This document shows positions 1-64,000 of a stretch of DNA of 64,000 nt, one piece after another. This DNA comes from Loxodes magnus (taxonomy: Eukaryota; Ciliophora; Karyorelictea; Loxodida; Loxodidae). Within the stretch, counting starts at the first letter, position 1; the number at the start of each line of letters is the position of its first letter. A model generated the notes under the pieces. The model worked only from the letters and a program-made list of their open reading frames with translations, had not been told where the DNA came from and did not search any database. The stretch is taken from positions 1 through 64,000 of the forward strand of contig CAMPDV010001444.1 in assembly GCA_946699065.1 (NCBI GenBank). Reading direction: 5' to 3'. The translations under genes were made by a program, and so were the position numbers.

Positions 1-3000
1 ATTATAAATGATAGTTAATATTCATATAGTTAGAATTTAAAACTCATAGTAATAAGCATATTTCTTTGTTTTTTAGTATAAGAAGAAAGATAAAAAAAGA
101 TAGTAATTACTTGAAAATTCTTAAGATTAAACAAAACTAAGTAACTAGTGTTGCTTTAATAACAGAGATAGTTTTTAAAATGAAAAGAAGTAGAAATTTT
201 TGTAAACTAAGAGAGGATAAATTAAATTTAAATAAAGCAAAGACATTTAAATTAACAACCCTATTTAGATATAACATGCTGTTAATTTAATTTTTTTAAA
301 GCTATGGAAGTAATACAAGTCCTTATAGAAAACCCATCAAAGGAGATGAAATCCAATATTATATATACTTCAGAACTTTGATAAATTACTCTAGTGCTTA
401 CACATAAGCTTTTGCTAAAGTTAGTGACATTCAGAATAAATTTGTAGGTTTGAAATAAAAGCTAAATTAGTTTAGATTATCATGGCCTTAAATCAATTCC
501 TTATTTTTATTTCATAGTAGAGATAGAATAAGAAAGGTAGTAAAATTATAATATGCTTAGAACTGTAGAAAATTAAAGATATATAAGATAAAAGTAACTT
601 ATCTTATAATTTATAGCATAATAAACAAAACTAAGTCTAATTTATTAAAAATACGAAGGAGCTAGAAAAATAGATTGTCACTCTTGATAAAAAATTCTCA
701 TGACTGCTTTACAAAAGATTTACTTTTTAACTTAAGTTATAGATTTAGAATGAACTCTTAGCTTTTCTTCTTCACTTTTAAAATTGATTTATATTCTTTA
801 TTAATTCAACCTTTATTGCTAAATTCTAAAAATTAAGATTTAAATTTACAACTTGACTGATTGAAAAAATCCAATTTCTAAATTTCTTGAATCTAGATTT
901 GAAATATAAGCTTAAGCATTTCTTAAGCCTTGATAAGCTATTTCTATCATTCGTTTTATCAATTTTATATTTTTCAAAGTCACACCTTAAGGAATTTATC
1001 CCAATATTTTGTTATATCAACAGAAATTTACTCTTAAGTTGTCTGAGCAAACTTATTTCAACTATTTCATTCTTATCTTTGTATGTAAGCTTTTTCATTT
1101 TTTAATTTTTCATTCAGTTTGTATTTTAATACAGAAATCAGATTAAGAACTATTATAACATTGCTATATAAGTAAATCTAGCTAGCTAATTGAAATAAGC
1201 CTTCTATGTTTACATCTTATTTTATCTCAATTATTTCTTTAGCAAACTTTTACTTCTTGACAAAACACAGTTCCATTATTTTCGATATACCAACTAAGAA
1301 AAAATTAAAAGATTAAAAGTTAAAGATAAGATAACAACTTCTAACTTAGTAATAACAATCAATCAGTCATCATTAATTCCCTAAAATAGTTCAATATTTG
1401 AATAGAATTTATGCTAAATAACGTTTTTTCGTTGTTTTTAGAGCTAGATTTATAGATTTTTTTTATTTCGCAAAATAGTAGCGAACCAAATTAGTTTCCA
1501 TTGTAAGCAATAAATGGAAATTTGAGTGAAAGAGACTCTTATAATTTTAATAAGTTGGATAAAGAAGAAAAGCAATATTAGCAGTTAAAGTAGTTGTCTA
1601 TAGAAGAAAAGAGGAGAGCTAGTCTAAAAAAATTTGGTCTATAAATTTTTTCAATCAAGTCTAACAATTTATTTCAGATAAGCAAGCGAATATAAGTCTA
1701 AAATAATGGATATAGATATAACCGAAAGTTAAATATAAAAATAACTCAAAATTTAAAATATGAAACATCTACTCAAATGTAGGTTAAAAAATTTCAGTAA
1801 CTCTGGAGTTCTAATGATTATAGATATTTGTGACTACTAAGTGAAACATAATAAAATATACAAAGAAGCTTAAAAAAGAGAAAAATATAAGAGCAAAACT
1901 AGTAGATAAGATAGTTAGTTTTAAAAATAAAGGCCTTATAGTTATGAAAGATAGTTATAACTTACTTTAAATACATTTAGCTCTAAAATAAGAAGAATTT
2001 TAATAAAAAAGGAACCTAAGAAATAGCAGATCTTTCTCTATTAACACCTAAAATATAAGAATGTAAACCTAATTTAATTGAATAATCATAATAATATAAA
2101 GGAAAATAATCTCCCAAATCTTATGCGTAACGAGGGAATTTGAGAAAATTGTGTCTACAATAAGAATTAAAATAGCAAAGTTGGAAGCTCGAATAGATAT
2201 AAGAGAAACTAGGCAAAGCAGTAAACCCGTAATTTCCTCTATAAAGGAAGCAATCAATAGCATATTATCATAATGGAATATAAGATGAATGAGAATTAAA
2301 TTAGCTTAATTAAATCTCTTAAATACTACATTTTAGTTTTGCTAGTTCAGTGTCGAATAAAGTTTTAAAAAGATAAGTATTACAATAAGAAATTATTTAA
2401 AGAATCAATGGATAGCAGGGAAATTTAACAATGGGTATTTGAAGCAAATTAATAATAATTAGGTATAATAAAAAAACGCTGTTGTATATATGTCAAAAGC
2501 AGCATTATTATAAGAGATGCTGGTGAAGAAGCCAAATTTAGAAAAAGAATAAAATACCTTTTCTAATTTAACCAACTAAATCAGGTCTATTACATAAGAA
2601 AAATTCTTTAATAGTAAATTTAGCAATTTTAAGAATAAATTATAACGTAACAAGTTTAATCGTAAAATGCAAAGTATAAAGAGGATGGTAGACTAAGAAA
2701 GTCTTAAACGACCTTTTGTTAAAAAGGAGAAATTCTTAAGATATATGGATGCAAATATCAACTTCGAAACTATAAATTTCTTTTAATTTAACTTTTAGAA
2801 GAACCGAAATTAAGGATAACAAGTTTAGTAATTTTTATTTAATTGATAAGAACTAATTTAATCGCTTGAAACTAACATCTAATCTCATCTATTTAAACTT
2901 TCTTAAATTTTCGTTATAATATGATATTAAATTAATCTTATGTCCTATTAGACTTATATCTAGATAAAGACTACCTAGTGAAAATGTCAAACTGTATTAT

Positions 3001-4767
3001 AGTGATATTAATCAATTTCCTTTATTTTATTATGATTTTGCTTAATAATTAGCTCTTAAAATCATTAAGCTCATCTTAATCTACAACCTTTAAAATATTT
3101 GAATTTTTTGAGTTAAAGAGTAAAATAAATTTGTGCTTGGTAAGAAGATTCTAGGAGTAGTTAATTATGAAGAGGATATAGCAGGATAATGGGTTACACA
3201 ATTATGAAGGGATTAAAATCACGATTGCATATTAATAATTAGATGTAAGAAGGAACAACATCTGGTGAAGCAATTTTTAAACAATATTTACTAATATATC
3301 TCATTAGATTCTGAGTCATGTAATAAAACGAATCGTAAAGCTAAAAATTAAAAAAATCCATAATAACCCAAAAATCGAATGATGAAAGTAAATCATATAA
3401 ATCAACTTAAATTAATAAATATCCAGTTTTAGCAGAGTTAAGATATGAGAAGATAGTTAAAATGAAGGAAACTTATGAGAATAATTATAAAGGATAAATA
3501 TAATAAGTCAAATAGAAGATAAAAACAAATTAAAAGAAAACTTAAGTTACTAACACTTAGTCTTCAGACGTTGCTATACCAAAAAAGAAAATTCTTTCAA
3601 AAATTTAAATTGATGGTATACCAAAAATGATTTAAACTTATTTGAGTATACTTACTTTTAAAAGAAGCAAAAAGATAAAATAAAGCAATATTAAGGATTT
3701 TCTTTATTTTAGATTTCTAGAAAAATTTAAGAAAAATTCAGATCTCTCTGAAAATAAGGGATATTCTATAAACATGCTTCTCAATTAAAGTTATAGGTAA
3801 TAGAACTTTTGATTTATATATATAATAAGTAATTAACTAAGTCATTTATAATAAAGCTTCTGATATAAATATTTGCTTTAAAGCAAAAATATAAAATCAT
3901 ACTATGTTTATTTACATCAAAGCTTGGAATTTGAAATTGGGATAAATAAATAATTAAGTTTAAAAGCTTGTATATATCTAATTAAGAAATAAAAACAGAA
4001 GATAAAATATAAAAAATTAGAAATCTTAATTAATTAGACCATTAATAAATTATGATTAAAACTATAATGATCCAATGGAGATCGAGTAATCAAACTTAAA
4101 TACTAATAAAATATAAAAACTAGATAATCAATCAGATAATAAAAAGAGGATTAATTATGTGCTGCCTCTGTAGAAGGCTAGAAAGCACAAAATAAAATTG
4201 TTGGAGATACCAAAATACAGAAAAGCAAAAATAAACAATTTCTTAAAAAGCATTCCTTATTTTTATTGTTTTTCAGAAAGCACTGTTACATTAGTAAATT
4301 ATACAATGTTGTTATGCTATTATTTATAAATTTATCTTATATATTTTCTATTTTAGTTTCTTTTCATTTATTTATATAAAACTATTTACTCATTTTATTA
4401 AATATTAGATTCATCATTAATATTTTAACTATACAATTTTTTTAATAGCTCTCCGAAAGAATAAAGAGAATGCCTTAGTTCTAAAAAAATATATATAGTA
4501 ATTTAAAATTAAGTTTATCATTTATTCATCAAACTTTAATTAATAAAACTATTATGACATCATATAAAAATATGGCTCCAAAGAAATAAGTATCTTCTGC
4601 GAAAACATTTTACAATACATATAACTAAAGTAATTATTTTATATGCTATAATTGGAAGAATAGAAACTAAAAAAAGAAGTTTAAGATCTAAAATAAATAA
4701 TTTAATTTCTTATGCTTACTATCAATAAATTGATCAACAAACTGAACCTTAGATAAGAAATTAACTA
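1..4767. other. No recognisable gene; left part of duplicated segment
   Basis: No domain could be recognised on either strand. Several stretches on the plus strand (about 1500-1950 and 2290-2900) translate without TGA under the reassigned code, but they are Lys/Asn/Gln-rich and carry no motif. The second copy differs from the first by 1-2-base indels inside these stretches (near 2156, 2440 and 3271), which would break any long frame. The part from about 4030 to 4767 is also similar to 14990-15722, so it belongs to a repeated context lying next to the LINE 3' end. I infer decayed or intergenic sequence. Confidence 0.5.
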
Positions 4768-5770
4768 GCTTACCCAAAAATCATGCTCATACTTTTTGAC
4801 ATAATCTTGACTTTAAATTTTATTCTAAAGAAATAATTTCTTTAAATCAGTTTCCAAATATTTATATTCCTTTACTCTTTCTATTGCCATTTCATTTATA
4901 TATATTATTTGTCAACTTTGTATTTTCTTTCCATTTCATAGCATTCACTACGTCTTATCTGCTCATATTATATTATTAAGATAACCGTTGTAGTATTTCA
5001 ATCATCTCTTGAAATTGGTCTGAACTTACCATCATTACAATGTCATCTGCATATGCTAATGCTCCCATATATCTTTCCTCTGTATATTATTCTAATTTCA
5101 TGTTTATGGTTATTCTTACTTTGTTTTATCTTAGTTAGTTGACAAGTTTATTTATTATAATATTGAATAATCTTGGAGAGCAGGTGCTACCTTATTTAGC
5201 TCATTTCCCCGTTTAAAACTGTTCTGATATTAAACCATTTATTTTTATCTTTGCTTCTTCTCTGTACAAATCAGTTATGAGCTTGATTATTTGCTCAAGT
5301 TTTTCAATTTCATTTAGTATCTTTCATATGTCTGCTTTTATTACTGAGTCAAATGCTTTTTTTAAATCAATAAATATTACTCCTTTTTCTTGATTATTTT
5401 TCTTAAGTCATTCTTGTGCAGTTCTTAGATTGAAGATTTGCTATAAGCATGATTTGCCTTGCTTGAAGCCATATTATAATTCATCGTCACATTTGCTCAA
5501 ATATGAGTTTATTTATCCAAATAATCAGATATCTAAATTTTTACTAAATGAATTAAAAGTGAAATCGGCTTATAATTCATAGAGTTTTGCATTCTACCTT
5601 TTTTATGAAGTAGTATAATAAATGATCCTTTAATATTGCTTGGCATAGCTCCAAATTGTATTATTTTTACGTTAATATTGCGATTAGGTTAACAATTTAT
5701 CTCCTCAAGTTCTTATTGTACTTATTTATTTTCTATCAGGTCCTGCAGCTTTCATTAGGAGAGCTTTTTT
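4768..5770 (-). pseudogene. LINE-A reverse transcriptase, frameshifted
   Basis: RT blocks are readable on the minus strand in order: KAAGPDRK (block 0/1), FGAMPSNIKGSFIILLHKKG and NYKPISLL (fingers), YGFKQGKSC, FIDLKKAFDSV (motif A), GSTCSPRLFNIII (motif B) and GALAYADDIVMM (motif C, YADD at 5053-5042). The KAAGPD block and the blocks from YGFKQG onward share one frame, whereas FGAMPS to PISLL lies in another. A shift is therefore needed near 5700 and a compensating one near 5540. Both shifts are present in copy 2. TGA falls at Trp in this domain as elsewhere. Confidence 0.85.
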
Positions 5771-6379
5771 ATACAGCACACTAAATATTCGTTTTAGACC
5801 TATATTGTTTGTGTGTTCTTGTATGAATCTAATAATCATTTGCTGCCACTTTTATAGATCTCCTCTCAACTTTCTTTAAAATTTTGCATATCCTTTTCGT
5901 TTATTAATGTCCATGGTGCATATTTTCTCTACTTTAATCATCTTTGAATTCCTTTTCAAGTTTTGTTTAATTTTCCTTAATTAATTTTATCTAAGAAAAT
6001 ATTTAATTGATTTTTCCTATCTTTTTTTGATGCAGTTTAAATTTTCTCCTTGCTTCTTTCTCATTTTAATATAATTATCAATTTATTAGCATCCTTATCT
6101 AATTAGATATTTTACTTATTTCGCCTGCTATTAAAAAAAAATTTTCTGTCAATATATTAGTTTTTTCTCATTTAATCTATTATAAATCCATATATCACTT
6201 AGGTCGCTTCTTGGATATATTCTTTATTTTCATAGTATGCTTAGCTATCTAAATTTTCGAATTCGCTAAGACATATTTTCTTGAATCATTCTTTGAATCT
6301 CTCTTGAACCTTTTATTACTTTAATTTTTTTAAAGTTTATCCTTTTAATTTATGGGCTTTTTCGATATTCTTCCTTAAT

Positions 6380-7090
6380 TTTTATCTTTATTTTACCTGG
6401 CTAATGATCTCCTATTGGTCTCTATTGATAGAATTTTGTGCTGATAATGTTAGGCATGATATATTGCTCCCTTAAGAACTATTCTATTTTCAATTTTCCT
6501 TTCCCTTTCATAGTGATGAAGGTTGAATCTTTTTTTGGATCTTTACAATCTAAAAGATAATCTTTCATCAAGTTAAATAAGTATTAGCCTGCATTATTCT
6601 GCTCATACGATAAAAATTGGGGAGTATGCGCATTAAAATCCCCTAGTATTAAAATTTATAATCCTTTGCTGCTATTATGCATTATTAGAGACTTTCATAA
6701 AAGGGTATTAGTTAGTCAGAGTCAGATGTTGTAGTGCTATATACGTTTATCAATGCAAGCCGAACATCAAGTGTTAAACCTATTAATCTTCCCCTAAAAT
6801 AATCCTGCTCGATTGAGATCTCCTATATCATACTTTGTTTCTGCGGATAATTCCATCTTTTAAATAAAATGCTACTCCTTTGCAGTATTTTGTGCTCAAT
6901 TTTATTATTGCTCTGAATCAATGTTTATAAGCATTTTGGCAGTTTGATCCGTAAATATTTCTTAAATCGCCATAATTTCTATCTTCTTTTCACACATAAA
7001 CTTGATTAATTCCTTCTTGCTTGATTTTATTCTTTTGGTATTTGTTGTGCCTATGTTTAATTCTGACTATTTTATTATATTAATATTTTC
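6380..7090 (-). pseudogene. LINE-A APE endonuclease domain
   Basis: The minus-strand translation (TAA/TAG as Gln, TGA as Trp) carries the order of APE-type endonuclease motifs: an N-terminal LNIGTTNTKRIKSSKKEL segment, the IMAIQE motif with the metal-binding Glu, GDFNAHTPQF at 6643-6614 (matching the conserved GDFN-H block), a D-P-x-x-x-S-T-F segment and a final GDHQPGKIKI block corresponding to the catalytic S/G-D-H motif. These residues define the endonuclease of non-LTR retrotransposons such as L1 and I, which nicks target DNA to prime reverse transcription. The domain looks intact, though downstream RT damage makes the element dead. Confidence 0.85.
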
Positions 7091-7380
7091 TTTTACTTCC
7101 TTTTTTTCTTAATCCTCCTACTCTGCATTTTTAGCTTCCTATTCTTTAATAGCGTGAAAACCAAATCGTTTTAATGTTTATTATTTTTCCTGTACTTATG
7201 TCTTCATTTTTTTGCTCGATACTATCTTCCTTACCATTATATTTTTTTATCTTTTTTGAGAAGGCGTTATGTTTATGCATACTTCCTGTCACTACTTTCT
7301 ATTTGTTTCAGTTTTTTTGTCATATTTCCTATTTTACTTTCTGTTTTTTTGTGATATTGATAGTTTCGTCTCAGTTTTAT

Positions 7381-8420
7381 TTATTTAAATTTGTAGCATA
7401 AACTTGTTGCTAGAAATAAGACGTGGTAATCGATTTGAAAATTATACTCTTTAGTTTTCTTCGCTTTCTTTTCCTTCGCTATCAGTTTCTCTTTATAATA
7501 AGGCATTTTATTCCTGATTTCTGAATGTATCAACCTGATTTTTACTTCCTTAACATTTTTAATTGCTTTCTTTATAGTTTTTTTCTTAAGTATTAATTTG
7601 TTAATATGCACTTTTTGGCTACAGTTCATACATTTTCAAATTGACGGATGATTCAAGTTAGTGGTTATACCTCCTTCGTCTAACTTATTTGATATATTTT
7701 CTACATCTTTGATCTCCTTCAATTCTAAATAAGTTCTCATTTTTCCATGGGTTCACGTTGGTCTTTTACAGTTCCGATTTTTGTACATGCTATTTTTCCG
7801 TACTGCTCCGGTGGGTTTCTACCTGGTTAAAACTTGAATACATGTTAAATGTTCAATGAATCAGGTAGTTCTTAATGTAGTAGAATTCCTCTATATTTCT
7901 TTGCTCTTTTGACAAACTAAATTTCTACTATTCAATGTTTAATTATTTCCGAATTGTGTGAGTGTTTCCTATTTTTGAATTATATAATATAATTATTCCT
8001 GTCTGAAGGATTTTAGCACTCTCAATATTTTTCCATATTCTTATTTCAGATATCTGAGAAATGCTTGAACGATTTCATTTTCTTGCATTTCTGCTGGACT
8101 GTGTCTTTGGTTGTAGTATTTTTATTCTAAAAATTGATTGAAATAGGTAACTCCTACTCTTTAGCAACTTTGAGCTGCATATTATCGTTCTCATTTTCTG
8201 GAATTTGCTTATTCTTTTCTTCTTCCATTAAAAGATTTGCATAGAGCTGTTGTCTTGTATGATGTTCTAAATTATCTATGTTTTTGATAGGCTACTTAGT
8301 TTTTAGATTTATGCCCCTTTTTCTTGTGCATTCCTCCTAGTAGTTTAAATATTTTACAACAGAGACGTTTTTCTTAAAAATAATATCCAAGATCTGATTA
8401 ATCTGTAAAGTTCTTTCATG
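7381..8420 (-). pseudogene. LINE-A ORF1-like region, Cys/His-rich
   Basis: The minus strand gives a long stretch in one frame from near 7960 to 7381 with scattered Cys and His: a CQKSKE segment, a CKRPTWTHGK segment and a CMNCSQKVH pair (CxxC), followed by a very Lys-rich tail. Further upstream (8300-7970) another frame gives a Glu/Asn/Lys-rich stretch and a piece resembling an RRM-like edge, so at least one frameshift separates them. Position directly 5' of the endonuclease and the basic, Cys-rich composition fit a LINE nucleic-acid-binding ORF1. I cannot assign a specific zinc-finger family. Confidence 0.5.
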
Positions 8421-8621
8421 CCTTTGTTAAATTTAACTTGTAGTCTCGATCCGAGATTGGCAGCATGTGAAATGATGATAGCTATTTGATATAATATCCT
8501 AGCATAATTTAATGTATGTAAATAAAGTAATAATGTAGTTTTAGATATAATTGACTGTATTTTTGATGGTAACTGTTATAAATTACCTTTTATAGCTTTT
8601 GTAGTCTAAATAATAATAAAA

Positions 8622-10016
8622 ATGTAAGCGTTACCAAAATGCTTAATCTGCTTAGAAGATTACAACTTAACTAATGCTCTTCCAACTGTCTTACCTTGTG
8701 GACATATTTACTGTGGTTTGTGTTTGAATACTCAGTACTGATTATAAGGCATAATGTAATGTCCTATTTGTTAAAAAGGATTCCATTTTAGATTTGATGA
8801 TTTACCTTAAGAAAGTGATTTAATAAGAGTGATATTTTAAAACTAATAATACATATAAAAGATTTAAGATGCTAGATAGAAATTAAAAGAGATAAGGAGG
8901 TAAATTATGGAAAAATCTAAAACCATTACAACCAAATAATCAAACATTAGTAATACTCTCATAATACCACTAACTAATATCATCATCAATCATTAACCAA
9001 CATTTATCTACCAAAAATAACACTCAAATATTATCTAATTCTACTAATCACTAAAACCAACTATACTCTAATATAACTCATAACCACCTACAATACTAAA
9101 CTCTAAATTAACTTACAATCTAATAAGATAAAAACTATAATACAATACTAAGTAACCAAATAAGATTTAGACTAATTAACATAAACTAAGCTAGCACTCC
9201 AAATAATCTAACTATATTCACTTTTTTGATTGAGAAATTTAAAAATTAAGCTTATTTAATATTTAAACAGAGTAAATACGATAAGTTTAAGTTTAAATTA
9301 TAATTCTAGATGGCAATAGGAGTATAGAATATGAAAATAAGTTATATTTAATTGGAGGATATAACAGAAATTAAAATAAATTAATAAAAGAAACTCGATA
9401 ATTCGATTATGAAGGTAATAATATAAAACTTAGTGATCTAAATGAGGGAAGAGGTTACTTTGGAATAGCAGCTGCTTAAAATTATCTTTATGTGGTTGGA
9501 GGAATTACTAATAATAGTCAAATATTATAATCAGTAGAAAAGTTAAAGATAGGAAATTAAAGTAAATGATAAAACTGCTCTTAATTTCCATTTTAAATAA
9601 CTTGTTAAACTTTAGTAGTAGATAGAGATGAATAAAATATTTATTCTTTTGGAGGTGAAAATTAAAAAGTATAAACTTTAAAAGACATATGAAAGTATAG
9701 CATATAGAACGATAGATGGAGTAAGTAAAATTTGAGTCTTCCTGTAGCTGTTGCTTAGTCTATAGTTTGCTTAGAGCCTCTTGTCATATTTGGAGGTATA
9801 AAAAATTATTTTACGAATGAATTTTCAAGAAGAATATATAAAAGAAATAAAGAATAATGGCAATAAAGTTAAATTTTTAAAGATGTTGGAGCTTTAACGG
9901 AGATGAAAATAAGAAATAACTATGGATATGTTTTTGCTATAGAATAGAGAAGAGTTTCAATAATGAGGATTGATTTAGAAAAATTGAGTTATAGAAGTAT
10001 TAAAAGTAATAACTGA
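8622..10016 (+). CDS. RING finger-kelch fusion protein, copy 1 (intact)
   Basis: A 464-aa ORF opens at the first ATG after an AT-rich leader and runs in one frame to a TGA that is conserved in position in all three window copies. Residues 7-50 form a C3HC4 RING (CLICLEDY... LPCGHIYCGLC ... QCPICQKGF), with a TGA-encoded Trp between the Cys pairs. A 110-residue Asn/Gln/Thr/Ile-rich linker follows. Residues about 225-460 hold kelch repeats, seen as LYLIGGY, LYVVGGI, IYSFGGE and LVIFGG, each followed by a Trp-containing segment partly encoded by TGA. RING-kelch proteins are expected to act as ubiquitin ligases that use the kelch propeller for substrate binding; this is inference. The 5' half is almost identical in the three copies whereas the kelch half has diverged. 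Confidence 0.85.
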
Positions 10017-10550
10017 TAAACATAATAATAATATCTATATTATTAATAGTATTTATAATTTAGTTTTATATGTAAAGAAGTAGTTTAAAGATCTATAATT
10101 AAGTAAATATGTTACTACTTATTAAAGAGGTTAATCTACTAAATACCTTAATAAGAGAATATAAATAAAGAATCAAATTTTATCTAAACATCTTAAAAAT
10201 CTATTATTCAAATATTATTTTTATTCAGAAACAAACATACAGCTTATAACATACTTATATTCAACATAGTCAAAAAAACTATCTTTAAATACATCCTTAT
10301 ATTCAAATTATATAAGTACTACTTAGATTACTATTTAACTAATCAAATCAAAACTATAATCAAATAATCATTAAGCAATACCTATATCTAAATACTAATT
10401 AAGTCATCACTACTATCATCAAGTCAACATCTTAAACCCTTAAATACATTATTTCCTTTAATCATTTAAACTAAAATCTATATACTTAAAAATATCCCTT
10501 GTATAATTAATAATAAAGCCAAGCCATTATAATAGCTATACTCTCGATAA
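10017..10550. other. G-poor 3' flank of RING-kelch copy 1
   Basis: No gene recognised. The plus strand is strikingly poor in G and rich in A, T and C. Parallel, diverged versions follow the other two RING-kelch copies (18223-18765 and 46724-47265). The segment probably contains the 3' untranslated region and spacer of the gene. It ends where element A is inserted. Confidence 0.5.
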
Positions 10551-10566
10551 AAACTCAATCTTAAGA

Positions 10567-11401
10567 CAAAAAAAATGGAGAAGAATATTCGTCTTTCTGA
10601 GAAATAACAAAGAAAAGCAAGAAAACAAGTGACGAACGAGGAGCTAAAAAAGCAAAGACAGGATAGAGAATCTAGCTCGTCTTCAGAGGGAAAAGTAATG
10701 GTTGGTCCGAATGAACAATAAAACCCTGAAACCAAAAATAACAATTTACTCCAAAGCGAAATCGAAAAAATTAAGGCAAAAATTGCAAAATATGAAGAGA
10801 TATTTTTTAATCAAGGAGAAAAAATCCAGGAGCTAATGAATTACATAGAAGACTAAAATAACGAACTGCTAATTCTCAAAAGTTAACTGATTAAAAACTC
10901 AGTAGTAACAGAAAATTAACTTTATGAAATGTCGTAAACTAACTTCAATTAATCACAAAGAATGATCATAGAAGAAGATTAGCACAAAATACAACATTAA
11001 GAAAAGTAAAATTAAGAAAAAAATGATACAAACACAAACAAAAGAATTGAGATGCTGGAGAAAAAAGTTTTTAAAAATAGAAATTAGAAAAACGATATAA
11101 AAATTGTTGGTACTGCTAATCTTGGTATAATTTACTAAGACATTATAAGAAATGAAGATAACTCAAGTACAATGAAGAATAAAGGACCTGAAGAAACTTA
11201 AACAAACTTTGGATAACTGAGTAAGGCATATATAAATAGAAACTATAAACAAGAAACTAAGAGAATCTTTGTGGTAGCCGTCCACTTTAAAAAAAGGTCG
11301 TGGAGAACAACCACGGAAAAAAACTTGTCAGCAGAAGCCTGGTTGAAAACCCAGGATATGCAAACTTTAATTTTACATTTAGTTAAAATAATAATAATAA
11401 T
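10567..11401 (+). mobile_element. Element A, ORF1-only retroelement with TSD
   Basis: The 16-base sequence aaactcaatcttaaga occurs directly before (10551-10566) and after (11402-11417) this 835-bp block, and the block is missing from the matching sites downstream of RING-kelch copies 2 and 3. The block starts eight bases before an ATG, encodes a coiled-coil ORF1-like protein, has a 3' region with a CCTGG/CCAGG hairpin, and ends in a short (ataa/taa)n tail. A long TSD plus a simple-repeat tail are signatures of target-primed reverse transcription. There is no endonuclease or RT, so it must have been mobilised in trans. Confidence 0.85.
10575..11170 (+). pseudogene. Element A ORF1-like coiled-coil protein
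   Basis: From the ATG at 10575 the protein begins MEKNIRLSEKQQRKARKQ, followed by a Ser/Glu patch (ESSSSSEGK) and a long Glu/Lys/Gln-rich, probably coiled-coil, region. It is clearly homologous to element C (shared RKARKQ, ESSSS-EGK, CIEDQN/YIEDQN and QLIK-S-VTE segments). A half-preserved CCHC knuckle (NCWYC) lies near 11110 in a different frame, with Asn and Tyr where His and the last Cys are expected, so the 3' part is frameshifted and mutated. Function by analogy is RNA binding in a retroelement particle. Confidence 0.7.
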
Positions 11402-11436
11402 AAACTCAATCTTAAGATAAGATAATATAATAGATT

Positions 11437-12194
11437 ATCTTGACTTCAACATTATTAGTTTTGTCACAAATCAAATTTTTGTTAAGTTTAATAAAATTCA
11501 CCTTCTACTTTAAATTTGTTCCAATCTTCGTTATCATGTCTCTTGATAAATCTGAATCTTTTCTTTCTCAGTATCTCTTCTGTGTCGAATTCTAACAAAC
11601 TTCTGTTGAAATTACTTACAGACACTTGATTTAAGGAAGCATTCTAAGTGATTTACAATCATTTTTTCTGAATTTTGCCATCATGTGTGCATTTCAACTT
11701 GTTTAAATTATACCATTATTTTTGCTTTTGTATTTTTGTTTTTTTTAATAACTACCAACAGTCTCTTATCTTGTGTCTCATTTTTTTTACAGTATCAACA
11801 TGTTATTTTTCTTTTTCTGATAATAAATTACTATGGTATTTCGATTCTATGTCCATCGGATCATTTCCTTGATTTTGCATGATCTAAGAAATTCATTTTT
11901 CACAAATTTGTTGATTATATTATTGGAAAAACTCTAATTTTGCTTCGGTCGTTTAAACTCTCTAATTAATTTGTTCAATTGAAGGAATAAGGTTAAGTTG
12001 CTATTTGATCTCATGGCTATTGATGTGAATTCCAGTGATGCTTTCCTATAGGACTATTATATTTCTCTGTAGCTCTTGAAACGAATATTATAGCTTTTGG
12101 TTCTCATTTAAGAGAAATTCTAGATCGATTAAGTAATCATTTTGAGCTTTACTTGGCTAGATAGGTGATGATTACTTTTTCAGGACCATTTTTT
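11437..12194 (-). mobile_element. Element B, ORF1-only retroelement, opposite orientation
   Basis: This block follows element A almost directly but lies on the minus strand. It is bounded by atataatagatt (11425-11436) and atataataaatt (12195-12206), an imperfect 12-base duplication, after which homology to the flanks of RING-kelch copies 2 and 3 resumes (ttttcgagattaatatga). On the minus strand it begins five bases before an ATG, as in elements A, C and D. Its only product is an ORF1-like protein with a zinc knuckle. Confidence 0.7.
11480..12189 (-). pseudogene. Element B ORF1-like protein with CCHC knuckle
   Basis: The minus-strand ORF starts MVLKKQSSPIQPSKAQ and contains a coiled-coil segment rich in Leu, Gln and Glu. 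Around 11802-11756 a retroviral-type knuckle C-WY-C-KKMR-H-KIRD-C is readable only if one A is removed from a run of eight, so the copy carries a homopolymer frameshift (or a sequencing error). Downstream the C-terminus contains a basic stretch (LRKKRFRFIKRHDNEDW). The knuckle family CX2CX4HX4C is typical of Gag and LINE ORF1 proteins that bind RNA. Confidence 0.65.
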
Positions 12195-12206
12195 ATATAA
12201 TAAATT

Positions 12207-13795
12207 TTCGAGATTAATATGATAAACCAGTAAGAACTACTCAGCAACATACAAATCAAGTTTTTAGGATGGAGAAAAAAGTAAGGAAAATACGATGAAC
12301 TAATAAAATACTCTTTAGGTTAGATAACTGCTTAGCTCAAACAAAAAAATAGTTAAAAACCTTCGAAAATATAAAAAAACAGTTTTTTACAATAAATGGA
12401 ATAACATGATTCGATGGTAGAACTATTATGTACCCAGAAATATTTGAACCACTTATCCAGAAAATATTCCTACTTGACTGGAAGATAACAAATTTATGTG
12501 TAAAGTTAAATCAATTAGCAATATGATTATATGTAAACTGTCAAAAAATTAGACACAGTACTAAGTAATATAGAAGATAAAAATAAATCAAGCTAATAAT
12601 CAGTTATATTGGAATATCAAAAAAAGTGGTAAATATGTAACAAAAAATAACACACTGAGATATATAAATAAAAATAGAAAAACTAAAGAAATGTTAAAGA
12701 AATTATAAAGAAGAGTAGCATGCAAAAATTTAGATCCTAAAGTATAAAATTGCTTAAATAATTATTTAAATTATACGCGAGATAGGCAACAATTGATAGA
12801 ATAATAAAAGATCATTTAACTGAATAAATGCTGAGATAAAAGGATTTCTGCTACTTAGATATATGAAAAAGCCAAAGTTTAACACCATGAGAGAAAAAAT
12901 GGAATTGGACTTTTGAAAAAATAAGCTTCAATAAGCAACTAACTAACTTCCATAACTAATAGATGCAATTACTTTTAATAATAAACAAGAAATAATATCA
13001 GACATACATAAAACCTGAACATAAATACAAACATTAGAGTAATTTGGTTTTGAAAAGACTAAGCTAAATTGATGTTACTAAATAGAAAGATTCAAGCAAT
13101 GAAGACCAAGAAAATGTGGATATTTTAAATTAATTAAACATAAGAACTGATAATATAAGAGGAATAAAGTCGAACAAAGAAGATTTATGTAAATGAATGC
13201 TTGAAAAAGATATATTATGGTAACTCAAGAAGTGCTTATAGATTCAATTAAAGATATGATTTAAATAAAGGAATAATGTGAAGGAACTAGACTTATTAAA
13301 AGAGTGACTTTATATATTAAAGAAGAATTGATATGGAGAGAGTATGAAGTAAATGGAATAAAATGAAATACTGGAAGGGTTGTAATTTGTATGAATCTTA
13401 CTTAATGTATATGCGCCTACTTGAGGAATAATGAATCGGTTTCTATGAAAGCCTAATTAAAAGCAATTTAAGTTTATAAGTATAGTATGAGATTTAATGC
13501 ACATATACATAATTTGTAGCAAATAAACTAAATCCAGTAGGATAGTAGCTATTAGAATTAATTAAAACTATAATGCAATAATTCAGCATAAGATCCAACC
13601 TAGATTACTACAAAAGAAAGTTTAAGACTATTTTTTAAGGGACTAATAGCATAATTAGCATAAGAATTGTTTAGGAAAGAATACTAGATGATATCTATTA
13701 ATTGTTAAAATAGCAGATATAGATCATAAGTAAGAAGGTTATATTACTAAAAACTGAAAATTGGAAAAATATTGGAAAAGCTTCACAATGAGCTA
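12207..13795 (+). pseudogene. LINE-B copy 1, ORF1/endonuclease fragment
   Basis: The plus strand carries a decayed endonuclease related to that of LINE-A: NIRTDNIRGIKSNKEDL, then IMVTQEVLIDSIKDM with the QE motif near 13225, and RFNAHIHNL near 13487, equivalent to GDFNAH with the first residues changed. DPTQITTKESL follows. The upstream 900 bp gives Lys/Gln-rich sequence. The same organisation is found at 18768-20845, and the start of it at 47270-47530, in each case downstream of a RING-kelch copy. No RT follows, so the element is truncated at its 3' side. Confidence 0.7.
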
Positions 13796-13799
13796 CATA

Positions 13800-14400
13800 T
13801 TCTTTGAAGCTGGTTAAGCTAGATAATGATATAGCAAAAATAAGAAGTTAAATTAACTTGTGGATATGTTGCTGATACTTAAAAAGAAGAAAGAAAACGT
13901 TTAAGAAATGAATTAAAAAAGTATCAAAAATAAGTTTAATGAGATAAAGAAAATATTGTATACTAACATAAGATAACAAACAGGAGATAATGGATTGAAA
14001 AATTAAACATTTTAATGGACTAAATAAATAAAGGTAATTTGAATAGCAAACAGATATGTTTTCACCATTAAACTGTAATTATCTTACTATTTAATATCTA
14101 ATTAAAAGGTAAGAACATAAATAATTTCTTTAAACTTAAGAAAATATTTAGCTATATTAGCCTATTTGATTAACTCTTACTTTATAAGTTATTGAGAAAA
14201 TACTTTTGAGTAAAGAAAAGTGACTTGAATTCTATAACTAATCAATTAAATATAATAATTAATTAATCCATTATAATGATAGTATTGAAGAAATACTAGC
14301 TAATAAGGAAAATTTACAAAAGTTAAAATAAAGTTTAAAACTATAAGCTGATAACTTAGTAAATATATTATAAATTATTAATAAAATGCATAATATTTAA
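13800..14400 (+). CDS. Hypothetical ORF, Lys-rich, uncertain
   Basis: The homology between the two LINE-B copies ends near 13790. After it, the plus strand gives one readable frame containing CGYVADTQKEERKRLRNEL and a further Lys/Asn/Gln-rich stretch to about 14400. No domain is recognised. It might be the remnant of another gene or the linker of the LINE. Confidence is low because all frames are open under this code. Confidence 0.25.
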
Positions 14401-14989
14401 ATCCTTTAAGTTATCTAAATTAGTCTTTATTAGTAACTAAAACCAATCAAATCATATACTAAATACGCTATTTATTACCATTATTCAAACAGAATATAAT
14501 AGTAAATACTATAATATGTCATTTCAATCACGGCCCTATAAGGGAATGGGAAAGATTTAAAGTTTTTAAAGGTTAATGTTTTTAAAAAAAGGGCTTTGAG
14601 GTAGTAGCTGTATAATGTTTGATTGATAAGAAATAGATATAGCAGTTAGTTTTGATGATTTAGTATACTAATTTACTCAAATAAATAATAGAATTTTTTG
14701 AATCCAAGGAAATCTAAATGGCTGAGTTTGATTAATTATAATTTCCCCTTTTAGTTCACTTTTAATCTATTTTTAAAGAAATTTATCTTATTAATAATAT
14801 AATGGTATATAGGCACCTAGCAATTCACCTAAAAGCTCCTAATTAACTATAAGCTTGATTTGTTACTTATAGGGTAAAAAACTATAGGATGCAATTTAGC
14901 AATTAATTAAGCAAATAAACAGCAGTTAATTAAAATTAAGTAACTCTAAAATTATAATCAAACATTTAACACAGAATTTAGCTTAAAAT
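14401..14989. other. Intergenic, nothing recognised
   Basis: AT-rich sequence with no readable domain on either strand and no match seen to other parts of the window. Confidence 0.4.
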
Positions 14990-15722
14990 CTTCTACACAT
15001 CTATTTAATTAAGAAATTAAAAGAACTTCAAATTCAATTCAATATTAATCATCTCAATCAATCACCAATAACCAATCAGCCTATAATCATCCAATGTAGA
15101 TTCAATAATCAAACTTAAATACTAACCAAATATTCAAAATTTAGATCATCAACTTATTTCAAAAAATATCTATTCTGTACAACCTTAGCACATATCAAAA
15201 AATTCTAAGATACAATTGCCAAAAATAAACTATTTCTTTAAAAAACTTACATTTATTGTATTAAGGTGACTTATATAACCAATAATTATCCAAGCAGACT
15301 AATTACTCTAGCAAATAGTAGACAATCAAAAAACAAATACCAAGCAATTGTTTGGAAAAAGAATCAGATTTAAATAAAATACCAAGGTTAAATAAAGGAT
15401 AAATTAGCAGCCATAGATATATAATTCAAAAATATTAATCTGGAGAAGAAATTAATTATTTCAATGAGTTTTTGGATGATTCTTGAGACTTTTTATAAAC
15501 TAATAAATGAAAAATAAAGGCACTGTGACAATAGTCAATTATGTTATTATACTATTATTTATAAATTTATATCTTTTCAAAGAAAACACTTAAAATACAC
15601 TTAAGTCATTATGCTTTAATTCCATTATTAGAACCTAATCAGATTATTTTAAGTCAATCAATTACTTTATCACTTATGTTCAATAGACTTATCAATAAAT
15701 GCAACCTAAGATAAGAAATTAA
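14990..15722. repeat. Diverged repeat of the LINE-A 3' flank
   Basis: This stretch is similar in order and content to 4030-4767 and to 40740-41471 (for example the common taatcaaacttaaatacta and taagataagaaattaacta segments) but has diverged considerably. In the other two places the sequence continues into LINE-A, whereas here it continues into a different ORF. It thus marks the same ancestral unit upstream of a RING-kelch gene without the LINE. Confidence 0.65.
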
Positions 15723-15892
15723 CTAATAGATCTAATGAAATCCAAACCAGTTTAAGACCAAATTTGGATCAGAGAATTCATCACTTGGAATCCTCCAATT
15801 TACGAACTGATCAAGAGTCAAGAGGGAAAAAGCAATTCTTACTTAGGCTTCATATATTAAAAAAGAAAATTAAACGTTGTATTGCAAAAAAT

Positions 15893-16516
15893 ATGGTCAC
15901 AAGATAAGAAATTGCTATAGATTTTAATTAAAGTAAGACTTACCAGCAGAAAATTAATTTACAACCTTTTTAATATTTATTGCACGCCAAATAGGAGACT
16001 TTATTTATTTTTTAAACTCAAATATTTTATCTATTCTGCTCGGAAGCTTCACATCTTACTCAGCCATAACTCCTAATATACGGCCTTTAAGTACTACCCA
16101 TTACCGGGGATAGGTAGTTGATGTTTGGATACCTGCATTCAGGGAAACCCATCGCTATTTATTGCCTGTCGTCAAGCTTCTATCGATGGTATACTGGATA
16201 ATTCAATTTGGCTTCGAATAAGGATGCTGCATACATGCTAGTGACCTATGTCTAGGAATAGAAGAAGCACTAATACTGAAGACTCCAAATTTAAATTATA
16301 TACGCGGAAGTCTTTATTAAAAAAATGTAATCATATTTAGAAGCTACAAGATTATAGAAGCACTGAGACTATTCGAGAAATGATTGTGCGGTTTATTTTC
16401 AATCACTAAAAAGAGGAAGAGAAAAGCAAGTTATAAGAATTAACGACACAGAGAAATCAGAAGAAATTGATTTTGAAACTTTTGAAGATAAAAACTTCTA
16501 TAAACTTGATTTGTGA
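15893..16516 (+). CDS. Hypothetical 207-aa protein, GC-rich core
   Basis: An ORF of 207 codons runs in one frame from ATG 15893 to TGA 16514-16516, with TGA also used internally as Trp (near 16279 and 16366). The C-terminal half is protein-like (HWDYSRNDCAVYFQSLKRGR, then an acidic EKSEEIDFETFEDKNFY tail before the stop). The middle (16030-16270) is distinctly GC-richer than its surroundings and contains several inverted repeats, so RNA structure there is an alternative or additional explanation. No family was recognised. It occupies the position that LINE-A occupies upstream of the other RING-kelch copies. Confidence 0.45.
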
Positions 16517-16828
16517 TTAACTGAATAGAGATGACTTCATTTAATATAACTGTGATTATGTTATATCAAAGATAAATGATAATTTTAAATAAATTTGATA
16601 GTTGTATTTCTTTTAAGATTAAGAAGTATAATATATGTAAACTAATTTAGATAGTAATATGATTTGCATAATAATCTAATTATATTTTAATTATAAATGA
16701 GCATGCAAAAATATCTAATTTGATACTAAATAAAGTAATAATGTAATAATAGATATTTATATACTAATTTTTGATGGTAACTGTTATAAATTAGCTTTAT
16801 AGCTTTTGTAGTCTAAATAATAATAAAA

Positions 16829-18222
16829 ATGTAAGCGTTACCAAAATGCTTAATCTGCTTAGAAGATTACAACTTAACTAATGCTCTTCCAACTGTCTTA
16901 CCTTGTGGACATATTTACTGTGGTTTGTGTTTGAATACTCAGTACTGATTATAAGGCATAATGTAATGTCCTATTTGTTAAAAAGGATTCCATTTTAGAT
17001 TTGATGATTTACCTTAAGAAAGTGATTTAATAAGAGTGATATTTTAAAACTAATAATACATATAAAAGATTTAAGATGCTAGATAGAAATTAAAAGAGAT
17101 AAGGAGGTAAATTATGGAAAAATCTAAAACCATTACAACCAAATAATCAAACATTAGTAATACTCTCATAATACCACTAACTAATATCATCATCAATCAT
17201 TAACCAACATTTATCTACCAAAAATAACACTCAAATATTATCTAATTCTACTAATCACTAAAACCAACTATACTCTAATATAACTCATAACCACCTACAA
17301 TACTAAACTCTAAATTAACTTACAATCTAATAAGATAAAAACTATAATACAATACTAAGTAACCAAATAAGATTTAGACTAATTAATATAAACTAAGCTA
17401 CCACTCCAAATAATCTAACTATATTCACTATTTTAATTGAAAAATTAAAAATTAAGTTTATTTAATATTTAAACAGAGTAATTACGATAAGTCTAGGTTT
17501 AAATTATAATTCCTGCTGGCAATAATAGTATAGAATATTAAAATAAGTTATATTTAATAGGAGGATATAACTTAAATTAAAATAAAGGAATAAAAGAAAC
17601 TTGGTAGTTCGATTATGAAGGTAATAGAATTAAACTCAGTGATCTAAATGAAGGAAGAGGTTCCTTTGGAATAGCAGCTCCTTAAAAATACCTTTATGTG
17701 GTTGGAGGAATTACTGATAATTATCAATGGGTATAATCAGTAGAAAAGTTAAAGATAGGAAACTAAAGTAAATGATAAAAATGCTCTTAATTTCCATTCC
17801 AAATAGCAAGTTAAACTTTATTAGTAGATAAAGATGAATAAAATATTTATTCTTTTGGAGGTGCAAATTATAAAGTATAATCTTTAAAAGATATATGAAA
17901 GTATAACATATAGAATGATAGATGGAGTAAGTAAAATTTGAATCTTCCTGAAGCTGTTCTTAGGCCTATAGTTTGTTTAGAGCCTTTTGTCATAATTGGT
18001 GGTGTAAAAAATTATTCTAGTGAAGAGTATTCAAGGAGAATATATAAATGAAACAAAGAATAATGACAACAAAGCTAAATTTTTAAAGATGTTGTAGCTT
18101 TAACGGAGATGAAAATAAGAAATAACTATGGATATGTTTTTGCTTTAGAATAGAAAATAGTTTCAATAATGAGGATTGATTTAGAAAAATTGAGTTATAG
18201 AAGTATTAAGAGTCATAACTGA
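16829..18222 (+). pseudogene. RING finger-kelch fusion, copy 2 (frameshifted)
   Basis: The RING and the Asn/Gln-rich linker are almost base-for-base identical to copy 1. Near 17425-17440 copy 2 is one base shorter than copy 1, so the kelch half (LYLIGGY, LYVVGGI, IYSFGGA, FVIIGGV) lies in another frame. Start to terminal TGA is 1391 bases apart, not a multiple of three. Either the copy is a pseudogene, or an unrecognised intron in the linker restores the frame, or the base is a sequencing error. The kelch half is only about 88% identical to copy 1. Confidence 0.75.
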
Positions 18223-18767
18223 TAAACATAATAATAGTATCAATTTTATTAATAATATTTATAATAAATATATTCTCATATGTAAAGAAGTAGTTTAAAG
18301 ATTTATAGTTAGGTAAACGTGTTACTACTTATTAAAATATCTAAAGCATCTGAAATAAATAAATAATCAAATTTTATCTAATAATCTTTAAAAATATATT
18401 ATTCAAATATTATCATTTTTCAGATACAAACATACAGCTTATAACATACCAAAACATATTTGACATAGTCAAAAAACTACCTTTAAATACATCCTTATAT
18501 TCAAATTATACAAGTACTACTTAGATTATATTATTTATCTAATCAAATCAAAAATATTATCAAATAATAATTAAGTTATACCTATATCTAAATACTAATT
18601 AAATAATCCCTACTTCATCAATTCAATATCTTCAAATCTAAAATACATTATTTTCTTTAATCTTTTTACTAACTACTATATATAACTAAAAATGTCCCAT
18701 AGCTAATAACGAAATAAAACCATTATAACTCCTATGCTCACGATAAAAACTTTATCATAATAACTTT
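18223..18767. other. G-poor 3' flank of RING-kelch copy 2
   Basis: Diverged counterpart of 10017-10550, without the two ORF1-only insertions. It is nearly free of G on the plus strand. No gene is recognised. Confidence 0.5.
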
Positions 18768-20845
18768 TCGAGATTAATATGATAAACCAATAAGATTAAA
18801 GCAACATCGAAATAGTTTTTAAGAGGGATGTCTAAGGGTGAAAAAAAGCTAGGAAAATATGATGAAGTAATAAAATTAGCAGAAAATAAAATTCTATAAA
18901 ATAAGCAACTTTAAAAAATATAAAGTAGGAAACTCCATTTAAAGAATAAGAATAATCTATCTCAATTTTATATAAAGAGACATTTTAAAAATTACAACTC
19001 AGGCATAATAAAATAATGTGTCGCATTAATGGAACTCTTTAGTACCGATAGATAGAATTTGGATAACATATAGAAGTACGAAAAATACCAATTTAATTAA
19101 TTGTATTTTTGTTATCTGATTAATATAATTTGATAAATTCTCTAACATAGAAAATGATAATATTAATCTTTTGATATATTAGCAAGAAAAGAAATATTAA
19201 TTAATATTCAAAAATAATAACTACTTAATTCGCTACTACAAAAGTTTAGTTCCAAAAGAAAAAAGTTAAAAGTTTTCGGAAATATAAAAAAACAGTTACC
19301 ATACAGTAAAAGAAATAATATAACTTGATGGTAGAAAAACTATATATCTAGAATTATCAGAAGCCACTTATCCAGAAAATATTCCTACTTAACTGGAAGA
19401 AAAAAATTTATGAGTAAAGTTAAGTCTTTCGGCAATATGATAATATGTAATCTGTCTAAAAATTGGAAAAATACCAAGTAATGAAGAAGATAAAAAGAAA
19501 TAAAGTTAATAATCAACTATGCTTGAACATAAAAAAGTGGTAAAATATGTAACAAGAAGTAACAAAATAAAATAAAAGATACAGTAATAAAAATAGAAAA
19601 CCTAAAGAAATGTTAAAGAAATGATAAAGATGAATAGAAAGCAAAAATTTGAACTCTAAAAAATAAAAATGCTTAAATAATTATTTAAATTACGCGCAAG
19701 ATAGGCAACAATTAATAGAATAATAAAATATTATTTAATTGAATAAATGCTTAGGAAAAAATCATTTAAGTTCATTAGATCTTTGGAAAGCCAAAGTTTA
19801 ACATCATGAAAAAAAATGGATTACCACAACCTATTAAAAAATAAGCTTCAATAAATAACTAACTTGTCTCAAAAACTTAAAAACGCAATTAATTTTAATA
19901 ATAAATAAAAAAGTAATATCAGAAAAGATAGTACACTTAATCCTAAAAATAAATAAAAATATTAGAGTAGTTCAGTTTTGAAAAAGACTAAGCAAATTAC
20001 CTTAATTTGGTATCTGATATTAATATGAAGGTCAAAAACTGAATATCAAGAGAATTTGATTATCTAAGTCTTATTAATTATAGGAACTGATAATGTAAGA
20101 GGAATCATGTCTAGCAAAAAAAATTTAATAAAATTCGTACTTTAAAAAGATATAGACATTATGGCGACCAAAGAAATTTTTGTAGATTCAATTAAAGATA
20201 TGCTCTAAAAATTCGGATATCATTCAGTTATAAAACCAGGAACTAGATTTAGTAAATGAGTGGTTTTATAAATTAAAAAACAACTATTATATAGAGTTAC
20301 AAAGCATGATATAAATGGATTAAACTAAAATAAAATATTTAAAGACGGTAGAATAATTTGTATACGTATTTATGATAAAAATGTAATTATCATGAATATG
20401 TGCCTACACGTTTGAGCCCGATTAATTAATCCATTTATGGACCTAAAATAATTTAAATACTTAACAAATAATCTAAGCTTATAAAATATTATATTAGGAA
20501 ATTTCAATGGATAATACCATAAATTCTACCAAGTAAATTAAATCTATTAGAGTAGTAGTTATTAACTATAATAAATAAATTCAAACTGGAATTCAATAAT
20601 CTAGCATAAGACCCAACATAGATTACTACTACAGGAAAAGAAAGTTTAAAATTAACTATTTTTTAACGAATCAATGAATCACTTCGAGCATAGTTAACAT
20701 AAAAATTTTTTAAAAGAGAATACTAGATGATCATGAAGCTGAGTAACTAATTGCTAAAATGGTAGAAAAAAGCAGATAGAGATCATAAGTAAAAAGGTTA
20801 TATTACTAAAAATTGAAAATTTGAAAAAATATAGAAAAGTTTAAA
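18768..20845 (+). pseudogene. LINE-B copy 2, ORF1/endonuclease fragment
   Basis: Homologous to 12207-13795. The endonuclease is recognisable as IGTDNVRGIMSSKKNLIKF followed by IDIMATKEIFVDSIKDML (20160-20205) and ILGNFNGQYHKF near 20490, where GDFNAH has decayed to GNFNGQ. The upstream part is rich in Lys, Asn and Gln. Shortly after the sequence corresponding to the end of copy 1 it passes into an LRR-coding frame. It is not expected to be active. Confidence 0.7.
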
Positions 20846-21484
20846 AAGTGAGCTAAATTTACAGATTCTTCGAAGTACTTAAAGAAACTACAAGACTAAG
20901 ATTATACATTAATAGGAGAATACGGATAAAACTATACTTCTCTTGATATTGGATTTTATAATGATACCTGCAATGAAACCTTGCAATATATTATTAAAAA
21001 TTGTCTTAAACTATAGGAAATTTCATATAATAGCCTTAAATAACTTAGCAATCAAACAATATAAGCTATCATTCAAAAAAGCGAAGCTATTAAATCCCTA
21101 AATTTAGCTTGTTGCTAGTTCTCTGAATCAAACTTTATGTAAGAAATAGTTAAAAAATAGACCTTTTAGAAATTAGATCTTTAGGGGTGTAATTTGAATA
21201 ATGAAGATGTAAAGCTTTTAGTAACAAGCTGTAAAAATTTAACTTACTTATAGTTATACAGAAATAAGAGTATTACACAAGAAGCTTTTCCTTTACAAGA
21301 TGAAAGTGGACAAATATATCCTTTTTATATAACTTTAAAGCATTTATGAATTCAAGATACCTAAATAAGTGAATAGTGAGTAAAAGATATGCTAAGATAG
21401 TTTAGAAACATTAAAATACATCAGAGTTCTCATAATAAAAGTAGAAAAATTGACTTCGATTTGAGAAGGATAGAAATAGATTGA
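20846..21484 (+). CDS. Leucine-rich repeat protein, 5' truncated
   Basis: One frame carries cysteine-containing LRRs of the AMN1/F-box-LRR style: TSLDIGFYNDTCNETLQYI, then IKNCLKLQEISYNS, IKSLNLACCQFSESNFM, FQKLDLQGCNLNNEDVKLL and CKNLTYLQLYRNKSIT. This type of repeat serves protein binding, often as the substrate side of SCF ubiquitin ligases. No ATG precedes the repeats; the frame instead runs back into the end of LINE-B copy 2, so the 5' part is missing or separated by an intron. I chose the TGA at 21482 as a possible stop. The frame can also be read through it as Trp. Confidence 0.6.
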
Positions 21485-22700
21485 GCTCTAAAAAACAAAA
21501 ATTAAACAAACGATTAAAGATAAAATTATTAAGCTATTAAATATAAAATATAAGCTAATAATAACTATAAATTTTAAAGAAAAGAAGTAAATTGTTCTCT
21601 TAATAATTTTAAGTTTAATAATTAAAGGTTTCGAAAGAGTAGAAATGTTAATAGTTATAATGAATATTAATAATTGTAGTTAGTTAAAAAGAAAATATAT
21701 AATTAATCCATGCTTGCTCTTTAAAAAAGCTTTAGTGATATAATTTAAATTATTCTTAATAAATTTAAATAAGGAAATAAAGATATTGGTTATTAAATAG
21801 ATAGTAGGAATAAAAAAGTAAAAGCAGTCTGAAAAATAATTAAAATAAAAAATGATTGAAAAGTTGTTTGGATAATAGCTGATTTATGAATAAAATTAAA
21901 AAAGGGGATTGGCTTCAAGAAAGATAGTTTTATCGTTTCCTTAAAAAAGATGAAATATGAATCGGCAATTTTTCAATTTGGATTTTTTAATTTAATAATC
22001 TTCTTATTAAAAATAGTCACGATAAAAGATCATGCTTGGTAAGAGGTAGAAGCAAACTTCTGAGACCTCGAATATATCTGGATAGCCAAAGAAACAGCAG
22101 GAAATCAATATAAACTAGGAAGTGCGAACTATCTACTTTTAAATTGAGTAAATGTACGCTGCTCAGCTATCCTTATGAAGGTCAATCTCAAAAAGAGGTT
22201 AAAATGTTGAAATGAATAAAATAGAAAATAATAGGAAGCTGGAAAAGAAAGCTAACAAGAAGAATCAAGAATTTAATCATTTAGTATCAGATAGATGAGT
22301 TCTCCAATATTCATCAAAACCCGAGTTGTAGCTCATTTACTGAATGAGAAAATTAATGAGCAAGAAGAATATCTTAAGATATTACGAGTTACTTAAAGGG
22401 ACAAGAAGAAGAAAATTGGAGTAATGTAATTGAAACTAAAGCAAAATCAGAAGATATTTAGCTAAGATTCATGAAGCTAAGAAAATATTACTCTACTGAA
22501 ATCCTTCCAACACCTTTTAAAAGCAGCAATAAGCGCAAGACGTAAAAAAGGATCAAAGCAGAAAATTATTAATTAAAATGACAAAAATATATCAAAGTGA
22601 AGGGAAATAATAAAGGAAAATTTTGGTAGTCGAAAGGAAAACAAGATTGAATATAAGAAATAAAGATTACGCAAACTACAAAGCTTGATCAAACTAAAGT
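21485..22700 (+). CDS. Uncharacterised ORF region downstream of LRR gene
   Basis: From about 21900 to 22700 the sequence is less AT-rich, and the LRR frame continues with protein-like, Lys/Glu/Gln-rich sequence (VVAHLLNEKINEQEEYLKIL, SAISARRKKGSKQK-like). Another frame is also plausible, so I cannot decide which is used. A strong hairpin (GAGGT-AGAAG with CTTCT-ACCTC) lies near 22040-22075. No family is recognised; an ORF1-type insertion is one possibility, but no TSD was found. Confidence 0.25.
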
Positions 22701-23530
22701 TATAAATTTTTTTATTTATCTAGCATTTGCTTGCTTGTCTGGATTAGGTTGAAAATCCCTAAAAGAACAAACTTTTTATCATTAATAATAGATATAAAGA
22801 TTAAAGTAGCTTAGTTTAAAAACGATAATTTCCTATATAAATTCAGTTTAAGATTTAAGATTATATTAGCATTTATTTACTAAGCATACTAATAGCCCTA
22901 ATAGAAATAACAATGATTATTTGAGTAATTCTAACAAATTTAATACAATTTCCTTTATGACTCTGAAAAAGTTCGTAAATTGATTTAGATATACTCAATT
23001 GATTAATTCTCTAATCCTTATTTAACCTTAAATTCCTTTCGATTCCTTTTATTACATTTCAATCAATTAGGAGCAAGGTTTTTAATTCCTTTTTTATTCA
23101 AGGTTATATTCAATAATCAATTTACTGATAGTTGGCGTAAGAGATTAAGTTATTTATTATAGATTTATCTTAACTTTTTTCCTTAGCTTCTAATTGTCTA
23201 ATTATAGCATATAGAATTATTACTTAAATCTTGCATAGTGTTAAATATTTTAGTGGGAGATACTTATTTCTTCAGAGTCATTTTCTATATGAAAGTAATA
23301 ATAGAAAATTTTGATTGTGTTACTTTAAATATCTTTGTTTTACAACTTCTTTATAAAAATTTCTCGATAGGTTTTTACTCGAAACTTGCAGGTAAGAATG
23401 ATATGAATAATTAATTAAATCTCTCTTTCTCTTTAATGAAATAAAGATTTTTGCCTGTCAGTTCTGGAAGGGAAACTGTATAATTACTAAAATAGTTTTA
23501 ATTTTATAAATTTAGTCTTCTATTAGACTT
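22701..23530. other. Intergenic, nothing recognised
   Basis: AT-rich sequence between the unassigned ORF region and the foldback element. No domain and no repeat shared with other parts of the window were seen. Confidence 0.4.
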
Positions 23531-23934
23531 AAATAAATAAATATGATTATAGAGTGCGAAGCTCCTCGTTGGCGCGAAGCCCTTTCAGTATTAATATTTA
23601 ATATTAAAAATGTGTTCTCAAAAGATGATTCCATTCTATTCGTCCAATGAAACACATCAGCTCTCCAAATGGGGAATCTTTTTATTTAAATTTCTTCTTA
23701 AATCTTGAACAGAATGCTTCAGTCTTCTTGAATAAGATCCAAATAAGAATTAGTAATTGAATCATTATTAGGACCATCAGTTAAACTTTCGTAAAGCTAG
23801 CGAGAACCCTCGGAGTAAATTAGTTTTGTCTCTTCAGAGCTTATCCACCCTTCTCCGTGGTGGCATCTAGTGCGAGATTACTCGCAAAGCAATATATACT
23901 GTACCAGATTACCTATTAATTTTTTAATGCGGCC
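23531..23934 (+). repeat. Foldback element 1, left inverted arm
   Basis: Inverted partner of 25608-26013 and related to the arms of the element at 55982-58376. GC content is above that of the surroundings, and the arm contains short internal palindromes such as ctttcagtattaatatttaa. Confidence 0.85.
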
Positions 23935-23979
23935 TACTTGCATATTTTTTATATAATAATCTCCGTTCATGTAACTTCA

Positions 23980-25130
23980 TTTTCCCAATCCTTATTTTTT
24001 ATCTTATCCCATTATACTTCATATTTATTTCCTAATCACTGAAATATTCCAAACGCTTATCTTAAATTTTCTAGCCAATGTCCATCATGTATTCTCCATT
24101 AGCATATCATATCTAACCTTAATCATGCTTTTTTTTGTGTATCCCTAATATTTTTCTTAGTTAGAATAAAATACTATTATACCATATTATTTGTTTCTTT
24201 TCAATATCCTACATATAAACCACCATTGGAATAAAAGAATATTCCTTGTCCATCTTTCTTTCCTTTTTTTCAATAGCCTTTATATTTTTTTCCCTTGCTA
24301 TAAAATAAATGCCAAACTCATGCTTTTTTCCTTTTAAATAACAAAATTTTTTTGTCTTTTGGTAAATTAAACTCATATTATTCTAAATATGTATTTCCAT
24401 TCTTATATTTATAAGTTCTTATCCAATGCTATAAATTCATTCTCCTTCATATATATCTCCATTTCTATAAGCATAAATTCTTTTTTCTCATTTTTAATTC
24501 TCGTAGAATGATCCTTCATATCTATCCTCATTTCTGACTTAATAGTTTTCTTATTCTTATTTTTTCGAACTTATTAATTTTCCTTCATAAAGTTCTTTCT
24601 CTTTGTAATAAGCTTTTCCAAGTCCCTTTATTACTTCATTTAGGTATTATCCTATTATTATATTTCATTCAAAAATTACCGAATTCTCAGGCATTCTACA
24701 AATCTCTTAAAAATTAACCAAAGTAGATTTCTTTTTTCGCAAGATTGGATTTTCCTATTCTTATGGAGTATCTTCTTCAAAATTTCCTTAATTATTTTCT
24801 CCATTTTTAAACTTTCTAGATCTTAATTATGTTATGGATTAAATTCCTCAGAATCAAGGATGCTTTTTTGACTTCTTTTTACCTTTAGATGCTTTACTAT
24901 CATTTTTACAAGTTTTCTTCCGTAACAGTTAAATATTTGGTTGCAGAGTTTTTTATATCTCTCTTTGCTCTATAAACTTGCTTTCGTAGAAATAATCCTT
25001 AGACTTATAATAGAATGATATGACTATATTATCTCACTATAGATAGTTAAGTATATCGAATAAATCTGAAGGATTGTTTTACTCTAATTAATAAGAATGC
25101 TAAATTATCCTGTTTTATTAGTCTAGAATT
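23980..25130 (-). pseudogene. MORN-repeat protein inside foldback element, frameshifted
   Basis: The minus strand encodes MORN motifs (Y-x-G-x-W-x(n)-G-x-G): KGLGKAYYKEKELYEGKL, DRYEGSFYENQKWEK, RIYAYRNGDIYEGEW, YKYKNGNTYL, YKGYWKKGKKDGQGIFFY, GGLYVGYW and DGHWLENLRQAFGIF. Several Trp are TGA. The motifs sit in different frames, with shifts near 24440 and 24150, so the gene is decayed unless introns are present. MORN repeats bind membranes or proteins. The gene is probably captured cargo or an interrupted host gene, because a related intact MORN gene exists at the right end of the window. Confidence 0.65.
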
Positions 25131-25607
25131 ATTCAGTAAAGAATCTTTTCTTTGCTTATGAAGAACAAAAATTATGGATAGCCGTGTGATAATCCTCAAG
25201 ATATGTTCTATTAGTTGGTAAAACCTTCCATTTAGCCTTTTTAAAGTAAATCTAATACTTTAAGTTTATCAATTTTCGCTTAATTATAGCCAAATTAAAT
25301 TACTACTTACATCAATTTTGGGAGTTTCTGTAGGTTCTAAAATAAATTTTGATAAAAATAAGTTCTAAAGCTCCATATTAAGGAAATTACTCATTAATCT
25401 ATTTTACTCAGTTTTTATTTTTGATATTTTCACTACAGAATCTCACAATTTGTTAGCTAGGACATTTAGTTAAATGGTTCCAATCCTTCTCCTATTCTAC
25501 TTCTCCAAACATAATAAAACTTTAAGAATCTTAATTTTTAGGTTAAAAGAGCTGAGTAATAAAAAAGTAAACCACGTTGTTATTAAATATTATATAAAAT
25601 GGATTTC

Positions 25608-26013
25608 GGCCTCGTTAGAAAAACTAGTAGGTAATCTGGTACAGTGTATATTGCTTTGCGAGTAATCTCGCACTAGATACCACCACGGAGAAGGGCGGAT
25701 AAGCTCTGAAGAGACAAAACTAATTTACTCCGAGGGTTCTCGCTAGCTTTACGAGAGTTTAACTGATGGTCCTAATAATGATTCAATTACTAATTCTTAT
25801 TTGGATCTTATTCAAAAAGAATGAAGCATTCTGTTCAAGATTTAAGAAGAAATTTAAATAAAAAGATTCCCCATTTGGAGAGTTGATGTGTTTCATTGGA
25901 CGAATAGAATGAAATCATCTTTTGAGAACACTTTTTTTAATATTAAATATTAATACTGAAAGAGCTTCGTGCCAACGAGGAGCTTCGCACTCTATAATCA
26001 TATTTATTTATTT
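25608..26013 (-). repeat. Foldback element 1, right inverted arm
   Basis: Inverted copy of 23531-23934. Element C is inserted 26 bases beyond its outer end. Confidence 0.85.
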
Positions 26014-26053
26014 AACTTAATGCTTTTTCAAATCTTTTATTTCATTTTCTTAA

Positions 26054-26896
26054 TAAAAAAAATGGAATAATAGGTCCGTTTTTCAAAAAACTAAATAAGG
26101 AAAGCAAGAAAGCAACCAACGAAAGAGGAACTAAAAAATAAAAACAATAATAAGAATCTAGCTCTTCACCTGAAGGAAAAATAATGATAAGTCCAGCTGA
26201 GTCAGTTAATCCACAAATTTAGAGTAACGACTTTCTTCAAGATTAAATTGAAAAATTGAAAGCAATAATCACTAAATAAGATGAAATGATATTCAATTAC
26301 GGAGATCGAATTCGAGAACTTATGGATTGCATCGAAGATTAAAACAACATATTAAAAATATTGAGAAGCTAGCTAATAAAAAGTAGTTTAGTTACAGAAT
26401 AGTAATTATGAGAAATGTCATAATCAAATTTGAAATAATCTCAATGCATTATTATAGAAGAAACTCAACCCAATTTTAGAATATATAATAAAATAAACCT
26501 AGTTAAGAATAGGCAAGTACGGATTTAACTAAAAGAATTGAACAACTGGGAAATAAAATATTTAAAAAGAAGAACACTGAAAAATAAATAAAAAATTGTT
26601 GGTATTACTACTCACGGAATCACTTACTAAGACACTACAAAGAATGAAGGAATTTATAGATAAGAGAAGAGCAGAAAACATGAAGAGCTTTAAATAAACT
26701 ATGGATTACTGAAAATGGAGTTTACAGACAAAAACTTTTCATATGCAACAAAGAAAATTAACAGTGGTAACCATCCACTTACAAAAAAGGTCGGGGAAGA
26801 CTTACCACGTAAAAAAATTGGTCTGCTGGTACCTGGTTGAAAGCCCAGGGATAGCAAACTTTTATTTAACACTAAGTTCATTTATTATTATTATTA
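26054..26896 (+). mobile_element. Element C, ORF1-only retroelement with TSD
   Basis: The block is flanked by a perfect 15-base duplication, atttcattttcttaa, at 26039-26053 and 26897-26911. It starts eight bases before an ATG, encodes an ORF1-like protein homologous to that of element A, has the same 3' hairpin (cctggttgaaagcccagg) and ends with a (tta)n tail. Like element A it lacks endonuclease and RT. Confidence 0.85.
26062..26660 (+). pseudogene. Element C ORF1-like coiled-coil protein
   Basis: The protein begins MEQQVRFSKNQIRKARKQ, matching the element A start. A one-base deletion relative to A near 26145 shifts the frame; after the shift ESSSSPEGKIMISPAES, IEKLKAIITKQDEMIFNYG and IRELMDCIEDQNN continue the alignment with A. 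Near 26590 a knuckle relic NCWYYYSRNHLLRHY keeps the first Cys and the His, but has Tyr in place of the second and last Cys. The copy is thus inactive. Confidence 0.7.
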
Positions 26897-26914
26897 ATTT
26901 CATTTTCTTAAAAT

Positions 26915-28060
26915 AAGTTCCTTTAACTTTCTACTTCATTTTAGATTATCCCATTTCATATTTACTAGATCTTTAATATATACTAAGCCAAACTTTAGTT
27001 ACTTTATACTCTTCCAAAAGTTTGTTTTTTAAATTTATTTATTTTGGTAAGGATAAAATGGAACTCTTAAATAAGCAATGATTATTACTCTTTTAACCGA
27101 TTATTCTTTCCTTATTCTGATAGATTATCTATAATGGTACTAAATATGATATCATATAAGCTATTAGTGCTATCATTTGCGTATTTTATATTACCTAGCT
27201 TGCTGATTCTTGAGCAATATCTTTGCTATGCAAATACACTTTCAGCCTATCTACCTATACTTTTTTCTAGGTTTATACTCTTTCCTCTTTATTTATAAGT
27301 TAACAAATAGTTAAGTTTTGCTTTATAAGGTAGAGCAAAATTATTAAAGCCTATGTTATTAGAAATGAGCGAGCTATTAATCATTTTTGAGGTTCTAAGA
27401 CTTTGCTCTCGAAATTCTTTATAAAAGTGATAAATATCAAGTGCTAATTATTTGATCTAAGAAAAGCTGGAATATAAAATAAGACAAGTAATGGAGCGAA
27501 ACTATCAAGGAAGAGAATTTATAAGAGAAATTGGATAAATAAAAGTAATACAATTTTATAGAAACTTTGATCAAAAGCACTTTCACATTTATTTAATTGA
27601 GCATTAGCTAATTGATTTCAGAGCAAGAAATCAAAAAAGAGTATATTTATATAAGTAAAACTGAATATTGGGGAGATAATCATAGATAACTCTTTTTCAT
27701 TTATATAAATGGAAATTATTACATTATTGCTATATGTCATTTCTCTATAGACAAGCATGAAGATTGTTAAGTTGAAATTTTGTTTGACTTTTCGTAGATA
27801 TCCTCTGCTAATTGCTTAAGCTTTATACATCGTAAATTCTTTAATATATTTAGTGCTAAACTCAAGATTGCTAAGAAATGATTGTATAGAATAGCTAATT
27901 AAGCTAGCATGCTGATCGAAAATATTTTTCTTCTCCTTAGAATTTTACTATAAAGCTCCTTGTATCTTGAAGTATTTGATACTGATTAGAATAAAAAAGC
28001 AATACTTTACATTTTATCAATCTTTACCTTTCATTATTTATACTAGTGATTCATCTCTGT
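26915..28060 (-). CDS. Hypothetical ORF, minus strand
   Basis: A minus-strand frame stays free of TGA over at least 26900-27330 and reads as ordinary protein (NFALPYKAKLNYLLTYKQRG, INLEKSIGRQAESVFAQQRY, DIIFSTIIDNLSEQGK). Further upstream to about 28060 it contains more TGA codons and hydrophobic stretches. No family was recognised. Start and stop are not determined. It lies downstream of, and on the same strand as, the cysteine-rich membrane protein gene. Confidence 0.35.
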
Positions 28061-29954
28061 GAACTCTAACATTTATAGAGAGGAGTTTTATCTTGATAAA
28101 AATGTACTATTTTTCCATAAGTTCAAATAACTATAAATTATGCAAATCTGGCTCGATTCCCGCTAAAAATCCTTTTTTAAACTTACACTCTTTGTCTTTT
28201 CTGTCAGTCTCATCATTCTTAAGTATGGTAGAAAATTGATGAACATCTTGGTGATTTATGTAAAAAATTGTGATCTTATAGATTTATCAATCTGGTACTG
28301 AAGCAAACTAAGATTGACATAAAAGAAATTACGATTGAACTCTTCTAATTATAAAGGTAAAATGGAAGCTCTAAATCTGAACATAAAAGGAAATCCTTAG
28401 ATGAATGATATCCATCAGACTAGAATTGCTGCTAGCTAACTTGAAGAGTATAATAATGATAGTTAATTTGGAAGATAAAAAGATATTGGAATCATACTTT
28501 AAATGCTATATTCCAAAAGCAACTCCAAGTTGAGTTCCACTCTTTATTCAGTTATCAAATAAAAAAGTCAATTATTACTAAAATATTTATCATTAATATA
28601 CTTGAAATATTTGATTGAATAGTAATGCTAAATTTTTAAACTAAGATGCTTTATATAGAACAAAATATCGTTAGACTCTTTTATTTTACAAGCTTTCGCT
28701 ATAAAAGTAATTATTATTATTCTTTATCTTTTAACTTACTTACTAGTTGAAATACTTAGTATAGTGATCTCAATTGTAAGAACTATTTTATAATACCTAT
28801 TTAATAAATTAGTCAGGCCTTTCATACTTTAAATTTTCCCCTTTCGCTTTACTTTTAAGATTTTATCTAAAAGGCTTTTTATTTTAACTTTATAAGCCTA
28901 TTACTTTTTAAAAGCTTTAAGATCTTCTGATGTTACATGCTATTCATGGTTCTTTTTATTTCATTAACAGGGTGAAAACACTTTTTCGAAAATTTTTTTA
29001 TTTTGAGTGTATTTAATTACTTAGAGATAGAAATATCTAAAGCTAAATTAGTAAAAGATTTGAGGAGAATCAAAAGCCTCAGTATATTATAGAAATATAA
29101 CATGCTCTTATTGTAACAAACATCTAAAAAAAGGCTCTCTAGTGTTACACAAAGTACAACCTGGAGTTTAAAAAAAGTAATTGGTCATCAGTTCCTCTTA
29201 GTTTATCTTCATCTGCTATTTTAATTTTTTCAATACATTTATTATTTAAAGCGAAGATAGTTTTAAATAATGAGTCTAAGATCTTAAACTAGCAGCATGT
29301 AGATTCAAATGATATAAATCTCTAGTGCTTTTTTAGTTTTAAAGGTATATGATAAATGTATAATTAGCTTTCTTTAATTAATTAGACATATGCCATTAAC
29401 TATTTAATCTTAATTAGTATTTCGTTAAGTATATAACTAAATACCTTTATAAGTAATGAGCTTAATACTAAAAAGGATAAAATGGTTTAAAAATAGCTAC
29501 TTCTATCTATGCTGATTAAGTATTTTATTGTGTAGCTAATACCCAGCACCTCATTATGCATTTGCTTTATATGATTACTGAAGTTACTTTATAAGCTTGC
29601 ATTCTTAAAAAAGAATGATTTGCTCTTCTCATTCTATATTATCACTTAATAGTTAATTTCATTATTATTCTCACCCACTTACTCTGACTAATTTTCAATT
29701 GATAGAATACTTACTACATTTAAAGATAAATATAGCAAAAGAAATTAAATATCTCTCTTTTGCTTTGATATCTAGCATGTTGATTATTTAGTTATAAGAT
29801 TATAGATCAAAACTTAGTAATTAAGCAGCTTTTAGAAAGCTTAGATATAAATTTAATTATTAATCATCAAACTAAAAGTGACTGTCATCAATCTACTTTT
29901 CTATTTCATTTTTTAATACTGTTATCCTTTCTATCAGGTGGATTTAGCTTTTCA
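28061..29954. other. No confident gene
   Basis: Both strands can be read, but frames contain many TGA codons and mixed hydrophobic low-complexity sequence. No motif is recognised. Confidence 0.35.
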
Positions 29955-32900
29955 TCATTTTTCTTATTCAGAAAACTTTAATGATTTTAGGATAATCCCT
30001 CTATCAAATCTTTTATTATAACTCTTTTATACAGTCGCTTTGCTATTTATCTTAGCCAGTTATGTTAATTCTTAACTTTCTTTTGGGTAAAAACTGGATT
30101 TTATTCCTGATCCTCTAGCTGTGACTTGAAATATATCTTATTACTTAATTTTGTCTAGTTCTAGCTTTCAGTGTACGCAATATCTACCTATTAAGATATA
30201 GAAATTTACCTGTGTAGTGTTCTGATTTTCAGATGGTTAAAATTTTTAATTCTTATCCTTCATTAGTAAGAAGCGAGAGCTACTTGCTTAGACTTGAAAT
30301 GACTCATCGCTACTAAAATCTTTCTGCTGCTAGCAATAATTTGGATCTTAAGGAATTTAAATTTTGCACTCTTCAATCCCTTAGGCTTAGTTAGGCTTTA
30401 TTTCTAATACATTTATAGCCCATTGTTCTTATACCTCTTGCTTCTTTTTCCCTTTTTTCCTTATATACTTTATCAGTTCTTTTATCATGGAAAAGAAACA
30501 GAAAACTAAGCAAATAAATAAGATACTCTCTTACACTAGCACTATCACTTTTCCAATTATCTTAGCTTTATCAGAATTAATTAGTTCTAGACTTCTTGCT
30601 TTTGTGCTACTGTCTAAGCTAAAGAAATAGAAGTCAAACGAGTACAAAATGGACATTCATATCTCTTAGAATATGTGAGCTTTGTTAACCATGCGTGACT
30701 CGAAAGGCTAGCAAGTAAGTATGAAAATAAGCTAAAACTGAGTCTAAACTAAGCATAGAGTCATTTAGAGTTAAGGAATATCTCTAAGCCCTATCAAAAA
30801 GAAAGCTAGCATAAGCCTTCGGGTCAAAAATAGAGGGTAGAACAACAATGCCAATTTTTTAGTTTTAAGCTCATCAAATATCGTAAAATACTTCATCTGA
30901 TATTGCTAAAGTAGTACTTTCTGTTCCTAGTCCTCAGGGTTTGTTTTATTTTTTATCTTTATGAACTTAATTACTACATAAAACAAATAAAAAATGACTG
31001 ATATTTGCAAAACCTAAAATAAAAGCTTACTAAGCATAAACATGCTGCTATTGAATTTACAGCAGCTCATGAGCTTTTTAGGCTAAAATTTTGTAGTTGA
31101 TAAATCGAGGTGTAACCTATCTTTAAGCTAAATACGAAATAAAGAGTCAGAACCAATCTATAATGCAAGTACTTGAGTCTAAAATTACTTAACTTTTAGC
31201 TTTAAGTGTACTTAAAAACGAGCTGTAATAGTAAGTCAATTGCTATAACTGCAAGTATTACTATAAAGTTTGCTGAGACGTTTGGTAAGAAAATATTGTC
31301 TCCTCATTTACTTATTTCAAATAAATCGTTTTAGAATGGATTCAAATCAACTTCTAGATTTAATTGCTTAGATAGCTCATTCAGCAAATTCTGATTCTAT
31401 TGATAGTAGTATGCTAACAATATTTCAGGTTTTTCAACAGTTATTAGAATATTTGAATGAAACAAATCGTCTGCTAGCATGAGCGTAAATATATTTCCGG
31501 TTGATCCACTCGAAGGAAATATAAGACTAACTCCAGTTGCTGAACCAACTCCCACTACCATTGCAGCATCCTATATCTGTAAAGTTTTCTTAATAGCTTC
31601 TTTTTATGAAGTTGTTATATTAAACATGTCAATACTTCATTTCGTATCCTCATCCTTCTATTGATTAGATTAACTTTCTTCCTATTCTTCTTATGTCTTA
31701 CTTGAATCACAACTGTTATTTTTAGTTAAGATATATGAAAAAAAGCAGGAGAGGCATAAACTTCCATCTTCAGAACATTCTGAGCAATAATCTATTGTTT
31801 AACTGCAAGGATTGCAAACACCTGACTTTGATTGATCCTATTCTGTTGAAGGACATTTTTTGAAACAGTTTCCATTAGATAACTTTAGGTCTTAGCATTG
31901 TGTACAATCAGTTGAATTCGAACATTAAATACAATACGGATGAATTACTGAACATGACTTGCACTAATTGTCACTATCTAGGAAAAATCCACTTTAGCAC
32001 TCAAAGCATTATTTACTTTGCTTTTTACATTTATTACAGCTTCATAGTTACTAACTACAAGGTAAACAAACTTAGTTATTATCGTAATCTTGCTCTGTAT
32101 CTTCACACTAAGTTTAGCATGTATTATTAGAAAGCATCAGAGTTCTACATTCTAGACAAATGCCTTTCTATTTACATTTGGTACAGTCTTAGTGTATTTC
32201 ACTGCATAAAAAGCACGCGTTTTCTCCTAGTCCATAATTAGTAAAGCAAGCATCACATATAAGCTTATCATTACTTTCATGACATTTCTAACATTTGTCG
32301 ATAATTAGATTGCAAGGCTGACAAACATTATCTTTGTCTGTGTCTTAGTCAAACTATGAGCATTAGTCTTTGCATTCGTTTTTAGTTAGCTTTTTATTGC
32401 AAAACTAGCAGATATTTTAAGCATCGTAATAATAATTCTTAAAGCACTCATCTACACATACATTACTTTAAAGTTTTAAAGGTGAAAGGCAGCTGAAGCA
32501 TACTGATGCATTTAAAGAACAATTATTACAATTCTAAATATTCTGAGAGCATATCTGACATTAATGTTTACTATTAATGTAAAACCCTTTTTCACAATTT
32601 AAGCATTCGATTCCATCTTCGCTACACTAGAGGCAACTATTAAGTTAGTAATTACAACTTTTACAAACTCCATCATTATTACTATCCTATTCTGTAACTG
32701 GACAATTAGGAAAACATTTGTTTTAGGAAAGTTTAAAAGGACTGCGACATTAAGAGCACGTATTTTTGTCGTAGCAATTTATACAATTAATATCAATTGA
32801 ACTACAAGGATAACACAACCCATCTTACTCGAGCACATTATTTTAACTACAGACTAAGCACTTGAGTCCATCTTCAGTACATTCGATGCAATTACTAAGT

Positions 32901-34915
32901 ACAGCACTACATAATTTGCATTTTCTATCTCCGTCTTTGTCTTACTCTGTAGTAGGACAGCTATTTGTGCATTAATTTTATGAAAGTTTAAAAGGACTGT
33001 TGCATTCTGTACACGTGCTTTTATCAGAGCAGCTTATACAGTTAATATCAATTGAACTACAAGGATAGCACAACTTGTCTGCTTCAAGTACGCTGTTTAT
33101 GCTACAGATTGAGCACTTGAGTCCATCCTCAGTACATTCGATGCAATTACTAAGTACAGCACTACAAAGCTTGCATTTTCTGTCTCTGTCTTTGTCTTAC
33201 TCTGTAATAGGACAGCTATTTATGCATTTGTTTTATGAAAGTTTAAAAGGACTGTTGCATTCTGTACACGTGCTTTTATCAGAGCAGCTTATACAGTTAA
33301 TATCAATTGAACTGCAAGGATAACACAACCCATCTTACTCGAGCACGTTGTTTTAGTTACAGACTGAGCACTTGAGTCCATCTTCGGTGCATTCGATGCA
33401 ATTACTAAGTACAGCACTACAAAGCTTGCATTTTCTGTCTCTGTCTTTGTCTTACTCTGTTATAGGACAGTTACTAGAACATTTGCTTATAGATTCTTCT
33501 AATTTTCAAGGATTAAAGCAGACATTACAAACAGATCCTTTGTTTAAGCAAGTTTAGCAATTAGTGTCTGAACATTAATGACATTGGAAATCCGTTCCTA
33601 CATAGTATCCGTCGATACATTTTGTACATTACAAACCATCCAATGTACACTCTAAGCAATTCGTTAAGACTAATGAGCATGCCTTACATATTCGAACTCC
33701 ATTTTTATCTTATTAAGTAGAAGGGCATGTATCTTAGCATTGGCCAGAGTAAAGATATTTAGTTGAACATTTAGTGCAAGTAAATTTATCAGAACAAGCT
33801 ACACAATCATTAAGATAAGATGAACATAGGTAACATGTGTTGTCTTAAATGTAATATCCTGTATCGCATTAGTTACATACTGTTCCAGTTAAATTACAAT
33901 CAAGACAGTTAGGAAGGGCTTAATTACATAATTCACATTTATGGTCTCCGTTCTTATCTTATTGACTTGAACTACAATCAGTTTAGCAAGTTCCATCAAG
34001 CCTAAGATAATAAGGTGATTAGCATGATAAACAAGTTGAACCATCAGAGCAAGTTTAGCATTTATTCATGGTTTATTGGCACTATTAACATGTAAAGGGA
34101 TTAGAATTTATACTTCAAGAATCAGAGTTACACTTACAAGTATAGAAGGGTGTATCTAAATATTAATTTGCTCTACAAGTTCAGCAAGAATTAGGTCCAG
34201 TACTCGAACATGTTAAGCATTTAGGATCACAATTATTAGTACAGGAATCTGTTAAAGGAGAAGTACAATAACCCTAAGAGCAACTTAGAACACAAGGACT
34301 TTTTTAAGCAAGATCGCTAAACTCTTAATTAGTAAATCATTTATTGTTTCCTCAAAATCTTAAATCAACCATTTATCCGTGAAAGGGATATCCTGTTCAT
34401 TTGTCCCCGTTTCCAATTTTCATGACAGATGAAGAATTTAATTAAATTCAGCCTGACTATTTACTCGCAGTTGTACAAGTAAAAGTGGTCTATTCATAAT
34501 ATTGTATACTATTGCATCGGGATAATTTTGGTTAATTAGTCATTTGAATAAGATGGAAGTATCAAATATTGCATCCAAAATAATGATTATCTTCCTCAAA
34601 CCAAGTTAATGAGCCTGGTAAATCCCAAGAAATTCTATTAGCTGATGTATCTTATCTTGCTCAAAAAACCATTTTGATACTTCCTGTCTGAAATTCTATA
34701 ACACTATTATATTAACTATCACATCTAGTTTACTGTAATCAACCAGTTAAAGCTCACGAATTCTATGAATTTACACTGGGGTCATAGGAAAACTATGCAA
34801 AAGTAACAGTTTTGGCAGTACCAGTGAACTATTAAGCAGTAATAGAATCAATGAGTTAGTAATATTAGGATTTTACTTTTAAGAGACATACTAAGATAAT
34901 TAGAGTCACTTACAT
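29955..34915 (-). CDS. Furin-like cysteine-rich multi-pass membrane protein
   Basis: From ATG 34915 to tandem TGAs at 29957-29952 the coding length minus one 17-nt intron (31014-31030) is exactly 1648 codons. Residues 1-17 are a signal peptide (MQVTLIILVCLLKVKSQ). Residues ~20-205 resemble a LamG/concanavalin-like domain (IKMVFWARQ, ISWDLPGSLTW, FHGQMVDLRFWGNNKW). Residues ~210-1065 are growth-factor-receptor/furin-type repeats with CxxC pairs, including 85-residue tandem units. Residues ~1225-1475 hold about seven to nine hydrophobic segments, such as FIVILAVIAIDLLLQLVF and YPLFLTRRLMLAFFLIGL, followed by a Gln-rich cytosolic tail. This layout is common among ciliate surface proteins. A receptor or surface-coat role is inference. 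Many Gln are TAA/TAG and several Trp are TGA. Confidence 0.9.
31014..31030 (-). other. 17-nt intron in the cysteine-rich membrane gene
   Basis: Without removal of these bases the frame breaks between the CLCL and VLQISVIFYLFY transmembrane segments. Removing gtaagcttttattttag joins them and brings the whole gene to an exact multiple of three. The ends (GTAAG...TTTTAG) are a canonical minimal spliceosomal intron. Confidence 0.85.
32806..33480 (-). repeat. 255-bp in-frame tandem repeat (85 aa)
   Basis: The landmark caagga recurs at 32805, 33060 and 33315, exactly 255 bases apart, and the intervening sequences are nearly identical. The third unit is partial and fades near 33480. Each unit encodes one cysteine-rich module with CYPCSSIDINCISC, CTECNSPFKLS, NSCPITEQDKDRDRKC and NCIECTEDGLKC. 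Recent unit duplication is indicated by the low divergence. Confidence 0.9.
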
Positions 34916-36181
34916 TTTTAAAATAAGATAGTTATTTATTTATAAATTAAAGAAAATTTACTCTCTACTGTTAAATCTTTGTTAAGGAATCTTACAATTA
35001 CGACGACTTTGATTTATTATTTATTGCTGCAAAATTTTAACCTCAATTAATACTTTTGCTTATTTTCACGGTAGTTGTTCTCATATTTACTTCTTGAGCT
35101 CTGCATGGTGTGAAAATAGGTATTTTATGCACTTTCTTTTTCAAAAGATTGGATTCATTTTTTTTCTTAGTCTAACAAACTTTCTTCATACAAAGATGCT
35201 TTTCTAATATTTCCCTTCCTCTTGTAGTTGATCGATAACTTGTTGATACATCGAAATGCTCTTTTGTTAATAATGACTTCTTGATTGTAATTGTCAAGCA
35301 CAATTTTTTTACAATTCTTTAATTTACCATCATTTTAAAAAGCTTTAAAGCAAATAAATCCTACAAAGCTAAAAGTACAAAATGCATAAACTATTATAAG
35401 CAGCTTGAAAAGCAGATTACTCTATTGAGCGTAGGAATAAAATCAAGGATTGTAAACTTAACTAAGAGACTTTGATTAGAATTTCAAAACTTATAGTAGG
35501 CTTCTTAAGCAAAACTAACAATTGAATTCAACATTCTATTCTTTAACTAAATCATCAACATGATGAGTAAGATTCTAGTAAATCAGTTTAATAAATAGGA
35601 TAAGGGAATGAGTAAGAAAAATTGTTTCTCATTAACTACCATCAAGTTAATTGTACTATCCCTTGAAACGTAATCACATCTCTTTTAAACTGATTGGATT
35701 TTACATGTTGCAATCAAATTAAATAAATGAATATGTTTATCTTGATAAGCGGACATTTTAATCTCTTTAGTTTTAAGAGGAAAAGTATTAATATAAATCC
35801 TTAACGAGAATAAATGTCTCAATGTTTCTTAATAAAATTTGGAAAATATTACTTAACTGAAAGTGGTTATCTAACTTCATTCAATTTAATTGGTTAAATC
35901 AACCGCTACCAGAATTAAAGCTTTAACATTTTGGTGATGTAGGTATGATCGACATAGAAGCTTTATTCAATTTTAATTTTAATAAAGAAAATTAAGGATT
36001 TATCTCTACAATCATCATATGTATACTTATATTAAATGATAATGATTATATCATTTAACTCTAGCTTAGATATTTAAGTTAATTCTAGGATATCTAGCTA
36101 ATATATATACCATTCTTATTCTTAAGCTTTATATGCTTTAGTCTTATTTAATTAATTTAAAAATTCAAAGAAAATCTCTAA
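34916..36181. other. Divergent intergenic region, possible small minus ORF
   Basis: This holds the 5' flanks of the minus-strand membrane gene and the plus-strand ORF at 36182. A minus-strand stretch at about 35340-35000 reads as a basic protein (KEHFDVSTSYRSTTRGREIL, then KVHKIPIFTPCRAQEV), but two frames are equally plausible. Nothing else was recognised. Confidence 0.35.
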
Positions 36182-36817
36182 ATGAGATATCTTGTTTTTG
36201 TCTTAATTCTTCTTTCCTTTATATTTTAAGATCCAATTTCATTTACTAAGCAAGAATGGCGCAATTAAGTAAGTCTTGAATTGCTTAGATTAATATGATT
36301 TTGGTGGATGAAAAAAAAAGATTTGCAGTGTAATAGTAATTTGGGCTAAAGATACGAAAATAATGTTCTTGGCTATTTTGATAGTACTGAAGTATCATCT
36401 AAATAACTATAAGCATTATGCATATAACTGGATACTCAAAGACAGTTAGAATGCTTTCCTCTAAGTAAGAATTTAATTTTCTAATCTTTTATTAGAGGTA
36501 AAGATTGACATTTGAATAAGTAAATTTATTTAAGCACTAAGCTGATATTGTCAAACATAAATCTAGAAGAGTAGAAATCTCTTAGGACTATATAAATAAA
36601 ATGCCTACTATTAAAGCCTTTAGTCTAGTAGTGTGATAACGCGAACAATTAAGGAATATAAAAAATATACCTAAAGGAGCTAAAATTAAAGCTTGTTGTC
36701 CTATTATAAATGATAGTTAATATTCATATAGTTAGAATTTAAAACTCATAGTAATAAGCATATTTCTCTGTTTTTTAGTATAAGAAGAAAGATAAAAAAA
36801 AGATAGTTATTACTTGA
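36182..36817 (+). CDS. Putative secreted protein cut by the duplication boundary
   Basis: ATG 36182 opens a typical signal peptide, MRYLVFVLILLSFIFQ, followed by a readable frame (CNSNLGQRYENNVLGYFDST, ALCIQLDTQRQLECFPL, KPLVQQCDNANNQ) through 36700. The large duplicated segment begins at 36703, so the last part of the frame, to a TGA at 36815, is repeat sequence and probably foreign to the gene. A GTAAGT...CTTAG stretch of 20 bases at 36270-36289 could be an intron but does not improve the frame. No family is recognised. Confidence 0.35.
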
Positions 36818-39800
36818 AAATTCTTAAGATTAAACAAAACTAAGTAACTAGTGTTGCTTTAATAACAGAGATAGTTTTTAAAATGAAAAGAAGTAGAAAT
36901 TTTTGTAGACTAAGAGAGGATAAATTAAATTTAAATAAAGCAAAGACATTTAAATTAACAACCCTATTTAGATATAACATGCTGTTAATTTAATTTTTTT
37001 AAAGTTATGGGAGTAATATAAGTCCTCATAAAAAACCCATCAAAGGAGATGAAATCCAATATTATATATACTTCAGAACTTTGATAAATTACTCTAGAGC
37101 TTACACATAAGCTTTTGCTAAAGTTAGTGACATTCAGAATAAATTTGTAGGTTTGAAATAAAAGCTAAATTAGTTTAGATTATCATGGCCTTAAATCAAT
37201 TCCTTATTTTTATTTCATAGTAGAGATAGAATAAGAAAGGTAGTAAAATTATAATATGCTTAGAACTGTAGAAAATTAAAGATATATAAGATAAAAGTAA
37301 CTTATCTTATAATTTATAGCATAATAAACAAAACTAAGTCTAATTTATTAAAAATACGAAGGAGCTAGAAAAATAGATTGTCATTCTTGATAAAAAATTC
37401 TCATGACTGCTTTACAAAAGATTTACTTTTTAACTTAAGTTATAGATTTAGAATGAACTCTTAGCTTTTCTTCTTCACTTTTAAAATTGATTTATATTCT
37501 TTATTAATTCAACCTTTATTGCTAAATTCTAAAAATTAAGATTTAAATTTACAACTTGACTGATTAAAAAAATCCAATTTCTAAATTTCTTGAATCTAGA
37601 TTTGAAATATAATCTTAAACATTTCTTTAGCCTTGATAAGCTATTTCTATCATTCGTTTTATCAATTTTATATTTTTCAAAGTCACACCTTAAGGAATTT
37701 ATCCCAATATTTTGTTATATCAACAGAAATTTACTCTTAAGTTGTCTGAGCAAACTTATTTTAACTATGTCATTCTTATCTTTGTATGTAAGCTTTTTCA
37801 TTTTTTAATTTTTCATTCAGTTTGTATTTGAATACAGAAATCAGATTAAGAACTATTATAACATTGCTATATAAGTAAATCTAGCTAGCTAATTGAAATA
37901 AGCCTTCTATGTTTACATCTTATTTTATCTCAATTATTTCTTTAGCAAACTTTTACTTCTTGTCAAAACACAGTTCCATTATTTTCGATATACCAACTAA
38001 GAAAAGATTAAAAGATTAAAAGTTAAAGATAAGATAACAACTTCTAACTTAGTAATAACAATCAATCAGTCATCATTAATTCCCTAAAATAGTTCAATAT
38101 TTGAATAGAATTTATGCTAAATAACGTTTTTTCGTTGTTTTTAGAGCTAGATTTATAGATTTTTTTTATTTCGCAAAATAGTAGCGAACCAAATTAGTTT
38201 CCATTGTAAGCAATAAATGGAAATTTGAGTGAAAGAGACTCTTATAATTTTAATAAGTTGGATAAAGAAGAAAAGCAATATTAGCAGTTAAAGTAGTTGT
38301 CTATAGAAGAAAAGAGGAGAGCTAGTCTAAAAAAGTTTGGTCTATAAATTTTTTCAATCAAGTCTAACAATTTATTTCAGATAAGCAAGCGAATATAAGT
38401 CTAAAATAATGGATATAGATATAACCGAAAGTTAAATATAAAAATAACTCAAAATTTAAAATATGAAGCATTTACTCAAATGTAGGTTAAAAAATTTCAG
38501 TAACTCTGGAGTTCTAATGATTATAGATATTTGTGACTACTAAGTGAAACATAATAAAATATACAAAGAAGCTTAAAAAAGAGAAAAATATAAGAGCAAA
38601 ACTAGTAGATAAGATAGTTAGTTTTAAAAATAAAGGCCTTATAGTTATGAAAGATAGTTATAACTTACTTTAAATACATTTAGCTCTAAAATAAGAAGAA
38701 TTTTAATAAAAAAGGAACCTAAGAAATAACAGATCTTTCTCTATTAACACCTAAAATATAAGAATGTAAACCTAATTTAATTGAATAATCATAATAATAT
38801 AAAGGAAAATAATCTCCCAAATCTTATGCGTAACGAGGGAATTTGAGAAAATTGTCTACAATAAGAATTAAAATAGCAAAGTTGGAAGCTCGAATAGATA
38901 TAAGAGAAAATAGGCAAAGCAGTAAACCCGTAATTTCCTCTATAAAGGAAGCAATCAATAGCATATTATCATAATGGAATATAAGATGAATGAGAATTAA
39001 ATTAGCTTAATTAAATCTCTTAAATACTACATTTTAGTTTTGCTAGTTCAGTGTCGAATAAAGTTTTAAAAAGATAAGTATTACAATAAGAAATTATTTA
39101 AAGAATCAATGGATAGCAGGGAAATTTAACAATGGGTATTGAAGCAAATTAATAATAATTAGGTATAATAAAAAAACGCTGTTGTATATATGTCAAAAGC
39201 AGCATTATTATAAGAGATGCTGGTGAAGAAGCCAAATTTAGAAAAAGAATAAAATACCTTTTCTAATTTAACCAACTAAATCAGGTCTATTACATAAGAA
39301 AAATTCTTTAATAGTAAATTTAGCAATTTTAAGAATAAATTATAACGTAACAAGTTTAATCGTAAAATGCAAAGTATAAAGAGGATGGTAGACTAAGAAA
39401 GTCTTAAACGACCTTTTGTTAAAAAGGAGAAATTCTTAAGATATATGGATGCAAATATCAACTTCGAAACTATAAATTTCTTTTAATTTAACTTTTAGAA
39501 GAACCGAAATTAAGGATAACAAGTTTAGTAATTTTTATTTAATTGATAAGAACTAATTTAATCGCTTGAAACTAACATCTAATCTCATCTATTTAAACTT
39601 TCTTAAATTTTCGTTATAATATGATATTAAATTAATCTTATGTCCTATTAGACTTATATCTAGATAAAGACTACCTAGTGAAAATGTCAAACTGTATTAT
39701 AGTGATATTAATCAATTTCCTTTATTTTATTATGATTTTGCTTAATAATTAGCTCTTAAAATCATTAAGCTCATCTTAATCTACAACCTTTAAAATATTT

Positions 39801-42800
39801 GAATTTTTTGAGTTAAAGAGTAAAATAAATTTGTGCTTGGTAAGAAGATTCTAGGAGTAGTTAATTATGAAGAGGATATAGCAGGATAATGGGTTACACA
39901 ATTATGAAGGGATTAAAATCACGATTGCATATTAATAATTAGATGTAGGAAGGAACAACATCTGGTGAAGCATTTTTAAACAATATTTACTAATATATCT
40001 CATTAGATTCTGAGTCATGTAATAAAACGAATCGTAAAGCTAAAAATTAAAAAAATCCATAATAACCCAAAAATCGAATGATGAAAATAAATCATATAAA
40101 TCAACTTAAATTAATAAATATCCAGTTTTAGCAGATTTAAGATATGAGAAGATAGTTAAAATGAAGGAAACTAATGAGAATAATTGTAAAGGATAAATAT
40201 AATAAGTCAAATAGAAGATAAAAAACAAATTAAAAGAAGAAAACTTAAGTTACTAAGCATTTAGTCTTCAGACGTTGCTATACCAAAAAAGAAAATTCTT
40301 TCAAAAATTTAAATTGATGGTATACCAAAAATGATTTAAACTTATTTGAGTATACTTACTTTTAAAAGAAGCAAAAAGATAAAATAAAGCAATATTAAGG
40401 ATTTTCTTTATTTTAGATTTCTAGAAAAATTTAAGAAAAATTCAGATCTCTCTGAAAATAAGGGATATTCTATAAACATGCTTCTCAATTAAAGTTATAG
40501 GTAATAGAACTTTTGATTTATATATATAATAAGTAATTAACTAAGTCATTTATAATAAAGCTTCTGATATAAATATTTGCTTTAAAGCAAAAATATAAAA
40601 TCATACTATGTTTATTTACATCAAAGCTTGGAATTTGAAATTGGGATAAATAAATAATTAAGTTTAAAAGCTTGTATATATCTAATTAAGAAATAAAAAC
40701 AGAAGATAAAATATAAGAAATTAGAAATCTTAATTAATTAGACCATTAATAAATTATGATTAAAACTATAATGATCCAATGGAGATTGAGTAATCAAACT
40801 TAAATATAATCAAATATAAAAAATTAGATAATCAATCAGATAATAAAAAGAGGATTAATTATGTGCTGCCTCTGTAGAAGGCTAGAAAACACAAAATAAA
40901 ATTGTTGGAGATACCAAAATACAGAAAAGCAAAAATAAACAATTTCTTAAAAAGCATTCCTTATTTTTATTGTTTTTCAGAAAGCACTGTTACATTAGTA
41001 AATTATACAATGTTGTTATGCTATTATTTATAAATTTATCTTATATATTTTCTATTTTAGTTTCTTTTCATTTATTTATATAAAACTATTTACTCATTTT
41101 ATTAAATATTAGATTCATCATTAATATTTTAACTATAAAATTTTTTAATATAGCTCTCCGAAAGAATAAAGAGAATGCCTTAGTTCTAACAAAATATATA
41201 TAGTAATTTAAAATTAAGTTTATCATTTATTCATCAAACTTTAATTAATAAAACTATTATGACATCATATAAAAATATGGCTCCAAAGAAATAAGTATCT
41301 TCTGCGAAAACATTTTACAATACATATAACTAAAGTAATTATTTTATATGCTATAATTGGAAGAATAGAAACTAAAAAAAGAAGTTTAAGATCTAAAATA
41401 AATAATTTAATTTCTTATGCTTACTATCAATAAATTGATCAACAAACTGAACCTTAGATAAGAAATTAACTAGCTTACCCAAAAATCATGCTCATACTTT
41501 TTGACATAATCTTGACTTTAAATTTTATTCTAAAGAAATAATTTCTTTAAATCAGTTTCCAAATATTTATATTCCTTTACTCTTTCTATTGCCATTTCAT
41601 TTATATATATTATTTGTCAACTTTGTATTTTCTTTCCATTTCATAGCATTCACTACGTCTTATCTGCTCATATTATATTATTAAGATAACCGTTGTAATA
41701 TTTCAATCATCTCTTGCAATTGATTTGGACTTATAATCATTTCAATCTCATCTACATATACCAATGCTCCCATATATCTTTCCTCTGTATATTATTCTAA
41801 TTTCATGTTTATGGTTATTCTTACTTTGTTTTATCTTAGTTAGTTGACAAGTTTATTTATTATAATATTGAATAATCTTGGAGAGCAGGTGCTACCTTAT
41901 TTAGCTCATTTCCCCGTTTAAAACTGTTCTGATATTAAACCATTTATTTTTATCTTTGCTTCTTCTCTGTACAAATCAGTTATGAGCTTGATTATTTGCT
42001 CAAGTTTTTCAATTTCATTTAGTATCTTTCATATGTCTGCTTTTATTACTGAGTCAAATGCTTTTTTTAAATCAATAAATATTACTCCTTTTTCTTGATT
42101 ATTTTTCTTAAGTCATTCTTGTGCAGTTCTTAGATTGAAGATTTGCTATAAGCATGATTTGCCTTGCTTGAAGCCATATTATAATTCATCGTCACATTTG
42201 CTCAAATATGAGTTTATTTATCCAAATAATCAGATATCTAAATTTTTACTAAATGAATTAAAAGTGAAATCGGCTTATAATTCATAGAGTTTTGCATTCT
42301 ACCTTTTTTATGAAGTAGTATAATAAATGATCCTTTAATATTGCTTGGCATAGCTCCAAATTGTATTATTTTTACGTTAATATTGCGATTAGGTTAACAA
42401 TTTATCTCCTCAAGTTCTTATTGTACTTATTTATTTTCTATCAGGTCCTGCAGCTTTCATTAGGAGAGCTTTTTTATACAGCACACTAAATATTCGTTTT
42501 AGACCTATATTGTTTGTGTGTTCTTGTATGAATCTAATAATCATTTGCTGCCACTTTTATAGATCTCCTCTCAACTTTCTTTAAAATTTTGCATATCCTT
42601 TTCGTTTATTAATGTCCATGGTGCATATTTTCTCTACTTTAATCATCTTTGAATTCCTTTTCAAGTTTTGTTTAATTTTCCTTAATTAATTTTATCTAAG
42701 AAAATATTTAATTGATTTTTCCTATCTTTTTTTGATGCAGTTTAAATTTTCTCCTTGCTTCTTTCTCATTTTAATATAATTATCAATTTATTAGCATCCT

Positions 42801-45165
42801 TATCTAATTAGATATTTTACTTATTTCGCCTGCTATTAAAAAAAAATTTTCTGTCAATATATTAGTTTTTTCTCATTTAATCTATTATAAATCCATATAT
42901 CACTTAGGTCGCTTCTTGGATATATTCTTTATTTTCATAGTGTGCTTAGCTATCTAAATTTTCGAATTCGCTAAGACATATTTTCTTGAATCATTCTTTG
43001 AATCTCTCTTGAACCTTTTATTACTTTAATTTTTTTTAAGTTTATCCTTTTAATTTATGGGGTTTTTCGATATTCTTCCTTAATTTTTATCTTTATTTTA
43101 CCTGGCTAATGATCTCCTATTGGTCTCTATTGATAGAATTTTGTGCTGATAATGTTAGGCATGATATATTGCTCCCTTAAGAACTATTCTATTTTCAATT
43201 TTCCTTTCCCTTTCATAGTGATGAAGGTTGAATCTTTTTTTGGATCTTTACAATCTAAAAGATAATCTTTCATCAAGTTAAATAAGTATTAGCCTGCATT
43301 ATTCTGCTCATACGATAAAAATTGGGGAGTATGCGCATTAAAATCCCCTAGTATTAAAATTTATAATCCTTTGCTGCTATTATGCATTATTAGAGACTTT
43401 CATAAAAGGGTATTAGTTAGTCAGAGTCAGATGTTGTAGTGCTATATACGTTTATCAATGCAAGCCGAACATCAAGTGTTAAACCTATTAATCTTCCCCT
43501 AAAATAATCCTGCTCGATTGAGATCTCCTATATCATACTTTGTTTCTGCGGATAATTCCATCTTTTAAATAAAATGCTACTCCTTTGCAGTATTTTGTGC
43601 TCAATTTTATTATTGCTCTGAATCAATGTTTATAAGCATTTTGGCAGTTTGATCCGTAAATATTTCTTAAATCGCCATAATTTCTATCTTCTTTTCACAC
43701 ATAAACTTGATTAATTCCTTCTTGCTTGATTTTATTCTTTTGGTATTTGTTGTGCCTATGTTTAATTCTGACTATTTTATTATATTAATATTTTCTTTTA
43801 CTTCCTTTTTTTCTTAATCCTCCTACTCTGCATTTTTAGCTTCCTATTCTTTAATAGCGTGAAAACCAAATCGTTCTAATGTTTATTATTTTTCCTGTAC
43901 TTATGTCTTCATTTTTTTGCTCGATACTATCTTCCTTACCATTATATTTTTTTATCTTTTTTGAGAAGGCGTTATGTTTATGCATACTTCCTGTCACTAC
44001 TTTCTATTTGTTTCAGTTTTTTTGTCATATTTCCTATTTTACTTTCTGTTTTTTTGTGATATTGATAGTTTCGTCTCAGTTTTATTTATTTAAATTTGTA
44101 GCATAAACTTGTTGCTAGAAATAAGACGTGGTAATCTATTTGAAAATTATACTCTTTAGTTTTCTTCGCTTTCTTTTCCTTCGCTATCAGTTTCTCTTTA
44201 TAATAAGGCATTTTATTCCTGATTTCTGAATGTATCAACCTGATTTTTACTTCCTTAACATTTTTAATTGCTTTCTTTATAGTTTTTTTCTTAAGTATTA
44301 ATTTGTTAATATGCACTTTTTGGCTACAGTTCATACATTTTCAAATTGACGGATGATTCAAGTTAGTGGTTATACCTCCTTCGTCTAACTTATTTGATAT
44401 ATTTTCTACATCTTTGATCTCCTTCAATTCTAAATAAGTTCTCATTTTTCCATGGGTTCACGTTGGTCTTTTACAGTTCCGATTTTTGTACATGCTATTT
44501 TTCCGTACTGCTCCGGTGGGTTTCTACCTGGTTAAAGCTTGAATACATGTTAAATGTTCAATGAATCAGGTAGTTCTTAATGTAGTAGAATTCCTCTATA
44601 TTTCTTTGCTCTTTTGACAAACTAAATTTCTACTATTCAATGTTTAATTATTTCCGAATTGTGTGAGTGTTTCCTATTTTTGAATTATATAATATAATTA
44701 TCCCTGTCTGAAGGATTTTAGCACTCTCAATATTTTTCCATATTCTTATTTCAGATATCTGAGAAATGCTTGAACGATTTCATTTTCTTGCATTTCTGCT
44801 GGACTGTGTCTTTGGTTGTAGTATTTTTATTCTAAAAATTTATTGAAATAGGTAACTCCTACTCTTTAGCAACTTTGAGCTGCATATTATCGTTCTCATT
44901 TTCTGGAATTTGCTTATTCTTTTCTTCTTCCATTAAAAGATTTGCATAGAGCTGTTGTCTTGTATGATGTTCTAAATTATCTATGTTTTTGATAGGCTAC
45001 TTAGTTTTTAGATTTATGCCCCTTTTTCTTGTGCATTCCGCCTAGTAGTTTAAATATTTTACAACAGAGACGTTTTTCTTAAAAATAATATCCAAGATCT
45101 GATTAATCTGTAAAGTTCTTTCATGCCTTTGTTAAATTTAACTTGTAGTCTCGATCCGAGATTGG
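36703..45165. repeat. Segmental duplication, copy 2
   Basis: Direct repeat of 1-8460. Differences include small indels (for example two bases lost near 38852) and one conspicuous cluster of twelve substitutions at 41698-41762. The 4.7-kb left part holds no gene that I recognise, as in copy 1. Confidence 0.95.
41472..45165 (-). mobile_element. LINE-A copy 2, inactive
   Basis: Same structure and almost the same sequence as 4768-8460, including both frame changes in the RT. The endonuclease motif GDFNAH lies at about 43331-43348. The RT catalytic motif is altered from YADD to YVDE (41758-41747), replacing the second catalytic Asp and removing expected polymerase activity independently of the frameshifts. 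Confidence 0.85.
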
Positions 45166-45326
45166 TTGCATATGGATTGTGAGATTGTTACTTTATATAA
45201 TATCCTAGCATAATTTAATGTATGTAAATAAAGTAATAATGTAGTTTTAGATATAATTGACTGTATTTTTGATGGTAACTGTTATAAATTACCTTTATAG
45301 CTTTTGTAGTCTAAATAATAATAAAA

Positions 45327-46723
45327 ATGTAAGCGTTACCAAAATGCTTAATCTGCTTAGAAGATTACAACTTAACTAATGCTCTTCCAACTGTCTTACC
45401 TTGTGGACATATTTACTGTGGTTTGTGTTTGAATACTCAGTACTGATTATAAGGCATAATGTAATGTCCTATTTGTTAAAAAGGATTCCATTTTAGATTT
45501 GATGATTTACCTTAAGAAAGTGATTTAATAAGAGTGATATTTTAAAACTAATAATACATATAAAAGATTTAAGATGCTAGATAGAAATTAAAAGAGATAA
45601 GGAGGTAAATTATGGAAAAATCTAAAACCATTACAACCAAATAATCAAACATTAGTAATACTCTCATAATACCACTAACTAATATCATCATCAATCATTA
45701 ACCAACATTTATCTACCAAAAATAAACACTCAAATATTATCTAATTCTACTAATCACTAAAACCAACTATACTCTAATATAACTCATAACCACCTACAAT
45801 ACTAAACTCTAAATTAACTTACAATCTAATAAGATAAAAACTATAATACAATACTAAGTAACCAAATAAGATTTAGACTAATTAACATAAACTAAGCTAC
45901 CACTTTATATAATCTAACTATATTCACTTTTTTGATTCAGATACTTAAAAATTAAGTTTATTTAATATTTAAACAGAGTAATTACGATAAGTCTAAGTTT
46001 AAATTATAATTCCGAAAGCTCGTAAAAGTATAGAATATGAAAATAAGTTATATTTAATTGGAGGATTTAACAGAAATTAAAATAAATGAATAAAAGAAAC
46101 TTGATAATTCGATTATGAAGGTAATAGTATAAAACTTTGTGATCTAAATGATGGAAGAAGTTACTTTGGAATAGCAACTGCTTAAAAATAACTTTACGTG
46201 GTTGGAGGATTTACTAATAATAATCAAATGTTATAATCAATAGAAAAGCTAAAGATAGGAAACTAAAGTAAATGATAAAACTGTTCCTAGTTTCCATTTA
46301 GAATAGCAGTCTAAACTTTAGTAGTAGATAAAGATGAATAAAATATTTACTCTTTTGGAGGGTTTAATTAGAAAAAATAAAATTTAAAAGATATATGAAA
46401 GTATAACATGTGGAATGATAGATGGAGTAAGTAAAATTTGAATCTTCCTGAAGCTGTTGCTTTTCCTATAGTTTGTTTAGAGCCTTTTATCATATTTGGA
46501 GGTGTAAAAAATTATTCTAGTGAAGAGTATTCAAGAAGAATATATAAAAGAAGTAAAGAATAATGGCAATAAAGCTAAATTTATAAAGATGTCTATGGTT
46601 TAACGGAGATGAAAATAAGAAATAACTATGGATATGTTTTTTGCTATAGAATAGAGAAGAGTTTCAATAATGAGGATTGATTTAGAAAAATTGAGTTATA
46701 GAAGTATTAGAAATGATAACTGA
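45327..46723 (+). pseudogene. RING finger-kelch fusion, copy 3 (frameshifted)
   Basis: RING and linker match copy 1 almost perfectly, apart from one extra A near 45724, which shifts the kelch half. A second extra T near 46639 shifts the C-terminus. Start to terminal TGA is 1394 bases, not a multiple of three. Kelch motifs LYLIGGF, LYVVGGF, IYSFGG and FIIFGGV remain. Both indels are in or beside homopolymers, so sequencing error cannot be excluded. The kelch half differs from copies 1 and 2 by about 10%. Confidence 0.75.
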
Positions 46724-47265
46724 TAAACATAATAAAAATATCTATATTATTAATATTATTTAAATATTATCTCATATGTAAAGAAGTAGTTTAAAGATCT
46801 ATAATTAGGTAAATATACTACTACTTATTAAAATATTTAAAGCGTCTGAAATAAATAAAGAATAAGATTTTATCTAAACATCTTTAAAAATCTATTATTA
46901 AAATATTATCATTATTCAGATACAAACATATAGCTTATATCAGCCAAAGCATATTCAACACAGTCAAAAAAAACTATCTTTAAATACATTCTTATATTAA
47001 AATTATACAAGTACTACTTAGATTACTCTATTATTTATCTAATCAAATAAAAATTATAATCAAATAATAATTAAGCTATACCTATATCTAAATACTAATT
47101 AAGTCATAACTACTATCATCAAATCAACATCTTCAAATTTAGAATAAATTAATTCCTTTCTCATTTAAGTTAACTAATATATATACTTAAAAATGCCCTT
47201 CTATAGCTAATAATAAAATCAAACCATTACAACTCTTATACTCTCAATAAAAACTCAATCATAAT
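46724..47265. other. G-poor 3' flank of RING-kelch copy 3
   Basis: Third version of the G-depleted downstream spacer. It has neither element A nor B. No gene is recognised. Confidence 0.5.
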
Positions 47266-47269
47266 AATT

Positions 47270-47530
47270 TTTCGAGATTAACATGATAGACCATTAAACT
47301 ATACTCAGTTACATTCAAATAAAGTTTTTAAAAAGGATTTCTAATGGTGAGAAAAACAAGAAAAATAAGATAAAATAATAAAATTAGCAGAAAATAAAAT
47401 ATTTTAATGAGCAATTTTTTGAAGAAAATAAAGAGAATAAAATAGAAAATTTCGTCTAAGAAATAGGAATAATTTATCGATTATAGAAAGACATTTTAAA
47501 CGTTACAACTCAAGCATAGTTGTAGTATTA
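47270..47530 (+). pseudogene. LINE-B copy 3, 5' end only
   Basis: It begins with ttttcgagattaacatgat, as do the other LINE-B copies, and follows the copy at 18768 through the segment with attttaaacgttacaactca near 47490. Similarity then stops, so only the first 260 bases of the element are left. Confidence 0.6.
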
Positions 47531-48600
47531 TATAAAAGCAAGCGTTTTGCGTTTTCTTAATCAGAAGGAAGTAGTATTTGTCCATTAGCGTTATAAACTG
47601 GTTTATAGTAGTCTGAATTAGTTATAGACTTCTGGTCCATTAACTTAGAGATATAAAAACTAATCTGCATTGATTAATTATTTAACATAGTGCTGTCTCA
47701 TATCTAAAGCCTCTCTTCTATTTAACTGTATTTACTTGCTTAAGCAATGTTTTGACAATTTGAAGTAAGGAGAGTGAACTAGGTTTTAAGATAGGAAATA
47801 TTGTGGGAGTACTTGAATCTATGATTTACATAATAATGAGGATGAAAAGTGCATATATTGATTTTATGATGGTAAATGGAAATTTGCATATAAATATGAA
47901 ATTAAAAGGTATCTTTGATGATGCTAAATTTTGAAGGCTCTAAGATTAGGTTTTGGTTTAAGAATTTGATGTATAAGTCTAGAGACTTAAAGTCTGTTAT
48001 GTGTTTTTAAATTTAGGGTTTTAAGTTTGTATTAATGTTTTTTATAGGTACTTATACTTATTGGGTTAAAGTTTGTTACTCCAATTTAAGAGAGTTTATG
48101 TTTAATTAAATCTTAATTTTCTACTCATAGTTTAAAGGAGATATATCGAATGAATTTTAGTTACTCAATACGAAGATACGAGGTAAGAATTGCTTCTATT
48201 TATTTAATTAGCTTCCCTTTTAATCATATGATTTCCATCATTGTCTTAAACCAGCTATTAGCTCCATAGCTTCTGTTAAATTAAGGATTTACAAGAATAA
48301 AAGTAAAAATAAGGAGTAGAAGTTTTAGCTTTATAAGAATAATTGGAAGAAGAAAATTAAAGTAGAAGAACTTAAATGTTGGACCTATTTTACAATAACG
48401 AATATCTAATTATACTCTGTCTTAAAAATAAAAGTTATTAATTACAAAAAACAAGACATATCACAATAAATAGAATTTTAATTTATTTTTATAACTTTAT
48501 CTTTACTTTTTGTATAACTTCTATTTATTACCATTCATTTTAATTGCCTTCATTTTTTAACTAGGTATAATTTTTATTCTTTTTAATTACGAATTTATCT
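47531..48600. other. Unresolved region
   Basis: A plus-strand stretch near 47790-47930 reads as protein-like (KYCGSTWIYDLHNNEDEKC, then a Trp/Tyr-rich run), but no start, stop or family can be given. The rest is AT-rich without recognisable content. Confidence 0.3.
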
Positions 48601-49020
48601 TTTGTTACATTGTTATCACTTCAACCTTTTTAAAGAATTGTTTTAAATCTTCAATTCGAAAAGATATTCTTTTAATGTATTATACAATTAGTTCAGTTGT
48701 TTGCAAGGGATATAACTTTACTTTTTGATTGTTATACTTTTTAACTTTAAAGGAGTTGGAAGGTATTTGATTATAAGTTACTAGTTACAGTCCCTTAATA
48801 AATTTCTTAGCAAGTTCCTAATTTCTTTACTCTCTTTAGTTAAATCTATTCTAAACATATTCCTAAGCCCCTACTATGCTAATCTGTTAGCCAGTAGCTA
48901 TAAAAACTGTTTAAAGTATAGAAAAGCTGCTAAGAATAAATTCTTGCTATTATATTCCTCCAAGACTTCTAATGATAATTCTAAAAAAGATAATAGTAAC
49001 ATATCTTGTGCTAATAAGCT
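48600..49020 (-). pseudogene. Fragment paralogous to 60090-60330
   Basis: Minus-strand translation gives QRNQELAKKFIKGLQLVTYN followed by QIPSNSFK. The same peptide with three changes is encoded at 60090-60330 (QRNQELAKKFIKKLKLVTYK, QIPSNSFK). Conservation at the protein level shows which frame is coding. The family is not recognised. In the second location it lies between an ORF1 and an RT relic, so it may be part of LINE-C. Confidence 0.5.
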
Positions 49021-49129
49021 TCCTTGATAAGTTTCGATAAAACATAGATCAATATTTTTTAAAGAGCTTCAATAGCACCAAACTCCAGTATAAAGTACTA
49101 AAATTATAAAAAATTACATTGAATTAAGG

Positions 49130-50376
49130 AAAGCAATATCTCAAGAAAAGTGAGGCATCGATGGGAAAAATGAACTAGATAGGAATTTTAATAATATGAA
49201 AAATATAAAAATACTAATTTGTTTGATTAGTATTAAAGGAGTAGAAATAGAATATGGATTAATAGACTTCTATTGGTGTCATCAAAGAGATTAGATTTAA
49301 AAACTATAATATATTAAATAAAACAAAATTTGTAAGGATAGAGTGAGACTGAATATTAAAAAATCAGAAATGTTGTAGAAAAACTTCTGAAACTTGTAAA
49401 AAATAAGTTAATCATTTTCCTAAAGGTCTTACCGATCTTAAAAATAGAGCAGTAAAATTACCATAGAAGATTAAATCCTTTCTTTAAGAAAAATCTGGAA
49501 GTAAATGGGGTATTCTTACATTAAAATGTTCCAGCATTTTTTGCAACTGAATAATCAAGTTTGAGATTACTAACTTAGTTTTTTTGAAACTGCAGGAAGA
49601 GAAAAACACTAAAAAGCAGATAAAAAATAAGTGTAAAATCGGTAAAAAGCATTAAATAGTTTCAAGACATATGTCATAAGAGTGCATTACGAATATTTCC
49701 TTTTAAAAAGTGAAAATAGTCAATCTATCAACTAAATTAAAATAACTTAAAGAAAAAAGATATAAATTGAGATTATAATAAATAAACTATTTATAAGATA
49801 TATAATTCTACATGAATAGGGAAGTTAACAAAAAGAAAATAGGAATATCAAAGAATGGTAAACATATTAATAAAACAATGAAAAACTTTTACTGATATTT
49901 GACCATATATTTAATAAAAAATGAGAAAAAATTCTATAGAATCACACAGATTTATGAAAGAAAGAAATTATAATATAATATAAAATTAAAAAATTAATTG
50001 AAAAAAATAAAAAGAAATCGATAATATGAATAATGTAGCTATTGAAACTTTATTTGTAAACTCAGATAGTATTTTTTTGTTGAGAAATATCCAAAAGGTA
50101 AGGTATCTCGCTTAGTAATAAAAACTGGAGATATTAGAATTAAAAAATTTGATTGAAATTTCAGGCAACACTGAAGATCAGAAGGAAAGAGATTTTAATA
50201 TCTATAGAACATCAAAAATTTTATCTACTATCTAACTTAAGTAAAATCGATTCTAAATTTAGATATAAATATGATATAGTTGGAAAAGCTGACAGAGTCA
50301 GATTGAATTAGTGAAGCTCATATTTGGACAAATTTTATAAACTTTTTAATTTATTGATAGAAAATTAATTTAACAT
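49130..50376 (+). pseudogene. LINE-B-like relic with endonuclease remnant
   Basis: Between about 50020 and 50180 the plus strand reads NMNNVAIETLFVNSDSI, and after a frame change KYPKGKVSRLVIKTGDIRI. These align with the start of the endonuclease in the other LINE-B copies (IDIMATKEIFVDSIKDM). The sequence upstream has the same Lys/Asn/Gln-rich character. Element D is inserted at its right end. Confidence 0.45.
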
Positions 50377-50391
50377 AAAGCTAAAATTAAT

Positions 50392-51348
50392 ATAAAAAAT
50401 GGAAGGCTTCAAAAAGTGTTACTATACCCCTTCCTTGAAGAAGGAGAGGAAACCAAAAGCAAATCTCGGATAGTCTTCTTACATTTAACCTTAACCCTTT
50501 TCTTAATAATCTTAGCAACCTGGAATATAATAGAACTATGAAGAACGGAAGCAAAATCAGAAAAGCACCCATGTGCTTACTCAAAAGTCGGTGGAGAAAC
50601 TCAGAAAACAGGCTAAGTCTGCTTTGCACTAAGAGGACTCAGAGTTCAACCCTTCTGGCCAAATGAGCATGGAACAGCTCCTAAAATTTGTACTAAACCT
50701 CCAGGAAGAGGTCAAAAAGCTAAGGAAGGACAATGAGAAGCTAATGCAACAAATTAACCTCACAGAAGGAATAGAGTCAAGACTAATGCCCTAGGAAAGA
50801 GAGCTGACTTTTGAAACATATCAAAAAGTAAGAATAGCTAGCCCTAAAATTAACTTCAGAGACAGGCTGAACTGGATAACAGATTCGGAAAAATAGAAGA
50901 GAAATTGTAACTTTTAAAAAAGAGTAAAGCGAAACCGGAGCTATGCAAATGGAAATCGAAGTCTTAAAAGAGTAAACATAACAAGGAAAATAATTAAAAT
51001 CAAAAATAAATGTTTCTACTGTGGAAGAGTATGACATCTTTATCAGAAGTGTTGGAAATTTTAATAGAAGTAAAGAAACTATTGGATAATAGAGCAACAA
51101 AAGAAGAAAAAAAGAAGAAGTTAGAATGAAAAGAATGTATTGTAACCTGGATGGCTCGATATATAAGATCAAGATGGAATCCAATCAAGTAAAAGAAAGA
51201 AAAACCTGGAGAAACCCGAGTTCCCAATCTTTTAAAATTTGATGAGCTAAACTTTTATATTTAACACCAGGGAGCATGAACATCTCTCCTCTTGACGGGT
51301 GGAAAATCCTTAAAACGGAAAACATCAGCTAACAGTATAATTATTACT
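50392..51348 (+). mobile_element. Element D, ORF1-only retroelement, intact ORF
   Basis: The perfect 15-base duplication aaagctaaaattaat flanks the block at 50377-50391 and 51349-51363. The element is clearly less AT-rich than its surroundings, starts seven bases before an ATG and contains one intact 298-codon ORF. There is no RT or endonuclease. This is the best preserved of the four ORF1-only insertions and probably the youngest. Confidence 0.9.
50399..51295 (+). CDS. Gag/ORF1-like protein with coiled coil and CCHC knuckle
   Basis: The ORF runs 298 codons from ATG 50399 to TGA 51293-51295. Its single internal TGA is a Trp within the zinc knuckle. Residues 1-80 are basic and Gln-rich. Residues ~95-130 form a clear coiled coil (MEQLLKFVLNLQEEVKKLRK, DNEKLMQQINL). 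A basic stretch precedes the knuckle at residues ~207-220, C-FY-C-GRVW-H-LYQK-C, a CX2CX4HX4C retroviral-type RNA-binding motif. The tail is Lys-rich. The layout coiled coil, basic patch and knuckle corresponds to LINE ORF1 or Gag proteins, which assemble on element RNA. Intactness suggests selection or recent insertion. Confidence 0.85.
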
Positions 51349-51363
51349 AAAGCTAAAATTAAT

Positions 51364-51956
51364 TTGAAATATCTTAAAACAAACCATCTAATTTATTTCT
51401 ATTATTAATTAAACTATTTTAAGTATTTGAGCAATTTTCTTTAATATTTGAAACAAAATGGTTTTTTTTCCATTTATTATTTATAATTAACAAAAAGTTA
51501 GGTTTTATAATAATTAAATAAAGTGCTTAACATAAAAATTTTAGATGATCGATAAACCTCTTTTCAGATTAATAAGGATTTGAAATATATAGAATTTATG
51601 TTCCAACTAAACTAGATATTTAGATAATAATACATATCAATCTTATCAGAATTCTGTTAAAATGGAAGATAGTTCCTAGTATATGGCGTACAATCTTAAA
51701 ACATCTTATAGGCTAAATTTTCGAAATCTATCATTATATTAAATTTTAATCACCATATTTATCAATATTTATATGCAAGTATTAAATTGTAAATTCTATG
51801 TAGATTAATCTACATATTTACTTACATTTTAACATCATATTTACATATCTAAGCTAAGCATCGTGCTTTTTTCTAAAAATTGTTAATTTAAGCTTTCTGT
51901 GATAAATCAATCAATCTACCTATTTATTATGATAGTGTGTAACTTTAAATTCTTCA
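51364..51956. other. Intergenic, nothing recognised
   Basis: AT-rich spacer between element D and the next gene. It probably includes the promoter and perhaps a short 5' exon of the gene at 51957. Confidence 0.4.
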
Positions 51957-52760
51957 AGACCAAGAAATTCTCTCCGTGCTGATTACTCTGTAGGCGCTTT
52001 TAATTAAAATAAATGGAAAATAATTCTGATCATTTTCTGTAAGAAAGGAGAATACTCCTTAGTTGTAGATTTTGAACACTTATCAATCAAATAATTGTCG
52101 AGATAAGTTATTTTCAAAATATCGAATCCAATTTAATAACAATTTTAAGATTTGGAAGCTTAGTCAGATAGTAAATAGGTAAATAGGAATTAAATTTGGA
52201 TAGATTGGCAAATAATTTAATAAGTTTCCTCAAATGTTTTAATTCCAATTTTTCTTAATTTTAATATCAAGTAAAATAACTTTAAAGAAAGGTAAGAATA
52301 ATAAAAAACAGTAATTTAAAACTCATAAGATTAGTAATCAAGCATTCCAATGGAAACTGAATCTTAACAATAATAATAAGATGTAAATAAAATGAATTTT
52401 TACCGTAGAAATATTCGATGTTATAAATATGTTAGAAGAACTATTGCTGGGAAAGATGCTGAATGAAAATTGAAATTTTAAGAATTATTAAGAAATAAAA
52501 ATTAGATTAACTTTTCTGCTTTTGACCAACAAGGATAGGACAAATATATAGGAAGAAATTTTATAACTCAAGAATATAAGAATAGAACAACAATTGAAGA
52601 AGAAACCAGAAGGATAAATGGATCTCGGAGAAGATAAGAATAGCAGGCTAACGAAGTCTTACGCAATCCTTTTAGTCTGGAAGAGAATGTTATTAAACGA
52701 GAATTATCTGAGGAGTTATCTTCCTCAACTATAAACTTAATTTTATCCTTTTTTTATTGA
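51957..52760 (+). CDS. Hypothetical charged protein, 5' end uncertain
   Basis: One frame reads as normal protein over 268 codons: NSLRADYSVGAFNQNKWK, GEYSLVVDFEHLSIKQLSRQ, a Gln-rich middle containing METESQQQQQD (ATG 52350), FYRRNIRCYKYVRRTIAGKD, then an acidic C-terminus (NPFSLEENVIKRELSEELSS) and TGA at 52758-52760. Two internal TGAs are read as Trp. From ATG 52350 alone the length is exactly 136 codons, but the sequence upstream in the same frame looks equally coding. The true start may lie near or before 51957, possibly beyond a small intron. No family is recognised. It converges on the RING-UBL gene and its intron-like array. Confidence 0.55.
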
Positions 52761-52924
52761 AAAAATAAAAGAATAAGAATAATTAAATAAATAAAAATCT
52801 ATTATGAAAACATTGATTTATTCAAATTAAAATATTCATATTTTTTCTGAAAATATACATTTTTTCAAATAAGCAAAATAAAAATAAAAATCTAAAAATT
52901 AAATTAGAAATTAAATTCAATAAG

Positions 52925-55173
52925 AGTTAAAAGTAAATGATTTTTCAGCTTTATATTAAAAAACTACTCTCTGTAAAAATAAAAAATCACTTTAATTTGC
53001 AATCTAAAAGAAAATTGGCAAACTAAATAAAAAAGCTGCTAATATAAAACATACAATGACTTTCTTCGAATCAATGATTACTTAAAATATGAAAGTTACT
53101 TTCTTAAATATAAATTAATACCCCCTATTAATTTAAAAAATACATTCTGAATAATTAAGTTTACTGACTAAACTTAAATAGTACAAACTGATATAAAAGC
53201 TTACGATCTAAATTTAAAAAATACTATCTAACAATTAAACCTTACAATCTGAAATAAAAAATTACCTAATGTTAATAGTAAACCTCCTAAAATAAACTAA
53301 TACCATCTATGAATAAAAAACAAAACTATCTATAATAGCTTTTTATACAATCTATAAATAATAAAAATATTTTACATTCTATAAATATTTAAAATATTTA
53401 CCCTCTTAATTTTTAAAATCATTTACCCACTAAAATATTACAAAATCTTACCTTCTATACAAATTTTATTTTCTTACTTTCTATAAAAATTTTAAATACC
53501 TTACGATCTAAAAAAGTTTTAATGTTTTACTCCCTATAAATAACTTAAACATATTACATTCTAAATTTTTTTAAATAATTTACCCACTTTATGTATTAAA
53601 TATATTACTTCCTTTAAATAAAAAAAAGCATATTACTCTCTATAAATATTTTAATACCTTACACACTAAAAGAATTTTAAAATCTTTCTCACTATTATTA
53701 TTTGAAGTTTCTTACTTTCTATCATTTTTATCAATTCTTACTTCCTATTAAATTGTAAATATTTTACTCTCTAAAATATTCAAAATTTCTTACTTTCTAT
53801 CAATATTTAAAATAGTTCACCATCTAAAGATATAAGAAAAATTAACCTCCTAAAATTCTTAAATAAACTACTCCCTATAACTATTAAAATCTTGCAGTCT
53901 ATAAATAACGAAATGACCTACCATCTATAAAGATTTAAAAAGCTTTACTTTCTTTAATATATAAAATAGCTTACAAACTATCAGAAATTAATATCTTTTA
54001 CTTTCTGTAATTTTTAAAGATTTTACTCACTGCAAATATTTAAAAAATAACTTGCCATCTAGATGTACCATAACCTCTTACTCTCTATTAATATTTAGAA
54101 TTTATAACGATCTATAAACTTTAAAATAGCTTGCCAACTTTATCCATTGATTTTCATTACTATCTACGAATGTTTAAAATATCTTACATTCTTTAATCTA
54201 TTAAATACATTACCTCCTATAATATTTCGATAGCTTACAAACTTGATATTTTAAAATATCTAACCTTCTGATTTTTTAATTTCTACCCTCTAGAATGTCT
54301 TAACATATCTTACTAACTATAAATTTTAAAAATAACTTACCTTCTTTAAATAGTTAAGACATCTTGCCTTCTTTATATATTTAAATTATTTAACTTTCTA
54401 TAAATATTTATTATTTTACCACCTATAAATAATTAAATATCTTACATTCTTAATATATTTAAAACATCTTACCATCTTGTAAAATTTAAATTAATTACTT
54501 GCTAAAAGATATAAAGCATCATACTATCTATAATATTAAAAACATACTATCTTCAGAAGCTTAGAATTTCTTACGCTCTTTAAATTATTCAAATTATTTA
54601 CAATCTAACGATAATTAATTTTTCTAACATTCTATATATTAAAGATTACCCTCTTTCTTATATTTTACCTCCTATATTTAATTCTTTACTTGCTTTAGAT
54701 TTTATTTCTTACTTTCTTAATTTAATTTTTACCGTCTGCTTTTATTTTCTTACAGACTTTTTTAATGCTTACATTCTTATTTAATTCTTACTTCCTTTTT
54801 GATTTAATTTTTACAATCTATACTTGAAACTTTTACATTCTAAGTTATTATATTTGATACTTTCTATTTTTTGTTTTATTACTCACTTAATTTTAATTTA
54901 TTACTTGCTGCTTTAAAAATCACTTTCTACAAAGTTAATCTTTACTTTTCTTCATTTCATTTTCATCTTCTTAATTTATTAAATACTCTCTTCTATATCA
55001 GATATAGATACATTCTATATATTTTTAAGTTTTACATGCTATGCTTATTTTTATACCACATTATTGTCTTATCTACTTAAAAACTGATTATATTATCTTA
55101 TTACCTTCTATTTTAGTTGTTACCTTCTATAAATAATCATATATCCTCACTTCCTATATTTTTATTTGCTTAC
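52925..55173 (-). repeat. Array of ~80 intron-like units with 3-nt spacers
   Basis: On the minus strand the whole 2.2 kb parses as GTAAG-like start, AT core often with TTTAAA, and TATAG, TTAG, AAG or CAG end, followed almost always by exactly three variable bases and the next GTAA. On the plus strand this appears as AC-NNN-CT repeated about every 26 bases (for example at 53582, 53609 and 53634). Units are 16-20 nt at both ends and about 22-24 nt in the middle. A few exceptions occur near 54930-55080, where spacers are longer. Unit bodies have diverged widely, but the borders and the spacer length have not. The unit borders match the real 17-nt intron of this window. It starts inside the last codon of the RING-UBL frame. 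Confidence 0.85.
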
Positions 55174-55696
55174 AATTCTTCAGTATGAGATTTAGCTAAA
55201 CTTCTTGTTAATCTCAATATTCAATTAAATATTTATGTCTATCTAATTTTTCTTCTTCTTTAAAGAGTTCATAAAAATCTTCATCAATTCCTTCTTGTTT
55301 TTCTATTTTATGCTTCAGTTATTAAACTGTATCTCCTTCCTCTACTAGTAAGCTTATCTACTCGTTATTTTATGTTAAAATATTGATTTTTATTCTTTTC
55401 TCTTTTAGTTATGGCTAATGCTATGAAGATATCTCATTTGCACTCTATTCAAGGTTAATTTATTTCTAATCCTTTTAACCTTCTAGTAATTAGCCTTCTT
55501 AGTTTATCAAATTTAAAGGATCAATTTAGGATATTATTCTGCATTTTTCATTTGGACATTAGTTAGAACCATGTTTAAAGTACTCTTCTAAAGCACAAAC
55601 TTAGCAAATTTAATGTCCACAAGAAAGAGTTAATGGAGGTCTTATTTAAGTGTCAAATTCATTTGAGCATAATCTGCACTAGTTAGTTTAAGACAT
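55174..55696 (-). CDS. RING finger-ubiquitin-like domain protein
   Basis: ATG 55696 opens a 174-codon frame. Residues ~7-50 are a RING-type finger (CRLCSNEF, LTLSCGHQICQVC, QCPNEKC). Residues ~105-174 have a ubiquitin-like fold: RIKINILTQNNEQISLLVEE, GDTVQQLKHKIEKQEGIDED and an ending VQLNLILKN. Such proteins are expected to be E3 ligases in ubiquitin signalling; this is inference. Immediately after the last Asn codon a T is followed by a 20-nt intron-like unit (55154-55173). Splicing it would create TGA as the next codon, read either as stop or as Trp leading into the array. Gln is often TAA/TAG. Confidence 0.8.
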
Positions 55697-55981
55697 TTTT
55701 TATTTTATTGCTTTAAAGCAAATTTTGAATTGAATTTATTAAAAAAATGAAACATATTTATGACTTTAAAAGAAAAAATCTTATAAATTAAGAAAGAATT
55801 CTTCAAGTTTAAAAGTGTAAATTTATTGAAAGGTAAAATAGAAGGAAATTAGTAAAAGAAGGAAAATTAATTTCAGTAACTAAATAAAATAAAATATTTA
55901 CAGAAATCAGGTTCTAATACAGAAAAAGAGAGGAAAAATAATTTTAGAAATTGATTAATAAGAATAAAGCAGTAAGATTTT
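55697..55981. other. 5' flank of the RING-UBL gene
   Basis: AT-rich spacer between the gene start and the foldback element; presumably holds the promoter. No specific site can be named. Confidence 0.35.
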
Positions 55982-56400
55982 TAAATAAATAAATAAAAAT
56001 GATTATAGAGCGCGCAGCACTTCATTGGTACGCAGCTCTTTCAATATTAATATTTAATATTAAGAAAAATTTTCTCATGTTTCTTGTTAAAATTTTAGAG
56101 GTTCGATGAGTCATGTCAGCTTCTTCAAATGGGGAATCTTCTTATTAAAAATGTATTCTCAAATCTTGAGTCAAATGCTTCAGTCTTCTTGAATAAGGTC
56201 CAAATAAGAATTATTTATTAAGTCGGTAATTATAAGGCCCATCAGTCAAACTTTCATACTGATAGAGAGAACCCTCGAGGTAAGTTAGGTATGTCTCAAC
56301 GGAGCTTATACACCCTTCCCCGTGGTGGCATCTAGTGCGATATTACTCGCAGGGCAGTATACACTACACCAGATTACCTACTAATTTGTCTGATACGGCC
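55982..56400 (+). repeat. Foldback element 2, left inverted arm
   Basis: Inverted partner of 57981-58376. It starts within an aaataaataaat run and ends at tacggcc. Confidence 0.8.
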
Positions 56401-57294
56401 GACATCTATTTTATATAATAAAAATAATTGAAAGAAATGCTATCGCTGTGGATTAACTTACTTATGATTAATAGTTGTAAAATGTTCAGAAAATTAAAGG
56501 AGTAAAAGGATCAAAAAAAATGAAGAACATCAAGATTATATAGAAACAATGGATAATAATATGAAGAAGTTTATATATCTCTATACATCCTACTGAATAC
56601 TAGATAGAAAATGAGCGAAAACCTATCTTAAACAATAAAGATTTAAAAAGGAAATTCAGAGAGTTTTTAAGCATTTTTTACTGAAATCTTATTAATTTAC
56701 ATTAGACATAAATTATAAAAATAATTATCATTAAATGAGATTATTAAAACCTTATGAAAATAATATTTTATAAAAGTTACTTTATGAGAATAAAAAACGT
56801 GTTTTATGATATATATGAAGATGAGATAAAAAACTAGCTATATGGATCTAGAAGTTTATATCATTTAACAAAAAATTATATAAATAAATAAGAATAGAGA
56901 GGTCGTAGCATCTTAATGGCGTGCAGCTTTTTAATAAAGATTTTTAAAGTAAAAAAATTATTTTCTAAAGTCTTCCACAGCGCTAGCATCCTTTGTGAGT
57001 ATCGTCTTCTATAGAACTTCATCGGAATGCTCCCTAAGAGACTTTAATATCTGGCATCTTTCATAAATAACGTTACATGATGACTCTTTAGTCTTTGCCT
57101 TCTCTCTTGGCTCTACCAAGATTCTTGTTGGGTTCTTCGCCCATGGGTATTTCCTGGTACCAGATCTTTAGTCAAAGTCGTTTGGAAATTGATCTCCCTA
57201 TTTATATAATATATAATATATAATAATAAATAAATAAATAAATTTGATTATAGAGCGCGTAGCACTCTCATTGGTGCGCAGCTCTTTAAAAAAA

Positions 57295-57430
57295 ATGTTT
57301 CATACTGACAAGAATGTTTGTTACTGATAAAATTATAAGATACTGGTAAACCTTGTTCAATACTGGTATAATTATTCAGTACTGATAAAAATGTTTAATA
57401 CTGATATAATTTAAGAATACTCGTAATCTT
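57295..57430 (+). repeat. Minisatellite with ATACTGATAAAAT-like unit
   Basis: About seven irregular repeats of a unit around (a)tactgataaaattt (tactgacaaga, tactgataaaat, tactggtaaac, tactggtataat, tactgataaaaatg, tactgatataat) at roughly 20-25-base spacing. It is located just inside an internal foldback end. Confidence 0.7.
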
Positions 57431-57499
57431 TAATACTTGCTGGAGGTCCAAGGATATGGCAGGATTGTGTCTCATTGCATCACCATAGCAGAGGACGAC

Positions 57500-57715
57500 A
57501 TGTGTCAATTATGGGTACTTTAATTCCCCACCTCTGATGAAACTCGCAAAAATAATTTTCTTTTATTTCCAGAATTAAAAAATTAAAATAAGCCAGTGCC
57601 GAAGGTCAAACTAGCAGATGCCTCGAGACCAAGCCAAAGCAGAGTAAGACATAAAGTCGAATATGGGTACTTAACTTCCCCAACCTCTGATGAAGATGAC
57701 CTTGTTGTTCACCTT
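57500..57715 (+). repeat. Direct repeat around tatgggtactt...cccaacctctgatgaa
   Basis: The segment tatgggtactttaattcccc with cacctctgatgaa (57508-57545) recurs as tatgggtacttaacttcccc with aacctctgatgaa (57661-57705), about 153 bases apart. The surrounding sequence is GC-richer than the rest of the region. Function unknown. Confidence 0.7.
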
Positions 57716-57980
57716 CGAAAACTATTGCGGTTTTAAAAAAATATTTTATAATAAAATAGAATATTTATTTTAAAAAAATTCGAAAAAAAGCCATCATTTT
57801 TTTCTAAAAATGCAAAAAAATTATAAATTAAAATAAAGAAATGAATCATAAAATTGACAAGGTAGCAATATATTAATAAAAATTGATTGAAATCAAAAAA
57901 TATTTTTTAACATATATAAAGAAATATTAATAATAGTAATAATAATAATAAGATATTAAAAAATATATGGATGTTGACTG

Positions 57981-58376
57981 AGGTCAGAAGAACTAGTAGG
58001 TAATCTGGTGCAATGTATGCTCATAACGAGTAATCTCGCAATTAACGTCACCGATGAAAAGGTGGACAAGTAATGAAGAGTCAACTCTAACTTTCCCTTG
58101 GGTTCTCGCTAGCAGTATGATTATTTGATTGACGGGCCTACTAATAATTTATTTACTAATTCTTATTTGGATCTTATTTAAGAAACTGGAACATTTGGTT
58201 CAAAATTCAAGAATAATTTTTAATAAGCAGATTCCCCATTCTAAGAGGCTAACACATTCATTAGATGGCTAGAATGACAACTAAAAGTATGAGAACACTT
58301 TTTTAATATTATAGATTAATATTGAAAGAACTGCGCATCAACGAGTGCTAATCAATCTATAATTATATTTATTTAA
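57981..58376 (-). repeat. Foldback element 2, right inverted arm
   Basis: Inverted, diverged copy of 55982-56400; ends in atatttatttaa. Confidence 0.8.
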
Positions 58377-58439
58377 TTATAATGAATTTCCTTTAAAAAA
58401 GCATAAGTTTTAGCCAAATTAAAAATCCAAATAATAAAT

Positions 58440-59160
58440 TTTAGAAATGATTAATGTTGATACATTATGCGAGATTCCTTGATATTCTTACTATTTACCA
58501 GTCTTATTATTTTTAACAGACTTTTTATTTAATAAGATCCGTGCTATTTTTCTTTAGGATTTCATTCATTTTTTGTTTTCAAGCTTAATTTTTATATCTT
58601 GGTATCATATAATTTCTAAAAATAGGACTTAAGAATATATTTTTAGCAATAGTTTTCTGTTAATAGTCTCAAACATCTTTTCTACATCTATAAGTGTTGC
58701 AAATAGGTGCTTTGATTTCCTTCATCTTCTATGAAAATCAATAATTGATTGCAAAGTTTAAAATGTTGCATTGCTTATCAACTATTAAAAATCTTTATTA
58801 TGGGGTGCATAATTTTACGCTAGCAAATATATCCACAGAGTCTTTAAGTTAGTATTTTATCATACATTTGTAAAATTACATTTATGAACACAACTGGTCT
58901 TCAATTCTTTCAGTCACTCTTTGATTCTTTCTTGTAAATTGGAAAAATTCTTATTTATCTGAGTAAATTTGGTATTTTTACTTTCTCAGCATATTATTAA
59001 TGAGCTTTTATAATAAAAGATGAAATTCCTCATTAGCGTATTTAATAAGCTAGTCAATTAAGAATATCTAATATTCATATCATTATAAGCTTCTTACATT
59101 TAAAATTCATATTATCTTTTCAGTATTATTTAGTTAAAGTTTATATTTCATACTAAAATT
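58440..59160 (-). pseudogene. LINE-C reverse transcriptase fragment
   Basis: The minus strand reads RIFPIYKKESKSDWKNWRPV followed by VFINVILQMYDKILTQRL, the RT finger block (equivalent to iPlyKKG...NYRPIsL...Kile..l..RL). After a frame change the palm-A block appears as FATLIDVEKMFETINRKLL, where the metal-binding Asp is present. No YADD block follows before the foldback element, so the 3' part is missing. Confidence 0.7.
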
Positions 59161-60330
59161 TCTAGCAAGCATTAAAATCTATTGAACTTTCATTCTCTTT
59201 TTAATTTTTTATATAACTTTATCTTTTTTTGTTGGAAAAATATTCTAATTCAATAGATATTTTCTTTTTAAAACCTTAATCTCTTTGTCAAATTTAAATT
59301 TCGTATTATTATCATATTAAACTGGAGTCATGCTAGTTTTAAATCTATTAATATTTGAGCCAAAATTTAGTTTTTATTTGGAATAATTTTCTTTTTAGTT
59401 CTCAATTAACTCTCCATAATTATTTTTCTTTTTCACTTATTTTTAGCTGTTACTAATATAACTCAGATTCAATTATTTATAATATTACATCAGATTCAGA
59501 AAATTTGAATCTTCAAAGTTAACTTAACAAAACTTATCAACCTATTATTCTTCTATTGCATCAGTTGCATTATCTTACACTGAATATTTAAGTTAAATTT
59601 ATTTATCTAGATATATTCCTCTTGTTTACCTTTATTCTTATAAAATATCTTAAAGCTGAGCATATTTTTCTTAGTTGTTACTTAACTGCAATAAGCACAT
59701 TTATTAATTCTATTCTAACAAACTCTAAATAACTAATTATCTTTATTACTATAGTAATTACATTCATAAACTTTAATTAGCCTTCTATTTACTTTTCTTA
59801 TCATTTTCTTAGCTTAAATATAGAAAATTATTTAATAAATCCTAATATCATATAGTTAAGAATTAGATTTATTGTTACTATTGTTGTTCTCTATTAACTA
59901 TTTAAAATCATATCTTTAGTTATCTTAATACCTTCTAATGTATCTAGTAGAAGATTCTATATCTTAATCGTGCAAATCCTTTAAAGATATTTTTTAAATC
60001 TAAGATTGACCAAGATATCAAACTAATTTTTTTGTCTGTAGGAGTGTTTCTGTTCTTTTAAAATTTTCTACTACAGACTTCCATATTTTAGAGCTTCATC
60101 TAGTTATTTTAAAGGAATTCGAAGGTATTTGCTTATAGGTTACTAGTTTCAGTTTCTTAATAAATTTCTTAGCAAGTTCTTAATTTCTTTAACTCTCTAA
60201 AGTTAAATATAGTCTAGGCATATTCCTTTAATGCTATCTAGCATCTGCCTATGCTAATCCTTTCGATAGAAGCTTCTTTATTTTGAAATAAGAAAGAGTC
60301 GCTAAGAATAAATCCTTGAAATTTAATTTC
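59160..60330 (-). pseudogene. LINE-C middle part, shared with 48600-49020
   Basis: The stretch 60330-60090 encodes QRNQELAKKFIKKLKLVTYK then QIPSNSFK, found again at 48600-49020. Further down the frame remains protein-like (SLKDLHDQDIESSTRYIRRY), then becomes ambiguous. There is also a Cys pair (CAYCSQ) near 59690. No known domain is recognised. Confidence 0.4.
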
Positions 60331-60799
60331 TTCCTTCATTTTTTAAAAGACATTTTATACTTATAAAATAAACTTAATTAGGAGTAATTTTATATCAAAA
60401 GAAGAATTTGAATCCCCATTGCAAAGAAGTCGCATTCAATGTATATAGTTGCAATTAAGAAAACTGTTTTTTAATTGGTTAGATATAAGAATGTGGCTCC
60501 TTGGAATTTTAAGACTCTATGCATACTTTTTACATAACTCGATGAACAAAATTTAGAAAATAGTAATAAAACTAATTATAAATATAATACATATATCAGA
60601 CTGAGTTGAAATCTCTTTAGATGAGACTTTTTACATTAAACTTTCCATATAATACTATTAACCATTAATTATTGATATAGTTCGCTTTTCAACTTAAAAG
60701 AAAAAGCTGATTAATTAATATAATAATTTTCTCTCTTATTTTCTCTTTTTCTTACATTTAATCTAAAATCTTGCTTTTTCCTCCAGATTTTTCCAATTC

Positions 60800-62450
60800 A
60801 TTAAAGTTAAAGTTAAAGTTAAAAAGCTATGTTAAAGCCTTAGTATTCAGTCATCTGGCCTATTCTATCAGCTTGTCTCCATTAGTTTGTCATTAATTTT
60901 TATTAGGCTTAGTTATTCGGTATAGCACTTCATTAGTGCACCATCCTTTAATCTGAATAATTTTGATCTTGCATGTAGCGTTCCTAATTATTTATCCCAG
61001 GATTAAGATTTGAATTTTTAAAAAAATTCTATAAATTTTTCCGCTTTATGTTGGATATATCCTAAATAGCCTTTTAAAAATATCTAATTAATTCTTTCTT
61101 TAAATTTCGCTTAGTTAGTAACAATATTTTCATTGGTGTTATTTATCGCAACCGTAGCATTTTATTCTTCTTTTAAACTATTATTCCTGTAACATTTATT
61201 TTAATTTAAATTTACTACTTATTTTAAATTAATGTTTATTGCTAATTTTAATTTGAGGCTTCATTTTCTAATTCAATAGGATCTGATTAATTCCGTTAAA
61301 AAGAAAATGGAGTTACCTGAATTTATTATTAAATTTAAAGAATTCTTTGTTCCAGTTTTTTTCTATTTCTTATGCTATTTATATTTTTTCTCCAGTAAAG
61401 ACGTTATTAGTTTTTATAATGTTTCTACTTTATCAGTGTGGTATCTATTTTTGAACATAAACTCTTTTAATGACTTAGATAATATTTTCTATTTGAGTTT
61501 ATTTTGGAAGTTTTTTTAATTCTGGATTTCCAAGTGGTTAATGTTCGTCATATCAATCATATTTCTCACTTTCACTCATTGTAATTGTTTCGCTTTTTTA
61601 TTTTTTAGAGAATTTTCCTGTTTAAATGCTTTGTTCAAAGTTCTGTTATTTCTTAGAGCCATTTTATTCTGAAATATAAAGATAAAAATCAGTAGCTCTT
61701 TCTTTCTATTTCTAGATGTTTATATTTCGCCAGTTTTATTTATTCTTTTTTGTCTTGAACAATTCTGTCACAAGTGCCAAGTATTGTTGAAAATGTTGTA
61801 TCTTTTTCTTTTTCTTTGAAATTTATTTTCTTTTTTTCATTTTATATTTCTTTTGTAGATTTATTCAATTATTGGAATCTTGAATCTAATTATACTCTAT
61901 TTTTCTTATCTCTCTCTCATTATTCAAATATCATTTTCTAACCCTTTTATTTGTTCTTAGACTCCAGCTCTTCGGTCTATCATATGGTTCATCATCATCA
62001 TCATTTATAAAGTCTTTACTTATTTCGAATATTTTTTCTTTCTATGAGTTTAAGTCCTCTGCAAATTTTTTAGTTTTTTAGTAAGTGTATAAATCAGCTA
62101 CTTTATCTTTTAAAATTCCATTTTCTCTATTTCAATGTTATCTAAATAAAAAATATCAGGGTCTATAATGATAATCGTGTATTACCTTCTTCATTTATTT
62201 GCTTGATGTTATTTTTAATGATTCTGTTGAGTGATCTCTTTACAGTTTTTAATAGAGGTACTGAAAGTTGTGCTAACTTTTCAGTTCTAAATTTTTCATC
62301 AACACCTCTTGTCAGTTGAATGAAGAAAGTCGCTTTACATATTTTATTATTGATGATGTTTTTACTTAATTTTTTAAGCTTTCTTTCTTGCCATCTGTTG
62401 CTTTTAAGAGAGGCTTAAAAAGAGCTAAGACGGAGTTGAAGTAGATTTTT
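60800..62450 (-). pseudogene. LINE-C ORF1/Gag-like region with zinc knuckle
   Basis: One minus-strand frame gives ISKDFINDDDDEPYDRPKSW, RTNKRVRKWYLNN, then MSESEKYDWYDEHQPLGNPE and further to a knuckle C-YG-C-DKQ-H-QWKY-C at 61160-61122 (CX2CX3HX4C, one residue shorter than the classical spacing). Trp in the knuckle is TGA. The acidic and basic stretches and the knuckle suggest an RNA-binding structural protein. The frame is interrupted near 62300. Confidence 0.6.
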
Positions 62451-62759
62451 TGATTTTTTCTCCTACTCTGAAATGTTTAAATAATTCTTTGAAGCCTCCC
62501 GGTTTAAATACATAATTATCTTATTAAAAGTATTTAATTGAATAAATTATTAATAAAATAATTAAAAAGCAAAATATGCAAAATATGAAAAATGCATTAG
62601 TTCTTTTTATTACTATTTTTCAGAGATTAGCTTAATAATTATCCCCCTCATTTAAATGAAATATCTCTCGTAGTTTGCTTTAAAATAATTCTTTTGCATA
62701 ATAAAGATAAAAAGATTATTTATTTTAGATTATAAATGAAAAAAAGTTTAAAACTATCT

Positions 62760-64000
62760 TCATTAGAAAAGCTATTCAACTTTACCTTCTGACCATTTGC
62801 ATTCGTATGTTATTTATTTATCAATTACTTTCCCGAATCCATGTTGCTTATCTCTAAGTCAATCACCTTCGTATATTATTCCTACATTAAAAAAGATACC
62901 ATTTAAAAATTTTTAAGTTCCTTTTCCTTATTTCATATCATCTTCGAAATATCCTTCATAAACTCATTATCTTAAACATGTATATATACCATTTCCATTC
63001 TTTTGCTCATTTCTGAACTCTCCTTGATAAGTATCTCCATTTCCATAGGTTATTATTACTTTTCCTTGAAACTGATCATCTATAATATTACCCTCATAAA
63101 TATCTCCATTCTTACATATTTTTAATGCATATCCTTTTAATTTATTTTACTCCCAATGTCCTTTTATTTTGTTGTTTTCTATATCGATAAGTATTCCTTT
63201 ACCTTATTTTTCTTTCCAAATATTCCATTACCCTTCATATATTGCTTAATCTTCTAGAAAAACAGCAGGTAAATCTATCAAATTTTCTTAAACTAACTAT
63301 TAATTATATATATTTTAGTTAAATTTACCATATTACTTTATTTCTTCTATAAACTACTTAACTTTTTCATGCTACATTTTTTCTTTTAAACTAGGAGAAA
63401 ATTAATTTTATTAATTTTCGATAATCTAAAATTCATTATTTTCATCTAAAGCCATTTTGATTTTCATAAAAGGATTTTGAAATAATAAAAATCTAAGTCC
63501 ATCTAAGGAAGTTCAGTCTACAATATCGGTTTCAGTTTAAAAAAACATATTACTATCGAAATCTTTTTATGTAGGCTTATTACTTTTTTCAAAAAGTCTT
63601 TAAAATTTAACTTTTACTGCTTCTTTATCTCACTTAAGTTTCAAGTATTTCTGCATGAATAATTAATTTTCAAATTGGAATTCTTCTGATAAAAATACGT
63701 TCATTTCTACTAACTGCAACAGATCTTCTATAAAACTTTATAGTTTTTCCTTGTTTGTATAGCCATTAATATTTAAGAAAGTATTTCACATAAGCTCACA
63801 TTTTTCTTCAAAAGTAAAGTTACTACAAAGAATGGCATTTAAAAATAGCTTTTTCATTTCATAATTTCCTTCATTGTTAATAAATTAATCATAAAAGAAA
63901 GCTATTGGACTTTAGCTACTATTATCACTATTCTCATCAGGAAGTTTGACTTTTAAAGAGAAAAAAGAACTAAGTCATTTGCTTTTTATCACAAGACAGC
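62760..64000 (-). CDS. MORN-repeat protein, 5' end beyond the window
   Basis: A continuous minus-strand frame of 413 codons runs from the window edge to TGA 62762-62760. The N-terminal half contains a helical region (NFTFEEKCELMWNTFLNING, then YTNKEKLQSFIEDLLQLVEM) that resembles an EF-hand-like pair. The C-terminal ~190 residues have MORN motifs: AIYEGQWNIWKEKQGKGILI, GHWEQNKLKGYALKICKNGD, IYEGN, GNGDTYQGEFRNEQKNGNGI, YEGYFEDDMKQGKGT and IIYEGDWLRDKQHGFGKV. Several conserved Trp are TGA, which strongly supports that reading. MORN proteins of ciliates are typically cortical or ciliary; the role here is inference. No frameshift was seen. Confidence 0.85.

Follow-up and report, generated by a model that had tools for sequence, protein, structure and literature searches.

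A RING-UBL gene family of Loxodes magnus with predicted chains of three-nucleotide exons between tiny introns

How short can the exons of a protein-coding gene become, and can the shortest follow one another in long chains? The question is raised by a locus on the minus strand of a 64,000-nucleotide stretch of the Loxodes magnus assembly (contig CAMPDV010001444.1, positions 1 to 64,000; hereafter the window). A first-pass annotation, made from the letters alone, had described 52925..55173 as a chain of intron-like units separated by three bases each, and had named frame-preserving splicing of single-codon exons, one large or recursive intron, an introner-like array and a satellite as possible explanations. 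The chain is indeed there on the minus strand, with 85 AG-NNN-G[TC] borders from 55153 to 52970 and a spacing specific to three bases. The array is real and, to judge from evolutionary evidence in the sequences, coding, and it is very probably the middle of a protein-coding gene, composed mostly of 3-nt exons lying between spliceosomal introns of the organism's usual tiny size.

The regularity is peculiar to this part of the window. The motif AG-NNN-GTAA occurs 22 and 27 times in the two kilobases that hold the array, and no other minus-strand kilobase has more than four. When spacers of 0 to 12 nt were compared on both strands, three or more such borders with GTA donors followed one another only at a spacing of 3 nt. 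A three-unit pattern has two matches in the window, both inside the array, against none in 100 shuffles. The longest chain in 218 control loci (~1.73 Mb), which came from virus and prokaryote collections and were chosen for containing the same three-unit pattern, was 18 and consisted of a near-exact short repeat, compared with 50 consecutive borders in the window. Aligned with itself, the array has an identity of 0.99 at the acceptor AG, 0.94 at the first two donor bases, 0.66 in the intron bodies and 0.48 in the triplets (values that count overlapping alignments and set aside 2,616 positions with unlike labels). The triplets are also richer in G than the intron bodies (21% vs 6%) and have been kept by the subfamilies on the upstream side of the core described below, which contradicts the initial impression that the three bases vary freely. 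Avoidance of internal AG in the intron bodies was not seen (20 observed, 22.4 expected), and RNA family and tRNA searches gave no match. Chance and a plain satellite were rejected as sources of the pattern on the basis of the spacer specificity, the shuffles and the adjacency to a gene.

The final model consists of a RING-UBL exon, 84 introns and a probable terminal exon, all on the minus strand. Exon 1 (55174..55696; 523 nt, ending in phase 1) encodes a RING finger and a ubiquitin-like (UBL) domain, recognised by Pfam zf-C3HC4 (22.0 bits, cut-off 21) and ubiquitin (30.1 bits, cut-off 25.4; residues 104-173), and the end of the UBL domain coincides with the end of the exon. The array that follows (53081..55173), as read from the border lists, would hold 84 introns, 79 exons of 3 nt and exons of 27, 6, 24 and 0 nt, with 80 GT donors, four GC donors (all GCAAG) and 84 AG acceptors. 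GT...AG ends are the general signature of spliceosomal introns. The intron lengths are 16-26 nt in 83 of 84 cases (mean 21.1), the remaining intron measuring 50 nt, so that the 16-25 nt given for the unit bodies by the first-pass annotation needs one more base and one exception. All 84 introns fall in phase 1, and the coding content of the array amounts to ~98 amino acids, or ~294 coding nt, interrupted by 84 introns. The spacers had first been described as single codons, but in phase 1 each triplet is split, its first two bases completing one codon and its third opening the following one.

Several parts of the array can be told apart. Nearest to exon 1 lie a 27-nt exon (55057..55083), identified by paralog comparison as the homolog of a 27-nt exon of type B paralogs, its boundary having been shifted from 24 to 27 nt after comparison with locus L234; a 6-nt exon AAGAGA (54987..54992; type B homolog GAGAAA), its boundary picked with the paralog in view; and a 24-nt exon (54946..54969) that reads KDENEMKK in frame and has a type B counterpart of 45 nt, placed by the model and by paralog comparison. 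The upstream block (54629..54907) contains fourteen 3-nt exons that spell MKKYWKFYETREE across exon borders and are conserved in the alignment of six subfamilies. In the middle block (53352..54628) the introns are 19-26 nt long (mean 23.1) and are diverged kin of a core intron whose copies are near-identical elsewhere among the paralogs. This block includes a degenerate double unit (53666..53715), where the donor after a TGA has changed from GT to GA and which was modelled as one 50-nt intron. It lies in the segment 53580-53960, for which all sixteen borders had been reported as AC-NNN-CT on the plus strand; the segment has 14 borders, one of them with a GC donor (53898), and near 53691 the GT is lost. 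Further downstream, two introns of 18 and 17 nt (53249..53283) adjoin without an exon, the AG|GT junction lying at 53266/53265, or form a single 35-nt intron, and both segmentations give the same mRNA. The eight 3-nt exons of the downstream block (53100..53248) read YNLFKWE, and the type B locus L245 spells YATFKWE in the same frame from different introns downstream of its core. Tentatively, the gene ends with an exon (52917..53080) that carries a hydrophobic segment VIVCFILAAFLF and a TGA stop at 52919-52917; its frame is not singled out by the codon score (-11.5, -0.4 and -1.8, the predicted frame last), and a near-identical copy of the gene on contig C1243 is without 31 bp of it. The extent first claimed for the array is thus right in its start at 55173 and too long at the other end, as the array stops at 53081 and 53080-52917 is probably terminal coding exon. 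An earlier segmentation with two 24-nt exons and a 21-nt exon at 53715 was given up.

The window was read with NCBI code 27, in which TGA is the only stop. By eye, TAA and TAG are read as glutamine. Both the UBL domain and a gene with MORN repeats (62763-63941; identified by eye) have TGA where tryptophan is expected, which fits code 27 or 28 and supports the genetic code, and the in-frame TGA inside the UBL part of exon 1 fits the tryptophan of code 27. Published introns of L. magnus have a mean length of 19.3 and a mode of 17 bp, 93% being 25 bp or shorter and those below 16 bp negligible, lengths of 3n are depleted and large introns are unusual (PMC11441545), and the size of the array units (83 of 84 at 16-26 nt) agrees with these values. 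The depletion of 3n lengths, which is a property of the population and no rule for single introns, is not seen in the array, where 28 of 83 lengths are divisible by three and the core intron itself measures 24 nt. AAG acceptors, not known as normal for this organism, make up 23 of 82 in the array. A gene finder placed one doubtful intron among six genes of the window and thus gave no local intron consensus; with introns allowed at a cost, it placed none in the array and read on unspliced to just before a TGA at 54922-54920. According to PMC11441545, the genome annotation masked TRF tandem arrays of 1 kb or more and took its introns from Hisat2 short-read mapping with a 40-nt limit. Repeat masking and mapping limits may hide such arrays, and 3-nt exons would anchor reads poorly.

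Further arrays of this kind, which the first-pass annotation proposed to look for, were found in number, and in the loci read over their upstream end they belong to paralogous RING-UBL genes. A whole-genome DNA search with 601 array bases gave 118 matches, and in the contigs fetched those other than the window and its C1243 copy sit in arrays rich in near-identical 24-nt introns. The genome holds at least 123 protein matches to RING-UBL, the window included, a lower bound in that these are all that were scored among 1,844 candidates. Starting from the gene, the array begins right after the UBL domain in 17 of 17 protein-found loci (13 of A-type, with the window among them, and four others). 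Starting from the array, a RING-UBL exon lies directly upstream in 12 of 12 arrays with a readable upstream end, namely eight B loci to which the array sequence led and four picked up by a gene-blind pattern, the contigs of these four being absent from the RING-UBL protein list. The loci are related, many being recent copies of one another, and hence the two counts are not made of independent cases; the arrays on C3879, C2633, C5090, C321 and C2765 were read over stretches without their upstream end, and the comparison covers the loci read. An intergenic satellite would stand in no constant relation to a gene, and the constant order in both directions contradicts the proposal of a satellite unrelated to genes. 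On C306, a single gene can be followed over two adjoining stretches with 266 and 248 borders (514) for ~14 kb, from RING-UBL to the shared 3' units.

Among the A-type copies, 11 of 13 are truncated in mid-array at the same point, and their comparison carries little signal on constraint; they recur every 15.6-15.9 kb on contigs C1444, C1763 and C3843. Two copies have broken splice sites, a donor being lost in L250 and, as read by eye, an acceptor in L263. Outside this genome, no homologue was found among 674 candidates at E 0.01 in a large protein database. Four loci with alignments running on to query residue 250-254 were fetched as candidate intron-free paralogs and rejected: since all four carry the array, the run-on of the alignment was no intron-free tail. 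A dispersed element of ~430 bp has four copies in the window (23529-23958, 25588-26015, 55986-56421 and 57984-58380), two of which form an inverted pair and one of which lies ~290 bp upstream of the RING-UBL gene.

The first proposal, that frame-preserving 3-nt exons are kept by selection for splicing, is supported by the paralogs, which carry the array right after the RING-UBL exon, and by the upstream block, where, in the phase of exon 1, the peptide written by the 3-nt exons is conserved while the introns diverge. The fourteen 3-nt exons upstream of the core can be paired across six subfamilies (B and B2 being close) and read, in that phase, MKKYWKFYETREE in the window and LKKYWKYSETRDE, LKKYWKYFETRDE, LKKYWQYIETREE, LKKFWRYFEIRDE and LKKYWKYIEMREE in the others. 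Exon identity between the window and the five other subfamilies is 0.76-0.81, compared with 0.32-0.36 for non-homologous exons, a level reached by 0 of 20,000 permutations for each of the five, whereas the introns of the same pairs are hardly more alike (0.60-0.67) than non-homologous introns (0.61-0.65). Among the other five subfamilies, intron homology is still detectable (0.67-0.94). Over 14 of the 15 subfamily pairs (B vs B2 left out), intron length is equal in 74 of 182 comparisons of the upstream block, and differences at exon nucleotides 1, 2 and 3 number 39, 57 and 21, nucleotide 2 being the third codon position in the frame set by exon 1. Over all 15 pairs, which are pairs of six related sequences and thus not independent, the 76 codons that differ in the predicted frame divide into 21 synonymous, 36 conservative and 19 other changes, compared with 8, 13 and 63 of 84 and 22, 27 and 41 of 90 in the two other frames. 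Four subfamilies write the motif's tryptophan as TGA and the other two as TGG, which are synonymous in this code.

Comparison of the window with the type B locus L234 points the same way: the exons agree at 40 of 57 bases, where 22.6 would be expected, and the introns hardly exceed their permuted level (p = 0.043). The paired introns differ in length in 15 of 22 cases and the exons measure 3 nt in both genes in 19 of 22, a count that is partly circular, since the 3-nt pattern served to find the units. In the compared stretch L234 has one 3-nt exon fewer than the window. Type B genes have their first introns and short exons at the same places as the window, several with different intron lengths.

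Set against its C1243 copy, the window gene is unchanged at all 336 splice-site bases (~3 differences expected at the rate of the bodies), with 13 SNPs and two single-base indels in 1,463 bases of intron bodies and one SNP in the 294 bases of the array exons. Between subfamilies B and B2, triplets do not evolve more slowly, their divergence being 9.0% compared with 7.0% in intron bodies and 7.3% in exon 1, and differences at codon positions 1, 2 and 3 number 136, 148 and 106 in the array exons, without a third-position excess, compared with 364, 269 and 561 in exon 1, where there is one. In the same comparison indels are absent from 3-nt exons (0 of 1,824) compared with 1.8% in bodies, and divergence is 2.3% at GT, 4.3% at AG and 7.0% in the body; within B, AG is not slower than the body (1.5% vs 1.7%). 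A codon model applied to the chain favours the predicted frame (3.2, -2.8 and -19.2), but with shuffled order it returns 4.3, -7.4 and -19.2, indicating mostly composition.

At the centre of the array, the other members of the family that were read have a core in which the 24-nt introns are near-identical and the triplets vary strongly. In 22 stretches with 3,557 units, per-site heterozygosity averages 0.60 in the triplets and 0.026 in the introns, and the triplets are of 29 types, five of which account for 3,197 of the 3,557 units. The spacing between consensus core introns is exactly 3 nt in 3,512 of 3,549 cases, and in 1,350 of 1,353 where the locus includes a gene end. In the same stretches, TGA makes up 586 of 3,738, 334 of 3,557 and 0 of 3,557 codons in the three frames, the zero falling in the predicted frame; this is suggestive only, because the units, with their 29 triplet types, are not independent, being copied from one another, and the flanks use TGA for tryptophan as well. 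Codons straddle the exon borders in phase 1, and as a result neighbouring combinations of the five commonest triplets (GGA, ATT, TGA, ATG and AAT) would give 12 amino acids, counted by hand. The two sibling pairs compared differ for the most part by entire units. Of the 120 units of L238 and the 118 of L243, 96 can be matched; blocks of 13 and 18 units have been gained or lost, and three individual triplets are exchanged. L234 and L235 have 77 units in common, of 90 and 80. Genome-wide, an exact 30-base core junction was counted 12,702 + 12,773 times compared with 0 for the reversed control, and a looser three-unit pattern 13,712 + 14,282 times compared with 339 + 317. On C3879 (L228-L231), a core array of ~32 kb has two oppositely oriented parts, reflecting a real inversion or an assembly artefact.

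On the reading that we prefer, a stretch of ~98 residues after the RING-UBL exon would be encoded mostly by 3-nt exons, and the pre-mRNA would be spliced intron by intron. With phase 1 shared by every intron, a unit made of an intron and its triplet could be added, lost or skipped with the reading frame left intact, so that splicing errors that skip a triplet would be buffered, and each amino acid would depend on two neighbouring units. A 3-nt exon is smaller than the footprint of the splice sites on either side of it, therefore neighbouring introns could not be committed at once and their removal would presumably be sequential or alternating. In the core, recombination or slippage between near-identical introns may add, delete or swap triplets in frame, and unequal exchange between such introns would alter the protein in whole triplets. 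From here it is a further step to propose that the introns serve as recombination spacers, with unequal exchange resizing and reordering a hypervariable segment of the RING-UBL protein triplet by triplet and in frame, a diversification by codon shuffling that we put forward tentatively, being almost evenly divided over it. A function of the protein, as well as any advantage of its diversity, is like splicing itself something that we infer.

Other explanations have to be weighed against the splicing of 3-nt exons throughout. The one that departs least from it would have the flanking triplets spliced in and the hypervariable core removed as one large or recursive intron, absent from the protein. 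The conserved triplets of the flanks speak against the earlier suggestion of an array spliced in one piece or recursively, which survives for the core, where triplets are unconserved between paralogs, where near-identical donors and acceptors would ease skipping and for which the window offers one AG|GT junction without an exon. Nevertheless, the spacing is exactly 3 nt in 3,512 of 3,549 core gaps (1,350 of 1,353 where a gene end is included), the predicted frame has 0 TGA compared with 586 and 334 in the others, and large introns are unusual here (PMC11441545), all of which makes this reading unlikely. It is also quite unlikely that the family was once spliced in this manner and is now largely pseudogenic, with the core as a satellite expanded inside dead genes. 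The truncation of 11 of 13 A-type copies, the lost donor of L250 and acceptor of L263, the long arrays with an upstream end outside the stretches read and the unconstrained look of the exons between B and B2 would fit such decay; however, frame and conservative changes are kept across six subfamilies, and between B and B2 splice sites are less diverged (GT 2.3%, AG 4.3%) than bodies (7.0%) and 3-nt exons have no indel compared with 1.8% in bodies.

Repeated insertion of an introner-like element, every 3 nt, into one long coding exon would account for core introns that are near-identical while triplets differ (heterozygosity 0.026 vs 0.60), and to this extent the first-pass mention of introners was to the point. 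The RING-UBL exon nonetheless precedes all 12 array-found loci with a readable upstream end, which thus follow one gene family, no intron-free copy of the segment was present among the loci read (four candidates tested), and the whole-unit differences of the two sibling pairs are explained by tandem duplication, so that we regard serial insertion as improbable. Scarcely credible, finally, is satellite DNA that follows an unspliced RING-UBL gene stopping at TGA 54922-54920. The codon model accepts an unspliced reading up to that TGA and core units do form long homogeneous arrays, but type B genes have introns and short exons at the same places despite different intron lengths, and one conserved peptide is found past the TGA on the upstream side of the core, with another downstream of the core.

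The splicing of 3-nt exons in chains would have partial parallels in other systems. Micro-exon genes (MEGs) of Schistosoma are built largely of very small exons, the skipping of which alters the protein (PMC4015677), and the gene modelled here would likewise line up many such exons, 79 of them 3 nt long and the others 6, 24 and 27 nt. Here, however, the chained exons are exactly 3 nt and the introns 16-26 nt long, and the available passages of PMC4015677 describe no 3-nt chains. Most MEG members have a signal peptide, and the protein predicted in the window starts with a RING domain. The bicycle and megacycle genes of aphids form a fast-evolving family in which tiny internal exons are numerous and nearly all share one phase, the megacycle gene having more than 100 microexons for ~2,000 residues (PMC9168663). 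The internal exons of the window gene are likewise of one phase (84 of 84 introns in phase 1), but one triplet per exon, near-identical core introns and RING-UBL proteins set it apart, and chains of 3-nt exons or near-identical introns are described neither in the available passages of PMC9168663 nor in those on MEGs. Microexons of 1 nt in plant APC11 and VPS55 (PMC8831610) and a 3-bp exon in Drosophila hth (PMC7392893) indicate, in the parts of these papers available, that exons of 1-3 nt can be spliced, although those are isolated examples and here they would stand in chains.

Tiny introns and the karyorelict genetic code are shared with genes of karyorelicts and heterotrichs (PMC11441545 and PMC9505925, in the passages available), from which the density of 84 introns in ~294 coding nt differs. 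Introners, stwintrons and gain by tandem duplication likewise involve the multiplication of introns or their gain by duplication (PMC4457414, PMC8469720 and PMC4974935, as far as available passages go). Unlike introners, which are near-identical in many unrelated genes, the array introns, near-identical within the cores, were not seen in unrelated genes among the loci read, and unlike stwintrons or recursive introns they are not nested, with one zero-length junction among 83 internal exons. By size and ends, the introns thus appear to be of the organism's ordinary spliceosomal type and the predicted protein is a RING-UBL protein; tiny introns, phase-symmetric microexons and tandem repeats are known already, and what we regard as new is the organisation. 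Among the titles and abstract openings covered in the literature, no description was found of a gene with a chain of one-triplet exons. If spliced as predicted, this would be, to our knowledge, the most finely split gene structure known, with long chains of exons smaller than the splice-site footprint. It would test the spliceosome on adjacent introns that are impossible to occupy at once, would be an example from nature of shuffling through introns with a resolution of one codon, and would show how coding sequence may lie in arrays that are masked as tandem repeats.

Other features of the window were noted alongside. A segment of 10.6 kb is duplicated within it (1-10564 and 36703-47264) at 97.4% identity. 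A gene with a RING domain and Kelch-like repeats (named by eye) occurs in three copies (8519-10564, 16727-19007 and 45225-47518), in which several hundred bases near the 5' end are almost identical and the rest differs by ~10%, as after gene conversion. A cysteine-rich gene at 31307-34423 has 1,039 codons without predicted introns and contains a 255-bp internal repeat in about three copies.
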